The translations under genes and the position numbers were made by a program. The notes below the pieces were generated by a model. It was not told the origin of the DNA, searched no databases, and saw nothing but the letters and a program-made list of their open reading frames with translations. From positions 248,001-312,000 of the forward strand of contig NZ_JALPKO010000001.1 of NCBI RefSeq assembly GCF_023195885.1: DNA of 64,000 bases, given 5' to 3'. Shown one piece after another: positions 1-64,000 of the stretch (the first letter of the stretch is position 1; every line of letters starts with the position of its first letter). The stretch is from Methylonatrum kenyense. Lineage in GTDB: Bacteria > Pseudomonadota > Gammaproteobacteria > Nitrococcales > Aquisalimonadaceae.

Positions 1-1532
1 GCCTCCTGATAACCACGGTCCACCAGCAGACGACGGATGGTCCGGCGGGACAGGCGCGTCTCCGGCTGCGGCAGCATCTGCAACGGCAGCGCGGGGCGCC
101 GTGACGGGATGCGGTCATAACCCCAGACCCGGGCGATCTCCTCCACCAGGTCCACTTCCAGCGCGATGTCAAAACGATGGCTCGGCACATCCACCTGCCA
201 CGGTCCGGCTTCGGGCCCGTCCAGCCGCATCCCCAGCCCCCGTAGGATCGCCGTCATGACCGCTAGCGGCACCTCGACACCGAGCAGCTGATGCACCCGC
301 TCCGCGCGCAGTGTCAGGGACACCGGCTGTGGCAACGCATCCGCCTGCTCGGCACCGCAAACCGGGCCCGGCTCGCCACCGGCAATGGCAAGCAGCAACT
401 CCGTGGCCCGCTCCATCGCCTGCACCGGCAGCGCCGGATCGACGCCCCGCTCGAAGCGATGCGAGGAATCGGTATGCAAGCCGTAGCGGCGCGCCCGGCC
501 GGCGATTGCCGTGGGTGCGAAGAACGCGCTTTCCAGGAAGATGTCATCGGTGTTGTCGGCCACCGCGGAGGCCGCGCCGCCCATCACGCCGGCCAGTGCC
601 AGCGGACCCCTGTCATCGGCGATGACCAGGCTGTCGTCGTCGAGCTCGGCTGTCTCGCCGTTGAGCAGTTCCAGTGTCTCGCCACCACGCGCCCAGCGCA
701 CCTGGATGTCACCCTGCAGACGGGCCAGGTCAAAGGCATGCATCGGCTGGCCGAGTTCCAGCATGACGTAGTTGGTGACGTCGACCACCGGTCCGAGACT
801 GCGCAGGCCCGCACGCCGCAGGCGCTCCTGCAGCCAGATCGGCGTCTCGGCCCGTGGATTGACCCCGCGTATCACCCGACCGACGTAGCGCGGGCAGGCC
901 TCCGCCGCCTGCAGGCCAACGCCATGCGTCGCATCGTGCTGCGGCTCCACCGGCGTCGGGCTCGGCAATTTCAGCCCCTGCCCAAGCAGGGCCGCCAGCT
1001 CCCGGGTGACGCCGTGCATGCTCAGGCAGTCACCGCGGTTCGGTGTCAGATCGACATCAATGACCGAATCGTCCAGGCCGAGGTACTCACGCAGGTCGGT
1101 GCCGACCGGCGCATTCGCCGGCAACTCCAGCAGCCCGGCGGCATCCTCCGATAGCCCCAGTTCACGCGCCGACGACAGCATGCCGAACGAGGCCACGCCA
1201 CGCAGCTTGGCCTTCTTGATCCTGAAATCCCCTGGCAGTAAGCCACCAACGGTGGCCAGTGGCGCCTTCAGCCCGGGACGGGCATTGGGCGCGCCGCAGA
1301 CGATCTGCACCGGCTCGGCCTCGCCGGCCGCCACCTCGCAGACCTGCAGGCGGTCCGCATCCGGATGCGGCGCGCAGCGCAGGATCTCGGCGACACGGAC
1401 GCCCGAAAACACCGGCGCCGCCGGCTCGATGGCATCGACTTCCAGGCCGGCCATGGTCAACCGATGGGCGATGTCCTCCACCGGCTGCTCCAGGGAAAGC
1501 AGTTCGCGCAGCCACAGCGCACTGATTCGCAT
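1..1532 (-). CDS. pheT: Phenylalanyl-tRNA synthetase beta subunit (partial, 3' end cut by window)
   Basis: Beta subunit of the (alpha-beta)2 enzyme that charges tRNA-Phe in the cytoplasm. From an ATG at 1532-1530, 510 codons stay open to the window edge; the family is about 790-800 residues, so roughly the last third lies outside. Seen: start MRISALWLREL; the EMAP-II-like tRNA-binding domain at about 40-150 with IVCGAPNARPGLK and LPGDFRIKKAKLRG; the B3/B4 core with YGLHTDSSHRFERGVDP near residue 350; and the B5 region VEEIARVWGYDRIPSRRP near 465. It begins 33 bp after the pheS stop codon on the same strand, so it is the distal gene of the pheST unit. Identification is secure. Confidence 0.97.
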   Translation of the reverse strand, partial: MRISALWLRELLSLEQPVEDIAHRLTMAGLEVDAIEPAAPVFSGVRVAEILRCAPHPDADRLQVCEVAAGEAEPVQIVCGAPNARPGLKAPLATVGGLLPGDFRIKKAKLRGVASFGMLSSARELGLSEDAAGLLELPANAPVGTDLREYLGLDDSVIDVDLTPNRGDCLSMHGVTRELAALLGQGLKLPSPTPVEPQHDATHGVGLQAAEACPRYVGRVIRGVNPRAETPIWLQERLRRAGLRSLGPVVDVTNYVMLELGQPMHAFDLARLQGDIQVRWARGGETLELLNGETAELDDDSLVIADDRGPLALAGVMGGAASAVADNTDDIFLESAFFAPTAIAGRARRYGLHTDSSHRFERGVDPALPVQAMERATELLLAIAGGEPGPVCGAEQADALPQPVSLTLRAERVHQLLGVEVPLAVMTAILRGLGMRLDGPEAGPWQVDVPSHRFDIALEVDLVEEIARVWGYDRIPSRRPALPLQMLPQPETRLSRRTIRRLLVDRGYQE

Positions 1533-1565
1533 TGAAAAACCTCGTCTGAGTGGCGAGAGCCTCGA

Positions 1566-3100
<1,535 letters not shown>

Positions 3101-3120
3101 GTCTTGCTATCTCCAGTCGA

Positions 3121-3318
3121 TCAGGCGTACGGAAGCATCTGGCGCACGCTCGCAGTATCCCGCTCATGCACGAGCGTGGATCCGCGAAGGTTGCGCTTAC
3201 GCTTCTGCGCCTTCTTGGTCAGGATGTGGTTAGCGAAGGCCTTGCTCCGCTTGAATCGGCCCGAGCCGGTCTTCGAGAAGCGCTTGGCCGCGCCCCGGTT
3301 GGTCTTGATTTTCGGCAT
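3121..3318 (-). CDS. rpmI: 50S ribosomal protein L35
   Basis: Small basic protein (65 residues) of the large ribosomal subunit. The sequence begins [20 protein letters not shown] and contains the typical [14 protein letters not shown] block. GGGAG lies eight bases before the ATG. It is preceded, just after infC, by a 22-bp perfect palindrome with a T-tract that may control how much transcript enters rpmI-rplT. Confidence 0.98.
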
Positions 3319-3335
3319 TGCCGATCTCCCGTCAC

Positions 3336-3366
3336 AAAAACAGCCGGCCAGCCCATGGGCTGGCCG
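3336..3366 (-). terminator. 22-bp palindrome with T-tract between infC and rpmI
   Basis: Positions 3345-3366 (CGGCCAGCCCA/TGGGCTGGCCG) form a perfect 22-bp palindrome. On the minus strand it is followed four bases later by five T residues (3336-3340), like an intrinsic terminator, although the next gene starts only 17 bp on. A partial terminator or an mRNA structure linked to L20 control are both possible; in E. coli the L20 target extends from the infC end into the rpmI leader. Confidence 0.6.
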
Positions 3367-3391
3367 TCCGAAACATTGAATTGTCCGTCGC

Positions 3392-3934
3392 CTACTTCTT
3401 CTTGCGAGGCGCCAGCATCATCACCATCGTGCGACCTTCCATCTTCGGTCGCTGTTCCACGGTCGCCATGTCTTCCAGATCCGCTTCCACCCGCTGCAGC
3501 AACTGCAGGCCAAGCTCCTGGTGCGCCATTTCCCGCCCGCGAAAGCGGAGCGTCACCTTACAGCGATCGCCGTCTTCCAGAAAGCGCTTGAGGTTACGAA
3601 GCTTGACCTCGTAATCCCCCTGGTCGGTCCCGGGCCGGAACTTGATTTCCTTGACCTGGACCTGCTTCTGCTTTTTCTTCGCCGCCTGCTGCTTCTTGTT
3701 CAGCTCGAACTTGTGTTTGCCGTAGTCCATGATCCGGCAAACGGCCAGCTCCGGGTGCGGCACCATTTCAACAAGGTCGAGCCCAGCTTCCTCGGCTCGT
3801 TGCAAAGCGTCCTGCAGGGAAACGACCCCAAGCTGTTCACCGTCTTCCGCAATCAACCGGACCTGAGGTGCCTCGATCCGCTCGTTGATCCGCTTGTCGC
3901 CGGGACCAGCCTTCTTTCTGCTTTTCAGGGCGAT
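3392..3934 (-). CDS. infC: Translation initiation factor IF-3, AUC start codon
   Basis: IF-3 binds the 30S subunit, keeps it apart from 50S and checks start-codon choice. The frame contains [14 protein letters not shown]-like N-domain sequence, [13 protein letters not shown], the linker rich in Lys, and C-domain blocks [15 protein letters not shown] and [15 protein letters not shown]. No ATG, GTG or TTG sits where the family starts; an ATC at 3934-3932 does, with AGGAGG eight bases upstream, and gives 180 residues, the E. coli length. E. coli uses the equally rare AUU, which lets IF-3 repress its own mRNA, so the same autoregulation is likely. The thrS stop codon (TAG) is part of this ribosome binding site. 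An internal TTG at 3856 would remove 26 conserved N-terminal residues and is rejected. Confidence 0.95.
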
Positions 3935-3946
3935 GCTTTCGTCCTC

Positions 3947-5863
3947 CTAGCTGCTTGAGCCGCGTTGCGCCACTTCGGAATCAAAACGCTCGATCAGCGT
4001 TTCAATATCCATTGAACCCAGATCTTCACCGGATCGGGTCCGTACGGCGATGGTGCGGGATTCCATTTCACGATCCCCGATCACCAGCATGTAGGGGATC
4101 TTGCGAATCGTGTGCTCGCGGATTTTATAGCCGATCTTTTCATTTCTCAAGTCGGCTTCGACGCGAAAACCGCGATTCCTCAGGGTTTTTTCGACGTCCC
4201 GTGCAAACGGCGCGTGACGATCGGTAATCGTCAGCACCACTGCCTGGTCCGGCGCCAGCCACAGCGGCAGCGCACCGGCGTGTTCCTCGATCAGGATACC
4301 GATGAAACGCTCGAACGATCCGAGGATCGCGCGATGCAGCATGACCGGCACCTTGCGACTGCCGTCCTCGGCCACGTAACTGGCATCCAGCCGCCCCGGC
4401 AACGCGAAATCCACCTGTATCGTGCCGCATTGCCAGACCCGCCCGAGGCAGTCCTTCAGCGAGAACTCGATCTTCGGCCCGTAGAACGCACCCTCGCCCG
4501 GCTGCAGGCGGAAATCCAGGCCACGGGTCTGCAACGCCGTGTCCAGCGCCGCCTCCGCCTTGTCCCAGACCTCGTCCGAACCGACCCGCTTCTCCGGGCG
4601 GGTCGACAGGGCCACGGTGATCTCCTCGAAGCCCAGATCCCGGTAGGCACGGAACAGCAGGTCGATGAAAGCGGACACCTCCTGCTGGATCTGGTCCTCG
4701 GTACAGAAGATGTGGGCATCGTCCTGGATGAAGTGCCGCACACGCATCAGGCCGTGCAACGTGCCCGAGGGCTCATTGCGGTGGCAGGAACCGAACTCCG
4801 CCATGCGCAGCGGCAGGTCTCGGTAACTGCGCAGCCCCTGGTTGAAGATCTGCACATGGCAGGGGCAGTTCATCGGCTTCACCGCATAGGTCCGGGCCTC
4901 GGATTCGGTGTAGAACATGTCGTCACCGAACTTCTCCCAGTGACCGGACTTCTCCCACAGTGTCCGGTCCACCAGCTGCGGCGTATGCACTTCCTGGTAG
5001 CCGTGCTGGCGCAGCAGTTCGCGGATGTAGTCCTGCAGCGCCAGGTAGATGCGCCAGCCGCGGTCGTGCCAGAACACCATCCCCGGCGCCTCATCCTGGA
5101 CGTGGAACAGGTCCTGCGCCCGGGCGATGCGGCGGTGGTCGCGCTTCTGCGCCTCCTCCAGCCGCTTCATGTAGGCCTTCAGGTCCTTCCTGTCCGCCCA
5201 GGCAGTGCCGTAGATCCGCTGCAGCATCTCGTTGCTGGCATCGCCGCGCCAGTAGGCACCTGCAAGCTTGGTCAGCTTGAAGGCCTTGAGGAACCGTGTA
5301 TTCGGCACATGCGGCCCGCGGCACATGTCGACGTATTCCTGGTGATGGTAGAGCCCCATCTCGGAGACCTCGGGCATCTCCTCCACCAGGGTCACCTTGT
5401 AATCCTCACCCCGCTCACGGAAGGTCGCCAGCACCTCGTCACGCGGCGTCATCTTCTTCACCACGTCGTAGTCCTGCTCGATCAGCTCCTTCATCCGCTG
5501 CTCGATCCGCTCCATGTCCTCGGGAGTGAAGCCCTTGTCGTAGCGGATGTCGTAGTAGAAGCCGTCCTCGATCACCGGCCCGATCGCCATCTGCGCCTCG
5601 GGATAGAGCTGCTTGACCGCATGACCGACCAGGTGGGCGCAGGAATGGCGGATGATCTCCACACCTTCCTCGTCCCGGGGTGTGATGATCTGCAGTTCCG
5701 CGTCCTCGTTGATCAGATCGCAGGCATCGTGCAACTCGCCGTTGACCCGGCCGGCCACCGTGGCCTTGGCCAGGCCCGGGCCGATATCGCTGGCGACGTC
5801 AAGAATGGAAACGGCGTGCTCGTACTGGCGTTGACTGCCGTCAGGCAGGGTAATGACAGGCAT
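3947..5863 (-). CDS. thrS: Threonyl-tRNA synthetase
   Basis: Charges tRNA-Thr and edits mischarged Ser-tRNA-Thr. The 638-residue product starts [18 protein letters not shown] (ATG at 5863); it has the N-terminal TGS and editing domains ([16 protein letters not shown] with the editing-site His pair, near 75-90), the class II catalytic core ([35 protein letters not shown]-like FIQDDAH, and motif 3 [18 protein letters not shown]), and a C-terminal anticodon-binding domain ending QRGSSS. The zinc ligands fall in the MNCPCH and HGLMR/HRAILG blocks. It is the first gene of the operon and ends inside the infC ribosome binding site. An upstream in-frame extension to 5920 lacks family similarity. Confidence 0.98.
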
Positions 5864-6168
5864 GTTGATCCCCGACAGTGGTGACCCATACGAAAGGCCA
5901 CATGCATGAATGTGCGGCAACTCGGCCGCCGGGGAGTGTACAGCAAGCGGGAACAGTTATCGCGGGCGCGTCACGGGCTGGATCGCGCCGCTCTCGGCAC
6001 CACTGTCCAGACGCACCATGTTGGCGTCACGGATGCGGGCCAGCCGCCCGCCGCGCAGGCATTCCGGTTGTCCCGAGGCAAGGCGCGTTGCGCAGCGCCG
6101 CAGTCGTTCTCCGGCCAAGCAGCGCAACACAGCAGTCGGGAAAAATGCGGGATGAAATCAGCGTTTCC
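5864..6168 (-). promoter_or_regulatory. thrS leader and promoter region (305 bp)
   Basis: No gene is supported here. It must hold the promoter and leader of the thrS-pheT operon and the 3' flank of the diguanylate cyclase gene. In the leader, CACAT and ATGTG pair around a 6-nt loop about 45 bp before the thrS ATG; whether this equals the ThrRS operator of E. coli cannot be told from sequence alone. A TACACT hexamer upstream of it is a weak -10 candidate. Confidence 0.4.
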
Positions 6169-8130
6169 CTAGTCCTGCGTCTGCTGTCTGGGCTTCTCCC
6201 GCAACTCCGTCGCCACGACACGGTTACCGCCGGCCGACTTGGCCTGATACAAGGCGGCATCCGCATCAGCCAGCAGCGCCACCGCATCGGGATGCCCGGC
6301 AAGAATGGTTGCCTGACCGATGCTGATGGTCAGCGTGCCGAAACCGACATCGGGGGCCTGGGAAACGCCGAGTGACTCGACAGTGCTGCGCAGACGTTCT
6401 GCAACCCGCTGTCCCGCCCGGGAGCCGGTGTCAGGCAGCAGCACAGCGAACTCCTCACCGCCGTAACGGCAGACCACGTCAAGCGGGCGCAGCATGCAGG
6501 ACTGCATCGCATCCGCCAGTTGTCGCAGGGCCTGATCACCGGTCGGATGACCGTAGTAATCATTGAACGGCTTGAAACTGTCGACGTCGATCATCAGCAG
6601 CGTCAGCGCGCCGCCATCACGCCGCGAACGCCTGACTTCCTGCATCAGGCGCTCATCGAAAACCCGCCGGTTCGGCAAGCGGGTCAAGGGATCACGCATG
6701 GCCTGTGAACGAATCAGGCGCAGTTCCCGGGCCCGCTCCGAGACGTCCCGGAACACGATAACCATCTCGTTACCGTGGGGGGTCTGCCGCAGCGGCGTCG
6801 CAGTCACCGAGACCGAGAGCATCTCGCCATCGCCCCGGCGGAACCCCTCGAGATCGCTGCGGTAGGTCTCGCCAGCAGAAGTTACCCGCCGCATCCGGGA
6901 TTCCATGCTGCCACGAACCGCATCCTGCGAACCGGACTGCAGCACCCAGTTGGCATCCAGGCCGACCAGTTCCCGATCACCCCAGCCAAGCAACTCCCGG
7001 CCGGCCTCGTTCACGTAATCAATCCGGTGTTTCTCATCGACCAGGCAAACGCCCTCGCCAACGCTTTCTGTCACCGCGGCGAGCTTTTCCCGGAGCAGCA
7101 GTGACCGAGCCCGCTGGTGTTGCAGCAGAATCCCCACCGTCAGCAGAAAGCCCAGCAGGATCACGATCACGCCACCGACCCCCGCCATCCGCGCGGCCAG
7201 TGCGTCCATCGCATCGGCGGGGCTTTCAGCCATGACATAGCCGATGGTCATGCCCTGGAAATCCCGCACCGGTGCCATACTCAGCGCGACCGGCCGATTG
7301 CGATTATCGCGCACCAGGGCGGTGACCGAATCACGCGTCCGCATCGCGTCGCCCAGGGCCTGGCGCAGGTTGCGTGAACTCGAAATCCAGTTCGGCAGCG
7401 CTGCAGGCGGCGTGCCGGCGCTAACCGGCTCCACCAGATCGGCATGCAGTCCGGTCGGGTTATGGACTGTCCCGGAGACGCCGTCCGGCAGCGCATTCCG
7501 GTCGATCAACAGATGGTGCTTCCAGGCATTGCCGCTGCTCCGCTGCAGGATGGTGAGGTACTGCCCGGGACTCAGCGAAGCCTCGATCAGGCCCATCTGC
7601 TCTCCCTCGTGCCAGACGGGGAGCAAGCGTCGGTAGGCGGTGCCGATCAGGTCCAGATTCAACCCTTCGACGCCGAAGCGGTTCATCGACGCATAGACAC
7701 CACCGTTATGCGGCGATGCCGGCACCCCGGCGCCGATACCGGCTCCCGGCGCCGGCTGATGAATCAGTGAGCGCCCGTGGCGGTCCAGCAGATGGAGGCT
7801 GGCCCCGCAGCAGGCACGAAGCGAGTGCGAGACCCGGATGCCGGAATCCTCGACCGCGGCGCGAACATCTGCGATATCGCTGTCGGCCGGACCCGCGCCG
7901 AGTCTGCGCAACAGGATCTGAAGCTCCGGCATGCGCAGCAGTTCGCTGAAAGCCTGGTTGGTCTGCGTGCGGAACATCGTTTCCGCGCCACGAATCGTCG
8001 ATTCAAGGCGCACGAGCTCCTTTTCCTGGAACGCGCGGGTTTCCCGGTCATACAGGAACCAGACGGCGCTGCCGATGACAACAAGCGCCAGGCACCACGC
8101 CACGACGATTCGAATCCACAACGCCCGCAT
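6169..8130 (-). CDS. Membrane-anchored PAS-GGDEF diguanylate cyclase
   Basis: Makes c-di-GMP from two GTP. The ATG at 8130 (MRALWIRIVVAWCLALVVIG) places a signal-anchor helix at residues 5-28; a periplasmic sensor region of about 270 residues of Cache-like type follows, then a second membrane helix (VGGVIVILLGFLLTVGILL), a cytoplasmic PAS domain (VGEGVCLVDEKHRIDYVN) and a C-terminal GGDEF domain. The active-site motif is GGEEF at 557-561 and the product-inhibition site RPLD stands five residues before it, so both catalysis and feedback inhibition look intact. The 653-residue length is typical. The upstream open frame to 8412 is composition-driven. An 18-bp perfect palindrome lies about 95 bp before the start. 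Ligand of the sensor region is unknown. Confidence 0.93.
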   Translation of the reverse strand: MRALWIRIVVAWCLALVVIGSAVWFLYDRETRAFQEKELVRLESTIRGAETMFRTQTNQAFSELLRMPELQILLRRLGAGPADSDIADVRAAVEDSGIRVSHSLRACCGASLHLLDRHGRSLIHQPAPGAGIGAGVPASPHNGGVYASMNRFGVEGLNLDLIGTAYRRLLPVWHEGEQMGLIEASLSPGQYLTILQRSSGNAWKHHLLIDRNALPDGVSGTVHNPTGLHADLVEPVSAGTPPAALPNWISSSRNLRQALGDAMRTRDSVTALVRDNRNRPVALSMAPVRDFQGMTIGYVMAESPADAMDALAARMAGVGGVIVILLGFLLTVGILLQHQRARSLLLREKLAAVTESVGEGVCLVDEKHRIDYVNEAGRELLGWGDRELVGLDANWVLQSGSQDAVRGSMESRMRRVTSAGETYRSDLEGFRRGDGEMLSVSVTATPLRQTPHGNEMVIVFRDVSERARELRLIRSQAMRDPLTRLPNRRVFDERLMQEVRRSRRDGGALTLLMIDVDSFKPFNDYYGHPTGDQALRQLADAMQSCMLRPLDVVCRYGGEEFAVLLPDTGSRAGQRVAERLRSTVESLGVSQAPDVGFGTLTISIGQATILAGHPDAVALLADADAALYQAKSAGGNRVVATELREKPRQQTQD

Positions 8131-8223
8131 ATCGGCCCGATCGGCCTCCCCGGCACACGGTTCTTGTCGGGTATCCCTGCCCCTGGAGACCCCCGCCTTC
8201 CCCACAACTGCCGTCAAACGACG

Positions 8224-8241
8224 ACACTGAAATTTCAGTGT
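8224..8241. promoter_or_regulatory. Perfect 18-bp palindrome ACACTGAAATTTCAGTGT
   Basis: Both 9-bp arms match exactly with no spacer. It lies 94 bp upstream of the diguanylate cyclase start and about 215 bp upstream of hmp, in a divergent intergenic region, and has no T-tract. It looks like the binding site of a dimeric regulator; which one is not known. Confidence 0.6.
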
Positions 8242-8420
8242 AGAAGCATCGCCGCCAGAAGCGAAGGGGAGTACACCGAAGGTTTTGCTCCGGCCACCGC
8301 AGCTACCCAGGCCCTGAAACTGCGGAACGCTGCTGAACCGCCACGCCGAAGCCCGTCGCTGCCTGCTGCAGACCAATCCGGCCGGACACTTGCCTTTGCC
8401 TGACATGAACATTAGCCTTT

Positions 8421-8431
8421 AACATGTATTT
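8421..8431 (+). promoter_or_regulatory. Candidate NsrR half-site upstream of hmp
   Basis: AACATGTATTT matches nine of eleven positions of the NsrR half-site AAGATGCATTT as I recall it. It lies 25 bp before the hmp start codon in an AT-rich patch. NsrR, a nitric-oxide sensor, commonly represses hmp. Only a half-site is visible, so this is tentative. Confidence 0.3.
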
Positions 8432-8455
8432 TTTTTACCGCTTACTGAGGCCAAC

Positions 8456-9661
8456 ATGCTCAACACAGAAACCCGCGAAGTCATCAAGGCAACCGCCCCC
8501 GTCCTTGCCGAACACGGTCTGACCATCACGCGCCGCTTTTACCAGCGCATGTTCGAACAGCACCCGGAGCTGAAGAATCTTTTCAATCAATCGCACCAGG
8601 CCGCCGGCGATCAGCCGAAGGCGCTGGCCAATGCGGTCCATGCCTATGCCATGCACATCGACAACCCCCAAGTGCTGGCCAGCGCGATCGAGCGCATCGC
8701 TCACAAGCACGTCAGCCTGCGTGTCCAGCCGGAGCAGTACGCCATTGTCGGCGAACACCTCCTGGGCGCGATCAAGGACATCCTCGGTGACGCCGCCACC
8801 GACCAGATCATCGACGCCTGGGCCGCGGCCTACCAGCAACTCGCCGACATCCTGATCGAAAAGGAGGCGGCGCTTTACCGCGATTCCGAACAGCAGCCGG
8901 GCGGCTGGTCCGACTGGCGTCCTTTCGTGGTTGCCGACCGCGTCCGCGAAAGTGCCGAGATCGTCTCCTTCTATCTGCATCCGCAGGATGATGCCCCGGT
9001 GCCTCCGCATCGGCCCGGTCAGTACATCTCGGTGCGAACCGAGGTGCCGGACTGGGGGCTGAAGCAACCGCGGCAGTACAGCCTGTCCGATGAACCGAAC
9101 GGCCGTTATCTGCGGATTTCGGTAAAGAGGGAGGCCGGCCGTGAGGATCGGCCCGACGGGGTCATCTCCAGCCTGCTCCATGAAAAATTCAAGGAAGGTA
9201 CGGCAATCGAACTGAGCGCCCCGTTTGGCGACTTCCGCCTGCACCAGGAACGCAGCACACCGGTGGTTCTGATTTGCGGTGGGGTCGGTATCACGCCCCT
9301 GCTGTGCATGCTGAAGGCACTCGCGCGGACCGAACGCCAGGTGCTGTTCGTGCATGGCGCCCGAAACCGGGAGGTGCAGGCATTTCGCGACGAGGTCGAG
9401 GCGGCGCGCCGCCAGGGTCCGAATCGGATCCGAACGGCATTCTTCCTGGAAACCCCGGACGGCGGCCTGGAACCGGACGAACACCACGGTCAGGTCGACC
9501 TGAACCGTATCGACCTTCCGGCCATTGACAGTGGTGCGGACTATTACCTTTGTGGCCCGCTGCCCTTCATCCGCCTGCACCGGGACCTGCTGCTTGACCG
9601 CGGCGTTGACCCGGCAAACATCCATTACGAGGTGTTCGGTTCGGACGTGCTTGCAGCCTGA
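8456..9661 (+). CDS. hmp: Flavohaemoprotein (nitric oxide dioxygenase)
   Basis: Oxidises NO to nitrate using O2 and NAD(P)H, protecting the cytoplasm from nitrosative stress. The 401-residue product has the three expected domains: a globin (1-140) with the proximal histidine in IAHKHVSL; an FAD-binding ferredoxin-reductase domain with RQYSLS; and a NAD-binding domain with CGGVGITPLL, ending HYEVFGSDVLAA. Length equals that of E. coli Hmp (396). GAGG precedes the ATG by five bases. It is monocistronic: a strong terminator follows 28 bp after the stop. Likely induced by NO. Confidence 0.97.
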   Translation: MLNTETREVIKATAPVLAEHGLTITRRFYQRMFEQHPELKNLFNQSHQAAGDQPKALANAVHAYAMHIDNPQVLASAIERIAHKHVSLRVQPEQYAIVGEHLLGAIKDILGDAATDQIIDAWAAAYQQLADILIEKEAALYRDSEQQPGGWSDWRPFVVADRVRESAEIVSFYLHPQDDAPVPPHRPGQYISVRTEVPDWGLKQPRQYSLSDEPNGRYLRISVKREAGREDRPDGVISSLLHEKFKEGTAIELSAPFGDFRLHQERSTPVVLICGGVGITPLLCMLKALARTERQVLFVHGARNREVQAFRDEVEAARRQGPNRIRTAFFLETPDGGLEPDEHHGQVDLNRIDLPAIDSGADYYLCGPLPFIRLHRDLLLDRGVDPANIHYEVFGSDVLAA

Positions 9662-9689
9662 GTGGCAGAACCGTACCGAATTGCGGCAC

Positions 9690-9725
9690 AAAAAAGCCGC
9701 CGGACTCCCGTCCGGCGGCTTTTTG
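9690..9725. terminator. Bidirectional intrinsic terminator after hmp and tRNA-Val
   Basis: GCCGCCGGAC (9696-9705) and GTCCGGCGGC (9710-9719) form a perfect 10-bp stem with a TCCC loop, followed by five T on the plus strand and preceded by a run of A that gives a T-tract on the minus strand. It serves hmp (plus) and the convergent tRNA-Val gene (minus). Confidence 0.9.
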
Positions 9726-9730
9726 CAATC

Positions 9731-9807
9731 TGGTAGGCGCGATTGGACTCGAACCAACGACCCCCACCATGTCAAGGTGGTGCTCTAACCAGCTGAGCTA
9801 CGCGCCT
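9731..9807 (-). tRNA. tRNA-Val (anticodon GAC)
   Basis: Read on the minus strand the 77-nt gene begins AGGCGCGTAGCTCAGCTGG and ends with an encoded CCA. The acceptor stem AGGCGCG/CGCGCCT pairs completely; the D-arm AGCTCAGCTGGTTAGAGC, anticodon stem CCACC-TTGACAT-GGTGG and T-arm GTTCGAGTC are standard. The anticodon GAC reads GUC and GUU. The core matches E. coli tRNA-Val(GAC) nearly base for base. Confidence 0.98.
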
Positions 9808-9970
9808 GTCGTTCGTGAGCGCGGTAGTTTACATCGATCGCCGGCACGGTCAATACGAGCGCGGGCTTTTCCCCGTTGCAAGCACGCCAAAAGCGCTCAT
9901 CCCAACCGCTATTGTCCGCCGAGGAGGAACATGTTGGACTCCCGGGACCACCGCAAGGATCCGGCTGCCC

Positions 9971-10435
9971 ATGCCCGAAACGTTCTCACCTGCCCTGCTC
10001 GTAACCGCCGCCCTCGGCCTGCTCGTGCTGGACGTACTGGCCTTCGGTGGCGCAAGCGTGATTCTTCCGATCATCGCGGTGGGCATACTGGCGGCGGCCG
10101 GCGCCGGCGCAATGGGTCTGGAGCCGATCATCCAACTCAGCGTTGGCGCCGTCGCCAGCCTGCTCTCGGTGCCGCTGGTCGTGTTCCTCTCGCGCTGGCT
10201 ACGCCAGTCGCGGAAGGCCGCCAGCGATGACCAAAGGCTGCTGGACGACATATTCGCTGTCCAGTTTCGCGGCTCCCAGGCCGGCATACGCCACCGGGCC
10301 GACTTCCTGCCCGCGCACCGGGACGATGGCGTGGCCCTGCAAGACGGCGACAAGGTCCGGGTGCTGCGGATCGAAGGCGTGACGGCAATCGTCCGGCCTG
10401 CCGGAAAACCCTCAGATAACGCCGGACCCGGATGA
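9971..10435 (+). CDS. NfeD-like membrane protein
   Basis: A 154-residue protein with two or three hydrophobic segments in the first 75 residues (LVTAALGLLVLDVLAF, SVILPIIAVGILAAAGAGA, SVGAVASLLSVPLVVFL) and a C-terminal soluble region of beta character (LQDGDKVRVLRIEGVTAIVRP), the arrangement of short NfeD proteins (NfeD1b type), whose OB-fold domain follows the membrane part. Such proteins usually pair with a slipin/stomatin gene, but none is adjacent here. The start at 9971 has only AAGGA eleven bases before it, while a much better AGGAGG precedes an ATG at 9931 in another frame. Its stop overlaps the tail of the convergent PAS-GGDEF-EAL gene by 24 bp. The function is unknown. Confidence 0.7.
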   Translation: MPETFSPALLVTAALGLLVLDVLAFGGASVILPIIAVGILAAAGAGAMGLEPIIQLSVGAVASLLSVPLVVFLSRWLRQSRKAASDDQRLLDDIFAVQFRGSQAGIRHRADFLPAHRDDGVALQDGDKVRVLRIEGVTAIVRPAGKPSDNAGPG

Positions 10436-12952
10436 CGCTGAGCCTTGCGTCAACGGCAGCACACTGCGACGCTCCAGCAACCAGCGGAAGTCCTCGGCAC
10501 TGAGCGGCCGGCTGAAAAAGTAGCCCTGCCCGATGGTGCACCCCAAAGCGACAAGTGCGTCACGCACGTCGCCGGTCTCGATCCCCTCGGCAATAGCTTC
10601 GGCGCCAAGGCTCTCGGCCAGACCGAATACCGTGCGCACGATTCGATCGCTGTAGGCGTCCTCGCCAACACTTCTAACGAAGGCCTGATCAATCTTGATC
10701 TCGTCGAACGGGTAACGCTGAAGGTAAAGCAGAGACGAATAGCCCGTACCGAAATCATCCAGGGCGATACGTACACCGAGTTCGTGAAGCTCCTGAATCT
10801 GGCGCTGCAGCATCGATGATTCGCCCTCGAATACGCTTTCGGTAATCTCGACGGTCAGGCTTGCGGGTTCGACATCGAAATGATCCAGCGCCGCTTTGAG
10901 CTGCGCGGTAAAGTGGCCCAGGCGGAATTGCACGACTGAGGCATTGACCGAGACCCGCACGATATCGAGACCGGCATCCTGCCATTCCCGCAACTGACGA
11001 CACGCTTCGAACAGAACCCAGTCCCCAATCGGTCCGATCAGCCGGCTTTGCTCGGCAATCGGGACGAACACCTCGGGCGATTGCAGCCCGCGATCCGGAT
11101 GATTCCATCGCAACAGGGCCTCGCAGCCGATGAGCTTGCCCGTGGCCAGGAGCACCTTGGGCTGGTAGTGAAGCTCGAACTGCTGTTCGTCGAGGGCGCG
11201 GCGCAGCTCCTTCGTGAGGATCATGCGCTGTTGCGCGCGCTGTTCAAGGTCTTCGGTATAACCGCAGAGAAAGGTATCGGTATCTGCCCGGCCCTCGTAC
11301 AGCGCAACCTCACTCTCCCGCAATAGTGTCAATACCGGGCGCTCGGTGTGTCCAAGCAGGGCATAACCGAAATTCGCCTCGACCTGGACATCTCCGCTAT
11401 CAAGTCCCATTGGGTCACGCAGGTGACGGTGTAACTTGCGAAGGCGGCTTTCAATCAGGCCGAGGGCCGTGCCGGGTAGCAACAACACGAACTTGTCGCC
11501 GGCCATGCGGCCGACCAGAGCATCAGGTCCAGCGAAATCACCCAGGCGCTGCCCGACCATCTTCAGCACACGATCACCTGTCTCGTAACCGTGTGCATCG
11601 TTGATATCGCGAAACCCATCCAGGTCGATGTGGACCACCGTGTCCGCTGGCTGCCAGCCAACCTTCCGATACCGCTCCGTTAACGCTTTGACAAAGCCGT
11701 TACGGTTGAGCACGCCCGTCGCCGGGTCCTCGTTCACCAGGCGCTCCAGTTGCTGCTCGGCAAGCTTCCGCTCGGTGATATCCACATGCATGACAACCAC
11801 CCCAGGCTCACCATCGACACTTTCCCGGATTCCCGTGGTGTTGGCCATCATGCGGAACCAGCGCTGCTCTGAGGGGCCATGGCAGGGGTATTCGTAGGTA
11901 AAGCTGTCCCGCTCTCGGGCAAGGACAGCTCGAAGCCCTGCGACAGTGGCCCGCGCGTCGGCTGCGTCCCGGCCCTCGGAAACGTCACAGCTTGCGAAAT
12001 AATCTGCGCCGGCACCCGCGGCCTGGTCGGCAAGACCATTGCGCCGCCCAAACTCACGCCACTGCTCGTTGACGTCGATGATCCGCCCATTGCAGTCGAG
12101 CAGCGCAACATGCGCTGGCAGGGCGTCGATCAGGGCCCGGTTCGTATCCACGGCGGCAGCGAGTTGGCGATTCGCTTCATGCAGTTCGTCGCGAGTCTCC
12201 AGCAGCGCGGTGATGTCCTGGAAGCTGCCTTCCACCCGAACAATGCTTCCCTGTTCGTCGCGGACCGCCATGCCGGCGGTGTGTATCCAACGCCTCTCGC
12301 CTTGCGCAGTTATGATCTGCATTTCCTCGTCGTAAGGGGCTCCTGTCGCGGCACAAGCGCTGAATTTCTCGCGAATCCGCTCCCGGTACTCCGGTGCATA
12401 AAAGGCGATGCCCTGATCCACGGTCGGCGCGTACCCCCGTGGCATGCCGTGGATCTCGGCCACCATGTCCGACCAGTCACATCGCTGCGCCTCCAGGTCC
12501 ACCGACCAGCCACCGAAACGGGCGATCTGTCCGGCGAGGTCCAGCACCCGGCGCTGTTCGCGCAATTGCTGCTCCTGGCGAACCCGATCCGTGACGTCGT
12601 GGACGAGGGAAAGAATCGAGACAAGCTGGCCAGCGGCGTCGAATCGCACCGAGTTGTACCACTCGCAGTGAACGACATCGCCACTGCGTGTCATATTGCG
12701 GTTGGCGCTGACATTGCGCGGGGCTTCCCCGGACAGCAGCTCGTCCATGATCCGGGCCACTGAACCACGATCCTCGGCGTGGACGAACGGCCAGTCGTCC
12801 GGATGCAGGCCCAGCACCTCCGCCTCGGTCCAGCCGAACAATGCTTTTGCGCTGCCGGACCAGCGGCAGACACGGAATGCGTGATCCCACTCGACCACCG
12901 CCAGTGGCGAGTTGGCGATATGGTAGGTGAGGATATCGTCTGTGGAATTCAT
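10412..12952 (-). CDS. PAS-GGDEF-EAL protein (probable c-di-GMP phosphodiesterase)
   Basis: An 846-residue cytoplasmic signalling protein without membrane helices. From the ATG at 12952 (MNSTDDILTYHIANSP) three PAS domains run to about residue 400 (one with the PAC-type HTAGMAVRDEQGSIVRVEGSFQD), then a GGDEF domain and an EAL domain. The GGDEF signature is degraded to AGDKF, so cyclase activity is unlikely. The EAL domain keeps CEALLRW, the DDFGTGYSS loop and KIDQAFV, the residues that bind metal and c-di-GMP, so it probably hydrolyses c-di-GMP, with the dead GGDEF perhaps sensing GTP. It is opposite in effect to the cyclase at 6169-8130. Confidence 0.92.
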   Translation of the reverse strand: MNSTDDILTYHIANSPLAVVEWDHAFRVCRWSGSAKALFGWTEAEVLGLHPDDWPFVHAEDRGSVARIMDELLSGEAPRNVSANRNMTRSGDVVHCEWYNSVRFDAAGQLVSILSLVHDVTDRVRQEQQLREQRRVLDLAGQIARFGGWSVDLEAQRCDWSDMVAEIHGMPRGYAPTVDQGIAFYAPEYRERIREKFSACAATGAPYDEEMQIITAQGERRWIHTAGMAVRDEQGSIVRVEGSFQDITALLETRDELHEANRQLAAAVDTNRALIDALPAHVALLDCNGRIIDVNEQWREFGRRNGLADQAAGAGADYFASCDVSEGRDAADARATVAGLRAVLARERDSFTYEYPCHGPSEQRWFRMMANTTGIRESVDGEPGVVVMHVDITERKLAEQQLERLVNEDPATGVLNRNGFVKALTERYRKVGWQPADTVVHIDLDGFRDINDAHGYETGDRVLKMVGQRLGDFAGPDALVGRMAGDKFVLLLPGTALGLIESRLRKLHRHLRDPMGLDSGDVQVEANFGYALLGHTERPVLTLLRESEVALYEGRADTDTFLCGYTEDLEQRAQQRMILTKELRRALDEQQFELHYQPKVLLATGKLIGCEALLRWNHPDRGLQSPEVFVPIAEQSRLIGPIGDWVLFEACRQLREWQDAGLDIVRVSVNASVVQFRLGHFTAQLKAALDHFDVEPASLTVEITESVFEGESSMLQRQIQELHELGVRIALDDFGTGYSSLLYLQRYPFDEIKIDQAFVRSVGEDAYSDRIVRTVFGLAESLGAEAIAEGIETGDVRDALVALGCTIGQGYFFSRPLSAEDFRWLLERRSVLPLTQGSASSGSGVI

Positions 12953-13565
12953 GGGCCGGCGCCTTTTCTGCCAAGCCCTCGCAGCAACTTCCAACGCGGC
13001 TCAACCATTGCCCTGACCAGCCGCGTAGTGAAGAACAACATGCGGGCGCGGTGTATCGGATAAGTCACCGTATAGCATCAGCTTGCCAATCCCGCGATCA
13101 ACACGCCTGCTAACTCCGTAACCCTTCTTCGTGAAACGGGTCTCGCTCATTCCTCTGACCCTCCCGCCCGCGGTCCGTCTCCGCAGCGTGCTGCCGCCGC
13201 ACTGCCACGTGTTGCCATCGGGCCACAGTTTCCCGGCAGAACCCGCATTTCATTTATAGACATCCTCTCTCCAGCAGGCTATGCATTACGCCGATCATAA
13301 GGTCCGGGTCACTGCGTTGGTTTACCGTTTACCGACTAGCCTAGGACTCGTCATCGCTACCAGCCAGCAGATCGTGGCGAACCAACGCGGCAACGCCAGA
13401 TCCGCAGCATGCAACCATCCTGCCGCCTCCACGCCTGCGCTGTCGTCCACGACTCTGGTACAAGCATCGCGTTGACGTCTTTCACAGTGCATGCTCTGTT
13501 ACTGACCGTCAGGTGATCGAGCATCACCCTTGGGTTGAAGGCGGGACGGCCTGAACGGAGTCACA
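12953..13565. other. 613-bp intergenic region, no gene supported
   Basis: Small open frames occur on both strands but none has a good ribosome binding site plus protein-like composition. It must contain promoters for the PAS-GGDEF-EAL gene (minus) and the DUF3565 gene (plus). Composition is more mixed than in the flanking genes, with AT-rich patches near 13250-13350. I see no repeat or RNA gene. Confidence 0.5.
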
Positions 13566-13799
13566 ATGTGGCAGCCCATTGTCGGCTTTCATCGGGACGA
13601 GCATGGCGACTGGGTGGCAGACCTGGCCTGCGGTCACGGCCAGCACGTCCGCCACCGTCCGCCATGGTTCAACCGACCCTGGGTGGAAACCGAGCAGGGC
13701 CGCCGCGACATGCTGGGCACGACATTGTGGTGTAAACGCTGTGAAGACGGCGAGCCACCGCCGGAAAAAACGCCGATCGCTACGGGATCGAGCGCCTGA
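13566..13799 (+). CDS. DUF3565 family protein
   Basis: A 77-residue protein starting MWQPIVGFHRDEHGDWVADL, with the family signature LACGHGQHVRHRPPW and a C-terminal LWCKRCEDG. The Cys/His pattern (CGH, HVRH, CxxC) suggests a zinc site, though the family has no known function to my knowledge. GGAG lies five bases before the ATG. The methyltransferase gene follows 35 bp downstream on the same strand, so the two are probably cotranscribed. Confidence 0.9.
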   Translation: MWQPIVGFHRDEHGDWVADLACGHGQHVRHRPPWFNRPWVETEQGRRDMLGTTLWCKRCEDGEPPPEKTPIATGSSA

Positions 13800-13834
13800 C
13801 CACCGCCTGCGGCGACCAGCCACACGAGATCCCG

Positions 13835-14434
13835 ATGCAGAAACCGTTCTCCCAGGCCTGCGAAAACAACAAGGACCCGATCCTGTCCGTGTTGAGGGAC
13901 CGGCTCACGAAACCGGCGCGTGTTCTGGAGATCGGAGCCGGCACCGGCCAGCACGCGGAGCATTTCGCCGCGGCCCTGCCTCATCTGCACTGGGTACCGA
14001 CGGACATGGCACGGAATATCCCGCATTGCCGCCTGCGAATCGAAGATGCTGCACTGCCGAACCTGGACAGCCCGCTCGCGCTGGATGTCACGCAGTGGCC
14101 CTGGCCAGTTGCCGGCCACGACAATGTGTACTCGGCCAACACCGCCCACATCATGCACTGGCCGGTGGTGGAGGCCATGTTCCGCGGCGTGGCTGCCAGC
14201 CTTCCGCCCGAAGGCGTGTTCCTGCTCTACGGTCCCTTCGCCGACAATGGCAGGCACACAAGTGACAGCAACCGCCAGTTCGACGCCGCCCTGCGGCGAC
14301 GGGATCCGGGCATGGGCGTTCGCGACACCAGCGATCTGCGACGCCTGGCGGGAAAGGTTGACCTGCGGCTGGCCGAGGACCTGCCCCTGCCGGCCAACAA
14401 CCGGATCCTGGTGTTTCGGCGTTCGACGGACTGA
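13835..14434 (+). CDS. DUF938 SAM-dependent methyltransferase
   Basis: A 199-residue class I methyltransferase-fold protein. Motif I is VLEIGAGTGQHAEHFA (residues 30-45), followed by WVPTD in the acidic-loop position and the DUF938 blocks NVYSANTAHIMHWPVVEAMF and LLYGPFADNGRHTSDSN. The start MQKPFSQACENNKDPIL agrees with the family (typically about 200 residues). The substrate is unknown. An imperfect-loop hairpin with 18-bp perfect arms lies about 110 bp after the stop. Confidence 0.9.
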   Translation: MQKPFSQACENNKDPILSVLRDRLTKPARVLEIGAGTGQHAEHFAAALPHLHWVPTDMARNIPHCRLRIEDAALPNLDSPLALDVTQWPWPVAGHDNVYSANTAHIMHWPVVEAMFRGVAASLPPEGVFLLYGPFADNGRHTSDSNRQFDAALRRRDPGMGVRDTSDLRRLAGKVDLRLAEDLPLPANNRILVFRRSTD

Positions 14435-14547
14435 TCACCACACAGACCGACTCGGGACGGCCCGGCGGGCTAGTAACGCAACGCTGCGAGGCTCCGAAAC
14501 CGGCCTCATATCCGTAAACGCCTTCACCGTTACCGCGACTGGCGAAA

Positions 14548-14600
14548 ATCCGTTGCACCCGATGAGCGTGAACGGGTACGCGTCATCGGGTGCAACGGAT
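14548..14600. repeat. Hairpin with two perfect 18-bp arms between convergent genes
   Basis: ATCCGTTGCACCCGATGA at 14548-14565 is repeated exactly in inverted orientation at 14583-14600. The 17-nt loop can pair further (GCGT/ACGC). It lies between the convergent DUF938 and phasin-like genes and lacks a T-tract. A two-way terminator or a copy of a dispersed palindromic repeat are the likely readings. Confidence 0.75.
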
Positions 14601-14668
14601 TGCAATGCGTCAGCGCCGTTTTCGAGGGCGCCGGCTTTCCAAATTCCCGGGGCGGCCAGGTCTTTGTA

Positions 14669-15088
14669 TCAGGCCCGCCCGGCCTGTCGGGCGCTGGGCG
14701 GCTCGGCCTCGCCTTCCTCTGCTGCCACCGGTTGCTCCTCTGCCGCAACCAGTTGCGCGCAATGCGTGCAGAGCGTCGTCCAGTCCTGCAGATCCGCACT
14801 CATGCGTTGCAACGACTTGCCCTGCCAATCGGAAATCGCCTGCGTGATTGCCGTCGGATCGAATTCCTCTTTTGAACCCAACTCGCGCAAGCCTTTGATG
14901 GCCGTCTCGGTGGCTTCCTGTCGGCGTTCGAACCAATGCCGCAGGAAGGTCTCGGTTTCCTGCAGCATGGCATGCTGCATCTGCCGGAACTGCTCGACCT
15001 GCGTTGTTGACGCGCCGTTCAGCTTGAAGAGTTCCTGGGTCTGGTTCACCAGATCGGTGATCGCGGTTTGCGTTCGCGCCTTAGTCAT
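14669..15088 (-). CDS. Phasin family protein
   Basis: A 139-residue, almost wholly helical protein (MTKARTQTAITDLVNQTQEL...). Heptad-like helices run through FKLNGASTTQVEQF, TFLRHWFERRQEATETAIKGL and ISDWQGKSLQRMSADLQDW, with an acidic, Ala-rich tail, as in PhaP-type phasins that coat polyhydroxyalkanoate granules. The ATG at 15088 has a GGAG-rich leader; the longer frame to 15187 lacks phasin character. No PHA synthesis gene is in the window, so the granule role rests on family resemblance only; a general coiled-coil protein is the alternative. Confidence 0.7.
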   Translation of the reverse strand: MTKARTQTAITDLVNQTQELFKLNGASTTQVEQFRQMQHAMLQETETFLRHWFERRQEATETAIKGLRELGSKEEFDPTAITQAISDWQGKSLQRMSADLQDWTTLCTHCAQLVAAEEQPVAAEEGEAEPPSARQAGRA

Positions 15089-15441
15089 CTCTCCACTCCT
15101 GCTCGGGAAACACTGATTTATTCCCGCGCCTTCGCCAGTCGAATTACCCACGGTCTCGCCATGGATGAGAACTACCGACTTGATCATGATTGCCGTCTGT
15201 CGGCATTGACCTGCATCAATCGCAGCGCAGTAAACACAGGTCGCGAATAAGAAAATCCGATGGGACAGGTCGGCGACACGCGCTTGTCGATACGCTGATG
15301 ACGCCTGGCGGCGTAAAGCCGGGCAGCCTCCCCCGCGGCAAGGCGCTTGCGACTCCCCGGGACCGCTCCTGGCTCGCCAGTTGACGGCCCTCCGGCGGCT
15401 GCAGATGATGGGGCTCGAGGATTCAACTCGGGGAAGACCGC
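15089..15441. other. 353-bp divergent region between phasin-like and RNA-ligase-partner genes
   Basis: No gene is supported. Two small dyads are visible: TGCCG-TCTGT-CGGCA at 15191-15205 and CGACA-CGCGCT-TGTCG at 15274-15289, the second close to the CGACA-N5-TGTCG sites found beyond 53992 but with a six-base spacer. Either could be an operator for the RNA-ligase-partner gene. Confidence 0.4.
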
Positions 15442-16038
15442 ATGCGCCGTTTCGTGCTGGATACCAGCGTCTTCACCAACCCACATGTCGCCAGTCAGTT
15501 CGGCGAGGATCCCGAGGACATTCTGCGAACCTTCCTCGGCCTGGCCCGCCACTGCGGCGCCGAGTTCTACATGCCCTTGTCGGTCTACGAGGAATTCCGC
15601 GGCATGCGGGACCTGCAAAGCCTGGCCGCGGATTTCGAGACCGTGGTCTGGGTCCGCTCTCCGCGGCGCTTTGCCCTCACCATCCCCAGCGACATCCTGT
15701 ACGAGTTCATTGACGAGGTACGCACCCGGATTGACCGCGGACTGCGCATTGCCGAGGAACACACCCGCCAGGCCGGGGCTGCCGAAACCCTCAAACCGGA
15801 ACTGATCACGCAACTTCGCGAGCGCTTCCGCGAAGCCATGCGCAAGGGGCTGGTGGACTCCCGGGAAGACGTCGATGCCGTGTTGCTGGCCATGGAACTG
15901 GATGCCGAACTGGCCAGCGCCGACGAGGGCATGCGCAAGATGGGCAACCGCATGGGCATTAAGCTGGTTACTGCCGCCCATTTACGCAAGGTGATGGAAA
16001 ACCTGACCGACGCGGCTTCCGTTCCCGGCAACCCCTGA
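15442..16038 (+). CDS. RNA ligase partner protein (PIN/VapC-like domain)
   Basis: A 198-residue PIN-fold protein that in many archaea and bacteria is encoded beside a Pab1020-type RNA ligase, hence its family name. Seen: N-terminal MRRFVLDTSVFTNP with the first catalytic Asp at residue 7, central FYMPLSVYEEF, and SADEGMRKMGNRMGI with the distal acidic residues. PIN proteins are Mg-dependent RNases, so a cut-and-rejoin or end-trimming partnership with the ligase is plausible, but the biochemical role is, to my knowledge, unsettled. Its stop is 25 bp from the stop of the convergent ligase gene. Confidence 0.93.
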   Translation: MRRFVLDTSVFTNPHVASQFGEDPEDILRTFLGLARHCGAEFYMPLSVYEEFRGMRDLQSLAADFETVVWVRSPRRFALTIPSDILYEFIDEVRTRIDRGLRIAEEHTRQAGAAETLKPELITQLRERFREAMRKGLVDSREDVDAVLLAMELDAELASADEGMRKMGNRMGIKLVTAAHLRKVMENLTDAASVPGNP

Positions 16039-16063
16039 GGCGCCCGCCCAGGGGACCTGGCAC

Positions 16064-17164
16064 TCAATCATACTGCCTGTCACCGGCCAGGGCCGAGGAC
16101 AGGGTGCCGGTCATGTGGTCGAAAAGCCGCTCGAACTCAAGCACCCAGAAGTCACCCTCGACACGCGGCATTGCCGCCCCAATACGCACATGGCGCCCAC
16201 CGGTGGCCTCCAGATGCTGGATGAAGCGCCGTGCATTGTGTTCGCTGCGAAACCGGCACCGGTATCGGTGACTGACGCGTCCTTGACCGCGGCTCTGTGC
16301 CACCGCATCGCCCAGACCCTCGAGGAATGCGCGCCCCAGGGCTCGCGCAGCGGCATCGCTGTCGGACTGGGGGTGCTCCGCCAGAAAAATGGCAAGCCGG
16401 GTCAGGCGATTGGTGAAATACTGCGGCGGCAGGTCCAGCAGCTGCTCGGCACAAACCCCGATATCGCCGACGCAGGAACCGCCAGTGACATACTTGGCCC
16501 GTTCGCGGCCGTCATCGGTTTTCAGCACCAGGCCCTCGGCGCCCTCCGCATCGAGACGCAGAATCAAGCGGCCCAATGCCTCGGTATCGTCGGCCCCGAA
16601 CTGCCCGTGAACCGGTGCGGCAGGCAGTGCGTACTTCTCCAGAAGCGTGAACTTGTCGGCCTGGGCCAGAAAACCGGGCAGGCCCAGTCGCATCATGTCG
16701 AACACGAACAGACTCACGTCCTGCGCCACCCGTGGCGTGGATCCCTCCAGATAGGGCGTATCCGGTCCGGCAATCTCGGCGCAGAGAATCAGCCCGGGTT
16801 CGGCATCGAACACCGCCGGGTCGAGGAACTCGGGCACCCGATCGACACTGAACGGGCAGACAAAGCCGCCACGGCTGAAGGCGTACAGCGTGTCCTCATA
16901 CCGCAAAATGCGAACATTGAAGCCGTCGATTTTCTCCTCGGCCCAGAAACGCTCGCGGAACTGACGCGGCAATCCCGCTTCCAGTGACTGGATCCGGCCG
17001 ATGGAGGGGTACCCCGGCACCACCGACTTGTCCGGCAGAACAGCGCTGCCCCGCGGGTAGCCGCGGACCGGCTCCAGCAGCCGGACGTAGGAGAAACCCT
17101 CATAACGAAGCGGCTGCGCGCGCCCCAGCGCAATGGCCTGCTCCAATTGTGAGCGCTCGATCAT
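16064..17164 (-). CDS. RNA ligase, Pab1020 family
   Basis: An ATP-dependent nucleotidyltransferase of 366 residues. The adenylated lysine lies in KIDG (78-81, context AEEKIDGFNVRIL); later motifs include AFSRGGFVCPFS, EIAGPDTPYL (motif III/IIIa region), and EGLVLKTDDGRERAKYV (motifs IV-V). These are the motifs of archaeal Pab1020-type homodimeric RNA ligases, which join or circularise RNA ends in vitro. The start MIERSQLEQAIALGRAQPL fits the family. It is convergent with its partner gene, so the two have separate promoters. The physiological substrate is unknown. Confidence 0.93.
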   Translation of the reverse strand: MIERSQLEQAIALGRAQPLRYEGFSYVRLLEPVRGYPRGSAVLPDKSVVPGYPSIGRIQSLEAGLPRQFRERFWAEEKIDGFNVRILRYEDTLYAFSRGGFVCPFSVDRVPEFLDPAVFDAEPGLILCAEIAGPDTPYLEGSTPRVAQDVSLFVFDMMRLGLPGFLAQADKFTLLEKYALPAAPVHGQFGADDTEALGRLILRLDAEGAEGLVLKTDDGRERAKYVTGGSCVGDIGVCAEQLLDLPPQYFTNRLTRLAIFLAEHPQSDSDAAARALGRAFLEGLGDAVAQSRGQGRVSHRYRCRFRSEHNARRFIQHLEATGGRHVRIGAAMPRVEGDFWVLEFERLFDHMTGTLSSALAGDRQYD

Positions 17165-17341
17165 TCCCTGCCCCCGGTCAGCCCTTCACCGGGAATCGTA
17201 CACTCTTCCCTGGCATCGCCTGGCAGCGAACCGCCTGCACAATGCTCAGTTGCGGTGCGCCGTTCTGCATGCTGGAGTCGTACAACCATACGGGCCACAG
17301 GATCGCCCGGCTTGCCGATGGCCGATCAATACGAGGAACCC

Positions 17342-17536
17342 ATGGAACACATCGGAAAGGAACGGCTGCTGCACTGGATCGGCCTCGCCTGCCTGGCTTT
17401 GTCAGTCCTCGTGCTGATCATGATCGGCCCGCTGTGGGAGCGCCTCGGCGGCTGGACCATGGTGCTGTGGATGGCGCTGGGCGGCGCCGGTATGCTCCTG
17501 TTGCAGAAGGGACCGCCCCCCGACGTTCCCGATTGA
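17342..17536 (+). CDS. Small two-helix membrane protein
   Basis: A 64-residue protein, MEHIGKERLLHWIGLAC at the start, with two hydrophobic segments (about 12-33 and 40-56) separated by PLWERLGGW, and a short Pro-rich tail. GAGG stands at the right distance before the ATG at 17342; an upstream ATG at 17318 has no ribosome binding site. I do not recognise a family. Codon use looks like the neighbours, so it is probably a real resident gene. Confidence 0.55.
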   Translation: MEHIGKERLLHWIGLACLALSVLVLIMIGPLWERLGGWTMVLWMALGGAGMLLLQKGPPPDVPD

Positions 17537-17666
17537 ACCGCCGTCCGGCGGCACCGAAACGAGAACCGCCCGCATTGCGAAGCCCAGAAACCCTTCCCGG
17601 AGCAATTGGCCGAGCAGCAGGACGGTCTCTTGATCGAGTTCTTCTCTCCTTCCACGGGTCGTCGGC

Positions 17667-18782
17667 TTAATTCCTACCCGGCAGTCGATAGCGCACGCTG
17701 CGCCCGCCGCCGGGTAGACGCTCCAGGCACCCCTTGTCCAGCAGATCGGTGAGATCCCGGGTCGCGGTGGCCTTGCTGACCTTTGCCATGCCCCGGTACT
17801 TGCTCGCATTGATGCCGTGGGGAAACTCTTCCTCACCATCGTCCAGCAGCCGGTTCAACACCTTGACCTGACGCGGGTTGAGAACGGTTTCCGCATGCAT
17901 CTGCCAGAAACGGGCCTTCTCCAGCACCCGCTGGATACGAGCCAGGGCCCCATCCAGTGCTTCCTGCAAACAGGCCAGAAACCAGCGCAACCAGCGGGTA
18001 ATGTCCAGGCTCCCCTTCTGGCTGGATTCCAGGATCTCGTAGTAAGCCTGCCGCCGGGCCATGATCACCTCGCTCAGCGAGTACAGGCGGATCGTCTCCT
18101 GCTCCGCCTGGGCCAGGGCCCGATCTGTAATGGCACGGGCAATCCGACCGTTGCCGTCCTCGAAGGGATGCAGGGTCACGAACCAGAGATGGGCGACGCC
18201 GGCGCGGAGAATGGGGTCAAGCTCGTTGCCGGGATCATTGAACCAGTCGAGAAACCGCTGCACCTCGGCTTCCAGTCCGGACCTCGGCGGTGCCTCGAAA
18301 TGAACTCGGGGGCGATCCATTCTCCCGGAGACCACCTGCATCGGCGTATCGCCACGCAAGCGGCCGACGGCCGCCTGCTGGAATCCGGTGTCCGCTGGCG
18401 GGAACAACAGAGCCTGCCATTTGCAAAGCTCTTCCAGAGTCAGCGCATCATCGAGCCGGCCGGTCGCCCGCACCAGCAAGCTAACCAAAGCCTCCGCCCG
18501 ATGCGCGTCGCGACCGGCCACACCGGCATGGGCAACCCCGAGTTGTCGGGCCACCGAGGAGCGCACCGAATGGCGATCGAGCAACTCGCCCTCAATCTCG
18601 CTGGTGCGCAGCGCGTCCTCGGTCAGACTCTCCATTCGTAGCGACTGGATCGCACCGGAATCCACGGCGTCACGACGCCCCAGCAGCCTAGCCTGCCTTG
18701 ACCGAACGGTGTCCAGATTGGGCTGCAGCGCCTTGGTGTCCCAGTGGAAGTGCGGCCATTCGCTTTGCTGCCAGATGTACAT
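17667..18782 (-). CDS. Fic family AMP-transferase with DUF4172-type N-terminus
   Basis: Fic enzymes transfer AMP (or other nucleotidyl groups) to protein targets. The 371-residue product begins MYIWQQSEWPHFHWDTKAL, a DUF4172-type N-terminus. The inhibitory-helix motif T-S-E-I-E-G is at 60-65, marking an autoinhibited class II Fic protein, and the active site HPFEDGNGR at 205-213 is complete. The C-terminal 90 residues (NASKYRGMAKVSKATATRDLTDLLDKGCLERL) look like a winged helix, so it may bind DNA. Upstream, three copies of an ATTCGGCTCA half-site suggest autoregulation. The open frame extends to 19421 but that part has recC composition and no similarity. Divergent from recC. Confidence 0.92.
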   Translation of the reverse strand: MYIWQQSEWPHFHWDTKALQPNLDTVRSRQARLLGRRDAVDSGAIQSLRMESLTEDALRTSEIEGELLDRHSVRSSVARQLGVAHAGVAGRDAHRAEALVSLLVRATGRLDDALTLEELCKWQALLFPPADTGFQQAAVGRLRGDTPMQVVSGRMDRPRVHFEAPPRSGLEAEVQRFLDWFNDPGNELDPILRAGVAHLWFVTLHPFEDGNGRIARAITDRALAQAEQETIRLYSLSEVIMARRQAYYEILESSQKGSLDITRWLRWFLACLQEALDGALARIQRVLEKARFWQMHAETVLNPRQVKVLNRLLDDGEEEFPHGINASKYRGMAKVSKATATRDLTDLLDKGCLERLPGGGRSVRYRLPGRN

Positions 18783-18800
18783 GCGCCGATTACCCACTCT

Positions 18801-18844
18801 ATTCGGCTCAATTAATGAGCCGATTAAAGCCGCGATTCGGCTCA
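18801..18844. promoter_or_regulatory. Operator-like repeat upstream of fic
   Basis: ATTCGGCTCA (18801-18810) and TGAGCCGATT (18816-18825) form an inverted repeat with a 5-bp spacer, and a third direct copy ATTCGGCTCA is at 18835-18844. The block begins 19 bp before the fic start codon, ideal for repression. The winged-helix tail of the Fic protein is the obvious candidate binder (inference). Confidence 0.65.
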
Positions 18845-18977
18845 CGGTCAAGCGCACGTCGCCTGGATCGGGCGGTTTCCGTAGGATGACCGGAGATCCG
18901 GTGAATCGCCTCCGACAGGTGCTGTCGCGCAGGGCCGTTCTACTGATCACTCCGAATAACAACACGCCCGGAGCCCC

Positions 18978-21900
18978 ATGCCCGACACCGGCCACAGCCA
19001 TCATGACCTCCAGCCCGGACTCGCCGTGCTGCACGGCAACCGCCTGGAGTCGCTGCGCACGCTGGTCGTGGACTGGCTGCGTGCGCATCCGCTGGCGCCG
19101 CTGGAATCCGAGACCGTGCTGGTGCAGTCCAATGGCATGGCGCAGTGGTTGAAGCTTGCGCTGGCCGCGCCGGAGGGCGGGGCCGAGCCCGGTTGCGGTA
19201 TCGCCGCCGCGCAGCATTTCCTGCTGCCGCAGTCCTTCCTCTGGCAAGCCTACCGCGCGGTGCTGGGCGCCGAGGCCGTGCCGGAGACCTCGCCGTTCGA
19301 GAAGCAGCGCCTGCAGTGGCGCATCTACCGCCTGCTGCCCGGCCTGCTGGCCGGTGACCCGGACACCTTCGCGCCGCTGGTGCGCTTCCTCGACACCGAC
19401 CAGGACAGCCGCAAGCGGCATCAGCTCGCCCGCCGGCTGGCAGACCTGTTCGACCAGTACCAGGTCTACCGCGCCGACTGGCTGGCGGACTGGCTGGAGG
19501 GACGGGACCAGCTAACCGACGCCCGCGGCAAGACCCGGCCGCTGGCCGAGGACCTGCGCTGGCAGGCGGTGCTGTGGCGGGCACTGCATGCCGACGCCGG
19601 CGAAGCGGCGCGACTGCTGTCGCGCCCCGGCATCCAGCAGCGCTTCATCCAGGCCCTGGACCGGGCCGCGCCCGGCAGCCTGCCGGAGTTGCCCCGTCGG
19701 GTTCTGGTGTTCGGCATCACCTCGCTACCGCGGCCGGTGCTGGATGCCCTGCATGCCCTGTCCCGCCACTGCCAGATCCTGCAACTGGTGCAGAACCCGT
19801 CCGGGCACTTCTGGGCGGACCTGGTCGAGGACCGCGAGCTGCTGCAACTGGACCGGCATCGCCACCAGCGCAACTTCGGCACGCCGGGGCATCCGCTGCT
19901 GGCCGCCTGGGGCAAGCAGGGCCGGGACTTCATCGCGCTGCTGGACCAGATCGACGAGCCCGAGCGCTACCGTGACTGGTTCCAGTCCATCGACGTGTTC
20001 GAGCCGCCTGTGCCGGAGGACCAGCCACTCGAAGACGCGCCGCTGCTGCAGCAGATCCAGCAGGATATCTTCGACCTGACGCCGCTGCCGGAACCCGGCG
20101 CCGAACGCGCACTGGTCGGGGACCGCTCGATCCGTTTCCACCGCGCCCACAGCCGCCAGCGCGAGGTGGAGATCCTGCACGACCGGCTGCTCGACGCCTT
20201 CGCCCGGGCCGACGCCGCCGGCCAGCCGCTGCGGCCGCGGGACATCATCGTCATGGTGCCGGACATCGATGCCTATGCGCCGGCGGTCGAAGCGGTGTTC
20301 GGCACCGTCAACACCACCGATCCGCGCTACATCCCCTACACCATCGGCGACCGCCGCGCCCGCAGCGAGGCGCCGCTGGCGGTGGCGCTGGAGAAACTCG
20401 CCGACCTGCCCAACGCCCGCCTGACCCTGGGCGATGTACTTGACCTGCTGGAGGTGGCCGCCTTCCGCCGCCGCTTCGGCCTGACCGAGGAGGACCTGCC
20501 GCTGCTGCGCCGCTGGTGCCGTGATGCCGGCATCCGCTGGGGGCTGGACGGCGCGCAGCGCCGGCAACTGGAACTGGACAGCGACTTCGAACAGAACAGC
20601 TGGCGCTTCGGCCTGCGCCGCATGCTGCTGGGCTATGCGGTGGGCACCGGCGAGGCCTGGCAGGCGATCGAGCCCTACCCGGAGATCGGCAGCCTGGATG
20701 CCGCCCTGCTCGGCCCGTTGCGGGCCCTGCTGGATACGCTGGAGCAACAGCTCAAGGCCTTCCGCGAACCGGGCCGACCCGCCGACTGGGCGCAGCGCAT
20801 CGAGGCGCTGCTGACTGACTGCTTTGCGCTGCACGGTGCCGACGAACTGGCGCTGGAGTCGCGGGTTGTTGGGGCCATGCAGGGCTGGACACTCGCCTGC
20901 GAGGAGGCCGGTTTCGACGAGCCGATCCCGCTGTCGGTGGCCCGCGATGCCTGGCTCTCGGCGCTGGAGGACGAGGGCCCGGCCCAGCGCTTCCTGGCCG
21001 GCCGCGTCAACATCTGCACGATGATGCCGATGCGCAGCATCCCGTTCCGCCTGGTCTGCCTGCTGGGCATGAACGATGGCGACTACCCGCGCACCCGGCC
21101 ACCGCTGGACTTCGACCTGATGGCGCTGAAGGGCCAGTACCGGCCCGGCGACCGCTCCCGCCGCGACGACGACCGCTACCTGTTCCTGGAGGCCCTGCTG
21201 GCCGCCCGCGAGCAGCTGCACATCAGCTGGATCGGCCGCAACCCGCGGGACAACGAACCGCTGCCGCCCTCGGTGCTGGTCAACCAGTTGCGCGATCACC
21301 TGGACCGGGGCTGGCGCGTGCCGGACCGCGACGGCAGGCCGGTCGCCACCAGCGAGGCCCTGACCGTCGATCACCCGCTGCCGCCATTCAGCCCCCGCTA
21401 CGCCGACGACGGCGAACTGTTCACCTATGCCCGGGAGTGGGAGGCCGGCGATGTCCCGGCAACGGCCGCGGCCGCACTGGATACCCCGGAGCTGCCCGAA
21501 GATCTGGTGCTCACGATCAACGACCTGAACCGCTTCCTGGCCGACCCCGCCCGGCACTTCCTGAGCGAACGGCTGAAGCTGCGCTTCGACAGCGACAACG
21601 AGGCGCCACCGGAAAATGAGCCCTTCGAGGTGAGCGGGCTGGACGCCTACGGCATTCACGAGGCCCTGCTGCAACCGCTGCGCGAGGACGCGCTGCGGAC
21701 CGATCCGGAAACCGCGATCCGCGCCGCCGGGCAGCGCCTGATGCGCAGCGGCCAGTTGCCGGTGGCCGGCCTCGGCCAGTTGCAGCTCGACAATGCCACC
21801 GCCCAGGCCGTCAGTGCTGCCGAACGCTGGCAGGCCCTGCGCGCCGACTACCCGACCGCGGAACCACCCCGTGAGCTGCGCCTCCAGCGCAACATCCAGG

Positions 21901-22463
21901 GCCGGACGCTGACCATTGAGGACTGGAGCACCGACCTGTTCCAAGCGGCCGATGGCCGTATTGCCCGGCTGGTGCTGAAGGCCGGCGACACGGTGAAGCA
22001 GAAAAAGCCTCACTATCCGCGCCTGCTGCGTGACTGGGTGCAGCATCTGGTGCTGAACGCCGCCGGCATCCGGGCCACAACCTGCATCGTCGGCCATGAC
22101 GACGTCCACACGCTGCGACCCCTCGATGTCAATGATGCCCGGGAACGACTGGACGCGGTCCTGGACGGCTGGCTCACCGGCCTGCAACAGCCACTGCCAC
22201 TGCCCCTGCGCACCGTATTTGCCTATCTCACCGGCAAGGCGGAGGAGCCCGCCACGGTGGAGGCACTGGAAAACCACTACGAGGGCAACAGCCAACAGAC
22301 CGGCGAGGTGGACTACGACAGCAGCGGCGCGCTGCAGCGCTGCTTCCCCACCACCGCCTCGCTGCTGGAGCCCCGGCATCAGGACCAGAGCCTGTTCGAT
22401 TACTGGGCCGGGCGCCTGCACCGCCCGCTGGTCGAGCATCTGACGCCGGAGGACGCGGAATGA
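18978..22463 (+). CDS. recC: Exodeoxyribonuclease V gamma subunit (RecC)
   Basis: RecC is the scaffold subunit of RecBCD; it splits the duplex and recognises Chi. The 1161-residue product begins MPDTGHSHHDLQPGLAVLHG and shows the RecC signatures LVQSNGMAQWLKLALA (early), LVFGITSLPRPVLDALHAL, the inactive-helicase block CLLGMNDGDYPRTRPP and the C-terminal nuclease-like fold (DYWAGRLHRPLVEHL at the end). Length compares with 1122 in E. coli. GGAG precedes the ATG. It overlaps recB by 4 bp (ATGA); unlike E. coli no ptrA gene separates the two. Confidence 0.97.
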   Translation: MPDTGHSHHDLQPGLAVLHGNRLESLRTLVVDWLRAHPLAPLESETVLVQSNGMAQWLKLALAAPEGGAEPGCGIAAAQHFLLPQSFLWQAYRAVLGAEAVPETSPFEKQRLQWRIYRLLPGLLAGDPDTFAPLVRFLDTDQDSRKRHQLARRLADLFDQYQVYRADWLADWLEGRDQLTDARGKTRPLAEDLRWQAVLWRALHADAGEAARLLSRPGIQQRFIQALDRAAPGSLPELPRRVLVFGITSLPRPVLDALHALSRHCQILQLVQNPSGHFWADLVEDRELLQLDRHRHQRNFGTPGHPLLAAWGKQGRDFIALLDQIDEPERYRDWFQSIDVFEPPVPEDQPLEDAPLLQQIQQDIFDLTPLPEPGAERALVGDRSIRFHRAHSRQREVEILHDRLLDAFARADAAGQPLRPRDIIVMVPDIDAYAPAVEAVFGTVNTTDPRYIPYTIGDRRARSEAPLAVALEKLADLPNARLTLGDVLDLLEVAAFRRRFGLTEEDLPLLRRWCRDAGIRWGLDGAQRRQLELDSDFEQNSWRFGLRRMLLGYAVGTGEAWQAIEPYPEIGSLDAALLGPLRALLDTLEQQLKAFREPGRPADWAQRIEALLTDCFALHGADELALESRVVGAMQGWTLACEEAGFDEPIPLSVARDAWLSALEDEGPAQRFLAGRVNICTMMPMRSIPFRLVCLLGMNDGDYPRTRPPLDFDLMALKGQYRPGDRSRRDDDRYLFLEALLAAREQLHISWIGRNPRDNEPLPPSVLVNQLRDHLDRGWRVPDRDGRPVATSEALTVDHPLPPFSPRYADDGELFTYAREWEAGDVPATAAAALDTPELPEDLVLTINDLNRFLADPARHFLSERLKLRFDSDNEAPPENEPFEVSGLDAYGIHEALLQPLREDALRTDPETAIRAAGQRLMRSGQLPVAGLGQLQLDNATAQAVSAAERWQALRADYPTAEPPRELRLQRNIQGRTLTIEDWSTDLFQAADGRIARLVLKAGDTVKQKKPHYPRLLRDWVQHLVLNAAGIRATTCIVGHDDVHTLRPLDVNDARERLDAVLDGWLTGLQQPLPLPLRTVFAYLTGKAEEPATVEALENHYEGNSQQTGEVDYDSSGALQRCFPTTASLLEPRHQDQSLFDYWAGRLHRPLVEHLTPEDAE

Positions 22464-25400
22464 GCTCACCGCGCACGCTTGACCCGCTCGCCGTCCCGCT
22501 GGCCGACCGCCACCTGATCGAGGCCAGCGCCGGCACCGGCAAGACCTACACCCTGGCCGCCCTCTACCTGCGGCTGGTACTGGGCCATGACCCGGCCGAC
22601 CCGGAGCGCGCGCCGATGCTGCCGCCGGACATCCTGGTCGTGACCTTCACCGAGGCTGCCACCAAGGAACTGCGCGATCGCATCCGTGGCCGCCTGGCCG
22701 AGGCCGCGCGCTGCTTCGCCGGTCACGCCGAACCCGACCCCAACGACGCCATCCTGCCCGGCCTGCTGGCGGCCTACCCCGAAGGCGAGGCCCGCCAGCG
22801 CCATGCCGACCACCTGCGGGCCGCCGCCGACTGGATGGACGAGGCCGCGATCTACACCATCCACGGCTTCTGCCACCGCATGCTGCGCCAGCACGCCTTC
22901 GATTCCGGCAACGCCTTCGAGCTGGAACTGAGCGACGAGGAGGCGCTGATCCAGCGCCAGGCCATCGAGGACTACTGGCGCCAGCACCTCTATCCGCTGG
23001 GCCCGCCCGAACTCGCGGCGCTGGGCATTACCATCGCCGCCAGCGAGGACAAGCCGAAGCTGTCGCTGGACCAGTTCGCAAAGACCGTCGGCGGCCTGCT
23101 GGGTAAAAGCGAGCGCTTCCGGGCAATCCCGGACGAGCCACCCACTGAGGCCCTGCGCCGGGCGGCGCAGCCATGGCACGACGCGATCCGCGACCTGCGC
23201 CAGGCCGTCGAGACCGGGCTCGACAGCTTCAACGATGCGCTGGAGGCCGGCTGGAAGAACGAGGTGCTCGGCAAGGGCAGCAAGCCCACCGCCGGCACCT
23301 GGCGCGGCAAGCTCCTGCCCGGCCTGCAGGACTGGCGAAAGCGCGGCGCGAGCCTGCTGCCCGACACCAACGGTGCCGCCCTCGCCGATCTCGGCAGCGC
23401 CTGCCTGGAAAAGGCCGTGCGCAAGAACCAGGTGCTGCCCGACACCCTGGCCAACCACCCATTGCCGGCCGCCGTCGACCGCCTGCTCGACAGCGCCCAG
23501 CACTTGAGCGCTGCCTCGGCACCGCTTTATGCCCATGCCGCCCGCTGGATCGACCAGCGCATCGAGCGCAGCAAACAGCAACGCGGCCTGATCGGTTTCC
23601 AGGACATGCTGACCCGGCTGCACGACGCGCTGCGCCAGCCCGGCGGCGGGCCGCGCCTGGCCCGGGTCATCGGCGAGCAGTTCCCGGTGGCGCTGATCGA
23701 CGAGTTCCAGGACACCGACCCGGTGCAGTACGGCATCTTCCGCGCCGTCTACGTCGAACCCGAAAACACGAAAAACAGCCTGTTCCTGATCGGCGATCCC
23801 AAGCAGGCCATCTACGGCTTTCGCGGTGCCGACCTGGACACCTATCTCGGCGCCGCCGAGAAGGTGCCGGCGGAGCAGCGCCACACCCTGGGCCGCAACT
23901 TCCGCTCCAGCCAGACCATGGTGGAGGCGGTCAACAGCCTGTTCGGCAACTCACCGACCGCGCCGGACCAGTTCCTGCAGCCCGACATCCGCTTCCACCC
24001 GGTGGCCCACAAGGGCCGCCGTGAGCAGCTGGAAATCGACGGTGCCGCGCCGCCGGCAATGACCCTCTGGCACCGGGAACAGCAGACCCTGGACGAAAGC
24101 GTCGAGAGCCTGCCGCTCAAGGACTACCGGCGGCATATGGCCGAGATCGGCGCCGAGCACATCGCGCGCCTGTTGCACAACGACAAGGCCGGCTTCCGCA
24201 GACCGGACGGCTGGCAGCCGCTGCGGCCGGCGGATATCGCAATCCTGGTCCGCACCGGCCAGGAGGCCGGCCTGATCCGCGACGCGCTGCGCGCCCGCGG
24301 CCTGCGTTCGGTCTACCTGTCGGACCGCGACAATGTGCTGCAGACCCCGGAGGCCCGGGACCTGCTGCGCTGGCTGCAGGCCATCGCCGAGCCGGAATCC
24401 GAGCGCCGGGTGCGCACCGCGCTGGGCACCGCGGCGCTGGGCTACGACTGGGCCACGCTGGACGCCCTGTTCGGCAACGATGCCCGCTGGGAGTCGGCAC
24501 TGGAGCAGTTCCAGCGCTATGCCGAGCTGTGGCAGCAACGCGGCATCCTGCCGGCCCTGCGCCAGTTGATCCGCGACCACCAGCTGGCGCCCAGGCTGTT
24601 GCGCCAGGCCGGCGGTGAACGCCGGCTCAGCAACATCCTGCAACTTGCCGAACTGTTGCAGGACGCAGCCGCCGCGCTGGACGGCCCGGCGGCACTGATC
24701 CGCTGGCTGGATGAGGAACTGCATCGCGAGGACGGCGGCAGCCCGGCGGACGAGCGCATCCTGCGCCTGGAAAGCGATGCCGCACTGATCAAGGTGGTCA
24801 CGATCCACAAGGCCAAGGGCCTGGAGTACCCGCTGGTGTTCCTGCCCTTCATCTGCAGCTTCCGCCCGGCCAAGGCTGAGACGCCTCTGACCCGACCCGA
24901 CGGCGATGGCCTGAGCGTGAGCTTCGAGGTCGTGGACGCCGACAAGGAGCTGGCCGAGGACGCCCGCCAGGCCGAGGACATGCGCCTGTTGTACGTCGCC
25001 GTCACCCGCGCCATCCATGCCTGCTGGCTGGGCATGGCGTCGGTGCTGCAGCAACGCACCAAGGTCATGACTGACAAGAGCCATCTGAACCTGACCGCCA
25101 TCGGCCGCCTGATCGGTTGCGAGGAGAAGATGGTCCCGGACGCGCTGGGCCCGTTGCTGAAAACCGTGGCCGGACAACACTCGGCCATCACCGTCGAACC
25201 GGTCTCGCCGCCGCCGGCACCGGCCGCCCCGACAGCACTGCCGGACAGCGGCATCGAACTGGCCCGGGCCCGGCGCTACACCGCCACGCCGCCGAACCGG
25301 GAACGCTGGTGGATCGCCAGCTACAGCGCCCTGCTGGAGGATGGTCCCAAGGCCTGGGCGCCGGGCAGTGCCGACGAGGACGTGCTGGTCGAGGAAAGCC

Positions 25401-26179
25401 TGGAGCCGGCGCCAAGTCGCGGCGAACCCGACCCGGACAGTCTGCACGCCTTCCCCCGCGGCCCGGCCGCCGGCACGCTGCTGCACAACCTGCTGGAGGC
25501 CCTGGCCGTCCAGCAGTTCCCAAAGGCCGACGAGCCGGCCTTCCGCCGCATCCTGCAGCGCGGCCTGCGCGGCCGCCGCTGGCAGGACTGGCTGCCCCAG
25601 GCCGGCGACTGGCTGGGCAGGATCATCGACACGCCGCTGCCGCTGGCCGCTGATGCCGCACCCCGGCTCAGCGCGCTACCCCGCGGCGCCTTCATCGCCG
25701 AACTGGAGTTCCTGCTCTCGGTAGCCGAAGTCCGCGCCAGCCAGATCGATGCCGTCATCCGCCGCCACACCCTGGACGGCGCCGGCCGCCCCAGCCTGGG
25801 CGAGAACGAACTGCACGGCATGCTGAAGGGCTTCATCGACCTGGTGCTGGAACACGAAGGCCGCTATTTCGTTATCGACTACAAGTCCAACGACCTGGGC
25901 CCCACGGATGCCCACTACCACCCCGGCGCGCTGCGCGAGGCGGTGATGGACAAGCGCTACGACGCCCAGTACAGCCTGTACCTGCTGGCCCTGCACCGCC
26001 TGCTGCGGGCGCGGCTGGGCGCGGCCTACGACTACGACCGCCACGTGGGCGGTGCCGCCTGCCTGTTCCTGCGCGGTATCGGCCACACGGGCCGTGGCGT
26101 GCACGCCGAGCGCCCGGACCGCGCCCTGGTCGAAGAACTGGATGCGCTGTTCAGCGGGGAGGTAACCGATGCAGCCTGA
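22460..26179 (+). CDS. recB: Exodeoxyribonuclease V beta subunit (RecB)
   Basis: RecB is the 3'-5' helicase and the only nuclease of RecBCD. In 1239 residues: Walker A ASAGTGKT at 22-29, VVTFTEAATKELRDRI, motif II LIDEFQDTDPVQY, motif IV-VI region including IHKAKGLEYPLVFLP and LLYVAVTRA, and a C-terminal nuclease domain around 1125-1145 with DLVLEHEGRYFVIDYKSN, where the metal-binding Asp and the DYK lysine are present. It is therefore complete and probably active. It overlaps recC by 4 bp and recD by 11 bp. Confidence 0.97.
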   Translation: MSSPRTLDPLAVPLADRHLIEASAGTGKTYTLAALYLRLVLGHDPADPERAPMLPPDILVVTFTEAATKELRDRIRGRLAEAARCFAGHAEPDPNDAILPGLLAAYPEGEARQRHADHLRAAADWMDEAAIYTIHGFCHRMLRQHAFDSGNAFELELSDEEALIQRQAIEDYWRQHLYPLGPPELAALGITIAASEDKPKLSLDQFAKTVGGLLGKSERFRAIPDEPPTEALRRAAQPWHDAIRDLRQAVETGLDSFNDALEAGWKNEVLGKGSKPTAGTWRGKLLPGLQDWRKRGASLLPDTNGAALADLGSACLEKAVRKNQVLPDTLANHPLPAAVDRLLDSAQHLSAASAPLYAHAARWIDQRIERSKQQRGLIGFQDMLTRLHDALRQPGGGPRLARVIGEQFPVALIDEFQDTDPVQYGIFRAVYVEPENTKNSLFLIGDPKQAIYGFRGADLDTYLGAAEKVPAEQRHTLGRNFRSSQTMVEAVNSLFGNSPTAPDQFLQPDIRFHPVAHKGRREQLEIDGAAPPAMTLWHREQQTLDESVESLPLKDYRRHMAEIGAEHIARLLHNDKAGFRRPDGWQPLRPADIAILVRTGQEAGLIRDALRARGLRSVYLSDRDNVLQTPEARDLLRWLQAIAEPESERRVRTALGTAALGYDWATLDALFGNDARWESALEQFQRYAELWQQRGILPALRQLIRDHQLAPRLLRQAGGERRLSNILQLAELLQDAAAALDGPAALIRWLDEELHREDGGSPADERILRLESDAALIKVVTIHKAKGLEYPLVFLPFICSFRPAKAETPLTRPDGDGLSVSFEVVDADKELAEDARQAEDMRLLYVAVTRAIHACWLGMASVLQQRTKVMTDKSHLNLTAIGRLIGCEEKMVPDALGPLLKTVAGQHSAITVEPVSPPPAPAAPTALPDSGIELARARRYTATPPNRERWWIASYSALLEDGPKAWAPGSADEDVLVEESLEPAPSRGEPDPDSLHAFPRGPAAGTLLHNLLEALAVQQFPKADEPAFRRILQRGLRGRRWQDWLPQAGDWLGRIIDTPLPLAADAAPRLSALPRGAFIAELEFLLSVAEVRASQIDAVIRRHTLDGAGRPSLGENELHGMLKGFIDLVLEHEGRYFVIDYKSNDLGPTDAHYHPGALREAVMDKRYDAQYSLYLLALHRLLRARLGAAYDYDRHVGGAACLFLRGIGHTGRGVHAERPDRALVEELDALFSGEVTDAA

Positions 26180-28061
26180 AGCCCTGCCCCGCGCCCCGGC
26201 CCTGCCGCAACGCCTGCAGACCTGGCTCACCGACGGCTGGCTGCGTGCCACCGACCTGGCGCTGGCCGCGCTGCTGGCCGAGGACGGCGGCGAACAGGAC
26301 GAGACCGTGCTACTGCTGGCAGCTCTGGTCAGCCACCAGGTGGGCGGCGGCCATGTGCGGCTGGACCTGCGCGCCGCCATCGACAACCCAGCGAGCCTCT
26401 GGCCCGACCTGCGCAACCGCACCAGCGATACCGAGACACCGCTGGACTGGCTGGCGAGCCTGGATCTCGACGAGGTCTGCTCCCGCCTGCAGCAATCCGC
26501 TGTCGTCGACGAGGCGGAGACCGACGGCACCGCACCGCTGGTGCTGGCCGGCAGCCAGCTCTACCTGCGCCGCTATTGGGCCAATGAACGGTTGATCGAC
26601 GAGGCCCTGGACGCCCGCCTGCAGGCCCCGAAACGCGACCTGCCCGGCCTGCGCGACAGCCTGGACGCCCTGTTCCCGCCCGACGACAACGGCCCGGACT
26701 GGCAGCGCATCGCCTGCGCCCTCGCCAGCCGCTCCCGCTTCACGCTGATCACCGGCGGCCCCGGCACCGGCAAGACCACCACCGTGGTGCGGCTGCTGGG
26801 CCTGCTGCAGTCCTGGCAACTGGACAGCCATCCGGACCACCCCCTGCGCATCCGCCTGGCCGCCCCCACCGGCAAGGCCGCCGCCCGCCTGGGCGAGTCC
26901 ATTGGCGGCGCGGTCGACGCCCTGCCCCTGCCGGAAACCGTGCGCAACGCCATCCCGCGTGAGGTCAGCACCCTGCACCGGCTGCTGGGCCCGAAACCCC
27001 AGAGCCGCCTGTTCCGGCATGATCGGCATAACCCGCTGCACGCCGACCTGGTGGTGGTCGACGAGGCCTCAATGATCGACCAGGAACTCACCGCCCGGCT
27101 GCTCGACGCCCTGCGCCCGGAAACCACCCTGATCCTGCTCGGCGACAAGGACCAGCTCGCCTCGGTCGAGGCCGGCGCCGTGCTCGGCGACCTCTGCCAG
27201 GGCGCCGACCAGGGCAACTACACCCGGGACACCGTGGACTGGGTCCGCGGGGCCGCCGGCGACGATATCAGCCCCTGGCAGGCCGACGGCACCGCCCTGC
27301 AGCAACACATCGTCATGCTGCGCAAGAGTCACCGGTTCAGCGCCGACAGCGGCATCGGCGCCCTGGCCGAAGCGGTGCGCCTGGGCGACCAGGAACGCGC
27401 CAACGCCCTGCTGGACAGCGATGACCCAAGCATCGGCCGCATCACCATCAGCCAGGCGCTGGATCCCAAGATCGAGACCGCTGCACTTCAGGGCCACCGA
27501 CCCTATCTGGAACAAATCCGGAAGGAACGGCCTGACACCACCGACCGCACCGCCATCGACGCCTGGGCCAGGGCCGCACTGAAGCGCTTCGCCGACTACC
27601 AGGTGCTGGCCGTGGTCCGCGACGGTCCACTGGGCGTCTCCGGCCTCAACCAGCGCATCGCCCGGCGGCTGAAAGCCGAAGGCCTGACCGAAAAGGACCA
27701 CGGCTGGTTCGAAGGCCGCCCGGTCATGGTCACCCGCAACGACTACGAACTGGGCCTGATGAACGGCGACATCGGCCTCTGCCTCAACACGCGGCTAACC
27801 GCCGACGAAGCCCCACGACTGCGCGTCGCCTTCGAATTGCCGGACCGCAGCATCCGCCTGGTCCTGCCCAGCCGCCTGGAGGCCGTGGACAGCGTCTTCG
27901 CCATGACCGTGCACAAATCCCAGGGCTCGGAGTTCGGCGAAGTGCTGCTGGTGCTGCCGGAAACCGACACACCGCTGGTAAGCCGGGAGCTGGTGTATAC
28001 GGCGGTGACGCGGGCGCGGGAGGGAGTCAAACTAACAAAGTTTTCTAAAACAGCGACTTAA
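26169..28061 (+). CDS. recD: Exodeoxyribonuclease V alpha subunit (RecD), altered C-terminus
   Basis: RecD is the fast 5'-3' SF1B helicase of RecBCD. Walker A ITGGPGTGKTTT begins at about 194, followed by AAPTGKAAARLGES, VVVDEASMID, LLGDKDQLASVEAGAVLGDL and the SH3-like/motif VI part MTVHKSQGSEF and SRELVYTAVTRARE. After TRAREG the sequence becomes VKLTKFSKTAT-stop, encoded by AT-rich DNA quite unlike the rest; E. coli RecD continues for about 36 residues after TAVTRA, here only 14. The core helicase motifs are all present, so it may still work, but the last ~20 residues appear lost at the junction with the BREX island. Confidence 0.95.
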   Translation: MQPEALPRAPALPQRLQTWLTDGWLRATDLALAALLAEDGGEQDETVLLLAALVSHQVGGGHVRLDLRAAIDNPASLWPDLRNRTSDTETPLDWLASLDLDEVCSRLQQSAVVDEAETDGTAPLVLAGSQLYLRRYWANERLIDEALDARLQAPKRDLPGLRDSLDALFPPDDNGPDWQRIACALASRSRFTLITGGPGTGKTTTVVRLLGLLQSWQLDSHPDHPLRIRLAAPTGKAAARLGESIGGAVDALPLPETVRNAIPREVSTLHRLLGPKPQSRLFRHDRHNPLHADLVVVDEASMIDQELTARLLDALRPETTLILLGDKDQLASVEAGAVLGDLCQGADQGNYTRDTVDWVRGAAGDDISPWQADGTALQQHIVMLRKSHRFSADSGIGALAEAVRLGDQERANALLDSDDPSIGRITISQALDPKIETAALQGHRPYLEQIRKERPDTTDRTAIDAWARAALKRFADYQVLAVVRDGPLGVSGLNQRIARRLKAEGLTEKDHGWFEGRPVMVTRNDYELGLMNGDIGLCLNTRLTADEAPRLRVAFELPDRSIRLVLPSRLEAVDSVFAMTVHKSQGSEFGEVLLVLPETDTPLVSRELVYTAVTRAREGVKLTKFSKTAT

Positions 28062-28092
28062 GTTGAGGTGTACTGCGCCATCGGCTTGAGGC

Positions 28093-30135
28093 CTATTCTG
28101 TAATAGCTTTAAGCAGCGCATCTCGCACGTCAGAATAGAACTGAATATCGATCTTGGTCGCCATATCATCCGAGAGGTCAAACAACTGTCGACGGCAGGC
28201 GACTGGCATCAGCAATACAGTGGCGCCCTTCTCTACAGCGATTTCCGCGATCGTGACCGGATTGTGAATAGACTCAACGGAGCCGCCCAAGTTTATCTCG
28301 CCAACAATGATCAAACCGCCGCGCACGCTCCTCTTAAGAAGCGCAGTGCCCAGCGCAATTACTGACGCCATTCCCAGCTTTGTCCCTGACTTGGAAGCGT
28401 CGAAAGCGCGCAACTGAACCGTAAACTCGTGTTGACGTGGATCCTTGTCGCCCACCAGCTGCGCCGACCGGGCGTAAAGATTCTGCTCTGCATAACCGAT
28501 GCTTTCCTTGAACGCGGGCGGTACCGGCTTGTTGAGGACCTTGACGCCGGACCCTGGCCCTTCGTTCACCTCGATCCGGTACAGGCCGGGATGTTCCTCA
28601 CCGCCACCTGGAGAGATAGTCCATACTTGGCCAGGTTCCAGGGGATCGTCACCAATACTGTTATCGCTCTGGAGTTCCGGAGTGGAAACAAACTTCTCGA
28701 CACCGTCGGCGCCCATGACATAGCTGAAATGGGTATTCCTGAATTCTGCCGCACCAATCCGCTTCTGCTGTTCCTTCACCCGGCGCCGGGCTTCCATGGC
28801 AATGCGAACGGCCCATTCGATATCTTCGTCCGAGACCCCATCATCACCAGGATAAAGCAGCTTGAGCAGGCCGCTGACCGTTTTGTTCACCGAATTGGTA
28901 TCCCGCCCGGACAGCGCGCCACCAAAGAACACCCTGTTCTGAATCAGGCTAATCCGACTCTGATTGCGCAGCTGGCTCCAGCACTCCGACAGGAAGTCGC
29001 TGACCAGGCCGAAATGGTCGGTTAGCAGCTCCTTGCTGATTTTCGGCACGTCCCAGCCTGGCAAGAAGGCGTGGATACGGTCCATGAAGGCCGTATCGTC
29101 TTTCATCTCCGGAGGCATGGGACCGAAGAGGTGCCCGATCCGCTGCTGGTGTTCCACATCCACGTCAAAGTTGCCTACCAGCACGATGCTGCCGTCGGCG
29201 CGAATGTTTTCCTTACCACGGCTAAACTCACCGGATTCCATGTAGCCCTTCATGATGTTCACGCCGTCCTTCTGGTCGAAGGAAATGCCGGAGACCTCGT
29301 CGAAGCAGACCACGTCGTACTGACAGACCAAGCCCCGTTGGCCGCTGGCGTTGTTCACAAACATCTTGGCCACCGTGGCCTTACCACCGGATATAAGATG
29401 CGCGTAGGGTGACACTTGCTGGAATAAATGGCTCTTACCGGTCCCCCTGGGGCCAAGCTCTACCAGGTTATAGTTGCGCTCAACGAAGGGCACCATACGC
29501 AGCAGAAGCGCGCCCTGTTGCCGCTCCGACAGGCCGCTGGCCTCAATCCCGGTGGACCTCAGTAGCAGCTCCTTCCATTCCTGCGTCGTAAACTCTTTCC
29601 GGGCGGCCGCCAAGATATTCAGAACGTCTCGCTTGGAAAGCTGGATCTCCCGCAGCCCTTCAACACCGAAAGGGCGACCATTACTTTCCTGGGCAATGGC
29701 AGCATCGTAGTTGAGCGTCACCTCGGCGTAGAAACCGCCGGTCAGCATCCGCTCGTGCTCGTTCACCAAAGACGGCGTAATCCGTACGTCGTTCAGACGA
29801 AGGCTGGGAAGAGACGCAATATAGGAGTCCGTTTTCGCGTCCAGGCGGGCTGTAATCAGGTCGATGATTTTAACTTCGCCGTTTTCCCTGGCTCGAGCCT
29901 TGAAAAGCTCCTCCTCACCGGCCTTAACGGTGCGAGACTTGAGCTGCCGCTGCACGATCTCCAAGCCTTCGTTGATCTCTTCCTGATCGGTGCTTGCGCA
30001 GTATCTTCCCAACAGGAACTCGACCACATAGGTGGGGACCGGGAATTGGCGGCTGAAGGTTCGTACCAGGTCCTTTCGCACCAGGTACCCATCCAGGGCG
30101 GTCGCCGCCTTTCTGTCGATATCGTCCAATTCCAT
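28093..30135 (-). CDS. brxL: BrxL, AAA+/Lon-like protein of BREX type 1
   Basis: BrxL is the sixth core protein of BREX type 1, an AAA+ ATPase needed for phage restriction in several systems. The 680-residue product begins MELDDIDRKAATALDGYLV; Walker A GPRGTGKS is at 228-235, DVVCFDEVSGISFDQKDG is the Walker B region, and the C-terminal 100 residues follow the Lon protease fold (VRGGLIIVGEINLGGSVESI). The Lon catalytic Ser position reads GTKLGMAS instead of GPSAGIA and the catalytic Lys is not seen, so protease activity is doubtful. The start codon overlaps the pglZ stop (TGATG). It is the last gene of the BREX operon and is convergent with recD, 31 bp away. Confidence 0.95.
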   Translation of the reverse strand: MELDDIDRKAATALDGYLVRKDLVRTFSRQFPVPTYVVEFLLGRYCASTDQEEINEGLEIVQRQLKSRTVKAGEEELFKARARENGEVKIIDLITARLDAKTDSYIASLPSLRLNDVRITPSLVNEHERMLTGGFYAEVTLNYDAAIAQESNGRPFGVEGLREIQLSKRDVLNILAAARKEFTTQEWKELLLRSTGIEASGLSERQQGALLLRMVPFVERNYNLVELGPRGTGKSHLFQQVSPYAHLISGGKATVAKMFVNNASGQRGLVCQYDVVCFDEVSGISFDQKDGVNIMKGYMESGEFSRGKENIRADGSIVLVGNFDVDVEHQQRIGHLFGPMPPEMKDDTAFMDRIHAFLPGWDVPKISKELLTDHFGLVSDFLSECWSQLRNQSRISLIQNRVFFGGALSGRDTNSVNKTVSGLLKLLYPGDDGVSDEDIEWAVRIAMEARRRVKEQQKRIGAAEFRNTHFSYVMGADGVEKFVSTPELQSDNSIGDDPLEPGQVWTISPGGGEEHPGLYRIEVNEGPGSGVKVLNKPVPPAFKESIGYAEQNLYARSAQLVGDKDPRQHEFTVQLRAFDASKSGTKLGMASVIALGTALLKRSVRGGLIIVGEINLGGSVESIHNPVTIAEIAVEKGATVLLMPVACRRQLFDLSDDMATKIDIQFYSDVRDALLKAITE

Positions 30136-32477
30136 CAAATCTGTTCCCCACCGATAACAGTGTCCGTCTGGGCAACCAGAGAACCATTTTCGTCGAGCAG
30201 AACAACCACCGCTTTCTGCCCTTCCAGGTCTTCATCTTCGACAACCACGGAGGCGGTGCCATTTGACTTGAACGGCTTCGAGCCGACCACCACACTGCTG
30301 GCCGCTTCACCCGGGTGGGTACGGATATCCAATGTGAGCCCTGAATAGTCGCCCGTCACCGCCGCCGTGCAGCGCAACCCTTTCCACACCAGGTCAGTAA
30401 ACTCGATGGCCCCTTGTGCGGAGGCCCCGCCCGTCACCACCAATTGGAGTGTCAGGCATTCCTGTAGGCTCAGGCCACCGTGAGCGTAATCCTCACCCTT
30501 CTTGAAACAACTGATGCCATCGGCCAGCGCAAAGTAGTGACTGGGGTTCCAGTACCAGGGGAAGAGTCGCTCCTGAGTTTCCGCACCGGCCTTCAGTGCG
30601 GCACAGCGACCCCATTTGCTCTCAGCCAGTACGCTGGGCAGATCAATTTTGGGGAGTCCCCCGGGCAGAAGCAGCCAGCCATGATCGGTGACGACGCGCA
30701 CTCGCTTCCAGCCCGCCGCCAACAGCTCGGTAATGCGGTTCCGCACTTCCGTCAAAAGGCTTTCCAGATGTTTGGCCAGCTTCCAGCCACGGTCGTGACC
30801 TTCATGGTCGATGTCACCAAACTCACACCAGGCGAAACCTTCCCCCTGGCCATTCTCTGTTCGATCCAGCAGCGTCCAGCCGTTGTCCTTCAGCAGTTTC
30901 TTGAGGTGATAGCCACCTTTGAGGGACTGACCGGTCGCCGCCACGGCGGGCTCGAAATCCCCGCTGCCATCTTCCCCCCGAATTTTTTCCCGGACCGGTG
31001 TCACCGCCGCCTTGCCTGTGGCGGTCACGCTGGGCAAAGCGGCCCAGGTGGGCGCCTCGTCCACATACAGCCCTGAAGCTTCGAGCATCTCTGCCAGCCG
31101 CTTGCCCGTATCAAAGCGCAGCCCATCGACAAAGAGCACACAATCGGCGGGACTGGCCGGAAAGGGGGCCACTGTTGTGCAGGAGCCACCCGGATAGGAG
31201 GCACCATCAACGATCTTCTGCAGGTAGCGGGCGGACTCTTCGAGCCACGGCAGGTAAACCGCCCGAACTGCCGCTGTGACAGCCTCAAAGTCAGACGTAC
31301 TCTCCACTTGGGCCAAGGCGCGCATTACGCCGTCATCCGCTTTCCAGCCAGCGTTGGCATAGCCGTCCATCAGATCATCCACAGAGCCCGCCGCCAGAGA
31401 CGATTTCGCATAGTTGGCCATGGCGGCCAAGTGTTCCAGTGCACACGCCAGCGGAGCTTCTTCTAGCTCCGCCCAAACGAGTGATCGCCTGCCGCCGTGT
31501 ATCTGTTCGAGCTCCAGTATTCTGGCCCGTGCCTGGTGCGCCGGCGCCTGGGCCAGAGCCAGCAAGTCACGGCGCAGGTGGTCTTCCTGGCCCTGGTTCC
31601 ACTGAGGCCAGCCACCGGCCACGGTTTCATCGGCAAACAGATCAAAGGCCGGCGGTTGGCATTTGCGAATTTGGGCCGGGATATGGGGGTAGCGGTGGGG
31701 CGCCTCGCAGAAACGTTGCCAAACCGCCTGCCAAGGCCCCTCGTGGGCCGCAAGCTTCGCACACCCTGCCAGCACACCCTCATGCTGTGGGTTGAAAGCC
31801 AACTGGGAGGTGCATACCGCCACAAAAGCCTGCCATTCGTTCTCACCCCTCGCAGCCTGGAATGCATCGCCCTGGTCCAGCCACAGCAGCAGATCCCGGG
31901 TGGGGTCGCCGCCGGTTAACAGGGTATTGAAGTAATCCTTATCCAGGCGTTTGCCCTTGAGCAAGTCGACGTCTTCGTCGAGCAGTCGGTACAGCGCCAG
32001 TTGCATGGCGTGCCGGGTTTCGCTGTCCTGTGCCACATCGAGGCCAAGACCACCCTGATCCGACTTCAGGTAGGCAAGGATGGTCCAGTCCTTGGCATTC
32101 ACCTGGGACCAGATCACGCCACGGTATTGCAACTCAGCCAGCGGCTTGAGCAAGTCCGGGCAACCTTCCACCGCCCGCAGATCCTGACGGCTGACGCCGG
32201 GCAGGTAGAGAATGGGTATCCTGCCATCGTCCAGGGATACTTCATCCGCCAAGCCGGCAATCACGCAGCGTAGCCAAATCGCTGGGCCGGTGCGTTTTTC
32301 TGGGGCATAGTCACCTAGCACCAGAAGCTCCGGCAGTTCCGCCTGAAGGACCGGAATAACCGCTTCCCATTGCCGGTCACGGTCTGGCCAGAGGATGCCG
32401 GCAGGGGCGACCTGAATGTCTGGGTTAAAGGTAGCCGCGTCTCGAACAGACTTCAGGAGATTATCAATAACCCTCAT
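30135..32477 (-). CDS. pglZ: PglZ phosphatase-fold protein (type B) of BREX type 1
   Basis: A 780-residue PglZ protein, needed for BREX methylation and defence. The N-terminus (MRVIDNLLKSVRDAATFNP, then QVAPAGILWPDRDRQWE and LGDYAPEKRTGPAIWLRC) is that of the family NCBI calls PglZ type B, as I recall it. The alkaline-phosphatase-like core has the metal-binding VDGLRFD at 450-456 and TDHGW at 597-601. PglZ proteins of this fold have been shown to have nuclease activity in some cases. It starts inside the DUF4276 stop (ATGA). An in-frame extension to 32519 is unneeded. Confidence 0.93.
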   Translation of the reverse strand: MRVIDNLLKSVRDAATFNPDIQVAPAGILWPDRDRQWEAVIPVLQAELPELLVLGDYAPEKRTGPAIWLRCVIAGLADEVSLDDGRIPILYLPGVSRQDLRAVEGCPDLLKPLAELQYRGVIWSQVNAKDWTILAYLKSDQGGLGLDVAQDSETRHAMQLALYRLLDEDVDLLKGKRLDKDYFNTLLTGGDPTRDLLLWLDQGDAFQAARGENEWQAFVAVCTSQLAFNPQHEGVLAGCAKLAAHEGPWQAVWQRFCEAPHRYPHIPAQIRKCQPPAFDLFADETVAGGWPQWNQGQEDHLRRDLLALAQAPAHQARARILELEQIHGGRRSLVWAELEEAPLACALEHLAAMANYAKSSLAAGSVDDLMDGYANAGWKADDGVMRALAQVESTSDFEAVTAAVRAVYLPWLEESARYLQKIVDGASYPGGSCTTVAPFPASPADCVLFVDGLRFDTGKRLAEMLEASGLYVDEAPTWAALPSVTATGKAAVTPVREKIRGEDGSGDFEPAVAATGQSLKGGYHLKKLLKDNGWTLLDRTENGQGEGFAWCEFGDIDHEGHDRGWKLAKHLESLLTEVRNRITELLAAGWKRVRVVTDHGWLLLPGGLPKIDLPSVLAESKWGRCAALKAGAETQERLFPWYWNPSHYFALADGISCFKKGEDYAHGGLSLQECLTLQLVVTGGASAQGAIEFTDLVWKGLRCTAAVTGDYSGLTLDIRTHPGEAASSVVVGSKPFKSNGTASVVVEDEDLEGQKAVVVLLDENGSLVAQTDTVIGGEQI

Positions 32478-33127
32478 GCACCACCTCTGGCACCCAATGC
32501 CTCTATCCGTCCTACCCATGCATCAAATAGAGGGCACTCCTGACGGATAGCATCCAGGCCGATATCCAAAGCTATTAATGAGCCATGAGTAACTTTGTCA
32601 TAGGTATCGCATACTGCCAGAATGCGTTTTGAAGGTGCTGTCTCTAGACCTTCGTTGATGTGCTCGGGGCTGTCGAAACCACGGCGAATCTCCGTTAGTT
32701 CAGCGACCACACCTGGCTCATCAAACCAGTCTGAGAAGGCATACGGGGCACTAAACAAGAGACCTTCAAATTCATGCACAACCACATTGGCCAAGAAATT
32801 AGGTTGGGCAATATCGTTCTGAAAGGCCTCTTCTACTGCTTTAGCCCGAGTGATGGAATCTCCTGGCGCTTCCATGGCCGGAAATTCAGTGGGTAACCCA
32901 TAGAAGTCCAGCAATGTGGTAACCCAGGCGGAGGCATCCTCCTTGCATTTATTCTCCACCTGCCATTTTATCTTCCCATAAGACGACACACCGCCCTTTC
33001 CTTGCGGGCCGGTGCGAATAATGATGGGGTTCAGCCAGATGTTAAGGCGTTGAAAGTGCGGACCGAGCACCTCGCGCACAAACACATCTTCCGTTTGGCC
33101 TTCACAGAAAATATGTACCCGGGTCAT
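32474..33127 (-). CDS. DUF4276 family protein (Toprim-like), BREX accessory
   Basis: A 217-residue protein starting MTRVHIFCEGQTEDVFVREVL. The CEGQTED motif matches the catalytic Glu strand of Toprim-like domains (compare EGxxE of OLD nucleases), and TTLLDFYGLPTEFP and VVVHEFEGLLFSAP are DUF4276 signatures. Both ends overlap neighbours by 4 bp (ATGA with the AAA gene and with pglZ), so it is translated with them. Paired with the SMC-like ATPase it resembles a split OLD-type ATPase-nuclease; that reading is inference. It is not a BREX core gene. Confidence 0.85.
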   Translation of the reverse strand: MTRVHIFCEGQTEDVFVREVLGPHFQRLNIWLNPIIIRTGPQGKGGVSSYGKIKWQVENKCKEDASAWVTTLLDFYGLPTEFPAMEAPGDSITRAKAVEEAFQNDIAQPNFLANVVVHEFEGLLFSAPYAFSDWFDEPGVVAELTEIRRGFDSPEHINEGLETAPSKRILAVCDTYDKVTHGSLIALDIGLDAIRQECPLFDAWVGRIEALGARGGA

Positions 33128-34209
33128 CGTGTTGGCCTCCCACCCAGAACATTTTTCTGCCATAGCTCCCCGAGAGAGTATTCATTGAGCCAAGCGTCCA
33201 GCGCCTTGGTGTCGAGACGGTGTAGATGGGTATAACCCTCTGTTCGATCCGCAACCACAACATCCTCTGAGGAAAATTCATTCAGAAGGTCAGTAGATTG
33301 GGTGGAAACGATGACTTGCTTATTCTTGGACGTTGACCGCAATAAAGACGCAAGCAAATTGATCGCGAATGGATGGAGCCCCAGTTCCGGTTCATCAATC
33401 AAAATTGTCTCAGGCTGCAGTTCCTCGGGCTGCATAAGAACTGTCGTCAGGCAAATAAACCGCAGGGTTCCATCAGACAGCAGGTGGGCCTTAAAAGGCA
33501 CATCTTCCCCCTTCTCTGTCCACTCAAGCTCTATCTGATCCTTGCTGTCTGGCTGTGGGCGCAGCAGAAAATCCCCGAAGAAGGGTGCGACCAAGCGGAC
33601 TGTCTTAACAATACGTTTGTAATGGGATGGGTGCTGGTCTTTTAGGAGGTAAAGGAATGCGGCCAAATTTCGGGCATCCGGACGCAAGTAGAGGTTGTCG
33701 TTGATACCATGGCGTTGTTTGACTAGAGCACTGTCACTGGTGTCATGGAAATGATAAAGACGCCAGCTCTTCATGGGCGGAACCGTGTAATCGTAAATCC
33801 GTGTAAAACGTTTCTGCGATTCCACTTCCGTTTCGAAGTGACCAGAACTAATCGTCCAGTCGCCTTTCATGTTCCACCAAAAGTTCTCTTCCGCAAACAT
33901 CATGCGGTTATCCTGGGTTGGCTCCAGGGTAAACTTGTAGCCATTGTTGCCGAAATAAAGTTCGGCGTGGATCTGCTCTGTATTTTTGCGCCCAAAGTGC
34001 AGCAAAGCATCAGGACCACCCTGTTTGCTGACATAGCGCTGTAGGTTGCCTTCAAGCATCTGCTGAATCAGCCGGAAGAAGCCGATAAAGTTTGACTTGC
34101 CAGCGCCGTTGGGGCCGATAAGCACATTAAGTTCTCTCAGCTCCAGATCGCACTCGCGGATGGATTTGAACCCGCGCAACACGATGCGAGATAGTTGATT
34201 TGGGTTCAT
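33124..34209 (-). CDS. SMC/RecF-like AAA ATPase, BREX accessory
   Basis: A 361-residue ABC/SMC-type ATPase of the AAA_21 kind. LRGFKSIRECDLEL is the RecF/SMC-like N-terminus, Walker A is GPNGAGKSN (32-40), the signature region LLSDGTLRFICL and Walker B ETILIDEPELGLHP are present, and STQSTDLLNEF is the switch region. There is no long coiled coil. It lies between the 1081-residue gene and DUF4276 with 4-bp overlaps at both ends. ATPases of this class drive nucleases in OLD, Gabija-like and other abortive systems, so an ATPase-Toprim module with DUF4276 is likely. Confidence 0.88.
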   Translation of the reverse strand: MNPNQLSRIVLRGFKSIRECDLELRELNVLIGPNGAGKSNFIGFFRLIQQMLEGNLQRYVSKQGGPDALLHFGRKNTEQIHAELYFGNNGYKFTLEPTQDNRMMFAEENFWWNMKGDWTISSGHFETEVESQKRFTRIYDYTVPPMKSWRLYHFHDTSDSALVKQRHGINDNLYLRPDARNLAAFLYLLKDQHPSHYKRIVKTVRLVAPFFGDFLLRPQPDSKDQIELEWTEKGEDVPFKAHLLSDGTLRFICLTTVLMQPEELQPETILIDEPELGLHPFAINLLASLLRSTSKNKQVIVSTQSTDLLNEFSSEDVVVADRTEGYTHLHRLDTKALDAWLNEYSLGELWQKNVLGGRPTR

Positions 34210-37200
34210 TGTTCGTCACCCTTATGATGTTCAGATATGATGCGTTCGGCTTCCCTATCATAAATTTCAGACAAATCCCGTAGAGTGCGAGCTAACCTGT
34301 GAAAATTAGCATTCTCGACATCCTCTGCCTTCTGGCGGTACCGCTCTGCAAGCTCTTTTTCTGGCTTGGCGGTTGGATCAACCCAATGGACTCCACGGGA
34401 ACTGAACGCCGCTGAATGAAAACCTCTTCGCATTTTTTCAGAGTCCCGGCTATTTAGGACATCGGCAGCAGCACGATGAATCCACAATCCATCCTCATCT
34501 TGAGGTGCGTGAAGTAATACTTCACCGATATGGACAAGGGCGGGCTCTAAATGCCCGGATTCCGCGCAGGTAACCTTCACCTTCTCAAGCCAGTTTCTGC
34601 AATGCTCTGCGTCGAACGATCCATCATCCATTTGCCCTGGGGGGCGACTCCATTCGCTGATCAATCGATAGGCGTTGGTGGCTATAGCCTTTTTATCTTC
34701 AGAAGGTTTATCGGTATTGTCTCCCTCTTTGTTCGAACGATAAATCAGCTGAATCACTTCGCAGAAAAAATCAGGCTCATTAGCCAATTTCCTGTGCAAG
34801 AAAACAGGTTTATTTCCATCGAGTTGATTAAGTAAAGGCAAATAAGCCCATTCGACCCTGAAAAGGTCATCATCACTAACGGCGCTATCCGACTGTAAGT
34901 GCTTTATCAGCTGAACCATGTGATAACTATCCATGGCGTGGCTCGACTCGCTGGATCTTAGCGCCCCAAGAAGAGCGCGCACGCATTGCTGTGGATCAAC
35001 CGCACTCTTCGAGTGCAGCATTCTTTCCAGACAGTTTATGGCAGCGTGTGGCCGCCCGTATTCGAGTAGCTTATCAATGGCAAACCCAAGATCTTCCTTC
35101 GCCTCATAGGGGAAAGCACTTGCCCGATTCCAGTATTGACTCTCATGTTTGTCGAGCCACTGGCCTGCTCGCGCCCAAGCATCTCGAGTGAAAGGCAAGC
35201 AAGCCAGAAATTGTCCTATTTGTCCGTGGCTCCATCCCGCTCTATTTACTCTGTCGCACCAATCCCAGCCCTCATCATGACGGCGGCGCCATATAAACGC
35301 GCCCACCAGGTCCAGGTGCTTTTCGTTCTCCGAATCCAAAAAGTTCGGTAGCAGCGTTTTTTCAATATTCAGCACAGATAGGTGAGCCAATGCGGCGCCA
35401 ACATCACGAGGTGATGAAACGGTCTCGGCAAAACGAATTGCACCGTCTATACCATCTTTTGCAATAATCTCACTGATGGCCGATGCTCGCCGCTCATCAA
35501 GCTTTCTACGCTGCTCCTCCCAGTTTCCAGACTCCTCGTAGAGGTCAAAGTCTCGACCTGAAAAAAGCTCCTGGTATAAGAGTAAGGGATCAGTCGGGGC
35601 CAGCTTATCCATAACTGCCTCGAGCGGCTTTAATAGCTCGTCAGGTAGCGACCACTCTGCCTCTGGGAATCGCCGGTGTTTCTTGGTGAACTTAGAAAGT
35701 CGGCGCCATAGGATTTGTCGTTGATCTTCAGGAAGCGACCGAATCTGATCGGAAGACAGGGTTTCAATCATCTGATCGAATGCTGGCCGAGTCAGATTGT
35801 CAAAGTGGTCAATCAACTCAGAAAGCTTGGCAACATCCAGTCCGGCTGCACTGACCGCTAGCCCAGCGTATGACGATGTCTGTAACCAATACTCATGTTT
35901 TGTAACCCCTTTTTCCCAGTCATCCGGGATGATCTTTCTCCACTGCGGCTTATGGGTGCCAGAAGTCATCTGGTGTTGGTTGGGGAGCAGGCTTAGCAAA
36001 AGGCTCCAGCCAATGTCTGGCCATTCGTTGATAACGGTCTGTACAGCTACCTTACGCTTTTCAATGCTTGCAAGTGTATGCGGCATCCAGGGAAGCAAAA
36101 TGTCGGTCAAAGAGTTGGCTGGGCGGTTTGCCCATTGGCCACCTGGATCATGGCTGGCTAGTTCAGCGAGCAGATCACATACTCGAACAAGATACTGCTC
36201 ATCCCAAGCTATACCTTCCAAAGCCCAGAGCAGCCCTGTCATATGGTTGCTGCCGGTGATGCCAACGCCTTCCTGCACAAAGAGCTCATCGAATGGGCAA
36301 GGGGACGACCGTAAAGCTGTTTCTACGGCATCTAGAAATTCCTTGGGCGCTGCTTCGGACAAGGTAGGCAGCAGACCGTTAAGACTTCCCCATAACGTCC
36401 AATCCGCTTCGCCAAAGATATCCCGAATCGCCAGAACGGCTGTTATGTCGGCATTTCCAAGAGTGCAGTTGCTGCAAGCTTCCGCATAACAACCCAGAAT
36501 GGCCAACCCTTCTGCAAGCCCGCTGCGAATTGCGGGGGAATAGCTCAGTACTTTCCCGTGAATGCTAGCTGCATAACGCTCTTCTGGTGGCAGCTCAAAA
36601 GCGGGATCCTGTTCTTTCAAAACAGTAATGGCCAGCGATTTAAATACCTCCAGGTTTGGATCAAGAATTCTCGAGCCCAGAAGATTAAATAACTCTTTCC
36701 GATGGGTTACAACCCACACGCCATCTTTCAACGATAGGGGGCTATTTGGCAGGTGTAATATTTCACGAGCGACCTTAATCCAATCTTCGTATCTCATATC
36801 GAGAATGCGAGATAGAGCCTCCTTGTCAGCGTGCTTTTTTTCATTCCATGATCCAACCAGACTTACCAGTGCTAACAGGGTCGCATCTGGATGATTCTTC
36901 CAGTCATCTGAAAGTTCATCTTTCTCAGGCCTCACATTACTGGCTAGGTTATAGATTGCCGCCTTAACAGCGGTAAGGCTCATCTCAGCGGTGTACCTGT
37001 CCGGATCAAAGCCCTCTTTCATCTGCTGGTAGGGGTGGATGTAGTTACGAAAATTTCTCAGATGTTGCCCGAAATTCTTTACATCGAGCCGAAGGATTCC
37101 AATGTTGTGAGCAACATCTATAAGCTGTGCGAGACTCCAGTCTTTAAACGGTTTTTGTTTGCCGTTTTCATCTTTGGGACTTTGCGGAGACCGATTGAAG

Positions 37201-37451
37201 TCCGCAGGCTTTTTGTTCGCCAAGCCAAGTAGCAAACCTTCCAGTAAGGAGCCGCACAACATAATAGTGGCCATAGGGGAATGGGAGAGACAACGCTGCG
37301 CTTCGGTAAAACGGTTTTCCAGGATAGGTATAAGCCCCGGATCTACCAAAGCGGGTGACAGGGATAAGGTTTCTATAGCCTGGGTGGTTTCGGCCTCCAT
37401 TGTTGTTATCTGAAGGCCACCCAGAGCGCGTTGTCTATCATCGCCGCTCAT
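34206..37451 (-). CDS. 1081-residue protein of unknown family with HEPN-like N-terminus
   Basis: I do not recognise this protein. Its ATG overlaps the pglX stop (TAATG) and its stop overlaps the AAA start (ATGA), so it belongs to the BREX operon. Residues 50-160 are helical and carry LRNFRNYIHPYQQ (131-143), which fits the HEPN ribonuclease motif (R132-N133...H139), after CGSLLEGLLLGLA and DWSLAQLIDVAHNIGIL. The remaining 900 residues are rich in Leu, Trp and acidic residues and read like helical repeats (WDRVNRAGW-, WSLPDELL-type blocks); no P-loop, nuclease or membrane segment is seen. Its base composition is clearly more AT-rich than pglZ or brxC. It could be a large effector or a phage-sensing scaffold; both are guesses. 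Confidence 0.85.
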   Translation of the reverse strand: MSGDDRQRALGGLQITTMEAETTQAIETLSLSPALVDPGLIPILENRFTEAQRCLSHSPMATIMLCGSLLEGLLLGLANKKPADFNRSPQSPKDENGKQKPFKDWSLAQLIDVAHNIGILRLDVKNFGQHLRNFRNYIHPYQQMKEGFDPDRYTAEMSLTAVKAAIYNLASNVRPEKDELSDDWKNHPDATLLALVSLVGSWNEKKHADKEALSRILDMRYEDWIKVAREILHLPNSPLSLKDGVWVVTHRKELFNLLGSRILDPNLEVFKSLAITVLKEQDPAFELPPEERYAASIHGKVLSYSPAIRSGLAEGLAILGCYAEACSNCTLGNADITAVLAIRDIFGEADWTLWGSLNGLLPTLSEAAPKEFLDAVETALRSSPCPFDELFVQEGVGITGSNHMTGLLWALEGIAWDEQYLVRVCDLLAELASHDPGGQWANRPANSLTDILLPWMPHTLASIEKRKVAVQTVINEWPDIGWSLLLSLLPNQHQMTSGTHKPQWRKIIPDDWEKGVTKHEYWLQTSSYAGLAVSAAGLDVAKLSELIDHFDNLTRPAFDQMIETLSSDQIRSLPEDQRQILWRRLSKFTKKHRRFPEAEWSLPDELLKPLEAVMDKLAPTDPLLLYQELFSGRDFDLYEESGNWEEQRRKLDERRASAISEIIAKDGIDGAIRFAETVSSPRDVGAALAHLSVLNIEKTLLPNFLDSENEKHLDLVGAFIWRRRHDEGWDWCDRVNRAGWSHGQIGQFLACLPFTRDAWARAGQWLDKHESQYWNRASAFPYEAKEDLGFAIDKLLEYGRPHAAINCLERMLHSKSAVDPQQCVRALLGALRSSESSHAMDSYHMVQLIKHLQSDSAVSDDDLFRVEWAYLPLLNQLDGNKPVFLHRKLANEPDFFCEVIQLIYRSNKEGDNTDKPSEDKKAIATNAYRLISEWSRPPGQMDDGSFDAEHCRNWLEKVKVTCAESGHLEPALVHIGEVLLHAPQDEDGLWIHRAAADVLNSRDSEKMRRGFHSAAFSSRGVHWVDPTAKPEKELAERYRQKAEDVENANFHRLARTLRDLSEIYDREAERIISEHHKGDEQ

Positions 37452-40400
37452 TAGACTTTCTTCCGTGCGGCTCTTTTTTCAGCAAGCGTCAGATGGTGGT
37501 CGTTAATCCGCTCGCCCTTAAACGTCTGATACCAGGGTGCAGATTCCACATCCTTGCCACGGTCTTTGGTCCATTTGATGTTGGGTTTGTCGCGCAGGAT
37601 GCCGGCGCCTTTCTTTTTGACGTCGCCTACAGTCATGAAGGGACGGATATTGAGGCGGATGCCGTCGTTGAGGTCCGGGTCCCAGCCTATGGGTTGTTGT
37701 TCGATGGGCTTCCAGCGAACGAAGATGTCATAGGGGGCTTCGCCCTCGAGGATCTGTTCCAGCTTCTTTTTCAGGGATTCAGCGGCGGCCAGGCGCTCTT
37801 CGGCGCCGTCGACCCCGCTGGACTGGTCCTGCTTCTGGCGGCTGATCCAGTCGCCCAGGTAGGTGTAGATCAGGGTTTCCAGGTTCTTGCGGCCCAGTTT
37901 GTGGTAGTTGACCAAGACGGCGAAGCCGTCGGACAGGCCGTCCCAGATGTGCCAGATAAAGGGGCGGTGCTGGAATAGTTTGCAGTGCTGGGCGAAGAAC
38001 TTATCCCGCAGCCAGGTTTCCAGTGTTTTGCCGGCGTGGTCGGCACTTTTCAGAAGCTTTGCCAGAACATCGGTGGACCATGCCTCACCGTAGGCAGTGG
38101 CCAGCAGGTTCAGCAGGCGGTCGGCGGCTGAGGCCTCACCACGCACCGGGGGAATACAGACAATGCCGTCTTCATCGGCGAAGGGCAGCAATGCCTCGCA
38201 GCGCTTAACCCATTCACGCTGCTCATTGGCCAGCTCCATATCGGTATCTAATTCAGCGGGCCAGCGGTAGCCGAGCAGGCGGGCAACGGCGATTTGCAGG
38301 ACTGTGTCGTCGGTGCGGAGTGGGCCTAAGACTGTCCACTTTTCTTCTTCATCCCACACGACCGAGCCGCAGAGGTGGCCATGGAAGATCCATTGGGTCG
38401 AGTCGTCTGAGTAGGGCTCAGGTAACCCGTTAGGGTAGAGCCCCTCTGCTTCTTTGGTCCAATGGGCTAGGTCGAACGGTACCTTGACAAGGGTTCCGAT
38501 TGTCACGTTTCGCTTCTTATCAATCGTCCTTACTGCTTGATCAAAAGCATCGGAGTAGCAGTAGGTCCATATTGCTGCTAAATATTTTTTATCGGCAGGA
38601 GTTATAACTCCGACGTTTATGTCGAACTTGTTTCCACCGTAGAGGGATGTTGACAATGTGCCCATCAAGTTCACAGAAATTCCAGTTTTATCCCATGCGT
38701 TCTTTCCTTGCTTATCTCTTCCCCGGTCACGTTCTTGAGCAGAGGAAAGGGCCCTCATTTTCCCATTTCCATTTTCATAAAGAACTATCTTCTCTTTTCC
38801 GCCGTAGAATGAGGATCTCCCAAGAGTGCTTTGGAAATATTCCCAATCTTCCGACTGGTTGAACTGTTCCCAGAAGAACTGGACGAACAGAGGCGTGTCG
38901 CTTGTTGGGATTCCTTGATTGGAGTATGCGACTGCCGATAGAAGCGACGACTCATTTGTCGACTTGATAGTGATGCGATGGTCAGGATTGGCTAGCTGGT
39001 CCTGTTGCTTTAGAAATACAATATGAGACAGTTTTAGGGCGTTGGCTTTACTATCGACATCGAACGCATCACCAAGGTCTAATGCCATAAAGCTGGAATC
39101 GGCCGGAATTTGATTGGCAATAGAAATGAGTATTGGTGCCGCATCAACTGGTGTGGTGAACGCTTTTTCACCTAACCACGAAATAAATTCTAGCTTGTTC
39201 TTTTGAAGCAGGCGCCTGCGGAGCCGTTTGTAGCTGGACAAGAATAAGAAATTTTGCGGAAGAACCAGATTCGCTCTACCGCCACGTACCAGAGACGACA
39301 AGCATCGATCCAAGAAAGCCGTTTCTAAAGCTGCCTTTGAGTCGAAATGCTTTTCTTCTAAATACTGTTGGAGTTGTTGTGTTAAATCCCCTTTCGTTTT
39401 ATACGGGACATTCGTGATAACCCATTCATATTTCGAAGCTAGTAATTCGGCTGCTTTAGCGATTCCCTTCGCGACCACTGACATCTCTGCTATTTCATCA
39501 TTCCCCTCATCTGCCAAAGCTCGTGTCAGCAATGGCCCTACTTCGTCCCACTTCAACTCGAATAGCGAACCTATCCCCAGGCTTGAAGCGGGATTAATCA
39601 AGCTGCCGAGTACGGGGGCATCCTTAAACTGACGATAAAGCTCCTTTAGCGCCATTCTCAGGTCGTTGTTGTCTCCTGCTAATTCTAACCAATCCTCTTT
39701 TTCCGCCGTTATCGACAAGCCGGAGCAGGCTAGGTTTATGTCCGGTAAAGCACGATAGCTACCAGCGCCCGGATATTTCCAAGCGGTTAAGGCCAACGCA
39801 AAAGCGGCCAGCTCCACGCAACGCTGATCCAGCTCCAGACCATGAATGTTCTCTCGCAACACCGCATCCACGGCGTCGCGAGCGGACAAACCATCTCGCT
39901 CCATGCGCATGGGCACCAGCATCAGGAAGGCGGCCACCAGGAAGTGGCCGGAGCCGCAGCAGGGGTCCAGGGTTTTCAGGTCGGCCAATCGTTCCGGCCA
40001 GGTATCGAAGGTACCGGCAGCTGGTGTCCAGGTTGCGTCCTCCTGTTTCACAAACCGCAGGTACTCCAAGGGTACACCGGGGATGGCCGCCTTCTGGCGC
40101 AGTTCTCCTTCGCTTTCGGCGTTCTTCAAGTCCTCTTCACTTAGCTGCCGGGCCGCCCACCAGGCACCTAGGGCGTTGTCGAGCAGGAAGCTGACCATGT
40201 AGGGCTCGGTGAAGAGCTGAGTGACGGCGGGGAGCTCCCGGGCGCCGATCTTAACTTCGGACTGGTTGACCTGTTCCTTCTTCTTGGCCTGCCAAAACTG
40301 GTAGACCCAGCCCAGGCTGTCGGAAGCAGTGAACACCTCCAGCGGCAGGTCCGCGACCTGGCGCTCCAGGGCCTGTTGGTGTTCCGGTGGCAGGGCGAGT

Positions 40401-40861
40401 TGGAAAACCGGGGAGTCCAGCCGGAAAATCTGCGGTAGCATACGGGCCGCATAACGGGCGGCCAGTTCCCAGCCGTTGGTGGCGCCTTCATCGGCAGCCA
40501 GGTCTTCACACTCTTCCAGGGTGATGGCCACCGGCTCGTCCGGGTCCGGGTACATCAGCAGGTCATTTTCCGCCAGGAAGCGGGCAAAGAGCATGCGGTG
40601 CCAGTGCTCGTAGGCGATTTCCTCCACCAGGCGATCCATGGTCAGGACCTTACCGCCGTTGAGTGCGTCGCCCAGTTGGCGGCCATGGGCGCGTAGCTTG
40701 CGGCGCAGCTCCCGGTCGGTCTCGCTCAAGTGCGAGGCCGGTGCCGGGTCGCCAACGCCAAGCTGCTCCAGGGCGGCGCGGGCACCGGTTTCGGCGATGT
40801 CCCGGGCGGCCTTGACAGCGCGCTCCAACTGGCTTCTCAGAGTCTTGTCGAGTGGCTGCAT
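37451..40861 (-). CDS. pglX: PglX adenine-specific DNA methyltransferase of BREX type 1
   Basis: PglX marks host DNA at an asymmetric adenine site and is required for phage exclusion. In 1136 residues: helical N-terminal region (1-240), motif I DPCCGSGHF at 299-307, motif IV NVPY at 484-487 (the usual form is NPPY/F), then target-recognition and helical C-terminal parts ending RAARKKV. The gene is a mosaic: the ends are GC-rich, whereas residues ~357-800 are encoded by visibly AT-rich DNA, consistent with exchange of the central methylase/target-recognition part. A 152-bp gap with nested inverted repeats precedes the ATG, so pglX may have its own promoter. Confidence 0.96.
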   Translation of the reverse strand: MQPLDKTLRSQLERAVKAARDIAETGARAALEQLGVGDPAPASHLSETDRELRRKLRAHGRQLGDALNGGKVLTMDRLVEEIAYEHWHRMLFARFLAENDLLMYPDPDEPVAITLEECEDLAADEGATNGWELAARYAARMLPQIFRLDSPVFQLALPPEHQQALERQVADLPLEVFTASDSLGWVYQFWQAKKKEQVNQSEVKIGARELPAVTQLFTEPYMVSFLLDNALGAWWAARQLSEEDLKNAESEGELRQKAAIPGVPLEYLRFVKQEDATWTPAAGTFDTWPERLADLKTLDPCCGSGHFLVAAFLMLVPMRMERDGLSARDAVDAVLRENIHGLELDQRCVELAAFALALTAWKYPGAGSYRALPDINLACSGLSITAEKEDWLELAGDNNDLRMALKELYRQFKDAPVLGSLINPASSLGIGSLFELKWDEVGPLLTRALADEGNDEIAEMSVVAKGIAKAAELLASKYEWVITNVPYKTKGDLTQQLQQYLEEKHFDSKAALETAFLDRCLSSLVRGGRANLVLPQNFLFLSSYKRLRRRLLQKNKLEFISWLGEKAFTTPVDAAPILISIANQIPADSSFMALDLGDAFDVDSKANALKLSHIVFLKQQDQLANPDHRITIKSTNESSLLSAVAYSNQGIPTSDTPLFVQFFWEQFNQSEDWEYFQSTLGRSSFYGGKEKIVLYENGNGKMRALSSAQERDRGRDKQGKNAWDKTGISVNLMGTLSTSLYGGNKFDINVGVITPADKKYLAAIWTYCYSDAFDQAVRTIDKKRNVTIGTLVKVPFDLAHWTKEAEGLYPNGLPEPYSDDSTQWIFHGHLCGSVVWDEEEKWTVLGPLRTDDTVLQIAVARLLGYRWPAELDTDMELANEQREWVKRCEALLPFADEDGIVCIPPVRGEASAADRLLNLLATAYGEAWSTDVLAKLLKSADHAGKTLETWLRDKFFAQHCKLFQHRPFIWHIWDGLSDGFAVLVNYHKLGRKNLETLIYTYLGDWISRQKQDQSSGVDGAEERLAAAESLKKKLEQILEGEAPYDIFVRWKPIEQQPIGWDPDLNDGIRLNIRPFMTVGDVKKKGAGILRDKPNIKWTKDRGKDVESAPWYQTFKGERINDHHLTLAEKRAARKKV

Positions 40862-40928
40862 GTTGTTTTACGTCCCAAATCCTTGAAGTGATGCCACGGC
40901 TACTGCGCTTGTGCCGGGAAAGCACTTT

Positions 40929-41012
40929 TTCCTCTCGCATCGGTGCGGCTTGATATGCGCAATTATTACCAATAATCGCATAGTCTGCGCATAGAGTTTT
41001 CTCTATGCGCAT
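40929..41012. promoter_or_regulatory. Nested inverted repeats in front of pglX
   Basis: TGCGCATAGAG (40986-40996) and CTCTATGCGCA (41001-41011) form a perfect 11-bp stem with a TTTT loop. Just left of it ATGCG(CA)ATTATT and AATAATCGCAT pair around ACC with a 2-nt bulge. ATGCGCA or its complement recurs at least four times in about 60 bp. The block lies between the AlbA_2 gene and pglX, the only large gap within the BREX operon, and looks like a multi-site operator rather than a terminator. Confidence 0.6.
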
Positions 41013-41013
41013 T

Positions 41014-42735
41014 TCAATGCTGACGCGCATTGCTGTACTCATAGCGCGCCCAGCGCCGCTCACCCACCTGCTGGAGGCCGGTGTTCTCCTGCATCAGCTC
41101 CTGCATCAGGCGCCGGGCCTGGTTGCGATCGAAGCGCGTGATCTGCCGGATTTCCTTGTTGCTTAGGCCTGGCTCGTTGCGGCGGGCGCGCTCCATCAGA
41201 ATACTGAGTACGCGGGTTTTGGCGGCCTCCCAGTCGATGCGGCGGCGGGCCTCGCCCTGGCCGTCTTCGGCCAGGCGGTTATAGAGGTCCGGGTGAACGC
41301 ACCAATAGGCTCCCCGGCCAGTGCCGCCATGCTCGATATAGCCGGCGGACTCCATGGCCGAGAGCCGCTCGCGGATTTCCGCCTCGCTACGCTGACACAG
41401 GGCTGCGGCGGTTCCAGTATCCAACTCCGGATGTTGCAGCAGGTATTGCAGCAGCAGGAGCTCGTCCACGCCCAGGTTGCGGCCATGCTCGCTCTCCTCG
41501 GCCACGAACAGGCGGAAGGCGGCATTCAGGTCCCGTTTGGGAAAGCTCACCAGCACGGATTCGCCGATCTCGCGGATCTGGGGCGGTTCCTTGCCTTCAA
41601 TGAGCAAGGCGGAAAACATGCGGTTTATTCCCAGGTTGCTGCGGTTGACCAAGCGTAAGCGTGTCAGAGCCTCCACCAGCAGCGGATTTCGGGCGGCGGG
41701 CTGGTGATGGAGGATATTGTTGGGAGTAATGCCGGCAATGAAGCCCCCGTTGTTGCTGATTTCCAGCCGGTCCGGGTAAAGCTTGACCATCACCGGCCCG
41801 GCGATGCGCAGATCCGCATGGCAGAAGGCATTCATCAACGCCTCGCGCACGGCGATTTCCGGCCAGGTGCGGTATTCGTAGTGGAACAGGCCCTGCTGAT
41901 AGGTGGTGATGGGGTTGAAGGGGACCAGCAGTTCTTCAATGCGTTGAACGGACAATGGCAAGGCACTGACCCGATCCTCCCGGATGCCGTACTCGGTATC
42001 CGAAGTCATTTGCAGGAACGTCCAGTTGTGGCCGGGAAGATGCTCCCGGATGGCGGCTTCGGTACCGGCCAGCAACAGCGCCGCGCGAGTCAGTTTGCCG
42101 TGCTTGATCAGGCCCAAGGTGGACAGCAGCTCAACATCGGTCAGGCGTAGCAGGTCCTCCGGCGCCCGCTCCTTGCGGGCCTGATTGCGTAGGGACTCGA
42201 GGGCGGTGGCGGATAGTAACTGGTTGTCCACGGGGGAGACGGCTTCGCCAGTGTAATCGGTCTCGCCCGTTTCCACCCCGATTTTGCGGCGCAAGGTGCC
42301 GGTGAGCGGCTGGCAATCTTTGCCTACACGGATGGTGCCCCGGCCAGCGCTGTCGGTGTAGGGCGGCATGCCGGGGTAGATTTGCATAAGCAGCAGGCGA
42401 CCGGTGCCCTCCGGCACGACCAGCTCTTCGAATACCGGGGTTATTTTCGGATCCGTCTGGTCGTAAACCGCCTTTTTCAGCAGGTTGATGTCGATTTCCG
42501 GCGGAACGCCGATAATGGCACTCTCACGCCCTTGGGACCGGTCGGCCACCCCAAACACCACGGTACCGCCGCCGCCGTTGGCCATGCATACGGCCATCTG
42601 GACCACGGTTTTTACAGCGTTGCCCCGGCTTTTTTGATCCCACTGCTTGAAATCGAGGTCTTGGTCTTCCAGGTCGTCGGCGATGCAGTGCTCCAGTTCC
42701 GGGAGCAACGACTCTATGTTGGCGGCGGTCCTCAT
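41014..42735 (-). CDS. AlbA_2/HATPase-type ATP-binding regulator-like protein, BREX accessory
   Basis: A 573-residue protein of the group often annotated as RecG-like or Schlafen-AlbA_2 ATP-binding protein. Residues ~15-135 form the AlbA_2 domain (DLDFKQWDQKSRG, CMANGGGGTVVFGVAD); ~260-400 is a GHKL-like HATPase_c_4 domain (EIAVREALMNAFCHAD, RLEISNNGGFI); the last 150 residues contain winged-helix segments (SNKEIRQITRFDRNQARRLM). Such proteins are thought to be DNA-binding regulators. It follows brxC by 33 bp and precedes the repeat-rich gap before pglX, so it might control that gap (inference). Confidence 0.88.
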   Translation of the reverse strand: MRTAANIESLLPELEHCIADDLEDQDLDFKQWDQKSRGNAVKTVVQMAVCMANGGGGTVVFGVADRSQGRESAIIGVPPEIDINLLKKAVYDQTDPKITPVFEELVVPEGTGRLLLMQIYPGMPPYTDSAGRGTIRVGKDCQPLTGTLRRKIGVETGETDYTGEAVSPVDNQLLSATALESLRNQARKERAPEDLLRLTDVELLSTLGLIKHGKLTRAALLLAGTEAAIREHLPGHNWTFLQMTSDTEYGIREDRVSALPLSVQRIEELLVPFNPITTYQQGLFHYEYRTWPEIAVREALMNAFCHADLRIAGPVMVKLYPDRLEISNNGGFIAGITPNNILHHQPAARNPLLVEALTRLRLVNRSNLGINRMFSALLIEGKEPPQIREIGESVLVSFPKRDLNAAFRLFVAEESEHGRNLGVDELLLLQYLLQHPELDTGTAAALCQRSEAEIRERLSAMESAGYIEHGGTGRGAYWCVHPDLYNRLAEDGQGEARRRIDWEAAKTRVLSILMERARRNEPGLSNKEIRQITRFDRNQARRLMQELMQENTGLQQVGERRWARYEYSNARQH

Positions 42736-42768
42736 GGATTACGTCATTCCCGTTATTCGACTGGCTCA

Positions 42769-45700
42769 TTATTTGACGGAAATTGGCCCGTCTGGCAGCG
42801 CAGCCTTGAGTTGTTGCTTCACTTCCTCGGCCCAGGCATCGATGTCTTCGTCAGACCTCAGCGTGCGGCGGGGCACATGGATAAACTGGATCTCCGGCTC
42901 GCACAGCTCGGCCGCAGCCACGGCCACATTGTCAAAACGGCTCGGAAGTGCGGCGACGCGATCGGCAAACATGGCCGGAGCGCACTGATCCAGAGTGCTC
43001 AACACCTCTTGGGTGGATTGAACCGCGATCTTGGGCTGATCGGCCAGGGTCAGACGCTGGTCTGCCAACAGTTGGTGTCGCTGTTCGGGCTCCAGTTGCT
43101 GCCAGTTGCTGTCATCGGCCAGGCGAGCCATGCCTTGCTCGTGGCGTTTGCGGTAATCCTGGTCCAGTTGATTCAGCGCATCCCGGAAAGCCTGGGTCAG
43201 GCTGGTAATCAGCGGTGCCACCGCATCGGGGTCGGTCAGCAACTGTCGCTGCTGTTCAATGGTTTCCACCTGAGCACGGAAGACATCGGCATCGTCCAGC
43301 CCACCTGCATGGGACATCAGTCGCTTCAATACCGCCCAGTTGGGCCAGCGCTGGTGAATGCGCTCCGAGAGGTGCTCCCAGGTCTCGATGTTGGAGGCCA
43401 GCTCTTCGCGCCGGTTATAGAGCGCCACCAATTGCTCGTTGCCGGCGGTGAGGCGAATGTCGTCAAGGAAGCTGGTATCCGGGCGCTCCGGCTTGGGCGC
43501 CTCTCCGCCGGCCTCGTCAGCCAGGTCGGAAAGCTTCTGAAGAAACTGAGGCACATACGCCAGCTCCTCACCCTGCTTGGCGGACAAACCCACCTTCTGC
43601 AGCAGCTTACGGATCTGGATACGCTGGGGGGTAGTGACGGTGGCGGACTCTACCTTGAACTGGATTTTGCCAATGCTCTTGCGCTCCAGGCTGGAGGGTT
43701 CAAGAGGTTGGCCGCGCTCGTCCTGGGCGCGGATAAGGCCAGCCACCAACAGGGCCTGGAGGCCGCCGTCCACGGCGTCGCGGGACCAGCCATAGGGGGA
43801 AGACTCAAAAAGGGTACGAATATCCGCGCCTCTTTTGCCGCCGGCAATGGCTGCCAGAATGGCTTTGCACACTGGGTTTTTGGCCGGCTCGCCATCATCT
43901 CCCACGGCCTTGAGGGCGTCTGGGGCACCTTTCTGGGCCTTTTCGTAAACCTTGGACCAGCCGGCATGGTCAGCGGTATGGAAGTGAGGGTAAAGCCGTT
44001 GCAGGGCGTTGTTGGCGGCTTCCAGGATCATTTCCTGGAGATCGTTGCCCAGAATCTCGTTACCGCCCCCCTGGAAAACACGGGCTCCGGAGAAGGCTTC
44101 GTTCAGTAATTCCCGGATCTTGCCCTCAGCAGTCTGCTTGGTGGTTTCCATGGCAGCCCGGGCCTCTGTGCCTTCCGGGGTGTTGGAGACGCCCCGCTTA
44201 TCCAGGGTGGCACTAGCAGCCTTGTGGTCGATCAAATGATGGCGTAGGTCATCCGCAGAACGCTTAGGGATGAACACGAATACGGTGGGCGATTGGTTAC
44301 CGGCTTGCCGGGCATCGGCGCGTACGGAGTTCTCGTCGCCGCTCCATCCATCCCGAACCCAGACGCAAATACGTTGGTCGGCATCGTCTGGCAGCTGCGC
44401 GTCGAATACCGGGTAGATATCGCGGGTGACTTTTGCATCACCCTGAACCAGCGACAGCTTGCGGGCCGCCTCGCCAAAGATGCGGCGGATACGGTCATCG
44501 CGTTCGGCATGAATGCGGTGCGCCTCGCTGGATAGGGCCGCGCGTTGGCTGAGGAATTCGTCTGTCCAGGCGGCGCTCTCTTCGGTCTGTATGCGGTACT
44601 CATCGCCGACTTTCATCAGCAGCTCGCAGCGATCCAGCAATCCCGGAAGTTTGCTGCGCAGGCCGCTGCTTCCACTGGCCAGGTCCTCGACGAGCAAGTC
44701 CGCCAGGGAATCCACCGTGGCACGAATACCGATTTCGTTGTTCTGACCGCCCAGCTTGTTAATTAGGAACACCAGGCCACAGGCCCGAGCCATCAGGCGC
44801 TCGTCGTCCGAGCCCTTCATCCAGCTCATGGTTTTTTCATGAACCTTGCGAGGCAGAATGCGCGACTGGAGCAGCTTGTCGGCAGAATCGAAGTACAGGT
44901 AATCCGCTGGCACCACATAACCCAGCGGATCCTCAAGGTTGGTCTGGATGACCTTGTGCACCATGCTTAGCTGGTTGCGCAACTGGCTGTCGGTACCTGT
45001 TTGATCCAGCACACGAAGGGTGTTTTCCCAAAAACGTCTGCGAACCGGCAGGATTGGGTAGTCCTGCGGGAAGTAGGGCAAGTCATCCTGACGGTGGCCG
45101 AGGGTGGTTCCGTCCAGATGTCTAGAGATTTCCCCCAGGTTGGTTTGCATTATCTGCTCAATGGGGGACTTGGCTTCCGGCTTTTTGGCTAGGATGACCT
45201 GTCGAATCACGGCATCCACATCGGCGTCCGAGAGCTCGACGCGGATGGTAAAACGGCCCTCGAGCTTCTTCAGGTTACTGGTGCCGGTAACGGCGGTCTG
45301 ACCGGTACCAATAAACAGAAGCTTGCCAGCAAAGTTCTTGCAACACGCTTCCACCACTTCCTGTACGGCGATGGAGCGCTGGCTGTCCTCACCAATAAAC
45401 TGTTGAACTTCGTCCAGAACGACCAACGTCAGCGGGAATTTGCCCTCTTGTGTCAAAGCTTGGCGAATGGCCTTGAGCATGTCGTCACTGGAGATGTCCT
45501 GAACGTACGGATACAGGTTGTTCAGGGTTTCGACGCAAGACGCTGGTGAGGTAAACAGAGCGGGCTTGGCCTGTACCAGAGCATCGTGCAGACCTTCGGC
45601 CACGTAGAAATTATCCAGCTCTTCATTCCAGTCGAAGCCGTTGGCTTCCACCTGTTTGCGCACCTGGTCATAGATGCCCTCGTGCCTGAGCCACATGACG

Positions 45701-46206
45701 AAACGGGCAACCGGGTACTGCTCCGGCAAATCGACAGACTTAAACAGAATTCTGAGCAGGGCGAGGCGTACACTGCCGCTGGCACCGGAGCCCAAGGTCC
45801 CGGACGCGGCATGCAAGCTGCCATGACGCTTGGCTTGAGTGCTGAGTTCCCTGAGGTGATCGCTGATGCCTTGGGGCAGTTTAGCAATTCCCCGTGACGT
45901 GGCTCCGTCCTCAAAGGCGGTATCCACCCACAGTGCCCGCAGCATTTTGACCAGATGGGATTTGCCGGACCCATAGAACCCACTCACCCACACTGCCGGC
46001 TGCTGCGCCTGGTCGATATTCTTGAGGTAGGTTTCGAGGATGTGTGACATCCCTTTTTCGTACTGACCATCACAAACGAACGTTTCCAGTTCGTAGCGAA
46101 GAACCGCCAGGGCATGGCTTGTGGTCTCGTCGTTGACGCTTGCCACCCCCTCGTTGACCAGCTTCTGGGTGGTTGGATCCTTCTGATAAATGTCACGATT
46201 CTTCAT
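42769..46206 (-). CDS. brxC: BrxC ATPase of BREX type 1
   Basis: Large P-loop ATPase of the BREX core, 1145 residues from the ATG at 46206 (MKNRDIYQKDPTTQKLVNEG), preceded by AGAGG six bases upstream. Walker A GFYGSGKSH is at 76-84; LTLVVLDEVQQFIGED is the Walker B region and LLFIGTGQTAVTGTS a sensor-type motif, all in the first 330 residues. The rest is long helices with coiled-coil stretches near the C-terminus (RREELASNIETWEHLSERI). BrxC is required for both methylation and defence where tested. Gap to brxB is 14 bp. Confidence 0.96.
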   Translation of the reverse strand: MKNRDIYQKDPTTQKLVNEGVASVNDETTSHALAVLRYELETFVCDGQYEKGMSHILETYLKNIDQAQQPAVWVSGFYGSGKSHLVKMLRALWVDTAFEDGATSRGIAKLPQGISDHLRELSTQAKRHGSLHAASGTLGSGASGSVRLALLRILFKSVDLPEQYPVARFVMWLRHEGIYDQVRKQVEANGFDWNEELDNFYVAEGLHDALVQAKPALFTSPASCVETLNNLYPYVQDISSDDMLKAIRQALTQEGKFPLTLVVLDEVQQFIGEDSQRSIAVQEVVEACCKNFAGKLLFIGTGQTAVTGTSNLKKLEGRFTIRVELSDADVDAVIRQVILAKKPEAKSPIEQIMQTNLGEISRHLDGTTLGHRQDDLPYFPQDYPILPVRRRFWENTLRVLDQTGTDSQLRNQLSMVHKVIQTNLEDPLGYVVPADYLYFDSADKLLQSRILPRKVHEKTMSWMKGSDDERLMARACGLVFLINKLGGQNNEIGIRATVDSLADLLVEDLASGSSGLRSKLPGLLDRCELLMKVGDEYRIQTEESAAWTDEFLSQRAALSSEAHRIHAERDDRIRRIFGEAARKLSLVQGDAKVTRDIYPVFDAQLPDDADQRICVWVRDGWSGDENSVRADARQAGNQSPTVFVFIPKRSADDLRHHLIDHKAASATLDKRGVSNTPEGTEARAAMETTKQTAEGKIRELLNEAFSGARVFQGGGNEILGNDLQEMILEAANNALQRLYPHFHTADHAGWSKVYEKAQKGAPDALKAVGDDGEPAKNPVCKAILAAIAGGKRGADIRTLFESSPYGWSRDAVDGGLQALLVAGLIRAQDERGQPLEPSSLERKSIGKIQFKVESATVTTPQRIQIRKLLQKVGLSAKQGEELAYVPQFLQKLSDLADEAGGEAPKPERPDTSFLDDIRLTAGNEQLVALYNRREELASNIETWEHLSERIHQRWPNWAVLKRLMSHAGGLDDADVFRAQVETIEQQRQLLTDPDAVAPLITSLTQAFRDALNQLDQDYRKRHEQGMARLADDSNWQQLEPEQRHQLLADQRLTLADQPKIAVQSTQEVLSTLDQCAPAMFADRVAALPSRFDNVAVAAAELCEPEIQFIHVPRRTLRSDEDIDAWAEEVKQQLKAALPDGPISVK

Positions 46207-46220
46207 TAACAACCTCTTAT

Positions 46221-46772
46221 TCAGTAATCCTTATCCGCCGTGATAGGCATGGCGAGATAGTTCCACCCGTCGTAACCGTCCAGTAGTCGATAGTTGTTGT
46301 TTTCGTAGCTTCCAGGAAAGAACACCAGCAGCCGCCCCGGCACCTGGGGAGCGAGCTTGTCGACCACATCCTTCACCTTCAGGAAGCCGAACAGTGATCC
46401 AACGCCCTGGATTGCCACCACGGTGTTCTCGCGAATATTGCGGATGTCGAGAAAGCGCTCGAACTCATTCACGATGTAATCGAGATACTTGGGCAACACA
46501 GTGGCGAGCAAATGCGGCTTCTGGAAGTAGCTCTTGGCATAGCGCTGGTTACTGAGCCAGGCTGGAAAAGTATTGGTCAAATCAAACAGAGCCCAGTCGT
46601 GGCCGGCCTGTTTGGTGACGATTTCGAATTCATCGACTCGGGCCCGGAGCCAGCGCTCCTCGTTCTCGTGATACACACAGAAAATGACGCGCTGTGCAGC
46701 AGCTGCATCGTCCCGCCAGGGAATGGATATATACCTGCCGTAGGATTGTACTAACCGTCTAACCCTGCTCAC
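46221..46772 (-). CDS. brxB: BrxB (DUF1788) of BREX type 1, GTG start
   Basis: A 183-residue DUF1788 protein. The GTG at 46772 begins VSRVRRLVQSYGRYISIPW and overlaps the brxA stop by 14 bp; no ATG is available nearby. Family blocks include VIFCVYHENEERWLRAR, WALFDLTNTFPAW, VVAIQGVGSLFGFLKV and the C-terminal LLVFFPGSYENNNYRLLDG. BrxB is a core BREX protein of unknown biochemical activity that has been found to associate with PglZ-BrxC type complexes. Confidence 0.94.
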   Translation of the reverse strand: MSRVRRLVQSYGRYISIPWRDDAAAAQRVIFCVYHENEERWLRARVDEFEIVTKQAGHDWALFDLTNTFPAWLSNQRYAKSYFQKPHLLATVLPKYLDYIVNEFERFLDIRNIRENTVVAIQGVGSLFGFLKVKDVVDKLAPQVPGRLLVFFPGSYENNNYRLLDGYDGWNYLAMPITADKDY

Positions 46773-47550
46773 GCAGCCACTCCTGTTCTTGCTCGTTGAT
46801 AAGGCTAGGGAAAAGGACTTCGATCACATCCCCCACCCGTTTGAAAACTACCCAGCCCTTGCGTGAGGCCTCCTCCGCAAGCTCGATGGCTTTGTCGCCT
46901 GGGCAATCGAGAAGCTTTATATATTCGGTGCGAAAGAGTTCCTGTCCTCGGGCTCCGTTCAGATATCCGAGCAAGAGTGCGTATGAAACACTCCCCGGTG
47001 TTGGCGTGGGATGGGCGCGAACTTTTTTCACTCTCCCGGTCAAGTGGCCAGACTTGGTCCAGCTTGAATTGATATTCTGAGCCGTTGATTTCAGAGTTGC
47101 CTTGCTGAACCGGCCGGGTTCCTGGCTGTCGATAAATCCTTCCAGGGACTCCCTGTTAATCACTGTCCCCTCCGGAAACTTCAAGATAAAGGGTGCTGTC
47201 GAGCGAAAGATGGAGTCCCGAGCATAGGCGCACAGAACGGCCAGCAGTGGTCGCCCTGCCTCATCTCGCTTCCAAAAATGCCGGAGAGCGCGAAATAAAA
47301 TGTGGGCGGTATCCAGAGAATAGAGTTCCGCCAGGTGACGGTAGGTCAACCTTCGGGTTTTTCCCGAGCGTTTGGCCAGGCAGTTGTCCTCTTCGACAGC
47401 CCGCAGGTAGTCATCTTTCGAGGCATCTTCGCGGTCGACATAGCCAAAGAGCGTTGCCAGCTCGTCGAGCATCATGGTTCGAGCGCTATGGACTCCTGCC
47501 CGATCGAAACCGAATCCAAATTTTTCGCGGCACTTATCATTATTTTCCAT
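46759..47550 (-). CDS. brxA: BrxA (DUF1819) of BREX type 1
   Basis: First gene of the BREX operon, 263 residues from ATG 47550 (MENNDKCREKFGFGFDRAGV). DUF1819 blocks seen are TMMLDELATLF, LTYRHLAELYSLD, FRALRHFWKRDE, NINSSWTKSGHLTGR and LLGYLNGARGQELF. Known BrxA structures resemble NusB and bind DNA. The AT-rich 146 bp upstream hold the only clear promoter region of the operon. Confidence 0.95.
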   Translation of the reverse strand: MENNDKCREKFGFGFDRAGVHSARTMMLDELATLFGYVDREDASKDDYLRAVEEDNCLAKRSGKTRRLTYRHLAELYSLDTAHILFRALRHFWKRDEAGRPLLAVLCAYARDSIFRSTAPFILKFPEGTVINRESLEGFIDSQEPGRFSKATLKSTAQNINSSWTKSGHLTGRVKKVRAHPTPTPGSVSYALLLGYLNGARGQELFRTEYIKLLDCPGDKAIELAEEASRKGWVVFKRVGDVIEVLFPSLINEQEQEWLREQG

Positions 47551-47588
47551 TAATCAATTAAAGACTCATTATTTTTCAAAAGGGAAAA

Positions 47589-47594
47589 ATTATA
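47589..47594 (-). promoter_or_regulatory. Candidate -10 box of the BREX operon promoter
   Basis: On the minus strand TATAAT lies 39 bp before the brxA ATG in a markedly AT-rich stretch. No good -35 hexamer sits 16-18 bp upstream; a TTGACG further up (47645-47650) would need another -10. The region 47551-47696 is the only upstream gap of the operon, so a promoter is expected here. Confidence 0.4.
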
Positions 47595-47696
47595 CATGCT
47601 TATTTCTCCCACGAAACAGGTTCAGAAAAGATTCTTTTAGCCCCCGTCAATACGTCTTTCCCGATTTCCGGCTAAATTTCTGGTTCCCGATATAAG

Positions 47697-50600
47697 CTAG
47701 ACAGGCGCAAGCCGAATCGTCCAGCGCTGCAGCGTCTCAGTCGGGATATCCGACCGTTCAAGCAGGGAAAGCAACTCTTCCTGCCTCGGCTGTCCGAACA
47801 CCACCCTGTACGCAGCCAGCTGATGTTTCAATCGGCGAAATGCCTCGACCTCCTGCGTGAACGGCAGGGTCGGGACGTGCCTCTCGACTTTGTGCGGGCC
47901 CGGGCTGATCCAGAATGGCACCAGGTCACTCACCGCTCGCTGCCTGGCATCGTCATCGGCGATCACGAAAAGCCTTGCCCACAGGTCATCCTTCAGAGCC
48001 CAAGACGTGAGGGCAGCATCGCAGAATCGCGCGGCAACATTGCGCCGCACTGCGTGCCCCTTGTACCGGTGGATACGCCCTTCGCGCTGCTCCATGTCAA
48101 CGGGATTTCCTGGCAGGTTCCAGTGCACCAGTTGATGGCACCAGGGGTGGAAGTCCAGGCCCTCCTGGCCGACGGACGTCGAGGTGAGCACGAACGGACG
48201 GAACGGGCTGTTGAAGGCCTTGCGTAACGAATCCTGCGTCACGACACCCTCTTCACCGCGTGTGGCACCGAACCGCTGCGCCAATGTCGCCCGAACCCGA
48301 AGCTCCTCGACATTGATGTTGGACGCCGACTCCTTCTCGAAAAACTGGACATGGACCCGGGAAGGACGCGGTTCGATGCAGCTCGACAAACCCTGGACGC
48401 ACTGCATAGCAACCTCTCCGGGATCGGCCTGTTCCGACCAGGCATGTTGTTCCCAGAGCAGATGCCAGGCCTCATCAATGACCGCCTGCAAATTTCCGTC
48501 CTCGCAGTAGGCGAGGACCCGTCGCCAGTAAACGCCCTCTTCCTGCTCGGTGCCCGAGCCGTAAAGGCCTTCGAGCAGGGAAATCACTGCCGGACGATTG
48601 AAGAGGTTCCAGAACGCCTGCGCCAACTGGGTGGCGCGCGCTCGGCGTTCGTCATCCGGAAGGCCGGCGGAGCCAAGGGTCCTTGTCGCGATGACACCCG
48701 GCGCGCCCAGAGCCACATCGGTCATCAGATCGACCAAGCCGTCCGGCTGTCGTCCGAGCGGATTCCGCTCAAGATCCATCTCGAGCTTAAGGTCTTGCAT
48801 GTATCGGGGGAAAGTATCGGGGTTCGGGCGACCAACCTGATCGTCCTTTTTGTCACGCCATTGATCCAGGAATCTGCCGAGACCCGAATCAATGATGAGC
48901 GGCGCAAGGTACTCCCAACGATTGTCGACCGGCGCCTCGGGTGAAACACTCTGAGCAGCCTTCTGCAGAAGATCGGCGACTCGGGAACGTACCCATTGCC
49001 GCCGATCCTCACCGGCTGGCGCCCTCAGCGGATGGGCCTCATCCGCCAGCGTCACGCAAGGGAACAACAGCAAAAGCAAACGATGCCTGGAGCGCGTGCC
49101 TTCATGGTCTGTCAGGCGCAGCAGGGGTGGGCGTTGTCTGGACGGCTCGTCATAGCTGGCGAGGCGGCCGCCCATCATCCGGCGCTCCGCCTCGTAACTG
49201 AGCACCGCGCTGACTACATCCGGCACCACATTCCAAGCAGAGAACAGTAGGGTCTTGGTGCGCTTCTCCTGGCCCGCGTAGGGACCACCCAAATCCCAAT
49301 AGGGAATGGACGGTGGCATCCACAGGAGTTTCCAGAGCCCGGTATCCAGCAAGTCCGAAACCAGGGTCCGCAATTTCGCGTTCTGCGGCGCCAGGGATGC
49401 CCATCTGGCCAGGGCACCCCGGTTCAGAAAGGCCCCGTTGTGCCTTTCCAGCACCTTTGCCAGTCGATCGGGAGACAGCTCCAGGGTTTCCGTGACCCGC
49501 TGGTTGACCCGGTAGGACTGCATGAAATGCGGAAGGTATGGCGCAGCTTTCCAGTAAACCATCGGATCCTGGTCACCAACCGCCCGAAACCAGGCGTCGG
49601 CGGCCAGGTATTGCTGCACGTCCTCGACCTGCAGATCGAGACTGGGTGAACGGTCGGCGACCATGCCGTCACGTTCGTCACTGGCGTCAACCCGTTCGGT
49701 GCGGGCCATGATCCGTCGAAGCTCGATTTCCGCCTCGCGACGCGCTGCCTCGATGCCGTTGGGCTGGCCCGACGCCGCCCGCTTCAATTCCCGGCTGAAG
49801 CGGCTTAACGACGTCGAGAGAGAATCCAGGCGCTCCGGCACATGGCCCAGGAGGAAATCGCTGGTGGCGAGGAAGTCCGCGTAGTGGTCCTCCTCGCTCA
49901 GCTCGAGGTCGGCGGTAAACAGCTTGTAGGGTGTCGCCGAAAGCAGGAGTGTTCGAACCGGGTCGCCGGCGCCGTTCCGCGCCTGGAAAAGCGCCTGGGC
50001 CAACTCTGCTGCGGGATCGTTCTCTGCGACGTCGGGGCTGAGCAACTCCTTGAAACGCTGGAACTCGTCCAGGATCACCAGATCCGGCTGCAGGGCCTCC
50101 ACACACACTTCGGCGAGCAGTTGCCGCAGCTCGCTGATCAGGGCGTTCCGCTGGACCCTTGCTTCCGGCGGATAATAATCCCTGACCGACAGAAAATAAC
50201 GCTCGATACAGTCGTTCAACGACTGGACAAGTGCAACGGACTCCGCCAGGCGTTGACGGAAGCGATCGGCAATCTGTGGCTCCAGAGGGACCGGTTGTTT
50301 CACGGCTTCCCGCCAGCGCCCGCGACCGACATTACCCTGCAACAGGTTCATGAGCCCGGTACGCCTCTCGCAGACAGGCAAAAGCAGGTGGAACAGCAGC
50401 CTTCGCTCCCGCCACATGCCGCTGGATTGGCCCATGCTGAAGGACGTCGCCGGCGTGAAACTGACAAAGTTCACGCGCCCGTCGGCCAGGCCCGGTTGAC
50501 CCGGAACAGGCGCCAGTTCGCTGGCCAACATGGTGAGTCGCGTGGCAAGCGCGCGGGTGTTGGCGCTCTGTCCGGTCACCTGCAGCTTTGGCAGGTTGGC

Positions 50601-50852
50601 CCGCGCAATGCTCTGATTACTGCAGATGTAGACGATATCGATGCGGTCGGTTTCGTCCCACAGATAATCGAGCGCGCGGGCAATGACGCCCCGGGCAACA
50701 AGCGTTTTACCCAGGCCCACCTCATCGGCAACGAGAAAGCGGCCGGAGCTGTCCGGTGCGGTGAAAAGCCGGTCGAACGCGTGCTCGACAGTCCGCCGCT
50801 GAAAGGACTTGAGCGGCCGCATCACGGCTTCGGGATCGGGACGCTCCATCAT
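47697..50852 (-). CDS. SF2 helicase of the DUF6361-PLD-helicase defence module
   Basis: A 1051-residue SF2 DNA/RNA helicase or translocase. Residues 35-50 contain RFLVADEVGLGKT (motif I), the Walker B motif is ILDEFQRFK near 263, LLLSATPYKL (motif III) near 305, and the C-terminal RecA domain holds TSTSVGQEGLDFHPWC and QREGRIHRYKGH (motif VI) near 920. Long insertions separate the lobes. It overlaps the PLD gene (ATGATG; 4 bp) and is last in the operon. Helicase-PLD pairs are common in restriction-like systems such as DISARM and Mokosh. The 146 bp after it separate this unit from brxA. Confidence 0.88.
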   Translation of the reverse strand: MMERPDPEAVMRPLKSFQRRTVEHAFDRLFTAPDSSGRFLVADEVGLGKTLVARGVIARALDYLWDETDRIDIVYICSNQSIARANLPKLQVTGQSANTRALATRLTMLASELAPVPGQPGLADGRVNFVSFTPATSFSMGQSSGMWRERRLLFHLLLPVCERRTGLMNLLQGNVGRGRWREAVKQPVPLEPQIADRFRQRLAESVALVQSLNDCIERYFLSVRDYYPPEARVQRNALISELRQLLAEVCVEALQPDLVILDEFQRFKELLSPDVAENDPAAELAQALFQARNGAGDPVRTLLLSATPYKLFTADLELSEEDHYADFLATSDFLLGHVPERLDSLSTSLSRFSRELKRAASGQPNGIEAARREAEIELRRIMARTERVDASDERDGMVADRSPSLDLQVEDVQQYLAADAWFRAVGDQDPMVYWKAAPYLPHFMQSYRVNQRVTETLELSPDRLAKVLERHNGAFLNRGALARWASLAPQNAKLRTLVSDLLDTGLWKLLWMPPSIPYWDLGGPYAGQEKRTKTLLFSAWNVVPDVVSAVLSYEAERRMMGGRLASYDEPSRQRPPLLRLTDHEGTRSRHRLLLLLFPCVTLADEAHPLRAPAGEDRRQWVRSRVADLLQKAAQSVSPEAPVDNRWEYLAPLIIDSGLGRFLDQWRDKKDDQVGRPNPDTFPRYMQDLKLEMDLERNPLGRQPDGLVDLMTDVALGAPGVIATRTLGSAGLPDDERRARATQLAQAFWNLFNRPAVISLLEGLYGSGTEQEEGVYWRRVLAYCEDGNLQAVIDEAWHLLWEQHAWSEQADPGEVAMQCVQGLSSCIEPRPSRVHVQFFEKESASNINVEELRVRATLAQRFGATRGEEGVVTQDSLRKAFNSPFRPFVLTSTSVGQEGLDFHPWCHQLVHWNLPGNPVDMEQREGRIHRYKGHAVRRNVAARFCDAALTSWALKDDLWARLFVIADDDARQRAVSDLVPFWISPGPHKVERHVPTLPFTQEVEAFRRLKHQLAAYRVVFGQPRQEELLSLLERSDIPTETLQRWTIRLAPV

Positions 50853-52657
50853 CGGCGGCGCTGCTCCAGGGCCGCGTCGATCGCCTGCCAGATGCGTCGC
50901 AACTCCTCGGGCACGATGCTCTCTCCGTCATCATCGGCGGCCAGGTCCTGCATCAGTCGACGAACGGGATCGAGGCGATCCGGGTCGCGGGACGCCGCAC
51001 GCAGCAAGTCCTCCAGCACCGCCTGCTCGCTAAGACTCGACGACCAGGCGAACGGCCTGTCTGCGGCATCGCCGGAACCTGTCCAGTCCACAAGCCCCTC
51101 CAGACCGCCCAGCAGGGCACGAAGGAACTCAAGGAAACGCTCCGGCGTATCAATCAGCGTGCGCAGGATCCGCTGCAATCTGCCATCGGGAATGCCGTCG
51201 GCAGGCAGCTTGCGGACGAAGGTTACGTCGTCCACGTCCGCATCGACCGAAAAACGGAACGCGATAAACGTCGTCAGTCGTTCGACAGGAAGGATCCAGC
51301 TCGGCGCCGGCGATAATGCGGCGGCAAGCTCGCGGCATTGTTCGGCGGCGACGGTCACGGGCCAGACCGCAATTACGACGTCGCCGGACTCGGGAATCTG
51401 CCCGGCCAACTTGAGCTGCCAGCCGCTCTCCTGCTCCGTGCAGTCGACCGTCAGCTCCGCCTCCAGAATCGCAGCCTGCGCCGTCTGAAGGTTTCGCCTG
51501 GCGAGCTGTTGTTCAGCCGTGTCGGCGGCACCCTCTGAACGTGTGTACGGCATGCAGAGATTGGCAAACCCCTGGCCGAGAAAGCGGTCAATCCCGACAC
51601 CCTGCTTCGACTCACCATAGCCTTTCGCTCCCTCTGCCTCGGCCATGACCTCGACATTGCTGCCCCGAAAAGCGGCTGGCGTCAGATTGGCCGATCCGAC
51701 GAACCATCGCGCGCGATAGCCGTGCTCGAACACCATCAGCTTGGCGTGAAGCCCGGATGGTCGGCCGGCAGTATCGTCCTCCGGCTCCTCGAGGTCGCTA
51801 TCGATGAGCACGCGGATATCATTCCAGCCTTCAAGAGCAGCGTCCGGGAGTGCATCAAGCGCATCAGACCGGCCAACAAGAATCTTTTCCCGCGCACCGG
51901 TTTTCGCCAGCGCGTCCAGGGCGCCACGACCCACGAAGGGTGCCACAGCAAGAATGCGGCGAGCTTTCTCCATCGGCGCCCATAACCGGCCGTTGGTGTT
52001 GTCCGAGAGGCCCAGGGCATGAAACCGCAAGGCGCCCTTGAAGCCCTCCGGTGCGGGAAATTCAGTGTGACCCACATCTTCCGCCAGGGTCGCAAGGGTG
52101 GATTGCAGCTCGGCGGGCAATGCCTGTTCGGACAACCCCGGCAGGCGCCGCAAAAATGCTTTCAGCTCATCCGAGCCATCCACCATGCTGTCACCCGGGC
52201 TGGCGGTGCTCACCAGAGCAACATCCCAAGATCGGTCATAGGTGAGATTGCGCGACGCGATCGAGACACGGATCAGTGGCGGCCCATCGAAATCCGGAAG
52301 AAAACGCACGACCCAGGCTTTGGGGTGAAATGCGCCGCCGCCGGGCGCGCGGACAGGGTGGATACTCGGTTCAAGCGCCGCGTAAAGGTTTCCCGGGACC
52401 CGCGGTATCGCCATACCGGAGGCATCAACGAAGACCTGGACGCGGCTCGTTGCCTCGCGGAGTGCCTCCAGCAAATGCAGCGGTTCGCCAAGGAGTTCTT
52501 CGACACCGCCGTCCGCTTCCGCCAGAACCGCCAGCGGCAGTGCCAGAAGCACCTCGAGATCGAGGCTGTAGGTGGTCAGGACGGCAGTGTCCAGGCGATA
52601 TCCAGGTGGGGCGCGCAGGATGTCGATCGCGACGGAGCGTGTATCGGGAGACAACAT
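50849..52657 (-). CDS. Phospholipase-D-fold protein with two HKD-type motifs
   Basis: A 602-residue protein starting MLSPDTRSVAIDIL at an ATG that overlaps the DUF6361 stop (TGATG). Motif one is FHPKAWVVRF with SRNLT following, near residues 108-140; motif two is LHAKLMVFEHGY with GSANLTPAAF, near 302-325. PLD-fold proteins with two H-x-K motifs act as nucleases or lipases within one chain; with a helicase next door a DNA nuclease is the likelier role. The C-terminal 250 residues show no recognisable domain. Confidence 0.85.
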   Translation of the reverse strand: MLSPDTRSVAIDILRAPPGYRLDTAVLTTYSLDLEVLLALPLAVLAEADGGVEELLGEPLHLLEALREATSRVQVFVDASGMAIPRVPGNLYAALEPSIHPVRAPGGGAFHPKAWVVRFLPDFDGPPLIRVSIASRNLTYDRSWDVALVSTASPGDSMVDGSDELKAFLRRLPGLSEQALPAELQSTLATLAEDVGHTEFPAPEGFKGALRFHALGLSDNTNGRLWAPMEKARRILAVAPFVGRGALDALAKTGAREKILVGRSDALDALPDAALEGWNDIRVLIDSDLEEPEDDTAGRPSGLHAKLMVFEHGYRARWFVGSANLTPAAFRGSNVEVMAEAEGAKGYGESKQGVGIDRFLGQGFANLCMPYTRSEGAADTAEQQLARRNLQTAQAAILEAELTVDCTEQESGWQLKLAGQIPESGDVVIAVWPVTVAAEQCRELAAALSPAPSWILPVERLTTFIAFRFSVDADVDDVTFVRKLPADGIPDGRLQRILRTLIDTPERFLEFLRALLGGLEGLVDWTGSGDAADRPFAWSSSLSEQAVLEDLLRAASRDPDRLDPVRRLMQDLAADDDGESIVPEELRRIWQAIDAALEQRRR

Positions 52658-53889
52658 CAGGCCGCGAGCCCGTCTTGCAGGTCCATAAGCAGACGCCGGA
52701 CCTGAGACCAACGAAACCCCATGCGCCCGACCCCGGTTCGACCGGACCAGTCGAGCAATCGGTTCACATTCTTGACTCGCGCCCGCGCACCTTTCAGCGA
52801 GATTTCACGCCGCGTCAGCAAATCCCGCGCAGAATCGCTGTCGGCGATCCTTGCCGGCCCATTCTCAGCGACCTGCTCCGTCCACGTTTTGAGAAACGCC
52901 TTCTGCGGTGGACGAAGCCGAACACCCTGCCGGGCGGCCAGGGTCCACAGCGCCTCATGGTCAAACGATTCCTCGGCGGCCTCTACCTCCGCCCAGGTCG
53001 AAAGATCTTGACGATAGCTATCAATCAGATCGGCGTCCTTGCCGGTCTGCTGCCCCTGCAATGCCTGCCGCTTCTCGGCAAGCAAAAGGTTATAAAGCAA
53101 CGCCGCACCTTCCACGTGGAGCGAAAACCGACGGGCCAGCTCCACTGTCAACCGAATGTTAGGTGGCAGCTTCCAGGCTTCCGGCACATCCCATAGGTTG
53201 GCCGCACCGCGAATGCTCGGCGGTACCTGTGCCGCAAGCTGGCCCAGCAACGATCCCTGAACCCGGGTTTCCAGTGTTTGCTGGACGAACACGGCCTCCT
53301 CTCGCGTCAGGGCAAATGTTGTTTTCTCAAGGAAACCGGTCGGTGGCCGCGGAAGATGCAGGTGCCAGGTTGGCGTTTTCGTCCAGGTTAGCCCGGGATC
53401 ATCCGCCGCAGTCTGCTCGCGCTGGCTGGCAAGCCGACGAAAATGTCGGTGATACCAGCCCTGGCTCTGACCCGGCGCGAAGATTCCCCAGCGCGCGAGC
53501 GCGGCCCAGTAAACGCTGCTCGGGAGCCGCCGCAGTTCCTCATGCGCCTCGACACCAATAATCCCAGCGCCGCTAGGCTCGCGCGTCTTCAACGCGCCGA
53601 TCAAGCGAATCTCCAGCGCCCGCGCCTCGTCATCAACATTGGACAGCTTGCCCACCCGAGACTCGAGATGCTGATAAATCCAGGGGATAAAGAGCACATA
53701 CCGCAACCGGGTGTGCAGCACAGAGGTGCCCGGGAACAGGGTATCCGCCAGGAGGTCCCGAAGCGTGCCGAGACCGAGCTCATCGACCGTGCCTTTTTCC
53801 TTGAAAAGATCCAGGACCCGTCGAACCTTGTCCCGATCCGCCGACGTCAGGTCCAGCCATGTCAGTGTCGCACCGCTATGCAGAGTCAA
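52657..53889 (-). CDS. DUF6361 family protein, first gene of the defence module (TTG start)
   Basis: About 410 residues. Homologues, as I remember them, begin with a short segment like LTWLDLTSADRDKVRR, which places the start at the TTG at 53889 with AGGA nine bases upstream; the frame stays open to 53988 but that part lacks family character. Signatures: DELGLGTLRDLLADTLFPGTS, TRLRYVLFIPWIYQ, SSVYWAALARWGIF and a C-terminal KNVNRLLDWSGRTGVGRMGF. The enzymatic role is unknown to me. The order DUF6361-PLD-helicase matches, from memory and unverified, the three-gene Azaca (zacABC) defence system. A CGACA-N5-YGTCG palindrome lies 103 bp upstream. Confidence 0.82.
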   Translation of the reverse strand: MTLHSGATLTWLDLTSADRDKVRRVLDLFKEKGTVDELGLGTLRDLLADTLFPGTSVLHTRLRYVLFIPWIYQHLESRVGKLSNVDDEARALEIRLIGALKTREPSGAGIIGVEAHEELRRLPSSVYWAALARWGIFAPGQSQGWYHRHFRRLASQREQTAADDPGLTWTKTPTWHLHLPRPPTGFLEKTTFALTREEAVFVQQTLETRVQGSLLGQLAAQVPPSIRGAANLWDVPEAWKLPPNIRLTVELARRFSLHVEGAALLYNLLLAEKRQALQGQQTGKDADLIDSYRQDLSTWAEVEAAEESFDHEALWTLAARQGVRLRPPQKAFLKTWTEQVAENGPARIADSDSARDLLTRREISLKGARARVKNVNRLLDWSGRTGVGRMGFRWSQVRRLLMDLQDGLAA

Positions 53890-53991
53890 TTCGGATGGTC
53901 CTGAAATAATGAAACCGGGGATAGCGATAACACATTGCAGTCGACGAAATCCGGATGCTAGTTGGCGTCTCGATACATTGCAGGGCACAAG

Positions 53992-54006
53992 CGACAGATG
54001 GCGTCG
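53992..54006. promoter_or_regulatory. CGACA-N5-YGTCG palindrome, site 1 (before DUF6361 operon)
   Basis: CGACAGATGGCGTCG, 103 bp upstream of the DUF6361 start and between it and the HEPN gene stop. It shares 13 of 15 positions with the site at 63457-63471. Confidence 0.6.
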
Positions 54007-54053
54007 GAAGGTCGGACAGTATGCGGCAACTCAGTAGGGGCTAGGTCCGGCAG

Positions 54054-54701
54054 TCACCGCACGACTGGATAGGCAATCGGAACGTCGCGGCCATCCTCTG
54101 CAGCAATCATCAGCTCGGTAATTATCGGAACTAGCGAGGCCATGATCGCCGCGCCATCGCGAACTTGCTGGCGATTTACGCTGCTATTCCAGGTCGCGCC
54201 GCCATGGAGGAGCTGGTTGCGAAGCACATAAAGGCGGTCCAGAACGATGCGCAGTGTCTCGGCGGTGCGGTTATCCATCAGGTTCTGCAGGGCCATTTTC
54301 TTGTCGGCGTCAAACTTCCTTTTCCAGCCATCGGTCGAATCATGCTCGCGCATGGCCCGCCAGAAGGGTTCGAACACGAATTTGTTATCAATCAGCGTGC
54401 GGATGGGGCCTGAGAACCTCTCGAAAAGCATGGCGTGCAATCGCTGGCCTGGATCTGCCGCAGTCAGCGTCTGGAGAAACTGTGCGAACGTGGCGCGCTC
54501 GGTTTGCTCCTGGCTGAATTCCTGCGCATAGGCGGCGTTGAAGGCAATCCAGTGAAAGATGAACGCCGCGTCCGGGTCGTCCTCTTCCTGCTCGGCGCGT
54601 CTAATCCAACTTATCGCCCGATGCAACCTTGTCTGCTGATTTTCGCTTAGCCTATCGCTGGCTTCATAAAGCTGTTGCTGGAGTCCCTCAGCATTCGACA
54701 C
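54054..54701 (-). CDS. HEPN domain protein
   Basis: A 215-residue helical protein. The GTG at 54701 (VSNAEGLQQQLYEASDRL) has AAGGAG seven bases upstream. The C-terminal half carries the HEPN ribonuclease motif in VLRNQLLHGGATWNSSVNR (R161, N162, H166), as in Apea-like HEPN proteins, and FHWIAFNAAYAQEF is typical of that group. HEPN proteins are RNases of toxin or defence systems; no nucleotidyltransferase or Cas partner is adjacent. It is on the same strand as, and 164 bp upstream of, the DUF6361 operon, so it may be part of it or separate. Confidence 0.8.
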   Translation of the reverse strand: MSNAEGLQQQLYEASDRLSENQQTRLHRAISWIRRAEQEEDDPDAAFIFHWIAFNAAYAQEFSQEQTERATFAQFLQTLTAADPGQRLHAMLFERFSGPIRTLIDNKFVFEPFWRAMREHDSTDGWKRKFDADKKMALQNLMDNRTAETLRIVLDRLYVLRNQLLHGGATWNSSVNRQQVRDGAAIMASLVPIITELMIAAEDGRDVPIAYPVVR

Positions 54702-55054
54702 GGCGCAACTCCTTATGCAGCGGGCCGGAAATATTATCCGCCCAAGGGGGCCAGCCTTGCGCTGGCATTCTCATCCGACGTTGCGATGCCCCGCGACACC
54801 CCGCCGTTGTCTGTACAAATTGACCGTATCACCGTCGCCGACGACGAGATAGCCGGGCCGATACCGGGCCATGTAGGCGATTAGACGGTTGATGACGACA
54901 GCTTTCACGCGGAACGGCTGCCGGGTTCGGCCAATATCTTCTTAGACCTCCGGCTTTACTTACATGACACCAACGTGCCATCCGTTTACGACAAGAAATG
55001 TCGCAGGGCGGTTAGATGCTTAGGTCGGCGCCTGAGCAATCGAGGAGTGCCTGC
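54702..55054. other. 353-bp intergenic region with one palindromic site
   Basis: No gene is well supported. A 45-codon minus-strand frame from a GTG at 54908 to 54771 reads VKAVVINRLIAYMARY and looks protein-like, but has no ribosome binding site and could be a gene remnant. The CGACA-N5-TGTCG site at 54989-55003 lies 52 bp before the next gene. Confidence 0.45.
54989..55003. promoter_or_regulatory. CGACA-N5-TGTCG palindrome, site 2 (before the 55055 gene)
   Basis: CGACAAGAAATGTCG has perfect 5-bp arms and a 5-bp spacer. It lies 52 bp before the ATG at 55055, within repressor range. Confidence 0.65.
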
Positions 55055-55432
55055 ATGGCAGTCTTGCTTGAAATGATTAACGTTCTGATCCCGGTCCGGG
55101 TGATCGAGCAGAAATATCCCGGAGGCTGGGGAGCGTGGCGGGAGGAGCGACCACCGCATTGGCATGACGCCAATTTGGCCCGTTACGGTGCGATGTCCGG
55201 CTTTGACGTCGAGTTGATGCTGCAGGACTGGCACCAGGTTGGCCTGCTACGGCCGGGCCGTCGCGGCGGGCGAACGGTGTTCCGGGACTATTGCGTGCTT
55301 GCCGGTTATACGGGTTCTCTGAGGTACCCCTGTGACTGGCTCGAGGTGAGCGATTGCGGCGCCTTTGCCTGGCATAGCGGTCATCCTGTGGGTTCGGTGA
55401 TCGGTCCAGAGGGACCGATTCGCCTGGATTAG
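55055..55432 (+). CDS. Small conserved hypothetical protein
   Basis: A 125-residue soluble protein, MAVLLEMINVLIPVRVIEQKY at the start, with GAGGAG eight bases before the ATG. Sequences starting in the same way (MAVLIEAISV-type, followed by a KYPGGW block and a CDWLE motif) recur in proteobacterial genomes in my memory, without an assigned function. The CDWLEVSDCGAFAWHSG segment is the most conserved-looking part. It has its own CGACA-N5-TGTCG site upstream, which links it to the other units listed here. Confidence 0.7.
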   Translation: MAVLLEMINVLIPVRVIEQKYPGGWGAWREERPPHWHDANLARYGAMSGFDVELMLQDWHQVGLLRPGRRGGRTVFRDYCVLAGYTGSLRYPCDWLEVSDCGAFAWHSGHPVGSVIGPEGPIRLD

Positions 55433-55488
55433 AAGGGATCGGCCAGTCGTTTCTGCACACGATATCCGTCGCCCCAGCCGACGCCGTC

Positions 55489-55503
55489 CGACATGCGTTG
55501 TCG
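55489..55503. promoter_or_regulatory. CGACA-N5-TGTCG palindrome, site 3
   Basis: CGACATGCGTTGTCG has perfect 5-bp arms and a 5-bp spacer. It lies 49 bp before the ATG at 55552, the same distance as site 2 from its gene. Confidence 0.6.
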
Positions 55504-55551
55504 CCATGCCGAACCACGCTGTTGATCTTCGTCCGGTTACGGGAGAAAAAC

Positions 55552-55626
55552 ATGACGCAGACGCAAAGCGATGAGGCGCCGCCGCACGATCCAAGGCAAA
55601 CCAAGACTTCGCACCGAATTCGATGA
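55552..55626 (+). pseudogene. Short frame, probable remnant of a regulated gene
   Basis: GGGAGAAAAAC precedes an ATG that opens MTQTQSDEAPPHDPRQTK and stops after 24 codons. In the +1 frame reading continues as EFDDSFRFPLTVPHHAST for about 30 codons, which suggests a frameshifted small gene. A palindromic site sits 49 bp upstream as for the intact 55055 gene. It could also be a genuine short peptide gene. Confidence 0.25.
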
Positions 55627-55802
55627 CTCGTTTCGCTTCCCACTGACCGTGCCACATCACGCGTCGACCTTGGAGATGTCCTGCAAGCCTTGCCCGACGA
55701 CTCGATGATCAGGCCGTACGCCCTCGACAACCGGTAGGCTTTGTTTGATGCGCATGCTATTTTTTACTCTCCAACCTAAGCCATTCGAATAATGAGAAAA
55801 AC

Positions 55803-56558
55803 ATGGAAAATTTCACACCAGAAGTATCAGACAAAATTCAATATTATGTTTATCGTTTGATCGATCCGCGAAACGGTGAGACCTTCTATATAGGAAAAGG
55901 GAAAGGAAACCGATTATTCAGTCACGTTAGAGGAAGCGTGACATCCGACTCTTCCGATGATGCGCAACGTGATGAAGAGTCAGAGAAAATCCGCACCATC
56001 AAAGAAATACTACGCGCCGATCTCGATGTGATTCATGTTGTCCATCGACATGGGATGGACGAAAAGACAGCACATGAGGTGGAAGCGGCACTTATCGACC
56101 TCTTCCCATCCGCAACCAACAAACAGGGCGGCTCTCACAGTAATGATCGCGGCCCGATGCATGCTTCGGAGATCGTCAAGAAGTACAACCTACGGGAAAC
56201 GGTTCGAAGGACTAACGACAAACTCCTTTTGATCAATGTAAACGTATCTAGCATTGAAGAGGCCGGTGAAAGTTATCTGGAAAACGTTAGACTCGCCTGG
56301 CGGATTTCTCTCTCTCGCGCGAGCGAGGCAACACATATTCTGGCTGTCGTCCAGGGAGTTGTCAGAGGAGTCTACGTAGCGAAAGAGTGGCTTCCTGCTA
56401 CGAAGGAAAATTTTCCGGAAATTTCGCATGACATGCCCGGGCGGGCCGGATTTCACGGGCAGGAAGCGGATGAAGACACCGTTAATCACTATCGCGACAC
56501 ACGGCTACCCTCGGATATTCAGCATAATCAGAACCCCATACGTTACTGGTATACCTAA
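55803..56558 (+). CDS. LEM-3-like GIY-YIG domain protein
   Basis: A 251-residue protein whose N-terminal 120 residues form a GIY-YIG nuclease domain of the LEM-3/ankle1 type: YVYRLIDPRNGETFYIGKG at 15-33, R37, and the catalytic Glu in HEVEAALIDLFP. The C-terminal half (INVNVSSIEEAGESYLENV, then LAVVQGVVRGVYVAKEWL) resembles a small ligand- or nucleic-acid-binding fold. Base composition is much more AT-rich than its surroundings, a sign of recent transfer. A WapI-immunity-like gene follows by 13 bp. Confidence 0.87.
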   Translation: MENFTPEVSDKIQYYVYRLIDPRNGETFYIGKGKGNRLFSHVRGSVTSDSSDDAQRDEESEKIRTIKEILRADLDVIHVVHRHGMDEKTAHEVEAALIDLFPSATNKQGGSHSNDRGPMHASEIVKKYNLRETVRRTNDKLLLINVNVSSIEEAGESYLENVRLAWRISLSRASEATHILAVVQGVVRGVYVAKEWLPATKENFPEISHDMPGRAGFHGQEADEDTVNHYRDTRLPSDIQHNQNPIRYWYT

Positions 56559-56571
56559 GACGATCTATGCG

Positions 56572-57063
56572 ATGCAGCTAGAAAACCCTGAAGGGGAACG
56601 ATTAGATCTCACCATTTCGGGTTATCAGTTCCCGGATCTCAGAACCGATTACTGGGATGCCAACTGGCTTTTGGTAAGCATCGACGTCGCCCACCCTCGC
56701 GGCGAGTGGAGAATTCATGAACCGTGCATGACCGCCTTCGAGCTGAAAGAACTTGCCGACTGGTTCGAGAGGGTCGCTGATGGAGACTCAGTCGAGGACC
56801 GGTGTGACTTCGTCGAACCTAACCTCGCGTTCGAATACCGCTCGACGCCAAACGCAGAGCTGCAAATTACGCTCGCCTGTGAGGCAAGCCCGCCCTGGCT
56901 GGCCGATCGTGATCAGCGGCTGGACGGCATCACGATGTCTTTCCCGGTTACTGCAAAGGACATGCGAGACCATGCGCGCTGCCTTCGCGCGCTCTCTGAC
57001 ACTTTTCCTCTGCGCGTGCAGCGGGACGGGACACCAGTGGAAAACAGACAACCCGCCACATAA
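56572..57063 (+). CDS. WapI-immunity-like protein
   Basis: A 163-residue protein starting MQLENPEGERLDLTISGYQFP. The GYQFPDLRTDYWDANWLLV segment matches my memory of the WapI family of immunity proteins. It begins 13 bp after the GIY-YIG stop without a clear ribosome binding site, so translation is probably coupled. An earlier in-frame start inside the GIY-YIG gene would add foreign sequence. Composition shifts back to GC-rich along the gene. Whether it neutralises the GIY-YIG protein is a hypothesis. Confidence 0.65.
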   Translation: MQLENPEGERLDLTISGYQFPDLRTDYWDANWLLVSIDVAHPRGEWRIHEPCMTAFELKELADWFERVADGDSVEDRCDFVEPNLAFEYRSTPNAELQITLACEASPPWLADRDQRLDGITMSFPVTAKDMRDHARCLRALSDTFPLRVQRDGTPVENRQPAT

Positions 57064-57121
57064 ATCAACGCACTCGCCGGCCGCGCTGATCCATCGGTCG
57101 ATTACCTCCGCGTAGACCCGC

Positions 57122-57143
57122 GACCGCGGATTATTCCGCGGTC
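57122..57143. repeat. Perfect 9-bp hairpin GACCGCGGA-TTAT-TCCGCGGTC
   Basis: An exact stem-loop just upstream of palindromic site 4 and 78 bp before the next start codon; it lacks a T-tract. Either a terminator remnant of the preceding gene or a further binding site. Confidence 0.55.
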
Positions 57144-57148
57144 ATCTA

Positions 57149-57163
57149 CGACATAATCTGTCG
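57149..57163. promoter_or_regulatory. CGACA-N5-TGTCG palindrome, site 4 (before the MoxR-VWA operon)
   Basis: CGACATAATCTGTCG lies 58 bp before the ATG at 57221. It matches the site at 63482-63496 at 13 of 15 positions and the complement of the one at 63457-63471 at 14 of 15. Confidence 0.7.
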
Positions 57164-57220
57164 CACAATTCCCGCATCATCCGACCTCTCCCGGGATCAG
57201 CCCGGCGATAAGGAGGCCTG

Positions 57221-58957
57221 ATGAATGCGAGACCACACGACATCCCTTCCCTTTCCGTTGACCACCTGGGTGGCGCACGCCTGATTGGTGGCAGCGGCAC
57301 GCTGCGTCCGAATACGCCCGAGCTGCGGGCGCTGGACGTGGTGGATTCCCCCACGCTTCGAATCCTGGATCTGCGCGGCTGTGCCGAAGGCCTGCACCTG
57401 ACCCTGGCGGGCACGCCGGAGTTGCGGCAGATTTTGTTGCCTGACTCGGGGCCTGGCGCGGTGATCCACATTGATGCCTGCCGGTTCAAGCCGAGCCTGA
57501 CCATTCAGGGCCTGCTGGACGAAATCGACGGCTGCAACGCGCTGCACACCTTTGCCCTGCGCTCGCCGGCCGGTGCGCCGTATCGGCGGGTGACCGTTGG
57601 CGCACGGATTGGTCGCGAGACCGAGGCCGCGGTGCTCTGGCGGCAGATGGTCAGGGCGTCGGAGATCGCGAAGCGCGCGTCGGCGCTGCGGCATTTTCAC
57701 GCTGTCGATACGTTCCTGATCGGGGACGTCGACCTGCGGGCCTGCACCCAGCTTCGTAGCTTGACGCTGGATGACTGCGGCAGCACGTCGCGATTGGCCT
57801 TGCCCGGCGGCATGCAGGAAGTGGTGCTGCACAAGGTGAAGGACGTGCGCCGCCTGGGCGGGACCGGGCAGCTCTTGCGCCTGTATGGCTGCACGACCCC
57901 CCGGTTGCTCATCGAGGGCGGCTGGGAACAGGTCCTGCTGGATGATGGCGAGGCCCCGGACGTGACCGCCGAGGACGTGGACTGGCTGCACCTACGGGGG
58001 GCGCAGCGGGTGCGTGACCTGACCGTGGGGCCGCAGACGCAATTGTGGTTCCAGGCCGTGCCGCCGGATGTGGTGCGCGGCGGGCAGTTGAGCCTCGCCA
58101 CCGACTGCGATCGCACCGTGGCCCGGCTGCTGCAGAACCTGGAGCAAGGCGAGCCGGACGCCACCGAGCAACTGCGCTGGTTCTTCGCCCGCCACACCGG
58201 TGACACCGGCAATCTGCACCGGTTGCTCGGCTTGTCCCGCGGCCTGGGCCGGATCGATCCCGGCCTGCTTTGGGAACTGCGCTGCCTGACCCACGCCGCG
58301 CACCAGCCTCGCTTCCGACAGTCCGCCACGACCCTCGACCAGGCCCTGGAATTTGCCGGGCAGACCTGGCGCTGGCGCTTTCCGGTGGACCTGGCCGGCG
58401 AGGGCTGGCTGGCCGACCTGCGGCTGGCCGAGGCCGCGCTGGAACAACCCGCCACAGCATCCTTCCGCAAACGCCTGACCCGGGTCTCGACGCTGGACAA
58501 CGTCCAGGCCCTGGGAGCACTGCTGCACAGCGCGCGCCGGGAACAGCGGCTGTCCGATCTCTCGCCAGTTCTGGTCGATGCCTTCCGCGGTGGCTGTCGC
58601 CGCCTGGTCCGCAATCTGCGGCGGCAGCGCCGTCAGTTCCCGGCAGCCGCCCAGGTGGTGCCGGTGATCCGCGGCCTCGTGGCACTGCGCGACCGGGACA
58701 ACGCGCATCGGCTCCGCGTGGTCATCCGCGATCGCGCGATGCCGGAGGGAAAACTCGAGTTGCTGCACGGGCTCGCAGTGCATGGCCTGGACCAGGCGCG
58801 GAGCGACCTGCTGGCCATGCTGCATGAACCGATCTGGGGCCCCGGGCTGGATGACCTGCACTACCGGGTCCGGCGCCTGGCACTGGCACCGGCCCGCTCC
58901 AACGACCTGGCCACCACCGACCAACACGAGGAGACCGGCAATGACGGACACCATTGA
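57221..58957 (+). CDS. Repeat-containing protein of unknown family, first gene of MoxR-VWA operon
   Basis: A 578-residue protein with AAGGAGG seven bases before the ATG. Residues ~10-300 show repeated short beta-type units of the kind LRALDVVDSPTLRILDLRGC, LRSLTLDDCGSTSRLALPGG and VDWLHLRGAQRVRDLTVG, like a leucine-rich-repeat or beta-solenoid fold; residues ~300-560 are helical and Arg-rich (RRLVRNLRRQRRQFPAAAQ). No catalytic motif is visible. It overlaps the AAA gene by 17 bp. Such a protein could recognise the substrate or trigger for the ATPase-VWA pair (inference). Confidence 0.8.
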   Translation: MNARPHDIPSLSVDHLGGARLIGGSGTLRPNTPELRALDVVDSPTLRILDLRGCAEGLHLTLAGTPELRQILLPDSGPGAVIHIDACRFKPSLTIQGLLDEIDGCNALHTFALRSPAGAPYRRVTVGARIGRETEAAVLWRQMVRASEIAKRASALRHFHAVDTFLIGDVDLRACTQLRSLTLDDCGSTSRLALPGGMQEVVLHKVKDVRRLGGTGQLLRLYGCTTPRLLIEGGWEQVLLDDGEAPDVTAEDVDWLHLRGAQRVRDLTVGPQTQLWFQAVPPDVVRGGQLSLATDCDRTVARLLQNLEQGEPDATEQLRWFFARHTGDTGNLHRLLGLSRGLGRIDPGLLWELRCLTHAAHQPRFRQSATTLDQALEFAGQTWRWRFPVDLAGEGWLADLRLAEAALEQPATASFRKRLTRVSTLDNVQALGALLHSARREQRLSDLSPVLVDAFRGGCRRLVRNLRRQRRQFPAAAQVVPVIRGLVALRDRDNAHRLRVVIRDRAMPEGKLELLHGLAVHGLDQARSDLLAMLHEPIWGPGLDDLHYRVRRLALAPARSNDLATTDQHEETGNDGHH

Positions 58958-60074
58958 ACAACAACTGCTGGCCGCCGCGTCGCTGGACGATGTGCGCAGC
59001 ATTCTCAAGCACCAGGTGCAGGCGATTCACGCGGCGCCCGAACTGGCCGCCACGTTGCCGCCACTGATGCTCTGGGGCCCGCCCGGGGTGGGCAAGAGCA
59101 CGGTGATGCGGGAGGTCTGCCGGGACGAGGGCATCGACTTCATCGACATCCGGCTTGCCCAGCGGGACCCGGTGGATATTCGCGGCCTGCCGGTGCCCCG
59201 CGGTGAGGCGGTGCAGTGGCTGCTGGCGGATGATTGGCCGCGCGACCCGGACAGCCACGGCATTCTGCTGTTCGACGAACTCACCGCCGCCGACCGCAGC
59301 CTGCAGGTAGCGGTCTACGAACTGATCCTCGACCGCCGGCTGGGCAGCCTGTACCAGTTGCCCGACGGCTGGCTGGTCTGCGGCGCCGGCAACCGGGCCG
59401 AGGACGGCGCTGTGTCGCTGGGTTTTTCCAGCGCGCTGGCGAACCGGTTCTGCCACCTGGAACTGCAACCGGAACTCGCACCCTGGATTCGCTGGGCACT
59501 GGCCCGGGGCATCCATCCGGATGTGATCGCCTTCCTGCGTTTCCGGCCGGCGTGTTTCTTCAACATGGAGGGCGACACCGAGCGCGGCTGGCCCAGCCCG
59601 CGCAGTTGGGAGCGGGTCAGCACCATCTGCTGGCAGACCCGTGACGGCCTCGGCGAGCGCGCCGCCGAACTGATGATCAGCGGCCTGGTGGGGCCGGAGG
59701 TGGGCAACGAGTTCCTGGCCTTCCTGTCCTGGCATGGTGCCCTGCCTGACGTCGGCGCGATGCTGCGCGGCCAGGCGCCGATCACGATCCCCGAACGGGC
59801 CGATCATCGCTATGCCCTTTGCGCGGCCGCGGTGCACCACCTGTGGCATGCCGACAACCAGGACAACGAACGGCTCATGGCCGGCTTCTTTCGCCTGACC
59901 GAGGCAATGAGCAGCGACTTCGCCACGCTGGCGCTGATGGACGCGCTGCAGGGCCCGGACGCGGCCAGTACGCGGCAGCGCTGTGAACGACTGTTCGCCC
60001 ACCCGGGCTTCGCCCGCTGGTCCGAGACCCACGGCAGCGCCTTTGCCGAGCAGTGGGAGGCGGAACCGGCATGA
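58941..60074 (+). CDS. MoxR-type AAA+ ATPase
   Basis: A 377-residue AAA+ protein from the ATG at 58941 (MTDTIEQQLLAAASLDDVRS), with GAG seven bases upstream. Walker A GPPGVGKST is at 46-54, ILLFDELTAADRSLQVAVYELI is the Walker B/helix-2 region, and CGAGNRAEDGAVSLGFSSALANRF contains sensor 1 and the Arg finger. MoxR ATPases act with VWA-domain partners as chaperones; the partner is the next gene, which overlaps by 4 bp (ATGA). Confidence 0.93.
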   Translation: MTDTIEQQLLAAASLDDVRSILKHQVQAIHAAPELAATLPPLMLWGPPGVGKSTVMREVCRDEGIDFIDIRLAQRDPVDIRGLPVPRGEAVQWLLADDWPRDPDSHGILLFDELTAADRSLQVAVYELILDRRLGSLYQLPDGWLVCGAGNRAEDGAVSLGFSSALANRFCHLELQPELAPWIRWALARGIHPDVIAFLRFRPACFFNMEGDTERGWPSPRSWERVSTICWQTRDGLGERAAELMISGLVGPEVGNEFLAFLSWHGALPDVGAMLRGQAPITIPERADHRYALCAAAVHHLWHADNQDNERLMAGFFRLTEAMSSDFATLALMDALQGPDAASTRQRCERLFAHPGFARWSETHGSAFAEQWEAEPA

Positions 60075-61183
60075 GCAGACATGACGCGATGCAGCACCTC
60101 TGGCAGAGCGACCGCACCGAACTGCTGCTGCGCTTCCCGTTCCTGGGCCTGCTGGCCATGCAACTGGAGATCCAGGTCGGTGACTGGCAAGCGGTGCCGG
60201 CAGCCGCCACCGATGGCGAGTCGGTGTTCGGCAATGTTGACTACCTGGAATCGCTGACCGACGAGGAACGCCTGTTCGTGCTGGCCCATGAGGTCTGGCA
60301 TTGCGCGGCCATGCACCTGCAGCGGCGCCTGGGACGGAACCCACGGCTGTGGAATGTGGCGGTGGACTACGAGACCAACGCGGTGTTGAGCGAGGCCGGG
60401 CTCAGCGTGCCGAACGGCGCGCTGCTGCTGCGCGGCCGGCGCGGGCGCAGTGCCGAGGAACTCTACCGCATGCTGCTGGACAGGCTGCCCCCGGATCGTG
60501 GGCCGTTCGCTGATGGCCATGGCCCGGCAAACGGCGGCGACTGGCCGGGCCGGCAACGACCACCGGAGGGCCGGGGAATGGCGCGACGCCTGCAATCCGC
60601 CCTGCAACAAAGCGGGCAACTGGCCGGCGACATGCCGGGCACGCTGGGGCTGGTGGTGCGCAGCTTGTTGCGCTCCGAGACACCCTGGCAGCGCATCCTG
60701 GCCCAGTTCGTCGGCAACCTCCGGCGCGGCGAGCCCAGTTGGTCCTGGCCCAACCGAAGACACCTCAGCCACGGCCGCTACCTGCCCGGCGCGTCCAACC
60801 GGCAACCGCGTATCGCCGTGGCCATCGACACCAGCGGCAGCACCAGCCGCCTGCTGGGCCGCTTTCTCGGCGAACTGGATTCGATTCTACGGGCAAGCCG
60901 CGCCGACACGCCGGTCCGCGTGCTGCAGTTCGATGCCGATATACAGATCGATGAACGGCTGAGCGGTCCGCTGCGCAACCGATTGAACCGGCTGCGCGGC
61001 GGTGGCGGCACGGACTTCGTGCCGCTGTTCCAGCGCCTGCAGGACGAGCCACCGGATGCACTGGTGATCCTCACCGACGGCATGGGCCCGGCACCGAGCC
61101 GCGCACCAGGCTGGCCGGTGCTCTGGGCGCTTTCCGGAAACGGAACGCGTCCGGTGCGCTGGGGTGTTGAGGTTAAGGTGTAA
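60071..61183 (+). CDS. DUF2201-type metallopeptidase-VWA protein
   Basis: A 370-residue protein from ATG 60071 (MSRHDAMQHLWQSDRTE). The N-terminal part has a zinc-peptidase motif HEVWH (73-77, in FVLAHEVWHCAAMHLQRR) with YETN downstream; the C-terminal part is a VWA domain with MIDAS residues DTSGS (253-257), GGGGTDF and ILTDGMG. The combination is the DUF2201 family, which pairs with MoxR ATPases. A GTG 18 bp upstream is a less likely start. The role may be targeted proteolysis or metal insertion controlled by the ATPase; the substrate is unknown. Confidence 0.92.
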   Translation: MSRHDAMQHLWQSDRTELLLRFPFLGLLAMQLEIQVGDWQAVPAAATDGESVFGNVDYLESLTDEERLFVLAHEVWHCAAMHLQRRLGRNPRLWNVAVDYETNAVLSEAGLSVPNGALLLRGRRGRSAEELYRMLLDRLPPDRGPFADGHGPANGGDWPGRQRPPEGRGMARRLQSALQQSGQLAGDMPGTLGLVVRSLLRSETPWQRILAQFVGNLRRGEPSWSWPNRRHLSHGRYLPGASNRQPRIAVAIDTSGSTSRLLGRFLGELDSILRASRADTPVRVLQFDADIQIDERLSGPLRNRLNRLRGGGGTDFVPLFQRLQDEPPDALVILTDGMGPAPSRAPGWPVLWALSGNGTRPVRWGVEVKV

Positions 61184-61231
61184 ACGGCGGATTTAGATCC
61201 TGGCGTCTTCCGGGTTCACCACGTAATAACG

Positions 61232-61237
61232 TATACT
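61232..61237 (+). promoter_or_regulatory. Candidate -10 box of the toxin-antitoxin unit
   Basis: TATACT lies 13 bp before the toxin ATG, within the partly symmetric CCACGTAATAACGTATAC segment. The short distance and lack of a ribosome binding site suggest a near-leaderless mRNA. No clear -35 is visible. Confidence 0.35.
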
Positions 61238-61250
61238 GTGGTTTACAGAT

Positions 61251-61556
61251 ATGGATATCATCCGAAGTGAACCATTCGGGCGATGGCTTCGCAGGCTGAA
61301 GGATCGGCGAGCGAAGGCTCGAATCTTGATGCGGCTCGATCGCCTTGCGCTGGGAAACCCCGGCGATGTGAGACCGATCGGGAGCGGCCTGAGTGAGTTG
61401 CGTGTCGACGTTGGACCGGGCTACCGCATTTATTTCATGCAAAAGGGCCAGGCCCTGATTGTCTTGTTATGTGGCGGCGATAAACGCTCTCAGAAAAGGG
61501 ATATCCTGCGAGCGCATTTGATCGCGCGAGAATGGGAACAGTTGCACAATGCCTGA
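61251..61556 (+). CDS. RelE/ParE superfamily (HigB-like) toxin
   Basis: A 101-residue protein, MDIIRSEPFGRWLRRLKDRRAK at the start, of the phage Gp49/addiction-module-killer type. Family blocks: ARILMRLDRLALGNPGDVRPIG, ELRVDVGPGYRIYF and VLLCGGDKRSQKRDI; basic residues at the end match the RNase-type active surface. Members usually cleave ribosome-bound mRNA. It overlaps the antitoxin gene by 8 bp. Confidence 0.9.
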   Translation: MDIIRSEPFGRWLRRLKDRRAKARILMRLDRLALGNPGDVRPIGSGLSELRVDVGPGYRIYFMQKGQALIVLLCGGDKRSQKRDILRAHLIAREWEQLHNA

Positions 61557-61863
61557 AAAATTCAGCCCGCATGAGACTGCGGACTTCCTGGACACAGAGG
61601 AAGATATTCGCCTGTACCTGGAAGCTTGCCAGGAAGACGGTGATCCGAAACTCATTGCCATGGCTTTGGGAAACATTGCCAAAGCGCGGAATATGACCCA
61701 GTTGGCCGAGGAAGCGGGACTGACACGCGCCGGCCTGTACAAGGCACTTTCGCCAGATGGTAATCCGAGCTTCGCAACCGTCTCACGTGTTGCGCATGCC
61801 CTTGGCTTACGAATCAGCCTCCAGCCTCTTTCCCAGAATTCGACGTCGCAGCCCGGTACCTGA
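61549..61863 (+). CDS. HigA-like helix-turn-helix antitoxin
   Basis: A 104-residue protein, MPEKFSPHETADFLDTEEDI, of the addiction-module antidote type. The N-terminal 40 residues likely bind the toxin; residues 50-95 form a Cro/CI-type HTH (MTQLAEEAGLTRAGLYKALS). It should repress its own promoter together with the toxin. Translation is coupled to the toxin gene by an 8-bp overlap. Confidence 0.9.
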   Translation: MPEKFSPHETADFLDTEEDIRLYLEACQEDGDPKLIAMALGNIAKARNMTQLAEEAGLTRAGLYKALSPDGNPSFATVSRVAHALGLRISLQPLSQNSTSQPGT

Positions 61864-61927
61864 AAATCGCTTGGAGTAGCTGCATACGCCCACTCAGCGT
61901 CCGCTTCAGGCGCGGCGACCGTGATTG

Positions 61928-62629
61928 CTAGACAGCGTCAACTTCGAGAATCAACGGCACATGATCGCTGTCTGTTAGCCAATGGTGGAACGGCTCGACG
62001 CGGAACCCTTGAACAGAGAGCTGATCGCCGACAAAGCAATAGTCGATGTGAAACGGCTTTTCCGGGTTCTTGGTGTGAAGAAATGTGGGCTGCTGTTCCT
62101 CACCGAAGGCGTCGCCAGTATCCGAGTGATAGACGCTACGCATACCCAGCGCGGAACAGGTTTTGACGATATCGGCGAAGTTGTACTGACCGCGGGCCGT
62201 ATCCCATTTCAAATTATTGTTGAAATCTCCGACCACCAGACTTGGGCCAGCGCCAAGCCAGTCTGACAGTTCGACGATCACCTCACGGGCATTACCGGTG
62301 CGAGCATCGCCGAACTTCTGCGCGCGAAAATTGAAGGCCCAGACGGCCAGGAGCCTGAGATTCAATCCGGGCAGTTCGATGGGCAGGAAATATGTCCAGG
62401 CTGGACTTTCCAATCCACAAACCCGTGATTTGCTGTCGCGACAGAGTACGCCCAGGCCCTTCCTCGGATTGTCACCTCGCCAGTGAAAAGTAAATCCCTC
62501 GGGGACGTCGAGGTCACGCTCGCATTCCTGGACCACTGCGACGTCGGGCTTGAGTTCCGAAAGCTTCGACAGTTTCCTGCCAAGCTGATTGTTACAGTTC
62601 CAACTGATGATTCGGGTCACAGCGTTCAT
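61928..62629 (-). CDS. Endonuclease/exonuclease/phosphatase family protein
   Basis: A 233-residue EEP-fold hydrolase. Active-site blocks are all present: RIISWNCNNQLGRKL (metal Asn), VAVVQECERD (Glu), LVVGDFNNNLKWD (Asp/Asn) and the C-terminal TDSDHVPLILEV (Asp-His). Members hydrolyse phosphodiesters in DNA, RNA, lipids or nucleotides; the exact substrate cannot be told. It overlaps the ADP-ribosylglycohydrolase gene by 4 bp (ATGA), so the two are cotranslated. Confidence 0.9.
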   Translation of the reverse strand: MNAVTRIISWNCNNQLGRKLSKLSELKPDVAVVQECERDLDVPEGFTFHWRGDNPRKGLGVLCRDSKSRVCGLESPAWTYFLPIELPGLNLRLLAVWAFNFRAQKFGDARTGNAREVIVELSDWLGAGPSLVVGDFNNNLKWDTARGQYNFADIVKTCSALGMRSVYHSDTGDAFGEEQQPTFLHTKNPEKPFHIDYCFVGDQLSVQGFRVEPFHHWLTDSDHVPLILEVDAV

Positions 62630-63408
62630 GGCTCGCGCACACCTGCGGCAGCATCTTGGAAGGCATTGAGCTGATCGATGAACGGTATCGGCAGCCTTCG
62701 CCGGGCCTCGTTCTCCAGTTTCGCCGGTACACCGCCATACAAGGCCTCGGCGATGCTGCCGGTGATCGCAGCCAGCGTATCAGCGTCACCGTTGATGGCC
62801 ACGGCGTTGCGGATGGCATCCTCGAAATCGGTCGAGGCCAGAAAGCAGATCAGGGCCTCGGGGATAGTACCCTGGCAGGTCTCGTTGTAGTGGTAGGTCT
62901 CGTAGAGGGTCTGCATGCTGCGGTCGAGATCGTAGCCGAAGTCCTGACCGATGCGCTGGCGGATGGTGTCACGGTCGGCGCCGCGGCGTGCCAGGAAAAT
63001 TGCCAGCGCGGTGGCACGGGCGCCCTTGATGCCCTCCGGATGGTTGTGGGTGACCTCGGCGGTTCGTGTTGCCTCCTCCAGAACCTGCCGCTCGTCGTCG
63101 AAATACCAAGCCACCGGACTTACCCGCATGGCCGAGCCATTGCCGAGACTGTTGTACGGCGACAGGTCCGGCGACTCGCACCATTTCATGAACCGGAGCC
63201 CCCAGGACTGGTGCGGCTCGGCCTGGAAGGCCTTGCGATAGAGCAAGGCATAGGACTCGCCGGTCTGCAGCCCGCGCGCCGTCATCAGCGTGAGCAGCGT
63301 GTCGTCGGTGTAGTGGCTGTCCTGGCGGAACAGTTCGAAATCCTTGTCGGCTACCCGACTGAATTCATACGGCGATCCGATGATATCGCCAACAATGGCT
63401 CCCAGCAT
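62626..63408 (-). CDS. ADP-ribosylglycohydrolase (DraG/ARH-type)
   Basis: Removes ADP-ribose from targets. The 260-residue protein starts MLGAIVGDIIGSPYEF; the Mg-binding Asp residues are in YTDDT (33-37) and in NGDADTLAAI near 205-214, and SLGNGSAMRVSP and THNHPEGIKGA are further signatures. GGGGAGG precedes the ATG by seven bases. It is followed by the EEP gene and is divergent from a phosphatase gene across two palindromic sites. Confidence 0.94.
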   Translation of the reverse strand: MLGAIVGDIIGSPYEFSRVADKDFELFRQDSHYTDDTLLTLMTARGLQTGESYALLYRKAFQAEPHQSWGLRFMKWCESPDLSPYNSLGNGSAMRVSPVAWYFDDERQVLEEATRTAEVTHNHPEGIKGARATALAIFLARRGADRDTIRQRIGQDFGYDLDRSMQTLYETYHYNETCQGTIPEALICFLASTDFEDAIRNAVAINGDADTLAAITGSIAEALYGGVPAKLENEARRRLPIPFIDQLNAFQDAAAGVREP

Positions 63409-63456
63409 GCAAGGCCTCCCCGATTGCGGTGAAGCGCGCAGTCTGCCCGAGGCCCG

Positions 63457-63471
63457 CGACAGATTACGTCG
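63457..63471. promoter_or_regulatory. CGACA-N5-YGTCG palindrome, site 5
   Basis: CGACAGATTACGTCG lies 49 bp before the ADP-ribosylglycohydrolase ATG. One arm position deviates (CGTCG). Its complement differs from site 4 at one position. Confidence 0.65.
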
Positions 63472-63481
63472 GATGCCAAAA

Positions 63482-63496
63482 CGACAGGATCTGTCG
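63482..63496. promoter_or_regulatory. CGACA-N5-TGTCG palindrome, site 6
   Basis: CGACAGGATCTGTCG has perfect 6-bp arms and a 3-bp spacer, or equally the 5-5-5 form of the other sites. It lies 43 bp before the phosphatase ATG; centre to centre it is 25 bp from site 5. Confidence 0.7.
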
Positions 63497-63538
63497 GCAT
63501 CAACCCATAGGCTGCCTCCTCAACCATGGAGGCACACC

Positions 63539-64000
63539 ATGCCAGCAAGAAACCATCGCACCATCCGTACCAGCCAGACCAGTCCCCTTCGCATTGCTGC
63601 CGTCGATACCGCCGATGGCGGCGTCATCGGCATGACCTTTTGTCCGGGCAAGGTTGGCCCCGGACACAACTGCTTCTGGGAACGGGACGTCGCTGAGGAC
63701 CTGGAGGCAATCGCGGCCTGGCAGGCCGACCGGGTGATCACGCTGATGGAAGACCATGAACTGCAGGCCTACCAGGTCGCCGACCTGGGGTACCAGGTGC
63801 GAAAGCGCCTTGGCGACGATGCATGGTTGCACTTACCGATCCGCGACATGGATGTGCCGGACCCGCGGTTCGACGACCATTGGGAAAAGCAAGCGCCACG
63901 GCTTCATGCACTGCTGCGGGACAGCGGCCGCGTGCTTTTGCATTGCCTGGGCGGGCTGGGACGGACCGGCACCATCGCCGCCCGCCTGCTGGTGGAAACC
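63539..64000 (+). CDS. Dual-specificity/CDKN3-type protein phosphatase (partial, 3' end cut by window)
   Basis: The first 154 codons of a cysteine phosphatase are in the window. The ATG at 63539 follows GGAGG by six bases. The active-site loop HCLGGLGRTG carries C136 and R142 (CX5R), and IRDMDVPDPRF upstream holds candidate general-acid Asp residues. The N-terminal part TAWQADRV-like (EAIAAWQADRVITLMED) is the CDKN3-type beta-hairpin region. In bacteria such phosphatases are sometimes encoded with or fused to ADP-ribosylglycohydrolases, which fits the divergent neighbour. Confidence 0.9.
   Translation, partial: MPARNHRTIRTSQTSPLRIAAVDTADGGVIGMTFCPGKVGPGHNCFWERDVAEDLEAIAAWQADRVITLMEDHELQAYQVADLGYQVRKRLGDDAWLHLPIRDMDVPDPRFDDHWEKQAPRLHALLRDSGRVLLHCLGGLGRTGTIAARLLVET

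Follow-up and report, generated by a model that had tools for sequence, protein, structure and literature searches.

Known MoxR-VWA systems and the three-gene locus

RavA-ViaA is a MoxR-VWA chaperone, a MoxR ring with a VWA partner, and to our knowledge neither ViaA nor the VWA partner NorD is known as an HExxH peptidase. The three-gene locus analysed here, which we call A, B and C (Table 1), lies in a window of 64,000 nucleotides from Methylonatrum kenyense, and the published systems with which we compare it were available to us only in part. In MoxR-vWA-centric ternary conflict systems, a MoxR ATPase and a vWA protein are joined by a third component, VMAP, iSTAND, FtsH or a beta-propeller, which was proposed to coordinate sensing, and statistical enrichment in multicellular prokaryotes is a further trait of these systems (Kaur et al. 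2020, PMC7159879). A MoxR and vWA-metallopeptidase pair has also been described in group 2.2 jumbo phages, with a proposed role in virion assembly (Iyer et al. 2021, PMC7824862), and we infer that this pair belongs to the DUF2201 family.

Like the systems of Kaur et al., as far as the accessible text describes them, the triad combines a MoxR ATPase with a MIDAS-bearing vWA protein and a conserved third gene in a conflict-type context. Unlike them, A had no Pfam match at E ≤ 1 (fast-evolving versions can escape profile libraries), C has an N-terminal DUF2201_N putative metallopeptidase where theirs have changing C-terminal effectors, and WYL-type palindromes lie upstream of the triad. The two-gene core, MoxR plus a vWA domain that has a metallopeptidase fused to its N-terminal side, is shared with the jumbo-phage pair, in so far as its description was available, and with bacterial MoxR-DUF2201 pairs, but no A was present in the fetched pair loci and B falls in a separate clade. 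The arrangement of a MoxR ring acting on a VWA partner is that of NorQ-NorD in the portion of PMC13036017 available; unlike in NorQ-NorD or RavA-ViaA, no respiratory client gene recurs among the triad neighbours examined. What appears to be new is A as third component; the MoxR-VWA core and MoxR-VWA ternary systems are already known. A literature search that left most subscription journals outside its coverage returned no published description of the A-B-C unit.

Table 1. Coordinates of the triad, its motifs, predicted operators and neighbouring genes in the window
Feature	Coordinates	Strand	Remarks
Predicted operator	18913..18927		about 50 bp upstream of recC ORF (18978)
BREX genes (BrxL, PglZ, HEC-01B/A-like, PglX, BrxC, BrxB and others)	28093..46772	-	PADLOC; neighbouring system
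Exact palindrome	54989..55003		between leftward BREX-side genes and ORF 55016
Exact palindrome	55489..55503		300 bp upstream of GIY-YIG ORF
Perfect hairpin GACCGCGG-ATTATT-CCGCGGTC	57122..57143		upstream of A; sole exact copy in genome
Predicted operator CGACATAATCTGTCG (CGACA-N5-TGTCG)	57149..57163		58 bp upstream of A; no binding data
Gene A	57221..58957	+	ORF, 578 aa; LRR-like solenoid plus helical protein (tentative), no known family
Gene B	58941..60074	+	MoxR-type AAA+ ATPase, 377 aa; Pfam AAA 1.8e-5; motifs, clade 100/100
Walker A GPPGVGKS of B (residues 46-53)	59076..59099	+	translation; 6 aligned B proteins
Gene C	60071..61183	+	DUF2201_N putative metallopeptidase + DUF2201 VWA-like domain, 370 aa
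HEVWH of C (residues 73-77)	60287..60301	+	29 aligned C proteins
DTSGS MIDAS motif of C (residues 253-257)	60827..60841	+	29 aligned C proteins
RelE/ParE-type toxin-antitoxin pair	61251..61863	+	directly 3' of C; TIGR02683 3.6e-38, TIGR02684 3.5e-33
Endonuclease/exonuclease/phosphatase-family gene	61928..62629	-	Pfam PF03372 2.1e-7
ADP-ribosylglycohydrolase-like gene	62626..63408	-	Pfam PF03747 6.9e-37
Two predicted operators	63457..63496		63457 one mismatch, 63482 exact; between ADP-ribosylglycohydrolase gene (-) and phosphatase gene (+)

Linkage, divergence and domains of the three proteins

We examined ten A genes from nine genomes or plasmids. Nine of them have B or a B remnant at a distance of no more than about 2.5 kb, eight of these with C as well, and B or its remnant adjoins A in all nine loci found; the tenth is a paralogue, A', which starts 5.4 kb past the window's C and has no B-C pair of its own. 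In a tree of 79 B proteins, those having A form a single clade with 100/100 support. The first-pass annotation had set co-occurrence as a test of the unit, to be refuted by A genes standing mostly without the pair, and that outcome was not seen. A was absent from the fetched loci with more distant MoxR-DUF2201 pairs, bacterial and viral, many of the loci counted as A-less being incomplete or having only a marginal MoxR match, and no third gene was common to most pair-only loci. A neighbour recurs 5' of B in five Clostridia-type loci, the example inspected (L023) resembling, by eye, a large helicase; it is no relative of A and was rejected as a counterpart.

Within the order (54 genomes), the five genomes with a clear A are the same five that have a B at 59% identity or more, one of these being a fragment. 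A clear A was present in 2 of 369 genomes from the class, and these alone have a B match above 50%; B-type matches occur in 107. A sample of the phylum yielded A in 1 of 398. The class and phylum counts of A may be low because only the best three first-look candidates per genome were scored. Two weak candidates, G026 (8.4e-4, 18 bits) and G510 (1.7e-4, 20.7 bits, an 84-aa frame), were dropped before counting. The distribution is patchy and includes two plasmid copies; tblastn of A returned two records from plasmids and no match from phages, and a contig scan of genomes using A alone returned zero relatives. A tandem-AAA gene was present in 2 of the 5 A-bearing genomes of the order versus 5 of the 49 A-less ones, and was rejected as an obligatory fourth component, five of its seven carriers lacking A.

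We place the start of B at 58941 and not at 58782, where the longer ORF begins, giving a 17-nt overlap with A, and C starts at 60071 with a 4-nt overlap (ATGA) with B. B has intact Walker A, Walker B (LLFDE) and GNR (150-152) motifs, and these hardly vary in an alignment of six B proteins. C matched DUF2201_N at 5.4e-32 (111.9 bits, gathering cut-off 23.2) and DUF2201 at 2.8e-22 (79.6 bits, cut-off 26.4). In an alignment of C and 28 relatives, H77, D99, D253, S255 and S257 are invariant and H73 and E74 are conserved at 90% or more; the HEVWH and DTSGS motifs are therefore not chance occurrences. Cleavage by C is inferred from conservation of the HExxH motif only. The C model (pLDDT 83) contains a VWA fold at residues 194-370 (Z 13.0), and one layout, with the VWA domain at the end, is common to six aligned C proteins, in none of which variable C-terminal effector domains were found (only the C of the window was scanned whole against Pfam). 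No PADLOC model matched A or C, and none of the three proteins matched the BREX models in PADLOC at E ≤ 1. The first-pass annotation, which had described three overlapping genes, a MoxR ATPase with intact motifs, a DUF2201 protein with HEVWH and DTSGS sites and a first gene of no recognised family, was correct on all these points, A having no Pfam, PADLOC or NCBIfam model at E ≤ 1.

Its further description of A as LRR- or solenoid-like calls for caution. An 11-residue hydrophobic periodicity runs through the first 300 residues of the ten A proteins (z 9.0, 300 composition shuffles), a value inflated because the proteins are related, and the best structural neighbours of residues 9-285 of the A model are LRR ectodomains (Z 9.6, rmsd 4.1, 234 residues). 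However, the model, which shows two distinct halves, is poor (pLDDT 52, pTM 0.32) and Foldseek returned nothing at E ≤ 0.001, so that an LRR-like solenoid with a helical half attached is only a tentative reading of A; Pfam LRR models gave no match at E ≤ 1. For the helical half, a HEAT-like match with Z 9.1 and rmsd 6.0 is at chance level for helical repeats, so we do not claim it, and two cytochrome c' entries from a PDB profile search (E 0.26 and 0.7) were treated as chance. Over the same six loci, mean identity was 27% for A, 44% for C and 61% for B, making A the fastest-evolving of the three; among the ten A proteins, identity is 37% at residues 30-105 and 18-20% at residues 106-295.

Defence context and a recurrent palindrome

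Known defence genes were present on the stretch or contig read in five of the nine triad loci. The window's own locus has the neighbouring BREX that the annotation had mentioned, with matches to the BrxL, PglZ, PglX, BrxC and BrxB models, together with Wadjet; L008 has BrxABC, L009 a McrBC type, L013 BREX-2 and G721 a DndD/PbeC type 18-29 kb away. L014 stands next to AddAB-type genes, L015 has a candidate defence gene and a flagellin gene adjoining B, and the contigs of L010 and L011 were too short to judge. Among 25 neighbouring proteins compared across loci, which are not all neighbours, the recurrent types are WYL, tandem-AAA, ADP-ribosylglycohydrolase (in G721 a relative at 50% by blastp adjoins the triad) and one gamma-glutamylcyclotransferase-like protein; none of the 25 is present in every locus, and no single client recurs, though not all were identified.

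BrxR/CapW-type WYL repressors bind palindromes in defence promoters (PMC9122601, PMC9122589, PMC9122588, each available in part), and BrxR half-sites lie 5 bp apart (PMC9122589, PMC9122601). The predicted triad site has the same spacing, but it does not match the site published for Acinetobacter and, unlike the sites in the accessible text, precedes several operons, recC included. CGACA-N5-TGTCG is found repeatedly across the window's island, and its extended form, GCGACA-N5-TGTCGC, lies upstream of A or an A-containing operon in seven of the nine loci (one with single mismatches) and also 5' of recC, tandem-AAA, ADP-ribose and WYL-regulator genes. In five loci the sites are 46-65 bp upstream of A, the L011 site having one mismatch, and the recC-associated predicted operator has a comparable position in G721 (L215:12019). 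A lies on the other strand in L015; B has one exact palindrome there and the MPPE-A pair has another, which we counted as unit behaviour when the genes are split. The palindrome that the annotation had called shared may be the recurrent CGACA-N5-TGTCG; the longer hairpin next to it was rejected as a shared operator because its exact sequence occurs only once in the genome.

The window's genome has 12 exact palindromes, of which 8 fall in a 56-kb stretch; the reversed control gives 4. Six other WYL-bearing triad loci contain 8 exact sites in 97 kb versus a mean of 0.09 (maximum 1) in 100 shuffles, and A-less loci (n=125, 1,844 kb, not taxon-matched) contain 1. Three A-less genomes also exceed their controls (G800, 11 vs 2; G801, 12 vs 4; G019, 6 vs 0), and the palindrome is therefore not triad-specific; in two of these relatives, G800 and G019, sites adjoin WYL genes. 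When all 5-mer palindromes with spacers of 0-12 were counted in eight loci, G+C-rich patterns equalled or exceeded it in sites (e.g. CGGCG-N4, 14 sites, 6 loci); CGACA-N5 was retained because it was derived first from the window's own genome, is far above its shuffles and is located at promoters.

In six of nine loci a WYL homologue is no further than 6 kb from a triad gene; in the window's genome the WYL gene stands upstream of Wadjet genes, at 21 kb from C, and its product matched a WYL domain-containing protein, a DeoR-family regulator and PafC in the PDB (E ≤ 0.001). WYL genes of this family are common, occurring in 22 of 54 genomes of the order. In L009 and L014, where A, B and C are present, no WYL gene and no exact palindrome were found in the DNA examined, so the regulator is not obligatory. 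Control of the triad by a WYL protein through GCGACA-N5-TGTCGC is inferred, without binding data, as is the identity of the binding protein.

Competing explanations and what the triad may mean

Our preferred reading, to which we give slightly less than even credence, is that A, B and C are a single functional unit: a ternary conflict system built round MoxR and VWA whose third component is new. Linkage, the single B clade, conserved motifs, differing rates and the palindromes with their positions can be read from the DNA and its translations; complex formation, sensing by A, an anti-phage role and a palindrome-binding protein are inferences, and no functional data underlie this reading. A WYL-family regulator, whose gene is near the triad in most genomes seen, would bind the promoter palindrome and keep expression of the unit down; stress or infection would give the signal for its release. 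A would then recognise a foreign or misassembled protein through its variable middle region and pass it to the B ring docked on the VWA domain of C, and ATP-driven movement of B, as of NorQ on NorD, would expose or feed the HExxH metallopeptidase, which may cleave the target.

The triad might instead be a chaperone or maturase, B and C remodelling or metal-loading a host complex in the style of NorQ-NorD or RavA-ViaA, with A as adaptor or client, an HExxH motif that only holds metal, and a place in defence islands that reflects help in assembling a defence or repair complex there. This seems unlikely but deserves attention: where their function is known, MoxR-VWA pairs serve as chaperones or insert metal in the available portions of PMC13036017 and PMC7159879, the jumbo-phage pair has its proposed assembly role, the pair is frequent in bacteria without A, and RecBCD or AddAB-type genes stand directly 5' of A in G721 and L014, with recCBD in the window's island. 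Set against it are the mere four recurrent types among the 25 neighbours compared, none of them in every locus, the much faster divergence of A than of B and C, which suits changing targets better than a fixed client, and the palindrome that triad and defence-island genes have in common.

The explanation in which we place least trust makes A the effector and B-C its activator, signal-triggered processing or unfolding of A freeing a toxic helical half and causing growth arrest (abortive infection). The two halves of the A model, the solitary A' with its own palindromes, as an independently used effector might have, and the toxin-type genes 3' of C in the window and G721 would fit, but Pfam, PADLOC and NCBIfam revealed no toxin or enzyme family in A, and L009 and L014 retain A without a predicted repressor or operator. 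That the triad is a general stress module carried with defence genes in a mobile island, without anti-phage role, appears improbable. Its patchy spread, with 1 of 398 genomes sampled from the phylum and 5 of the 54 of the order having a clear A, and its plasmid copies would suit any island cargo, and WYL regulators also act in DNA-damage responses (PMC10693628, as far as available); in six other loci, however, the same palindrome stands 5' of triad genes, WYL genes and further genes of the island, which exceeds passive co-location. Restriction to housekeeping contexts, which the first-pass annotation had named as refuting, was not seen, and the stress or conflict role it suggested is supported by location and the shared palindrome, anti-phage activity itself being inferred only.

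Beyond the preferred reading of a conflict unit lies a wider one, possible but doubtful: a further MoxR-VWA ternary immune class in which an LRR-like sensor triggers an AAA+-driven metallopeptidase, with one WYL repressor commanding it through GCGACA-N5-TGTCGC together with RecBCD, the tandem-AAA ATPase, enzymes that process ADP-ribose and, in this genome, Wadjet; a whole defence island would then be switched as a single regulon, and this in distant Pseudomonadota. Many of the widespread MoxR-VWA machines still lack a known target. The triad, which suggests a new and as yet untested kind of immune machine, is a small, complete version with candidate sensor, motor and protease, whose substrate could be searched for through three genes. 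The predicted operator ties it to RecBCD and several defence systems, allows a cheap test of whether one WYL protein switches the island, and may serve as a sequence signature for finding more members of the regulon.

Linkage and distribution of the three genes

The first-pass annotation had described a three-gene system here, and as an observation this was confirmed: a 578-residue putative repeat protein (A), a MoxR-type AAA ATPase (B) and a DUF2201 protein (C) are encoded by overlapping genes. Ten A genes were compared: two from Methylonatrum kenyense itself (A and its paralogue A') and one each from four genomes of the same order (G029, G027, G043, G041), one of the same class (G721), plasmids of Sphaerotilus sulfidivorans and Azospirillum brasilense, and Alishewanella tabrizica. 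B or a B remnant adjoins nine of the ten. The three genes are contiguous on one strand in five loci (M. kenyense, L011, L013, L014, L150), A lies on the opposite strand in L009 (G027) and L015, and a WYL gene stands between A and B in L010. The tenth A gene is A', which starts 5.4 kb after C without a B-C pair of its own and is followed by two small genes lacking a Pfam match and then a phosphatase gene; palindromes lie upstream of it. The G029 remnant of B covers only some 87 matched residues and is followed by an ORF containing a transposase, with no C found; this locus (L008) has the appearance of a decaying triad in which A and a WYL gene are still present. Separately, the C gene of the Azospirillum plasmid (L014) is followed by a further DUF2201 VWA-like stretch, which is only partial.

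Whole-genome counts for order and class agreed with this linkage. Clear A genes were present in 5 of 54 genomes of the order sample, with B at at least 59% identity in the same 5 (one a fragment), and in 2 of 369 genomes of the class sample, with a B match of at least 60% in these same two genomes; of the 107 class genomes with a B match, the remaining 105 had 36-47% identity and no A. One weak A match was dropped from each sample, that of the class coming from a genome without B. In the phylum sample A was found in 1 of 398 genomes, that of M. kenyense. Distant B relatives are accompanied by C and not by A: a profile of A found none in 79 other loci and 46 viral loci, many of these loci being short or having only a marginal MoxR match. 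When 79 B proteins, without the G029 remnant, were placed in a tree, the eight accompanied by A formed one clade with support of 100/100; long branches were present elsewhere in the tree.

Coordinates of the triad and neighbouring features (window positions unless a locus is named; the window spans 248001-312000 of contig 1; L007 is an M. kenyense locus)
Feature	Position	Genome or locus	Remark
Gene A	57221-58957	M. kenyense	head-to-tail with B, 17-nt overlap
Gene B	58941-60074	M. kenyense	AAA match 1.8e-5 (Pfam)
Gene C	60071-61183	M. kenyense	DUF2201_N 5.4e-32, DUF2201 2.8e-22 (Pfam); 4-nt overlap with B
A'	L007:11568-13421 (genome C1:314568-316421)	M. kenyense, just past window	35% identical to A
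Decaying triad	L008:11758-14129	G029	B truncated
Partial DUF2201 piece	L014:14030-14500	Azospirillum plasmid	after C
ADP-ribose/NAD-linked and phosphatase genes	62626-63408; L007:8530-9210, 14782-15351; L013:6977-9548; L150:14127-14951		
Tandem-AAA ATPase family	L007:9122-11314; L009:15934-18333; L013:4821-6980; L015:15144-17381		
Palindrome before recC	18913-18927	M. kenyense	about 50 bp upstream of called recC start
Palindrome before recC	L215:12019	G721	about 53 bp upstream of called start
recCBD	18978-28061	M. kenyense	
BREX genes	28093-46772	M. kenyense	PADLOC
Schlafen AlbA_2-type gene	41014-42735	M. kenyense	between PglX and BrxC genes
GIY-YIG and WapI-like ORFs	55803-57063	M. kenyense	overlapping
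Perfect 8-bp hairpin	57122-57143	M. kenyense	sole exact copy in genome

Conservation and predicted folds

The earlier view that A falls in no recognised family held, searches of Pfam, PADLOC and NCBIfam having given no match at E<=1. The observed rates differ: over a shared set of six loci, pairwise identity averaged 27% for A, 44% for C and 61% for B, and within the ten A proteins it was 37% at residues 30-105 and only 18-20% at 106-295. Hydrophobic residues in the first 300 positions of A recur with a period of 11 (z 9.0 against 300 composition shuffles, ten proteins; lag 9, z 5.0; lag 22, z 3.3), these values being inflated by kinship of the proteins. An AlphaFold model from two input sequences was poor overall (pLDDT 52, pTM 0.32) and locally better, with regular beta strands where mean pLDDT exceeded 70 (residues 21-80) or was about 70-83 (201-270); residues 296-555 were modelled mainly as helix, plus two low-confidence strands at 370-389. 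Foldseek returned nothing for this model at E<=0.001. A second structural comparison, of residues 9-285, placed LRR ectodomains at the top (Z 9.6, rmsd 4.1, 234 residues), compared with the Z of 7 to 8 that chance matches typically reach at best. A may tentatively be called LRR-like, and we do not name it an LRR protein.

For C, the HEVWH and MIDAS motifs reported in the first pass were upheld when C was aligned with 28 relatives of bacterial and viral-contig origin: H77, D99, D253, S255 and S257 were invariant and H73 and E74 were kept at 90% or more. Given this conservation, both sites are under strong constraint; peptidase activity, as with all biochemistry of the triad, is inferred. The model of C (pLDDT 83) contained a VWA fold at residues 194-370 (best Z 13.0, rmsd 3.4, 154 residues), the comparison having hardly probed the peptidase half.

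A shared palindrome, WYL genes and neighbouring genes

The palindrome CGACA-N5-TGTCG, a predicted operator, occurs in exact form 12 times in the 2.95-Mb M. kenyense genome versus 4 times for a reversed control, and 8 of the 12 copies fall between genome positions 266913 and 322655. Distances to the next start are 58 bp for A, 51 bp for recC, 34 and 46 bp for the phosphatase genes, 74 bp for the ADP-ribosylglycohydrolase gene and 45 bp for the tandem-AAA gene; A' has an exact copy 195 bp ahead and a one-mismatch copy at 9 bp, the WYL gene has a one-mismatch copy 125 bp before it, and two of the eight copies (window 55489, L007:19641) are not obviously placed at a promoter. In other loci the palindrome precedes A by 46 bp (L008), 48 bp (L010) and 65 bp (L150), with only one-mismatch copies, at 51 and 109 bp, in L011. 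It stands 45 bp ahead of the tandem-AAA gene opening an apparent operon with A-B-C in L013, and 38 bp before B and 56 bp before an MPPE-A gene pair in L015, so that the split A and B-C each have their own copy.

In six of nine loci a triad gene has a WYL gene no more than 6 kb away, and these WYL genes belong to one family, with 30-71% identity from locus to locus; the M. kenyense member is 21 kb from C. No such gene was found in L009 or L014, nor at E<=1e-25 anywhere in G027, the genome of L009, and these two loci have no exact palindrome (L014 has two one-mismatch copies). The six WYL-bearing loci outside M. kenyense, 97 kb in all, contain 8 exact sites versus a shuffle mean of 0.09 and maximum of 1 (100 shuffles), and 125 loci without A, not taxon-matched, hold 1 in 1,844 kb. 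The only two sites of G043 (77% complete) sit in its triad locus, and G041 has no exact site. The consensus of 23 sites, picked for matching the pattern and taken in both orientations, was GCGACA-N5-TGTCGC; G+C-rich palindromes are likewise frequent in these loci. Among 12 further genomes, counts were at control level in some (G001, 4 vs 5; G002, 4 vs 3; G003, 2 vs 2; G025, 3 vs 2; G027, 2 vs 1) and well above it in G721 (11 vs 0) and in G800 (11 vs 2), G801 (12 vs 4) and G019 (6 vs 0), and since the last three lack A, the palindrome is not confined to the triad. WYL genes of two such A-less relatives also have sites: that of G800 has one 94 bp upstream, that of G019 one at 104 bp upstream and another 31 bp downstream. 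The family is common (22 of 54 order genomes). That the WYL protein binds the palindrome, and hence the pairing of regulator and operator, is inferred; a 5-bp gap between half-sites also occurs in published BrxR sites (PMC9122589, PMC9122601). The copies before recC in M. kenyense and G721 hint, from sequence alone, that recBCD may belong to the palindrome regulon.

The BREX neighbourhood noted in the first pass was recovered, together with a ZacC-type gene (PADLOC), next to recCBD (RecC by Pfam; RecB and RecD 56% and 57% identical to the G721 proteins). One of the genes lying among those of BREX encodes a protein of Schlafen AlbA_2 type whose C-terminal domain is RecG-like. Just ahead of the triad, a LEM-3-like GIY-YIG ORF overlaps a WapI-like immunity ORF, and the hairpin that comes shortly before the predicted operator and A is possibly the terminator of the preceding genes. 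After the triad come a toxin-antitoxin pair, an endonuclease/phosphatase-family gene, an ADP-ribosylglycohydrolase, a dual-specificity-type phosphatase, a tandem-AAA ATPase with IetA-like AAA domains, A' and another phosphatase, with 61% identity to the first; farther along, the WYL gene accompanies Wadjet JetA-, JetC- and JetD-type genes.

The surroundings of the other loci include BrxA, BrxB and BrxC (L008), McrBC-type genes (L009), annotated BREX-2 pglZ and brxD, Sir2 and phosphatase genes with a MavL-like macrodomain (L013), adjacent AddA/B-type genes by Pfam domains (L014), and a candidate PDC-S26 gene to one side, with flagellin next to B (L015). In L150 (G721), RecB and RecD lie immediately ahead of A, DndD/PbeC-type genes are farther upstream, at 18 and 29 kb from it, and a HigB-type toxin and an ADP-ribosylglycohydrolase come after C. 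The contigs of L010 and L011, about 8 kb each, were not judged for context. The tandem-AAA gene is present in four of nine triad loci, with a palindrome 45-52 bp upstream in three of the four; two relatives lie farther upstream in G721, and the gene also occurs in five order genomes without A. ADP-ribose/NAD-linked genes (ADP-ribosylglycohydrolase, Sir2, MavL-like macrodomain) and phosphatase genes were repeatedly close to the triad, at three loci.

Proposed working and relation to known systems

By analogy with NorQ acting on NorD (PMC13036017), and with MoxR-vWA conflict systems, whose third component has been proposed to act in sensing (PMC7159879, PMC12839542), we propose that the triad may form a WYL-repressed ternary machine, an idea we hold at slightly under even confidence. 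The WYL protein would repress the triad, A would recognise a target, and B would be the motor acting on C, a putative VWA-peptidase, as NorQ does on NorD. That the three proteins instead serve as a chaperone is a rival explanation, and we consider it less likely. The stress or conflict role suggested in the first-pass annotation is supported, with defence activity itself, and any anti-phage role, only inferred. The sequence data establish the linkage of the genes, the single clade of B, the motifs, the differing rates of change and the palindromes.

No description of A or the triad was found in the literature searched, most subscription papers lying outside the search. In the portions available, Iyer et al. 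2021 (PMC7824862) report a MoxR and metallopeptidase-vWA pair in jumbo phages, with virion assembly proposed, and Kaur et al. 2020 (PMC7159879) report four MoxR-vWA ternary systems, with VMAP, iSTAND, FtsH and beta-propeller components, in which a metallopeptidase is only rarely the effector. The vWA proteins of those systems have variable C-terminal effectors, whereas C is without them, and for this reason we have filed the triad outside the four, as a new variant of MoxR-vWA system similar to them in its proposed working.
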